From contig JAMYWO010000468.1 in assembly GCA_024220525.1 (NCBI GenBank), positions 1 to 23,985 of the forward strand: DNA of 23,985 nucleotides, in the 5' to 3' direction. The stretch's first letter is position 1. Each line of letters opens with the position of its first letter. The position numbers were made by a program, and so were the translations under genes. Positions 1 through 23,985 of this stretch are shown piece by piece. The notes beneath the pieces were generated by a model. That model searched no databases. It was not told the DNA's origin and saw only the letters and a list, made by a program, of their open reading frames with translations. This stretch comes from Cochliopodium minus. Its lineage: Eukaryota > Discosea > Himatismenida > Cochliopodiidae.

Positions 1-70
1 TTTTTTATTTTTTATTTTTTATTTTTTATTTTTTATTTTTTATTTTTTATTTTTTATTTTTTATTTTTTA
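1..70. repeat. Perfect heptanucleotide tandem repeat (TTTTTTA)10
   Basis: Ten uninterrupted copies of TTTTTTA run from the left edge of the window and end just before TTTTCAT. On the minus strand this is TAAAAAA, and it lies in the intron that follows the last visible Sel1 exon (donor GT at 91-92). It may extend beyond the window. It has no G, so it does not resemble common telomere repeats; a simple microsatellite produced by replication slippage is the plainest reading. Confidence 0.9.
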
Positions 71-92
71 TTTTCATAAATTTAAAAATTAC

Positions 93-2570
93 CTTCTCCA
101 TTGTAATAAATAAATCCCAAGTTAAATAAAGCGACAGAATATCCTCCAAATGCAGACTCTTCGTACAATTCAATGGCCTTGTTCATGTCTTGTTCTACTC
201 CTGAAGAAAAAATTATTTTTAAAACAAAAAAAATTCGAAAAAAATTAAAAACCTTCTCCATGATGATAGAGATATGCCAAATTGTTTAATGCTGCCAAGT
301 TTCCTTTAGATGCAGATTTTTCAAAGTATTCTCTGGCCTTCTCATAACTTTGTTCAACACCTTTCAAATAAAAAAAAATTAATAAAAAAATTTCTAAAAA
401 ATTAAAAAATAAAAAATTGAAAAACAAATACAAAAATTAATAAAAAAACGATAAAGAATAACAAAAAAATAAAAAATTGAAAAAAAATAATAAAATAAAA
501 AAAAATAATAAAGAATAAAAAAAAATAAAAAATATTTATACCATTTCCGTGCTGGTACATGTGACCCAAATTACACATTGCAGTAGTGTCACCCTTTTCC
601 ATGGCCAACTCGAAGTATTCAATTGCTTTTTTAGGATCTTTTTCGACACCTTCACCGTAAAGGTACATCATACCAATGTTATTGATGGAATCAGGATTGC
701 CTAACAAAAAAAAAAAAATAAAAATTAAAATTTTGATCAAAAATATTTTATAAATTATAGATTAAATAAAAATGTGGTTTAAATTTTAAAAAAATTAAAT
801 AAAAAAAAATCTAAAAAAATTCAAAAAAATTTGAAATAGATTTTACTACCTTCTTTGGATGCTCTTTCAAAGTATTTTCTTGCTTTTTGATTGTTCTTCT
901 CGACTCCCACTCCGTATAGATGGATTTTTCCGAGGTAGTTTATTGCTTCGTCATTTCCTTTCTTTGCGGATAGTTTGAAGTACTTGATGGACTTTTCTGG
1001 GTCCACTTCAATTTCTCCGCAAATATAAATGAGTCCTAAAATAAACAACAAAAAGATAAATTGGATTAATAAATAATCAAAGAAATGAAAAAAAAACTTT
1101 TTAAAAAAAAATAATAAATATATTATTTTTTTTTAATCGAATATCAAATAAATGAAAAATAGTTTTAAACAAAAAATAAAGTAAAAATAAAATTAATGAA
1201 ATAAATGAAAAATAACAACAAAAGAAAAAAATAACATTTAAAAATGAAATTAAAGAATTTAAAAATGAATCTTTACCCAAGTTGTACATTGCATCAGTAT
1301 CTCCACTCAAAGCACAGATTTCGAAATACTCTTTCGCTCTCAGAATTTCTTTTTGGACATACTTTCCTTCGTAGAAGATCATTCCCAAAGTGTAGGTGGA
1401 GTAAAGATCTCCCATCTTGGAAGATTGATCAAAGTATTCTATTGCCTTCATTTCGTCTTTCTCAACTCCGTTTCCTTCCAAATACATGAGACCCAAGTTG
1501 TACATGGATGATGGATTTTTGAGTTTGGCTGATTCAGTAAGATATTTTATTGCCTAAAAAAAAAATTGATAAAAAAAATTTAATAAAAACAAAACGAAAT
1601 TTAATTAAAGTTACTTAATAAATGAAACTTTTAAACAAAATGAAAAAAAAAAAGAAAAAAAAACAAATGTAAAATATGAAAACAAAAGGAAAATATAAAA
1701 AATAATAAAATTCAAATGATTAAATAATTAATTATAATATGAAAAATAAAATAAAATATTATAAATAAATAAATGAAAAAAAAAAACAAGAAAGAAAACT
1801 TTATTACGACTTCAATGTTGGCTTCCGCTCCTTCTCCGTTAAGGTGCATCATTCCCAAATTGTTCATGGCTGCGGAATTTTGTCTCTTGCAAGATTCTTC
1901 GAAATAGAGTTTTGCTTTTCCTAAATCTATCTCCATTCCTTTTCCGTACTATTATCATGATAAAAAAAAAAAGAATTAAAAAGAAAATTTAATCGAATGA
2001 TAGGGAAAATTAAAATTTTTGAAATAATGAACTAGAAAATCTTTTATTTTAATAATGCTTCAAATATTTTATAAAGAGGAAATGAATCAGAAATTTGAAA
2101 TATTTAAAAATTAGTTTGATTTTTACCTTGTATAGAAGCCCCAAATAATTCATAGCAGATGAATTTCCTTCATTGGCTGATTTTTCGTAACATTCCAATG
2201 CTTTTTTTGGATCCTTTTCTACTCCCTCTCCCATCGAATACATATATCCTATCATCACAAGTGCTATAGGTGATTCCAAAGAGCTTGATTTTTTATCGTT
2301 TTCTATCACTTGATTGAAACATGACATGGCCTCCTTGAAATCCTTATCCTTTCCCCATCCATTGTAATATAACATTCCTTCTGCAAATTTATTTCCATCA
2401 TTGGATGATGTGTTGTATTTTTCTTTGGCTAGTTCTATGTCAATTGGCAATCCTATACCATAATTGAGATTATATCCTTCTATTGCATCATTCACTTTAG
2501 TAAAACATTTTGTTAGTAATGAATATTTGTGATTTCAATTGTTGCTTTGATTTTTATTACCTATTTCCAT
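93..2570 (-). CDS. Sel1-like repeat protein, 3' part beyond the window
   Basis: Partial minus-strand gene. Exons in order: 2570-2561, 2494-2127, 1948-1808, 1553-1277, 1035-850, 700-542, 360-253, 200-93, then an intron that leaves the window. The phase carries through all joins and gives about 452 residues. The protein is almost entirely Sel1-like repeats of about 36 residues, roughly twelve and a half copies of the type A-x3-LG-x-MY-x2-GEGVEKD-x3-A-x2-YF-x2-SA-x2-G. Sel1 repeats form alpha-solenoid scaffolds for protein-protein contact, often in ER quality control or signalling; nothing here says which. There is no signal peptide or membrane segment in the visible part. The start is the ATG at 2568-2570, because the frame upstream reaches a stop without another ATG; this makes a first coding exon of only 10 nt, so a different 5' end is possible. 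The family call is secure; the start is not. Confidence 0.88.
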
Positions 2571-3694
2571 ATCGTTTATTTTATGCAGAGGGTATTTGAA
2601 TTTATCTTCAAAATTTTTTTTTTTATTATTATTTTATAATGTTAGATCCTGAGTATTGAATTTGAGTTTGGGAAGATCATTCAATAATTTGTTACCTTTT
2701 ATTTAAAAAGTGATTAAAGATCCGATTTTTATATTTAATTTATTATTTATTTTTGAATAATATTAATTAATCTTTAATCATTCATCAAAAAGAAAAAATT
2801 TTGATTTTCCTCGACTTTAATTCAAAAACATTTGAATGATTTATTATTTTAGATCAAAACATTTTTCAATTTCGGAAATGTTTAAAAAAATAATCCTTAA
2901 TCTTTCAAAACTTGGGAAAGTTTCTTCTAATTGTGAAGGTATAATGTTAAAATGAATCCAGTTTAAAAATAATACGTTTTGAAAGTAAAATATTCAGAAG
3001 AATTATTTAATTGAATTAACAAGTGAATAATTATTGAATTCTTTACAACTTTGGAGTCAATTATGTGACAAGTAAATAAACAAAGTTTTTTGGACAAGAA
3101 GATTTATTTATTTAGTTTTTTTTTATTTTTCATTTTTTTTTTTAATAACTTTTATAACTTGGTTTAATTTCAATAAAAAAAACAATTTAGAAAACAAATG
3201 AATTATGAATTATCAATTTCTCCAATGTCTAAATTATTTATGATGTTTAAGGAATATTTATTTTTCAGAGAATTAATTTATTTTGCCCGACGTTGAAATT
3301 TTTTTTATTTCGAATTGTTTGAATTTATTTACAAATCTAATAACAACCCCAAAGAATCATTTTTTTGAATAAATTAGTTGAAATGATTTTAAAATTAAAC
3401 TTTATTAAAAGATCGGAGCTTTTTAAAGGGGGAGGAAAAATAAAACTCCTATCTCCAATTTCAGAGAATATCATTAGTGACAATTTCACTTGATGATGTC
3501 TAATTCAATCAAATTATGCTTTCATTTTTTTTGATTTTTTTTCAAATATTACCCAATAAAAAGAAATCTCTAACAATTGGAAACAATAAATTAAAAAATC
3601 AAAAATAAAAAAAATAAAAATAATTAAAAAATAAAAAAAATTTGTAGAGTATTCTTTTCAAAAGGAGTTTTTGTAATAAAATATTGGAAAAGAG
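2571..3694. other. Intergenic region between divergent genes
   Basis: About 1.1 kb separates the starts of the Sel1 gene (minus) and the ABC transporter gene (plus), so it should hold both promoters. It is very AT-rich with long T and A runs and stops in all frames. A short coding-like stretch lies on minus at about 2640-2690 (LLNDLPKLKF in one frame), but it has no ATG and no usable donor, so I did not attach it to the Sel1 gene. I see no clear TATA box, repeat or RNA gene. Confidence 0.6.
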
Positions 3695-6600
3695 ATGGAA
3701 ATGATATACGAGAAGAAAGTTGAAAAGAATGTCGAAGATAAAGCGAATATCTTCTCTCATTTGACATTATCATGGGCATCAGGGCTCGTGAGAAGAGGAT
3801 TTAAAAATGAATTGAAAATGGAAGATTTATGGACTGTATCGTATAAAAATCAAGCTGCAAATATTGAACCAGAATTAGAAAGACATTGGGCAACTAAGTA
3901 AGAAAACAAATGGAATTCAATTATTTCAAAAAATATCGTTGATTCAAGCATTTAAATACATTTTCTAATCATAATCCTATAATAATTCCCTTATTGAATC
4001 ATTTTTCGCCTATTTATTCATCACAATATTTTTATTAAAGCCAATCTGTATCGAAAATGGTATTGAAAACAGCATTCTCATTTGATTTTATAGTTAGCGC
4101 ATTATTATTTGCATTATGGGGTGAGAAAAATTTAAAATTCCTTCTAATTATTCCATAATCATTGAATTAACCACATATTCAAATCATAGGAGTATTTTTG
4201 GGTAAAAATAGAAAAAAAATTAACCTTGACAGAGTTAATAACATTTTATTAACTATAATTTCAATAAAACAAGTGATTGGACCTGCTGTATTTTTGAAGA
4301 ATCTTTTAAAATATCTCGAATTGCCATTAGCAGATAGAGAAGCAAGAGAATATCAAGGATGGATATGGGCAGCATTTTTTCCTATTAATCAAATATTGCA
4401 ATCAATATGTAATAATAAAGGATTGGCTATGATGGTGAAAAAAAAATAATAAAAAATTTGAGAATATTTGGAAATATTTATCTTTTTTAATATTTTTTAG
4501 CAAGTGGTCGGGATGAGAGTGAGATCTGGCCTTATGTCCATGATCTACAAAAAAGCATTGTCATTACAAAACGTAGATACGATAATGGGAGAAATTACAA
4601 ATCATATAACAAATGATTCAGATAGAATTTTCGAAGGGATAATGTATTAAAACAACAAATCATTCTATAATTCTCAATTTATTCAATATATTTTCCTTCA
4701 ATAAAAAAAAAAATCATTTAGGTTTGCTCATTTTGTATGGATAATTTGGTTTGTCCTATTTGCTTTGTTTGCTACCATTTATGTTGAAATTAAATGGTGT
4801 TTGTTTCCGGGTTTGGGAGTGATCGTCTTGTCCATTCCATTTCAAATGTTTATGGCAGGAAAGTTGGCAATATTCAGGAGATCAGGTAGAACAAAAATAA
4901 AATTTTTTTTTTCTTATTTTTTTTAAATCAACTTGATTCCTTTCTAGCTTTGATTTTTACAGACAAAAGAGTTCAAAGAATGAATGAAATCATTGTTGGT
5001 ATAAAGTTGGTAAAATTATATGCATGGGAAAACTCTTTCGCAGAATCCGTAGCAAATATTCGTCGTCAAGAGATCACCCAGCTTAGAAAGAGTGTTGCTA
5101 TAAACTCTGTAAATACAGTCATCTCTACATTGCCTCCTTTGGTTGCTGTGTTTCTTTCTTTGGTGACATACTTTTATACACACAATAACTTTAAAGCAAG
5201 TGTTGTCTTTACCACCATTGCACTTTACCAAGCAATCAAGTTCCCTCTCATGATGGGGTTTTATGGTATCATGAATTTCAGTCAAGCAAAAGTTGCCATA
5301 GCAAGAATACAAACCTTTTTGGACCGTCCTTCTCTTGAAAGCCACCTCCTTAAGGATCACGTTGAAGATAGTCATCTCAAGCTCGAAGAGGCTTCTTTTA
5401 AGCAATCTGGTCTTCCTGTTAAAGGCAAAAAAGCTGTTGGTATTGATAACAAAGTTTTTGAACTTAATGACATCAGCTTTGAAATAAAAAAGAAAGGATT
5501 GTTGATGGTTGTTGGGTAACAGTCTCCAGTTTTAATATCTTTTTAAATTAATTTTTTTAAAAATCAACAGGAGCGTAGGAAGTGGTAAAACAACTCTTTT
5601 ACATTCTATCTTGGGTGGATTAGAAAAAATCCAGGGGAAATTGCAAGTGAATGGATCTGTGGCTTATACTCCTCAACAAGCATGGATTGTTAATGTAATA
5701 ATTTTTTTTTTTTTAAAATTTTTAGTTCTTATTCCCTTTTATCTTATATTAGGGAACATTGAGAGACAACATCATTTTTGGATCAGAATATGATCAAGAG
5801 AGATTTGATGAAGTTTCTAGAGTGTGTGGTCTTGTTACTGACTTTGATATGATGCCTAACAAAGATTTAACTTCAATCGGAGAAAATGGAGGTAAAATAT
5901 AAAATGTTTTTATAATTTACTTTAAAATCCTTTTTTATTTAAAGTGAATCTTTCTGGAGGTCAAAAACAAAGGTATAAACATTAATTATCCATATTTTTT
6001 TTTCTAAATATGTTTTCTATTCAAAAAATAAATTCAAAGAGTTTCTTTGGCAAGAGCTGTTTATGCAAACAAGGATATTGTTCTCTTAGATGACGTTTTG
6101 AGCGCTGTAGATGCTAGAGTAGGAAAGGAAATCTTCAGCGAGTGCATCAGCGAATACTTGTCCGACAGAATAGTTGTATTGGTAACACATCAATTGCAAT
6201 ACTGCTCTCAAGCTGGTCGCATAATGGTTCTCAAAGATGGTAAAGTAGCTGGATTAGGGAGCTATGAAGAATTGATGGAGAACAACCAGGTCTTCCAAGT
6301 CATGATGAAGTCTTATTTATCCAACTTGGAAAAACAAGAAGAGGAGAAGAAGGAACAAAAACAAATCAAAAGAAAGTTGCACGTAGAAAGCACAATCAAC
6401 TTGGAAGAAAAAATAGAGAAGGATGAAGAAAGTATCATCGAGAGAGAAGACAACAAGATCGGAAACGTAGGAATTGGTATCTGGTTATCTTATTTGTACG
6501 GATTTGGGATCATTGCTCTTAATATCATCATCATTTTCGCTTTGACCAACGAAGCTTTTAGAACTTCCATCGATTTTTGGATCTCGGGTTGGGTCAACAA

Positions 6601-8868
6601 AAAATACAGCAATCTTTCTAATGGAATGTATGTTCTTGTCTATGGTATGCTGGTTGTTGGATACACCATCACTTTGTTCGTCAAGTATGTGATGTTTGCT
6701 TTCTTTTCTTTGAGATCTTCCATGATTCTCCACAACAAAGTGTTCAGCAGAGTTTTGAGAGCTACCACAAGATTCTTCGAAGCAAATCCTACCGGAAGAA
6801 TTTTGAACAGATTTTCTAAAGATATGGGTAAGAAAAAATTTTTTAGAAAAATTAAAATTCAAAAAATTCTTCTTTTTTTATTAAAGATGTTGTTGATACA
6901 AAGATCCCTTTTTCACTCCAAGAGTTTTTCTTCAATTTGATCCTTGTTAGCAGTGTTTTTGCAACTGTGGGTATTGTATTTCCGTGGTTGCTGATCGCTG
7001 TTCCAATCATGTTGGCCATCTTTCTTGTCATTGGAATTTTCTTCAGAAGGGCAATAAGACAAATCAAGAGACTAGAATGTAAATTTTTGTCTTTCTATTT
7101 TAACAATTTAATAATTTTTATTTTTTTTTTTGTTAGCTGTTTATCGTTCTCCAATTATTTCGCATGTTCAACAATCTTTGAATGGTCTTCTTTCGATTAG
7201 ATCTTTTTCACAAGAAAGCAGATTTTTTGACGTAAATCCGATATTAAGATTCAATACTTTCTCATTTAAACTTATTTTTATTTAATTTTTTAAAATTCAG
7301 ATGAACAATTTAAAAGTGGATGAGTGGATTCGTTCTTCATATCCTTTTTGGGCTCTCTCAAGATGGTTCGCAATGAGATTGGACTTTGTTTCCTCTTTCA
7401 TCGTAGCAGGAGCATGTTTAGTTGCAATCGGACTCAAAAGTACAAATCCTGCAAGTGCTGGTTTGGCAATTACATATTCCATGGTAAACAAAAAAAAATT
7501 TTCTTTCCTATTTTAATTTTCATTTTTAAAATTTATTTTTTATAATTTGTTTTCTTTTTTAAAATTTGTTTAATTTTTAATTTTTATTTTTTTATTTTGT
7601 TTTTTATTTTATATTTTTATTTTTTTACTATTTCTTTTTTCGATTTATTTATTTTATTTTATTTTATTTTTTCGTTTAGTTGATGAGTACTTTCTTTCAA
7701 TGGGCTATCAGAAACATGGTGGAATCAGAAAATTATATGACAAGTGTTGAGAGAATTTTGCATTATTCCAACAATGTACCAATGGAGCCACCTGCAATAT
7801 TAGAATCCAACAGACCTCCAGAGAACTGGCCAAGTGAGGGAAAAATAGAATTCAAGAACGTCTATGTAAAATACAGACCCAGTCTTCCTCCTGTTTTGAA
7901 GAACATCAACTTTACAGTGAGACCTAGAGAAAAGATTGCGATTGTAGGTAGAACAGGTGCTGGTAAATCGAGTTTTTGTTACACCATGTTCAGAATGATC
8001 GATCACGAGGGTTCCATTGAGATTGACGGAATTAATATTCAAGAGATTGGGCTTTATGATTTGAGATCCAATTTGGCCATCATTCCTCAGGATCCTGTTT
8101 TGTTTGCTGGTACGGTGAGATCAAACTTGGATCCTTTTGAGACTTATTCTGATAATGAGTTGTGGGAGAGTTTGCAGAAAGTGGAGCTTCAAGGTGCTGT
8201 ATACAAACTCAACGGAAGATTGGATGCTCAGATCACTGATAATGGTTCCAATTTCAGTGTTGGAGAAAGACAATTGTAAAACCTTTATTGTTTCAAAAAA
8301 AAAAAGTTTCATATTTTAATTAATGTTTGTCAATTTAAAAAAAAATAGGATTTGTATTGCTAGAGCAATTTTGAGAAAACCAAAAATTTTAATTCTTGAT
8401 GAAGCAACTGCAAATGTAATTTAATCTTAATCTTCTTTGATTTATCTTTTCTTAATACTGACCTTTTTTTTTTTAAAAAAGGTTGACACTGATACTGACA
8501 ACTTGATCCAAAGAACCATCAGAAAGAACTTTACCAACTGTACCACCATCACCATTGCTCATCGTATCAATACCATCATCGATTGCGACAGGGTCATCGT
8601 GATGGACAAAGGTGAGATTGTAGAGTCTGGAGAACCATACAAACTCCTTAACGAAACTAAAAAATCTTTTTACAGTCTTGTTTCTGAGACCGGTGAAAAT
8701 TTTACCAACCATCTTAAAAACTTGGCTTATGACGCAAAGATGAAAAAAGAGAACAACACTTTGGACAAATTTGAAGAAGAGAAGGAGCAAGGCAATTTGT
8801 GGAACGAGTTTATTCAGACTGAGATCTATTTGGAATCTTCAGAAGAGGTTGACAAGAAGAAAAACTAA
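3695..8868 (+). CDS. ABC transporter, ABCC/MRP-type full transporter
   Basis: Sixteen exons: 3695-3897, 4041-4120, 4190-4434, 4501-4643, 4722-4885, 4948-5515, 5571-5694, 5753-5891, 5945-5972, 6040-6827, 6887-7078, 7137-7231, 7301-7483, 7680-8275, 8349-8415, 8482-8868. They join in phase to 1333 aa. The N-terminus (residues 18-45) has the MRP pattern [14 protein letters not shown] then [10 protein letters not shown]1 covers about 75-400. NBD1 has Walker [10 protein letters not shown] near 468, signature LSGGQ near 558, Walker B IVLLDD near 580 and switch His in VTHQ near 613. As is usual in ABCC proteins, NBD1 has Asp where the catalytic Glu should be, so NBD2 probably does most hydrolysis. 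TMD2 is about 650-1000. NBD2 has [10 protein letters not shown] near 1072, signature FSVGERQ near 1175, ILILDEAT near 1200 and IAHR near 1228. Length and lack of a TMD0 match short MRPs (MRP4-like), which export organic anions, conjugates or cyclic nucleotides across membranes. The substrate cannot be read from sequence. The intron at 7484-7679 is nearly pure T-rich low complexity. Confidence 0.95.
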
Positions 8869-9076
8869 GTCTTTTTTTTTTTTGTGGAATTTTTAAAAAG
8901 GAAAAAATCATTTTTTCTTTTTTTTTTTCCATCGAGATTGATTGGTTCTTCTTCATTTATTTATTTCAACCTTCTTTTTTTTCCAATTTTTTCTCTTTAT
9001 ATTATATAAATATACATTAAAAAATTTTGTGTTATAAAAATTTGTTTTTCTTTTAGTTTTTTTTGTGAATAAATAT
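8869..9076. other. Convergent 3' region with crossing polyadenylation-type signals
   Basis: 208 nt between the stop of the transporter (plus) and the stop of the small membrane protein (minus). AATAAA occurs on plus at 9068-9073, next to the minus gene's stop. On minus it occurs twice at 8956-8965, about 90 nt inside the spacer next to the transporter's end. If used, the two 3' UTRs overlap. AATAAA is common by chance in such AT-rich DNA, so this is only a suggestion. Confidence 0.35.
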
Positions 9077-9771
9077 TTAATTCTTTTTAATTTTTCTTTC
9101 TTCTATTACAATTCTATTTTCAATCTCCTTTATTTTATCTTTTAATCTTATCTCCCTCTTTCCTTTTTCTACTATCGAAATGCATTGATCGAAAAGATCT
9201 GTTGGTATTCCAAAATATTTATATTTGAAATCTACTAGTATAATGTTAAAATACAATTCTTCTAATTCCTTATTGTTTTGTTTTGATCTTTGAGAAAGAT
9301 TAATTTGGAATTTAAATTAAATTTTCTTTTAAAAATTTTTGTTTTTGTTTTTTTTACAATGTCTTGATAATTTCGTTGAGATTTGATTTGGTTGTAACTA
9401 TTATGATATTTGAATAATTAGAAAAGTCTTTGTTATCCAAATTGATTTTAGATTTTGTTGCATTGACCTATACAAATTTTTCAATATTAACGATTATTTC
9501 TGTTATTTCTAGATATTTTTACCCTATCCAATTTCCATTTTGATTTGATGAATGTTGGATAAACAATATTTCTGATCAAGAAATGGGTTCTCTTTTCAAA
9601 ATCAACCAAAAACAGATTATCTTGTTTATTTTTCTCTACATTTTCTTTCAAATCGTATTTTGAGAGCTTATTTCTTTGATTATAGATTGATCTTATATCC
9701 AAGATTGATATTATGATGTATATCAAAACAATAGGAACACATAAAATCAAAAGAAAAAAAAAAGGAGCCAT
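9077..9771 (-). CDS. Small single-pass membrane protein with basic, helical C-terminus, unidentified
   Basis: Three minus-strand exons: 9771-9523, 9467-9358, 9287-9077, phases 0 and 2, giving 189 aa and a TAA stop. The last two exons contain no useful ATG, so a simple ORF scan misses them. The protein starts MAPFFFLLILCVPIVLIYII, a hydrophobic segment of about 22 residues (4-26) that could be a signal anchor or uncleaved signal. The following 160 residues are polar, with alternating beta-like pieces (NIIIVTT, FNIILVDFKY) and a strongly charged C-terminal helix of about 35 residues (GKREIRLKDKIKEIENR) with coiled-coil character. The ATG at 9771 is preferred because it places the hydrophobic run at the N-terminus; another in-frame ATG at 9822 would add 17 residues across a poly-lysine stretch. 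I do not recognise the family. It converges with the transporter and diverges from the RhoGEF gene. Confidence rests on the clean splice phases. Confidence 0.68.
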
Positions 9772-10194
9772 TTTTTTTTTTATATATGGGGAAAATTGAT
9801 CTCCCTCATTCACAATGATCAATAATAATAGATTATTGGTTCATTCAGGTTTTATTTTTGGATCATTTTTTGATAATACCAAATTGATTTTGATGAAAGA
9901 AAACATAAATCAAAGATACTACATTAATTACAAGTTATCATGGCAATTTTGATACATTTTGAAGAAATTTCTTGTTGGTTCAGAAAATGGGTCCTGATTA
10001 AATTATTACAAGGAAATCTCAAATTCATAATTAAAAATAAGCCAAATGATCCTATTTTCTAACCAATTCTCTACTTTATAACCATTTTTGAATATTTTAC
10101 AGTTTTAAATTAAAAAAAAAAAAAGAAAGAGCATTGCTGGAGATTATCATATCTTTGTCAAACTACTTTCTTTTCAATAATATCTATTTAAGAA
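9772..10194. other. Intergenic region between divergent genes
   Basis: About 420 nt between the starts of the small membrane protein (minus) and the RhoGEF (plus); it should carry both promoters. It is AT-rich, with stops in all frames and an A-run at about 10111-10124. I see no repeat, RNA gene or recognisable promoter motif. Confidence 0.55.
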
Positions 10195-13100
10195 ATGGAT
10201 AAAAATAATGAAATTTGTGGCATATGCAACGATGAGGTGACCAAGGAACACAATTGCCCAAAGGAAGAGATGAGATCCACCAGAGGAACTTTTAGAGAAA
10301 GAGGATTGGCGAATGCTAATTTCAAACCACCTCCCATCATGCATAAATCTGTTTCATCCAACAGTCTTATCCCATCTCAATCACCCAAAGAGAAGAGTAA
10401 AAATCTATTTAAAAATAGATTTCAAATACTTCTTATTTGTGCAAATAAACTTTTAACTTTTAAATTTCTATAAATAGTTAAATAGTTATAAATTAAACAA
10501 TATTTCAATAGATCTGAGAATTTTTCAAATCTAACCTCAAATAGCTGTTAATTTTTATTTAATTAATAAATTGAATTTAATCGAAACTATTATGCTTTAT
10601 TTTCATTTAGAATCACCCAACAAAGAGAATGGCACAAGGATATTCATAATCAAAGAATTAATTCAAACAGAAAAGACATATTTAGATGCTTTGCAGAATT
10701 TATTCGATACAAAGGAGATGATGATATCTAATGGGATCAAGGATAATCTCATAGATTCTGTATTTTTGAATGTGGAGATCTTACATAAGCTTCATGAGAA
10801 TTTATCAGGAGAATTAGAAAAACTATATGCAAATACTGAAAAAGATCCAATATTAGGTGAAGCTATAGGAAAAATGACACCATATATGAAGATGTATACA
10901 TCCTATGTAGACAGGTATAAAAAATATAAATATTGATTCAATTTTAAATTTCAAAAAATATTTTTTTTATGAATAGATATGATGAAACTATTGAAATTAT
11001 TAATGAAAATTTCAAAAATAATGAGAGATTTTCAAGGTTAGTTGAAGAAATAAAGTATGCAGGATTCAATGGGATGAATGCGTTGATGAGTTTAAGAATC
11101 ACTCCTATCCAAAGAATCCCAAGATATGTTTTACTATTGAGAGACTTGCTGAAAAACACTCCTCAGAACCACCAAGATTTTCAGTCAATCAAAAATGCAT
11201 TGGAAGCAGTTTCGGAAATTGCAACTTTCATTAATGAAAGAAAGAGTGTAAGTCAATCTAATAAAAGAATATTGGAGATAAATGGGAATTTAGTTGGAAA
11301 TCTAACTGTAAATTTTTTTTTTTAATATTACAATAATTTATCTTTTTTTTTTTTGAATAGTTATTGCATGACCCTTTCATCAACAGAAACTTTAAAACAA
11401 AGCATAAATGGGTTGTCTGTGGAAAGTCTGCAAAATGTAACCTTTGCTGTTGTGAAATCAAAAACAAAGGGTACAACTGTAGTGGTAAAAAAAAAAATTT
11501 TATTTTTTGGAATTTAACAAAATGTTAGAGTGCAAATTTCAGTCACACGGAGAATGTATAGAAAAGTGTTACCCAAATTGTGGTCAGCCTTTAAATGTAA
11601 ATAAAATTTAATTTAGTTTTATTCCTATTTATTTTTTTTGCAATTATTTAATGAAAGCCACCAAGTTTGCTTGTTCATAACAGAAAATATGTTACAGAGA
11701 TTGTTGTAATTCATTTGACAGACACAAACCTCAGCAATCAAAAAAGTACTGCTATTCTTTTCAATGATTGTGTAGCCATTTTTCAAATAAACGACAAAAA
11801 CAAGTATGAAATAATCGACATTGTACGATGGTTAAATCCCGCTTCACGGGTCCATACACATTTTATACAACAAAAAAATGTAATAACAATAAAGAATCCT
11901 TTAGACAATTATGAACACATCCTTTGCTTTAAAAATGAAGAAGAATGTTCCAAGTTTAATGTTTCTCTTAAAGATTCTTTTGAAAATTGGTTGGATCAAT
12001 ACCATAAATTGAATGAAAGAAAAGGTGTAAATGGAGAAGAGGTTGACAAACTTACCAAAATTTCAGTTTCTATTATTGAAGAAGAAAGCAATCCTGTAAA
12101 ACAATATTTATTTTTATTTTATTATTTTTGATAATAATTATTTTTAAAATTTAGTTATATGTTGTGACCACAATAAGAAAAGAAAGGAAATACAAAACCA
12201 CAAAAAATTTTGAGGAAATACAAGATTTTGTCAATATTTTGAAACAAATCTACGAGAACGAATGCATTCCAATGCTTCCCAAAGTAGTCAAAAAGAAAAA
12301 GAATTTGAAAAATGAGAGTAATTGTAAAGAAATAGAACAATTTTTCAATGTTCTTGTAAAATTGAAAGGAATCTTCAAATTACCTGAAGTGAAAAAGTTC
12401 TTTAGGGTAATCTCTGTGGTGGGGGATGTAGATAGAGAATTCAGATCTCTTTACTGTAAGCCAATGTTGAGCACGAGCTTCAAAACGTTTTTGAAAGATG
12501 AAAATGAAGATGTTTATAAAAGTTTGTTGCTTTGGTTGGATGTGGACAAGACCATTCATTTTGTTCGCTCTCTTCCTAAAATAAAGAAAAAAGCACTTCA
12601 GATCATTTCCACTTACTTTGATTCTTATTCTCAGTACTCTGTTTGTTCTTTGTTAGAGGAATCCATAATAACGGATATTAACAAAGACAAAGAGAATAAT
12701 CCTCCTTCTTTCTGCTTCATTTTTTCACGTGCAAGAAAGACCTTGAGGAAACATTTGAGGGAATATTTTGTAAAATTCCTCAACACATTCAAAAAATCTG
12801 ATTTAGATGAGATTCATTGTCAACTTGTAGTTATAAGCTCTTCTCAAAAAACATCTGAAGAATTTTCCAATTTCTGTCAAGAATCTGATGTGAGTAACGT
12901 TTCTGAATTTACTTTATGGAAACTTGTATCTAAATATTCTCCCTTTGATGCCCTTCTTACTTCTCCTATAAAGTTCAAAAAAATTTGTAAAGAGATTTGT
13001 GTTCTTTCTTCAGGCTTTTTGAGTGTTTTTTTACTCCAAAAGGTTCAGTTATTGTCGAATCAATCTTACTACAACTATGAAGATATCCTCGTTTTAGATG

Positions 13101-13198
13101 ATATCAGGAGAACTTCCCTTTTGAATCTCAAGTCTGTTGTAATTAATTTTGTGAACAGCAATACAAATTCTATTACCGATTCAAGATTTTTGATTTGA
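10195..13198 (+). CDS. Rho guanine-nucleotide exchange factor with DH, C1, PH-like, PX-like and RGS-like domains
   Basis: Seven exons: 10195-10396, 10611-10914, 10977-11307, 11361-11484, 11529-11596, 11658-12095, 12155-13198; 836 aa, TGA stop. Residues 1-67 are polar, with CGICNDEVTKEHNC near the start, a possible small zinc site. DH domain about 75-265: the conserved helix reads TPIQRIPRYVLLLRDLLKNT (from about 212). DH domains load GTP onto Rho/Rac GTPases. C1 domain about 294-340: H-x10-C-x2-C-x10-C-x2-C-x4-H-x2-C-x7-C, a zinc-binding, lipid or diacylglycerol type module. PH-like about 344-475 (AILFNDCVAIF start, helix ending SFENWL). PX-like about 490-575 (RKYKTTKNFEEIQDF, CIPMLPK, then KEIEQFFNVL), expected to bind phosphoinositides. 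RGS-like about 597-705 (FKTFLKDENED, LLLWLDV, and ARKTLRKHLREYFVKFLNTF). The last 130 residues are not recognised. DH and C1 are clear; PH, PX and RGS rest on short motifs and spacing. It would link G-alpha and phosphoinositide signals to Rho and actin at membranes. Confidence 0.9.
10401..10422. repeat. Perfect 10-bp inverted repeat next to a 5' splice site
   Basis: AAATCTATTT at 10401-10410 and its exact reverse complement AAATAGATTT at 10413-10422, with 2 nt between. It begins 4 nt after the GT donor (10397-10398) of the first intron of the RhoGEF gene. In the transcript it could fold into a hairpin beside the splice site. The arms are AT-rich, so chance is possible. Confidence 0.7.
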
Positions 13199-13363
13199 AT
13201 TTTTATTCACTTGATTATCTTGATAAGAAATTAAAAGATTATAAATACTGGAATTTTTGGGATTTTTTGCCACCCTTTGAGATTTGAATGATTATTTGTG
13301 GGATTTTACTTATTCCTATGATATCAATGTGAAAAAAATTCAATAAAAAATAATAAAAAAAAA

Positions 13364-14747
13364 ATGAAGAAATCATACAAACTATTTTCAGGAAAACTGA
13401 ATTATAAGACTATAAACTTTCCTTCAAAAGATGGAGTGGAATTATGTCTCCATCATTTGGAGCCAAAAGATAAATCAAAGTATATACTCTTCCCAATAAA
13501 ATATCTAGATATCAATCGTTAATTGACCCTTATTTTCAATAGCAAATCTCCAATATTGATGATTCCTGGCATATTTTCATCTGCATCATTTTTTTTAGGT
13601 AAAAAAATTAACGTATATATTTTTGATTGGACCAAATTGTTGATATAAAATCATTTTAGGAACAAAAAATAAAGGAATTGGAAAATACTTAAATGAAAAA
13701 GGATATCCCATTTATGTATTGGAAAGGTAAAAAAAAAATTCTTTTTCTCCTTTAAACACCTATCAAATAAATGATCGTTTTTAGAAGGGGTATTGGTCTT
13801 GCACAAAAAAGAAAAAAAAATGAAACTTGGCATTCTGGAGATTTGGTAGATGATGCTTGCAGTGCAATCGAAAAAGTAAATGAATTACACGATAAATTAT
13901 TCATAGTTGCTCACTCATGTGGTTCAGGTTAAAAATAAAATAAAAAAAACTAAATAATTTTAAAACTAAAAACTTTTAAAATACTTAAAACCTTGTGAAG
14001 GATTAACTTTGAGTTCTTTGGGTCATTACCCTCATCTTCAAAAACATATCAAAGGAGTTGTTTTGTCTTCAGTTCCTTATCCAAGAATCAAAAAATATGA
14101 ACCTAAAAGGTTTTATATTTATATTGGAATCGTATTGTCGAAAATTTTTGGTTATTTTCCTGCAAAATTATTGGGTTGGAGCAAAGGTATTTCAATTAAT
14201 TTTTTTAAAAAAAATTTTTCAACTTTGTTAAAAAAAAAGAAAATGAAGATTCACATGTTTATCAAACTTGGACGAAATGGCAACTTGAAGAAGTTAAGGT
14301 ATCTTTTTTAGTAATTTTTTGGAAAATTTTTCTTCCTTTCTTTTATTTAAAGTATAGATGTGATGGAAGGAAAATTGGTTATTTGGATAATCTTGCAAAT
14401 GTGAAAGTGGATATTCTTAAGATGACAGGCACGAAGGATCTCTTTTGGAGCAAGGAAAAGGACAGTAAACTTTTCTTTGATCACATTGGGAGTGAGAAAA
14501 AAATCTTTTATCACATAGGCAAAGATGGGTAAACAAAATGATTCTTTAATAATCTCTTTTTTAAATTCAATACTTTTATTTTAAATTTTATTTATTATTA
14601 TTCAATAGATACAAAATTGATCACGAAGGCAATAAAGAAAATCTTTTTTTTAAATCACATTATGATCATCCTGGTATTTTCACTTCTCCAGATTCTTCAA
14701 TCGAAGTATGGCCATTGATAGAAAAATGGATAGAAGATAGAAATTGA
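13364..14747 (+). CDS. Alpha/beta hydrolase (lipase/esterase-like)
   Basis: Eight exons: 13364-13479, 13543-13598, 13660-13726, 13785-13927, 14001-14186, 14240-14298, 14353-14528, 14609-14747; 313 aa, TGA stop. Fold order fits an alpha/beta hydrolase: early strand-turn PILMIPGIFSSASFFLG (about 40-57), a YPIYVLE strand, then IVAHSCGSG (about 121-129), whose A-H-S-C-G fits the small-x-Ser-x-small nucleophile elbow. The likely acid is the Asp of MTGTKDLFW and the likely base one of the histidines in SHYDHPG near the C-terminus. An inserted stretch after the nucleophile (FYIYIGIVLSKIFGYFPAKL) is hydrophobic and may be a lid or membrane-contacting helix. There is no signal peptide, so it is probably intracellular. 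The substrate cannot be told. It lies 165 nt downstream of the RhoGEF gene on the same strand; I see no reason to link their functions. The phase-consistent exons and complete triad make the family call firm. Confidence 0.85.
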
Positions 14748-15075
14748 TTATTAAACAGATTTGAATTTATGAAGCATTAATTCCTCCTTTGATCTTTTCA
14801 CAGATTTATTCTATCTTTTTTTCAAAAGCAGGAAATAAATAAATATCAAACGGGGTTTTAAAATATATAAATTGAAGAATTCCACAAAATGCAAAGTGAA
14901 ATAAAAAATTTATTAAAGTGAGAAAATTACATAACAAAAAAATAAATTTTGAAAAATTCATGAATATATTGAAAAATAAGATAGGTGGAAAGATTGGTTT
15001 TTGAGAAAGAATTTTTAAAATAAATATAAATGGATAAAAAAACATTTTAAAATAAAATAAAATAAAAAAAATAAA
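14748..15075. other. Intergenic region
   Basis: 328 nt between the hydrolase stop and the start of the cysteine-rich seven-helix gene. Mostly A-rich on plus, especially 14880-15075. A hydrophobic minus-strand frame here (14806-15093) is a by-product of A-runs read as Phe/Leu codons and is not a gene. Probably holds the hydrolase 3' UTR and the promoter of the next gene; no motif stands out. Confidence 0.55.
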
Positions 15076-18000
15076 ATGATTATGATACTTCAAAGGTCGA
15101 TTGTAATAATTCTATTGGCTTGTTTGTTGTGTAAAAATTAAATTTTGTGTTTCAATTAGATGTTTATTAATTTTTGAAATTCCTAGGTGATGGTTTGGAA
15201 GTGACTAGAATTGGTTATAGAAACAAATATTCTTATATTGGTATTGGAGAAGAGATAAATGGAACTATCTTCGATATATATTTTAACGATAGACTGTATT
15301 TGGATAACGGGAATAATTTGAGAGAATTCAATTCTTTTAATTTCACTTATGACTACAATAATCAAACATCATCTATCCCTGTATGCATGCAACCATCAAA
15401 TTATAATTGTCCGAGATTACCATCTGCTTTGTTGAATGTAGTAGGGATCTTCAAGATGGTATGTGGTAACAATGTAATTCCATCAACACCTCAAGCAGGA
15501 AGAATAGTCCCAATTATTGAGGGTGTAGGTAAAAAAATAATTAAATTTTTTATTCATATTTTAATTTTTGTGATTTTTCTTTTTTAATTATATTTTTTTA
15601 ACTCATTACAATTTGATCTTCACAAAGGGGGAAATAATCTTGGTAATTTTTTTCATAAGTTTGATCCTATTTAATCTATATAAATTATTTTTTTTCGGGA
15701 TAATTATTATCGTTATATTTGTTCAATTCTTATCAGATTATATCACCAAATAATACTATATTTTCAAATCGGAAATCATATGAGAAATATACATTTTTGT
15801 CTAACAAATTTTTTTTTTTTGAATATATAGATTTCATAATGCCTTTGAAACCAACCAATGATCCCATTTTATCTTTAACAATAGAACTAAAGTAAAATTA
15901 AATTTTTAAGAACTGGCAAAAATAAATATAAAAATAAAACTTGTATTAGATGGTTCAATGGAACTGATACATCACCGCTCGAAAACAAATTAAGTTTTTT
16001 CATTCTATCAACATATATAAATGGAGGAATCAAATATAATTTTGGAGCAAGGCCAATGGATTTCAGCAAATGTCATTTTGAAATAGATAATAATAAAGGA
16101 AAAACAGGAATGAGATTAGTGGGATCAAATAATCAGGTAATAAAAATTTTTCATTTCATTATAATTAAGAAAATATCTTATGAAATTTTCCATTCTCAAT
16201 ATGATAATGATTCCTCCTTTCATAATTTATATATATAATATAGACTATATCAAATATACAAAACATATCCCCAATAGCCAATGTGATAAATCCAACTTGC
16301 GATCCATACACTGCAAGTATAGCAAAAACAACAATATCCAACATCACATCTTCATTAATAAGTAAAAAAATTTTCCCTCTCTTTTTTTTTATAATTTAAC
16401 AATTCATCTCATCAGCTGCTTCAAATTGGGACATATTGACAGATTAGTAAATAATATTCATACATTTTTTTTTTTTTTATTTAATTAATATTAAATTATT
16501 TTATAGTCTTTGGTACTTTGGTTGGTACGCACTTTCTGACAATATCGAGGACTGTTATTTGTTCTTGGATAACAAGTTGCTATCAGGATACGGCACAGAA
16601 ACATACAACAGTACTTTATGTTTGGCTTCACCTCAAACACCCGAATATTTAAATGATCCATGTAATAAATTTTAAAATTAAATTAAAACTTTTTTAAAAC
16701 TATTTCAGGTTGCAACCCCTTTTTCTTTGCTTATGGTGAACAGTGTTGTCATGCTAGACCTGTCAACGACAATTATCAATACTTTTACAATGTCTCTTTG
16801 GACTCTATCAAGCAGTGTTCCAATTACACACAAACATTAAATTTGATGAATGATTATCTTTTTTTAAGAAACTCAACAGCAGATCCAATGAATGGTAAAA
16901 AAAGAATCAATTTTTACTTTAATCAAAAAATTATTTATTGTATTTTTTCCAAAAGGTTGCTCAAGTGGGAGTGATACTTTAACAAAGAATTCCATTGATG
17001 AAGAATATGACCAATTGTTTTCGTGTTTCAATAAGTTAAACGTGAGCTCTTGTTACACAAATGATGATTGTCCTTGCTCACAATGGTATCTTTTCTCTTC
17101 TTGATAATTATGTTCTTTTTTAAACTTTTATTGAAAAGTAATTTAAACTATTACGTTTGTGATCCTTGTTCAATCCAAAAACAACAAGAGTTTCTTGTGG
17201 GATGCTTTAATGAGTCTATTCCTGCATCCATTGAAAAGTAAAAAATAATAATAATCAAATTCTAATCAATTTTTACAAGTAAATTTTTGAACATAGTTTC
17301 GCAAGAGTTGTTTGGGTAATAAAAAAATAATTAGTTTTATATGTTTTCATTTCATTCGTTTTTTATTGAAATAGGGACTTACTACTGTAACAAAAGAAAC
17401 CTTTTTGAACAACTTTTATGAAAAAACTCTTATTACGAGTTGTATTTATCCAAATGGTACAGTGACAAATGAGAACTCAACTTCTTGCCTAAAACTTGGA
17501 TATTGTTTGACATCTGAAAATCTTATAAACGTCACAACAGAGAGTGAGTGTCAAAAAAAAGAAAATTTTGGAAGTTGTCTTGTTTGTGATGGGTCAAATG
17601 GGGTTTGTCTCAGATTACCTTTGGGAAGTTATTGTGCTGTAAACGATGTTAGAATTAATACATATGATATTTGTACTGGCTTTCATGGATTATTTTGGAA
17701 TGAACAGTTAGGGTAATATGTTTATGAAATAATAATTTTTTAAACCAAAATATTTTTTAGGCAATGTATGTATCCTTATTATTCTGAAGAAGAGTGTTAT
17801 TGTGGGACTGGAAATTCTTCTCATCTTGAATGTTTGAATGGTAATTAAAAAATTTAATTTTTAAAAATTTAGAATAGTTTTTTTTTTTTTGTTTCATTTA
17901 GGTCACTGCGAACTTCCTTTAACACAAAGTCAATGTATATTTGATATAAACAAAGATGAAGCATATAAATATTGGGACCCAGATTTGAAGAAATGCATAT

Positions 18001-21000
18001 CAAAAGTTAGCGCAGAATATGGTATTTTCAATGAAACATTTTTTATTTTTCCTTTAAATAATTTCTTTTTATTATAGCTTGCACTGTATACTTGCAAGGG
18101 AATTACGTTTTGGGAAGAAAGTGGATAGAACCTGATCAATCTCTTTTAAATATTACAACAAAAGAACAATGTGATTCTTTGAACTTATGCTTTGTGGATG
18201 GTAAACTTCAAAATGGAACTTGTGATGAAAGTAATTGCCAAGGAAATCAATACAGTTGTTTAAGCGGTAAAAATAATTCGATTTAATAAATTATTTCTCA
18301 TTTTATTTTCTTTTTAGATAAGGAAGATCCTTCTTATAGTTGTTTTAATAGTTCAATTACGAATGGGACAGAGTGTCTACTTCAACAGGGATGGTGGCAT
18401 CACAGAGGTATTGTTATCTTTTTTTATTTATTTTTTAAATTAATTTTTGATACCTAAAGATTTGATTTGTATCTTTATTCAATACAGCAAAGAGGAATGT
18501 CTTGCTAGAAACTTAACGTAAAAATATTTTGAAGCTTGTTTATTTATTTTTTCAAAATTTTTTTTAGTGTTGAAACATGTACCAGCATGAACAAGGAAGA
18601 ATGTGATGCTTGGTAATATTTTTTTTTTGATTACATTTCTTTTATTTTATATTTTTAGTGCAAGTTTTGATGTGGCAAATTGTCCTATTAGAAGCATGGA
18701 TACATTGTTTTGTAGATATGGGTATGATTTAAAAGTTAATCAATCCCTTCAAAAAGACGAATGTGAGACAAATGGATATTGTTACAATCAATATTACTTT
18801 CCAAGTAAATTATCATTTTTTTTTTGTTAAAATTTTTATTTAAACTTTTAAAAAAAATTCTAGGTTGTTTTTACAAGTAAACAATTTTATTTTATTTTTT
18901 TGTTTTAAAAAATTTTAAATTTATTTTTTTGATTAGATCCAATTTTATTGACACCAAAAATTGTCCAATTTGTTTATATAACTTTAGCTCAGAGTACACC
19001 GCAGTAAATCAATCTTCTTACAATTTTTTTACAGTGAATCAAATCGTTGAAGAATGGAATGTTCAAAAAATAGATATCAGATCAGGAAAGTATGGATGTA
19101 GTAACAGTGATAACTCTGAGAATAGTTGTATCGCAACTGGAGGTACTTGGTTGGAATCTTATTTGTCAAAGAGTGAATGTGAAGCACCTATGGGTTGTAG
19201 GGAAAATCCTTCCCAACATTGTACCAATTTTGATACATTAACCAACAAAACAAAACAAGAGTGTTCAAGGTGTGGAGGAGAATATGTAAAAAAAAAAAAA
19301 AATTTTGATTTTTTAATATTTTTACTTATATTTTATTTTTTTTATTAAATAGGTCCAAGTTTTTAATTGGAGGGGTGCACAGTATATTCCTGTCAAAAAA
19401 TTCTCCACATTTTGGTCAAACACAACATGGTCGCGAGCTAATCAATATGTTCCTGTAATATCAAGTTTGTCTTTACAACAACAAATCGTAAAGTTATTGT
19501 ACATTCAACCTGGTAAAAATGACAAAAAAAATAAACAATTAAAATTATATTTAATTTTTTAAATGAAGCTATATCTGTTGCATCTCAAATTCTTTGTAAA
19601 TCAAACTCTTTGTTCAGTTATCTCCAAATTATAACTTGTCTTTGTAACGGTGATACTTTGTCAAATGGATTATGTCAGAACCTCAACACTATTTCTGCAG
19701 ATATTGGTAGTCAACTCTTTTGCACAGGAGATGAAAAGAATGTGACATTTGGGTTTACACAGCTTAACATCAACAAAAACTCTGTTCCCATTTCATTTTT
19801 TTGTATCAACATGAGGATATCTTCTTTTGGAGCTTCTCAGTTTAGAAATCCTGCTGTTTTAGGAAATTCAGTTCTTTTAACTTCTTTGGCTTTTTTGAAC
19901 ATTCCTTTTGCTGTTGTCAAAAATAACAATGGTTATATTGGTAATAAAATTAATCTTTTTGTTTTATGAATTTATTATTATTTATTTTTTCGTTAAAGTT
20001 GGACAAATTTTAGGAGATGGAGTAGGAATAAATGTGACAAAATCTGATCTTGTCACATCTTCTGTAGTATCAAGAGCAAACTCGGACAATTCATACACCC
20101 TTTGCATCAAAAAGAGAGTTGACATCAACACCATATCAAGCAAATTTCCTCTTTTAGATTTTGCATCCTACGACACCCGACTCAGAAAATGGTCTCCATT
20201 GCAAACAACAGTAACATTTGATGGAACTAAATATTGTGGTATTGTAACCACAACAACCCAAGTGTTATTTCCGATCTCGTTAACAAATGATTGGGAAACT
20301 AGAAATTCTATTTTTGCTGACCGTTCTTCTGTACAATACATTCTTTATGTTTTGGGGGGAATCATGTTTGTGATGTTCGTTTTGTGTATCGTTGCAATCA
20401 TTGTCCATTTTGTTGATACAGCGTTGAAGTTTTCTGTTCCCAAGATCTGTCTCTTTTTCATCTTGGTTTACTCGCTTTTACGTGGTCTTTTTTTCGTTTT
20501 ATTTGCAAATGGAAAAATGCTGAAAATTTTGGAGAACAGGATTGTTGGATATTTAATTTTGGCAGAGTTGCCTTTTTACATCTTTTTGAGGTATTTTTTT
20601 TAAAAAAATTTTTTTTGTAGTATTTTTTTTTTAAATCAAATTTATTTAGTATTTTCATTTTTTTGGTGATTTTTTGGGGAGTAAGTTTAAAGATGACAAA
20701 CAGCGAAGCAAGGCATTTTATTATCCCAACTATTGTTACAAACATAATTCTGTACACTTTGTTTGTGATTGTTTGTATAATAAGTTCAACAGTAGGAGGA
20801 AATGGATCGATTGGTAATATTTTTTTTATTAAAAAAAAAAGTTCCATATTTAACAATTATTTATTTTAAAAAAGTGTTCAACAAAGTTTACAAATGCATT
20901 TTTGGTAAGAAATAATTTTTTTTCAAATATTTATTAATTCTATTGTTTTTTTTTTATAACACAGCTGGTATTGCTTTCTGCATTGTTCTATTCGCTTTTT

Positions 21001-21440
21001 ACTTTGGATTAGGACTGATAAAGAGACTATTAGCAGGATCTAAACTCCAAAATAAAGGAATAAATCCAAAACTAATAAAAGTAAAATAACTTGTTTTTTC
21101 TTTATTTTTTTTTACTAACTTTTTTTTCATTGAATAGTACACTGTAATTTTGTTTATTATTGCCATTGCTCTTTTGTTTCAAGTTTCTTATTTATTGTAC
21201 TCTGCCTTTTCAAATGGAAGCATTTCTTTGGCCATAGTTAACTATTTTTTGATGGAATCAGTTCCTATTGTCATCCTTTTCTTTTTCTTCGCCATTGTTC
21301 CTTTCACAAAGAAAGACTCGAGTGGATCTTCAAAGTTCAAGTTCACAAAATCATCCAACAAATTGTCTGAGGAGAAGTTTTCTGATCATTCTATTTCTAT
21401 GAAATCTCTTCCAAATACTCAATCAAATGTTGATAATTAA
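15076..21440 (+). CDS. Large cysteine-rich surface protein with C-terminal seven-helix domain (THH1/TOM1/GPR137-like)
   Basis: Twenty-nine exons, 1520 aa, TAA stop. Exons: 15076-15130, 15187-15528, 15628-15642, 15831-15891, 15950-16136, 16244-16361, 16416-16446, 16507-16661, 16709-16894, 16956-17085, 17139-17237, 17297-17315, 17375-17712, 17761-17840, 17902-18021, 18078-18266, 18318-18407, 18460-18517, 18568-18612, 18659-18804, 18864-18876, 18937-19285, 19353-19512, 19569-19940, 19999-20590, 20650-20813, 20875-20904, 20965-21080, 21138-21440. Residues 1-18 are a signal peptide (MIMILQRSIVIILLACLL). Residues 19-1230 are an ectodomain rich in Cys (densest about 320-960) and in N-x-S/T sites. 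About 1231-1475 hold seven hydrophobic helices; helices 2-3 read SLLRGLFFVLF, then AELPFYIFLRSIFIFLVIFW, like the LP-FF-LL-FWA pattern of THH1/TOM1/TOM3 and GPR137. A Ser/Lys-rich tail of about 45 residues follows. Likely a plasma-membrane receptor or adhesion protein; no ligand can be named. The 15-nt exon 3 and the start of exon 18460-18517 are the least certain joins. Confidence 0.85.
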
Positions 21441-21486
21441 AAATTGAAAAATATTATTTATAAAAAACTTTAAATTTGTTGAAAAT

Positions 21487-21526
21487 AATGATATTTGATT
21501 CATTCAATTTGGAATCAAATATCATT
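21487..21526. repeat. Perfect 15-bp inverted repeat (hairpin) upstream of the beta-propeller gene
   Basis: AATGATATTTGATTC at 21487-21501 and its exact reverse complement at 21512-21526, with a 10-nt loop. It sits in the 104-nt gap between the stop of the seven-helix gene and the preferred ATG at 21545 of the next gene. Arm 1 contains an in-frame ATG (21488-21490), which the stem would mask in RNA. It may be a 3' end or 5' UTR structure; its role is unknown. Confidence 0.85.
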
Positions 21527-21544
21527 GAAAATATTAAAAAAAAA

Positions 21545-23064
21545 ATGAATAAAGCTTTTTTGATTTTCATATTTTCTCTTTTCATTTTTTTGATTGATTG
21601 CCAGAATGTTGGATGGCCGATGCGAGGATTTGATGCCCAACATTCTAACAATGTCCCTTATCATTCTTCTTCAAAACCTTCTCTTGCATGGAATACCACA
21701 ACCACATCTGATTATATGTTAGTGGGGAGCAATGGAGATTTCATCATGTTGAAACATATCAATGAAATCTCTATATTTGATAGCAAATTCCAAAGTAAAT
21801 ATAAATCAAAAAAATTTATTAACATTTTAAAATCTATTGAATCCATTTAAATGAAAGAATTTAAGTTAACAATTATTTATTGAAGAGATATAAATATTTG
21901 AAATTTCTTTTTCTAATTCTTTATATTTTATTTTAGCAAAATCAAACATCACATATTCTCCAAATGGAAGCCCATTCTTCCAAACAATGGGAGTATCGAA
22001 AAATTTGTACATAATAGTTCAAAACACTACAGTTGATCAAATGCAAACAGTTGTTTTGAGTTCATACGAAACAAACACATACAAACAAATCTACTCTAAA
22101 TCTTTTTTGTTGAACAAATATGGATTCACTATATCAGACATGATTATAGGACCAAATGAACAAGTACTCTTTTGGGTAACCTCAACTACTTGCATTTACG
22201 TTTTTTCTTTTGATGGGAACTCGGGTGTTCAACTATGGAACTATACTTTGTCTATTCCTGATACTGGAGTGTTTTATCCTGCAAATTTATTAATTGATAG
22301 CTCTTCTGAAACTCTTTATCTAGTTTATTCTTTTTCTGGAGTTTCTCGAACAAAGTACAAAAATTTTATGTTTTAATTTTTTTTTTAATTTTATTTTTTA
22401 TTTTTTTTTAATTTTTTTTAATTTTTTTGTAGCACGACTTGTGTTGGATTTAATCCTTCGACAGGTTCGATAATCAGCAACAATATTTTTGGAAATTTAT
22501 CTGTTATGATACACACTTATCACATAATGGGAGGAGTTATTTATATGCATGGATGTGAAACGTTGGGATGCTCTGAAGGAAGTAAAAAAAAAATTATTTT
22601 TTATTTTTAAAATTTTTAAAATATAAATTTAGGATTTATTGTTGCATATCATCCAAGCAGTAATAAAGAGATATGGAAACTCAAATTTCCAGTTGATAAT
22701 CCAATCTATCTGACTGCGATCGCCTCCGGTCACTTGATAACATCCATTGGTCAAAACCTCATTTCCTTTAATCCTTCTAATGGAAATGTTAATTGGAATG
22801 TAACTATTGGGTCTGTATCCTATTCTACAATCTCCCAAAATTCTGTTTTGCTAATTCCTGCCAATACTTTAAATGCTTATAATTTAAATGATGCTTGTAA
22901 AAATTTTTTTTTTTGTTTTTTTTTTGTTTATATTTGTTTTTTTTTTTTCTTTAGCTTTGATTTGGTCTCTCAACATTCCAAATGTCCAAAGCATTAATAT
23001 GTATCAAGATAACTCTTACTTTTTTTCTATCTTTTTTGGTGGTTCTTTAGTTTACAAATCTTAA
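21545..23064 (+). CDS. Secreted PQQ-like beta-propeller protein
   Basis: Five exons: 21545-21794, 21937-22354, 22433-22581, 22633-22896, 22955-23064; 396 aa, TAA stop. Residues 1-20 are a signal peptide (MNKAFLIFIFSLFIFLIDCQ), which is why the ATG at 21545 is preferred over in-frame ATGs at 21476 and 21488. The mature start, GWPMRGFDAQHSNN, is the typical opening of PQQ-type eight-bladed propellers (WPMFRGDAQHTG-like). Blade-like repeats with the aromatic-Gly pattern follow: FSFDGNSGVQLWNYT, CVGFNPSTGSIIS, IVAYHPSSNKEIWKLKF, LISFNPSNGNVNWNVT. No membrane segment follows, so it should be soluble and secreted or lumenal. At 396 aa it is long enough for one propeller but short for a PQQ dehydrogenase, and I see no cofactor-binding residues, so an enzyme role is unlikely; a binding or scaffold role is inference. 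N-glycosylation sites are present. It follows the seven-helix surface gene by 104 nt on the same strand. Confidence 0.85.
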
Positions 23065-23180
23065 TTGTTTAAGTTTCAATGATTAAAAGAAGATGAAGGA
23101 ATTCAAAAAACATTGTTTTTATTTTTGAAATTAACAAAATAACTTGGTTTTTTCTGGTGGGGGGGATCATTTTGTAATAA

Positions 23181-23351
23181 TCCATTTTAAGCATAATTGA
23201 TCAAATAGCATTATTTGAACAATTTAAATCAGAATTTGATAAAAAGAACATGAGTCTGAATAGAGATGTACAGGAAATAGAAATTATTGAATTGGGATAC
23301 CCATTTAGAATTTTTGATAGATTTTTATTATTTTGGCTGGAAAAAATATAA
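23181..23351 (+). pseudogene. Unidentified coding-like segment without a gene
   Basis: An open stretch of 56 codons ending in TAA with protein-like composition: it reads SILSIIDQIALFEQF, then NMSLNRDVQEIEIIEL, then GYPFRIFDRF. It has a stop just upstream, no suitable start and no neighbouring exon with matching phase. Composition differs from the Phe/Lys/Asn-only frames of junk DNA here. I do not recognise a family. It may be a relic exon or chance. Confidence 0.3.
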
Positions 23352-23612
23352 TAGGATTTATCATAAGGAAAAATAATTTGCATAATTATGCGAATCACCA
23401 TACACTGTATGTAATATCAATTGTAATTTAGAAGTTATATCTCCAATATAGAGATGAATATGTGTCTAGAACTTCAAATTAAAAAATTCTTATCATAAAT
23501 TAAAAAGTTTTTGGGATAAATCCAAAACGATCCTCGAGAAATATCAACTGCAGGCCAGCAATCTATATTAGAAGAAAAATTCTTGTGAATTCGATACTAG
23601 ACAATTTTTATT

Positions 23613-23985
23613 TCAATCAAACATTTGTTGTAATTGATCACATTCCTCATATAAGAGGAAATTTAAAATATGAGGCTGATGAAACTCATTGACAAGTTTT
23701 ATCATTGATTGGGCTCTCATGTGCATCATTCCAATCACAAAATCAACCTTTTCTTCCTATCTAAGGTTCTTTGAAAGATTTGTAGCCATTTTTGGGAGGT
23801 CTTGATAAATCACCTCATCTAAATAAAATTTAAATAAATTAAAATTAATTTTGTGCAATCAAAAAGTTTTTTAAATGTTTAATAAGTAGATAAATCATTT
23901 AGAGTTTAAATTAAAATTTTTTTTACCTTTATTTACAACCCCAACTAAAGTATCAAGCCATTCTTCTTCTATTAAAGCAATAACA
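23613..23985 (-). pseudogene. Broken 5'-nucleotidase/metallophosphoesterase-like fragment, continuing past the right edge
   Basis: Minus strand. An exon from the window edge to 23927 reads VIALIEEEWLDTLVGVVNK and has a proper donor. The next exon, from 23818, continues in phase as DEVIYQDLPKMATNLSKNLR, then meets an in-frame TAG at 23757-23759. It goes on as EEKVDFVIGMMHMRAQSM and closes at TGA (23613-23615). This matches the middle of calcineurin-like 5'-nucleotidases, where GL-x-EEEW is followed by D-x-VIALTHMR-x-x-ND. Here the Thr and the ND after HMR are changed and no GGHDH metal motif follows, so the catalytic centre is lost. No splice choice I tried removes the TAG. The rest of the gene lies outside the window, so whether this is a full-length dead copy or a fragment is unknown. 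Confidence 0.6.

What the first reader, a model, noticed from the sequence alone, without database searches (positions are those of the whole stretch)
10195..13198. Rho exchange factor with order DH, C1, PH, PX, RGS
In most Rho GEFs a PH domain directly follows the DH domain. Here a complete C1 zinc pattern (all eight metal ligands, split across exons 11361-11484 and 11529-11596) sits between DH and a PH-like segment, and PX-like and RGS-like segments follow. RGS with DH-PH is known from p115-type RhoGEFs (RGS at the N-terminus), and RGS with PX from sorting nexins such as SNX13. Both combined, with a C1 between DH and PH, is not an architecture I know. It would put G-alpha sensing, two lipid sensors and Rho activation in one chain.
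Basis: partly seen in the sequence, partly recalled or inferred. Interest (0 to 1): 0.78.

Follow-up and report, generated by a model that had tools for sequence, protein, structure and literature searches.

The report
RhoGEF with C1, PX, RGS domains
An unidentified AT-rich eukaryote appears to encode a single protein that joins a Rho-activating enzyme domain to a zinc finger, a probable PH domain and a PX-RGS tail, an unusual combination of known parts whose lipid- and G-protein-sensing residues look altered.

Summary
Seven exons (10195-13198, +) splice through six GT-AG introns into one 836-residue frame. Pfam supports RhoGEF (5.9e-38), PX (1.1e-5) and RGS (2.6e-7, seen only on a trimmed segment). 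A complete eight-ligand zinc pattern lies between DH and the next domain; it scores as C1 (7.7e-4) below Pfam's cut-off. PH is the weakest assignment: two sub-threshold RhoGEF-PH matches and a low-confidence model with PH-like strand order. The order DH-C1-PH-PX-RGS in one chain is probably real.

The proposed function, G-alpha sensing plus two lipid sensors, is only partly supported. C1 spacing is atypical; the PX arginine for PI3P aligns with Asn; two RGS asparagines that contact G-alpha align with Ser and Cys (roles recalled). RGS joined to DH-PH is also known from Entamoeba and Naegleria. PX with RhoGEF is described as rare. Ten literature searches brought no report of this combination in what I read.

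Verdict: a new architecture of known domains in an unidentified eukaryote, without relatives in the collections searched. Moderate interest.

The parts
10195..13198 (+). whole gene, 7 exons, 836 aa
   Evidence: splice model with one open frame
10195..10396 (+). exon 1: N-terminal tail with C8-x2-C11-x7-H19-x-C21 motif
   Evidence: no Pfam match (protein 6)
10646..11235 (+). DH (RhoGEF) domain, aa 80-255, across the intron 10915-10976
   Evidence: Pfam PF00621 5.9e-38, profile 1-180 of 180; DH of FGD6, a putative Rho/Rac GEF (8zlf), ECT2, intersectin and Vav in the PDB
11403..11484 (+). C1 domain, first part (aa 294 to the intron)
   Evidence: eight-ligand pattern; Pfam C1_1 7.7e-4, below cut-off; NORE1 C1 0.0014
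11529..11581 (+). C1 domain, second part (to aa 338)
   Evidence: as above; C319/C322 straddle the intron
11679..12011 (+). probable PH domain, aa 351-461
   Evidence: sub-threshold PH_BUD3_C 0.048 and ECT2_PH 0.075; low-confidence single-sequence model with 7 strands and then a long helix; 12 of the 50 Foldseek rows shown are PH or DH-PH chains
12054..12095 (+). PX domain, likely first strand, aa 476-489 (end of exon 6)
   Evidence: position before the Pfam match; inference
12155..12409 (+). PX domain, aa 490-574 (start of exon 7)
   Evidence: Pfam PF00787 26.3 bits, 1.1e-5, cut-off 21.6
12458..12814 (+). RGS domain, aa 591-709
   Evidence: Pfam PF00615 31.5 bits, 2.6e-7, cut-off 23.9, profile 11-110 of 117; own RGS profile 15.2 bits, 0 of 2000 shuffles as high
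12815..13195 (+). C-terminal region, aa 710-836, unassigned
   Evidence: only Pfam match Nodulin 0.039, below cut-off (protein 5); borderline hydrophobic stretch aa 770-788

Best explanation
The gene encodes one Dbl-family exchange factor of a eukaryote (organism unidentified). The DH domain would load GTP onto a Rho/Rac-type GTPase. A small atypical C1-type zinc module is inserted in the linker between DH and the probable PH domain, and a C-terminal PX-RGS pair carries the targeting and regulatory surface. Most likely working: exchange by DH (inferred, likelihood about 0.85). C1, PH, PX and RGS act mainly as protein-contact and autoinhibitory or targeting modules. The RGS binds an active G-alpha without classical GAP activity (about 0.35-0.4), as an effector-type RhoGEF; lipid binding through PX or DAG binding through C1 is less likely (about 0.3 and 0.1). 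What is shown is the open frame, the domain profiles and the residue differences. What is inferred is every biochemical activity.
For: One open frame over seven exons, with GT-AG introns and an exon/intron GC contrast. Codon preference trained on ORF pieces of the neighbouring ABC-transporter gene picks the chosen frame in 5 of 7 exons. RhoGEF 5.9e-38. PX 1.1e-5 and RGS 2.6e-7 on trimmed segments. Of 10 shuffled segments in the same library (4 RGS, 4 PH, 2 PX), none matched RGS, PH or PX, and their best chance match was 0.0041. An own RGS profile scored 15.2 bits on the RGS segment with 0 of 2000 shuffles as high; it stays at 13.6-15.8 in 8 of 8 leave-one-out profiles, and of 92 ORFs of the window the RGS exon is best (12.1 against 5.9 for the next). 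It picks 1 of 6 segments of the protein. Eight C1 ligands, 0 of 20000 shuffles. NORE1/RASSF5 (0.0014, 0.0023), PKC-delta (0.038), Vav (0.28 and up), DGK-delta (0.34) and PKC-theta (0.55) are among 18 PDB matches of the C1 segment.
Against: No transcript and no relative: 3 viral-contig scans and 1 genome-contig scan found none, so conservation is untested. The codon score fails in the two short C1 exons, and in exon 5 the chosen frame is the lowest of the three. PH has no match above any cut-off, and an own PH profile gave 3.3 bits with 11 of 1000 shuffles as high. Shuffled segments reach E 0.004-0.15 in unrelated families, so the PH E-values of 0.05-0.075 are in the noise and only the identity of the families (both RhoGEF PH) counts. 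An own small PX profile did not detect the PX (1.6 bits, 100 of 1000 shuffles as high). RGS was missed by Pfam in the full protein and in a 249-aa piece, and the own RGS profile scores only 9.8 bits in the full protein. The trimmed boundaries were chosen by eye. Both structure models are poor (pLDDT 45.6 and 42.8), and Foldseek on the RGS model listed 24 matches, none an RGS. Several residues for PI3P, DAG and G-alpha contact are not kept.
Confidence: 0.72

Rival explanations
1. Two genes or two transcripts: a DH-C1-PH protein ending just after 12095 and a separate PX-RGS protein.
For: If the 59-nt intron is retained, the frame stops at 12131, giving a DH-C1-PH form, so alternative forms are possible.
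Against: The first in-frame ATG of exon 7 is at 12272, inside the PX match, so a separate gene starting in exon 7 would lose half of PX. The 59-nt gap has GC 0.07 and GT/AG ends like the other introns and leaves little room for a promoter and terminator (inference). The likely first PX strand lies in exon 6 (inference).
Confidence: 0.1
2. The zinc module is not a true C1 but another zinc fold inserted in the DH-PH linker.
For: C1_1 scores below Pfam's cut-off (19.7 against 26.5 bits), and H-x10-C is two shorter than the x12 of classical C1 (recalled). The PDB matches also include unrelated complement C1r and IcmE chains.
Against: Eight ligands in C1 order. The two best PDB matches are NORE1/RASSF5 C1 domains, and PKC-delta, Vav, DGK-delta and PKC-theta are also among the 18. 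C1_1 and C1_2 are the only two Pfam matches of the trimmed segment.
Confidence: 0.12
3. The C-terminal PX and RGS are degenerate scaffolds without lipid or G-alpha binding, and the protein is simply a RhoGEF with inert ancillary folds.
For: PX Arg to Asn507; RGS E87/N88 to Lys611/Ser612 and N128 to Cys653 (alignment; residue roles recalled).
Against: Both folds still score above Pfam cut-offs. D163 and R167 of RGS4 are replaced conservatively by Glu and Lys. SNX14's RGS binds G-alpha-s without GAP activity (passages of PMC7956473), and RGS-RhoGEFs bind activated G-alpha (passages of PMC3499586, PMC9283941).
Confidence: 0.4

Closest known systems
Naegleria fowleri RGS-RhoGEF (PMC9283941)
   Same: RGS and DH-PH in one protist protein; a G-alpha effector candidate
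   Different: also has leucine-rich repeats; no C1 or PX is mentioned in the passages and section read; [quoted passage not shown]
Entamoeba histolytica EhRGS-RhoGEF (PMC3499586)
   Same: RGS and RhoGEF in one amoebic protein, binds activated G-alpha
   Different: in the passages read no C1 or PX is mentioned; order of domains not seen in the text, RGS first is recalled
p115-RhoGEF / LARG / PDZ-RhoGEF
   Same: RGS-type domain plus DH-PH
   Different: RGS-homology domain N-terminal to DH; no C1 between DH and PH, no PX (recalled)
SNX13/SNX14/SNX25, Mdm1, Aspergillus RgsC (PXA-RGS-PX-PXC)
   Same: RGS and PX in one chain
   Different: order RGS then PX, with PXA and PXC/Nexin_C; no DH in the order given (PMC7956473 passages; PMC5660106 abstract)
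Vav (CH-DH-PH-C1)
   Same: DH, PH and an atypical C1 in one GEF
   Different: C1 follows PH (recalled); here it lies between DH and PH

Membership tests
Dbl-type RhoGEF | complete DH domain | tested here: met
   PF00621 131.3 bits, cut-off 27.6, profile 1-180 of 180
Dbl-type RhoGEF | PH domain directly after DH (usual, not universal) | tested here: not met
   a C1-type zinc module lies between; the following PH itself is only probable. I treat it as a variant within the Dbl family, whose defining feature is DH
Dbl-type RhoGEF | exchange activity on a Rho/Rac GTPase | not testable with these tools
   DH Glu in TEKTY and Asn in FINER are present; their role is recalled
C1 domain | eight zinc ligands in C1 order | tested here: met
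   H294 to C338, 0 of 20000 shuffles
C1 domain | Pfam cut-off | tested here: not met
   19.7 of 26.5 bits
PX domain | Pfam cut-off | tested here: met
   26.3 of 21.6 bits on the trimmed segment; 21.9 on the full protein
PX domain | PI3P-binding arginine | tested here: not met
RGS domain | Pfam cut-off | tested here: met
   31.5 of 23.9 bits, trimmed segment only; no match in longer pieces
RGS domain (GAP-active) | G-alpha-contact Asn residues (N88, N128 of RGS4) | tested here: not met
   Ser612 and Cys653; residue roles recalled
PH domain | fold of seven strands and C-terminal helix | tested here: inconclusive
   predicted order agrees but pLDDT 42.8; Foldseek E at best 0.03, query TM at most 0.28 in the 50 rows shown
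RGS-RhoGEF (G-alpha effector) | RGS plus DH-PH in one chain | tested here: inconclusive
   RGS and DH pass Pfam; PH sub-threshold; no transcript
RGS-RhoGEF (G-alpha effector) | binds activated G-alpha | not testable with these tools
   needs protein
SNX-PXA-RGS-PXC | PXA, RGS, PX, PXC in that order | tested here: not met
   PX precedes RGS; no PXA or Nexin_C among the Pfam matches

The most novel reading that the evidence does not exclude
A RhoGEF class in which a zinc module separates DH from PH and an independent PX-RGS tail, in reverse order to sorting nexins, couples an active G-alpha on an internal membrane to Rho activation, evolved apart from both the p115 family and the Entamoeba/Naegleria RGS-RhoGEFs.
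Probability: 0.2. Interest if true: 0.6.

Novelty: new variant of a known kind. Interest (0 to 1): 0.36.

Why it matters
In most Dbl proteins the PH domain sits against DH and helps exchange (recalled). A zinc module between them would show that the tandem can be separated. A differently ordered joining of RGS with RhoGEF would also bear on whether G-alpha-to-Rho wiring arose once or several times in eukaryotes. Protist genomes contain many one-off domain combinations (recalled), so without orthologs the weight of this single case is limited.

Tried and rejected
Relatives: full protein, exon 7 and DH in viral contigs and full protein in genome contigs gave none; each scan rests on six 8-residue patterns, so divergent relatives would be missed. 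Metagenome contigs has a cap of zero and was not scanned. No whole genome is held. ARAGORN found no tRNA and Rfam no family at its gathering score in the window. phmmer of the RGS, PH and PX segments against the PDB gave 1, 5 and 11 matches, none relevant. NCBIfam gave one irrelevant match for three pieces (gatC 0.51). Structure prediction without relatives was too poor to use for RGS and only suggestive for PH; DDB1 propeller chains make up most of the 50 PH-model rows shown and are read as generic beta structure. Own PH and PX profiles from four sequences each were too weak.

Considered and rejected: separate PX-RGS gene (first in-frame ATG inside PX); membership in the SNX-RGS family (order and partner domains differ); canonical DAG-binding C1 (spacing).

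Full report
What was claimed.

The gene. I rebuilt the model from the sequence. Seven exons join into one frame of 836 codons ending in TGA at 13198. The six introns are 214, 62, 53, 44, 61 and 59 nt, all GT..AG, none a multiple of three. Exons have GC 0.30-0.40 and introns 0.07-0.17. An in-frame TAA stands two codons upstream of the ATG. A codon score trained on ORF pieces of the neighbouring ABC-transporter gene prefers the chosen frame in 5 of 7 exons. The two exceptions are the two short Cys-rich exons, and in exon 5 the chosen frame scores lowest of three. Those two exons have independent support: the eight metal ligands fall into place only after the 44-nt intron is removed, because the pair C319-x2-C322 straddles it.

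DH. Pfam RhoGEF matches aa 80-255 over its whole length at 5.9e-38. The best PDB relatives are FGD6, a putative Rho/Rac exchange factor (8zlf), ECT2, intersectin and Vav (60 of 66 matches shown).

C1. H294-x10-C305-x2-C308-x10-C319-x2-C322-x4-H327-x2-C330-x7-C338; a loose form of the pattern has no match in 20000 shuffles of the protein. Pfam C1_1 gives 0.35 in the full protein and 7.7e-4 on the trimmed segment, 19.7 bits against a cut-off of 26.5. phmmer on the PDB gives 18 matches up to E 10: NORE1/RASSF5 C1 (0.0014, 0.0023), PKC-delta (0.038), Vav (0.28 and up), DGK-delta (0.34) and PKC-theta (0.55), besides unrelated complement C1r and IcmE chains. The middle loop has 10 residues; the alignment to PKC-delta needs a three-residue gap there. 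By recall this is the spacing of atypical C1 domains such as that of Raf, which do not bind diacylglycerol.

PH. This is the weakest part. In the trimmed segment the only Pfam matches are PH_BUD3_C (0.048) and ECT2_PH (0.075), both PH domains of RhoGEF proteins, both far below cut-off. Shuffled PH segments reach 0.0055-0.15, but in unrelated families. My own four-sequence PH profile gives 3.3 bits, reached by 11 of 1000 shuffles. AlphaFold2 on the single sequence gives pLDDT 42.8 but the order of a PH domain, seven strands and a long helix, followed by a short helix and strand. Foldseek lists 12 PH or DH-PH chains among the 50 rows shown of 1206 matches, alongside many DDB1 propeller chains, the best E being 0.03 and query TM-scores at most 0.28. 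Together with the place after DH this makes PH probable, not shown.

PX. Pfam PX passes its cut-off narrowly on the full protein (21.9 against 21.6 bits, 2.6e-4) and on the trimmed segment (26.3 bits, 1.1e-5). A small own PX profile failed to detect it (1.6 bits, 100 of 1000 shuffles as high). In a MAFFT alignment with SNX3, SNX12, p40phox and SNX1, the arginine known (recalled) to contact PI3P aligns with Asn507.

RGS. Pfam found nothing in the full protein or in the 249-aa piece, and a PDB phmmer found nothing relevant. The trimmed 119-aa segment matches Pfam RGS at 31.5 bits, 2.6e-7, over profile positions 11-110 of 117; I take the earlier miss to be an effect of HMMER's filters on longer pieces (inference). 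An own profile of eight RGS domains scores 15.2 bits on a 141-aa segment, against at most 7.8 in 1000 shuffles and none as high in 2000; in the full protein it scores 9.8. None of the other five segments of the protein scores above 0.7, and of 92 ORFs of the window the RGS exon is best (12.1, next 5.9). So the RGS assignment stands. In the alignment, RGS4 E87/N88 and N128, which contact G-alpha (recalled), face Lys611/Ser612 and Cys653, while D163 and R167 face Glu and Lys. Classical GAP activity is therefore unlikely. Foldseek on the poor RGS model listed 24 matches, none an RGS.

One chain or two. Exon 7 has no in-frame ATG before 12272, which lies inside PX; a separate PX-RGS gene starting there would lack half its PX. 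Retention of the last intron would stop the frame at 12131, so a shorter DH-C1-PH form is possible.

Most likely working. A Dbl-type exchange factor whose DH domain loads a Rho/Rac GTPase, with the other domains controlling place and activity. The residue differences argue against reading each module as an active sensor. The RGS may still bind G-alpha without GAP activity, as reported for SNX14 (passages of PMC7956473), or may be a scaffold. All of this is inference from the sequence.

Comparison. RGS joined to RhoGEF is known outside animals: EhRGS-RhoGEF (passages of PMC3499586) and a single RGS-RhoGEF in Naegleria fowleri with a DH-PH tandem and leucine-rich repeats (passages and section 4 of PMC9283941). 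RGS with PX is known in sorting nexins and in fungal RgsC, but as PXA-RGS-PX-PXC (passages; abstract of PMC5660106). A survey of PX proteins lists RhoGEF and RGS among PX-associated domains and says RhoGEF rarely co-occurs with PX (passages of PMC2837644). An abstract of 2026 counts about 62 DH-type RhoGEFs in E. histolytica (PMC13327543, listing; the passages seen mention RGS and FYVE GEFs only), so variety of GEF architecture in amoebae is expected. Ten searches of the held library brought no paper whose title, abstract start or passages read describe C1 between DH and PH, or DH, PX and RGS in one chain. Seven papers were opened, in passages, one section or abstract; most listed papers were not opened, and subscription papers and sequence databases of eukaryotes could not be searched. 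No relatives were found in 3 scans of viral contigs and 1 of genome contigs, collections not made for eukaryotes.

Surroundings. The window looks like a compact AT-rich eukaryotic genome (GC 0.23-0.36 in 1-kb steps). Neighbours by ORF pieces: Sel1-repeat protein, ABC transporter, a possible small minus-strand membrane protein, a hydrolase-like gene (by eye), a Cys-rich protein with several hydrophobic stretches, a PQQ-type propeller-like protein. The organism was not identified.

Verdict. Architecture probably real and, as far as could be searched, unreported; functional reading only partly supported; new variant of a known kind.

Noticed in passing
15171-21437 (+): Cys-rich ORF pieces followed by four raw ORF pieces with 11 hydrophobic 19-residue windows in all, some probably in translated intron: looks like a large surface protein with several membrane spans, two genes downstream of the GEF. 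No Pfam match better than 0.68 in the 9 pieces scanned.
   Followed up: partly
3680-8865 (+): ABC transporter gene in intron-split pieces; two pieces scanned gave ABC_membrane 5.7e-13 and ABC_tran 4.1e-18.
   Followed up: partly
85-2534 (-): Sel1-repeat protein split by introns (Pfam Sel1 1.2e-15 and 2.4e-16 in the two pieces scanned).
   Followed up: partly
9080-9840 (-): Possible small membrane-anchored protein on the opposite strand just upstream of the GEF (ORFs, one hydrophobic stretch; only Pfam match Baculo_11_kDa 0.023, below cut-off). It would make the 5' region of the GEF a shared divergent promoter.
   Followed up: partly
10195-10260: N-terminal C8-x2-C11-x7-H19-x-C21 motif of the GEF, a possible short zinc knuckle; no Pfam match.
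   Followed up: no
12815-13195: C-terminal 127 residues of the GEF are unassigned; borderline hydrophobic stretch at aa 770-788.
   Followed up: no
13360-14744 (+): Intron-split gene that by eye resembles an alpha/beta-hydrolase; no Pfam match in the three pieces scanned.
   Followed up: partly
21480-23000 (+): PQQ-type beta-propeller-like protein (PQQ_2 0.0019, below cut-off, in one of three pieces scanned), with a hydrophobic start by eye.
   Followed up: partly
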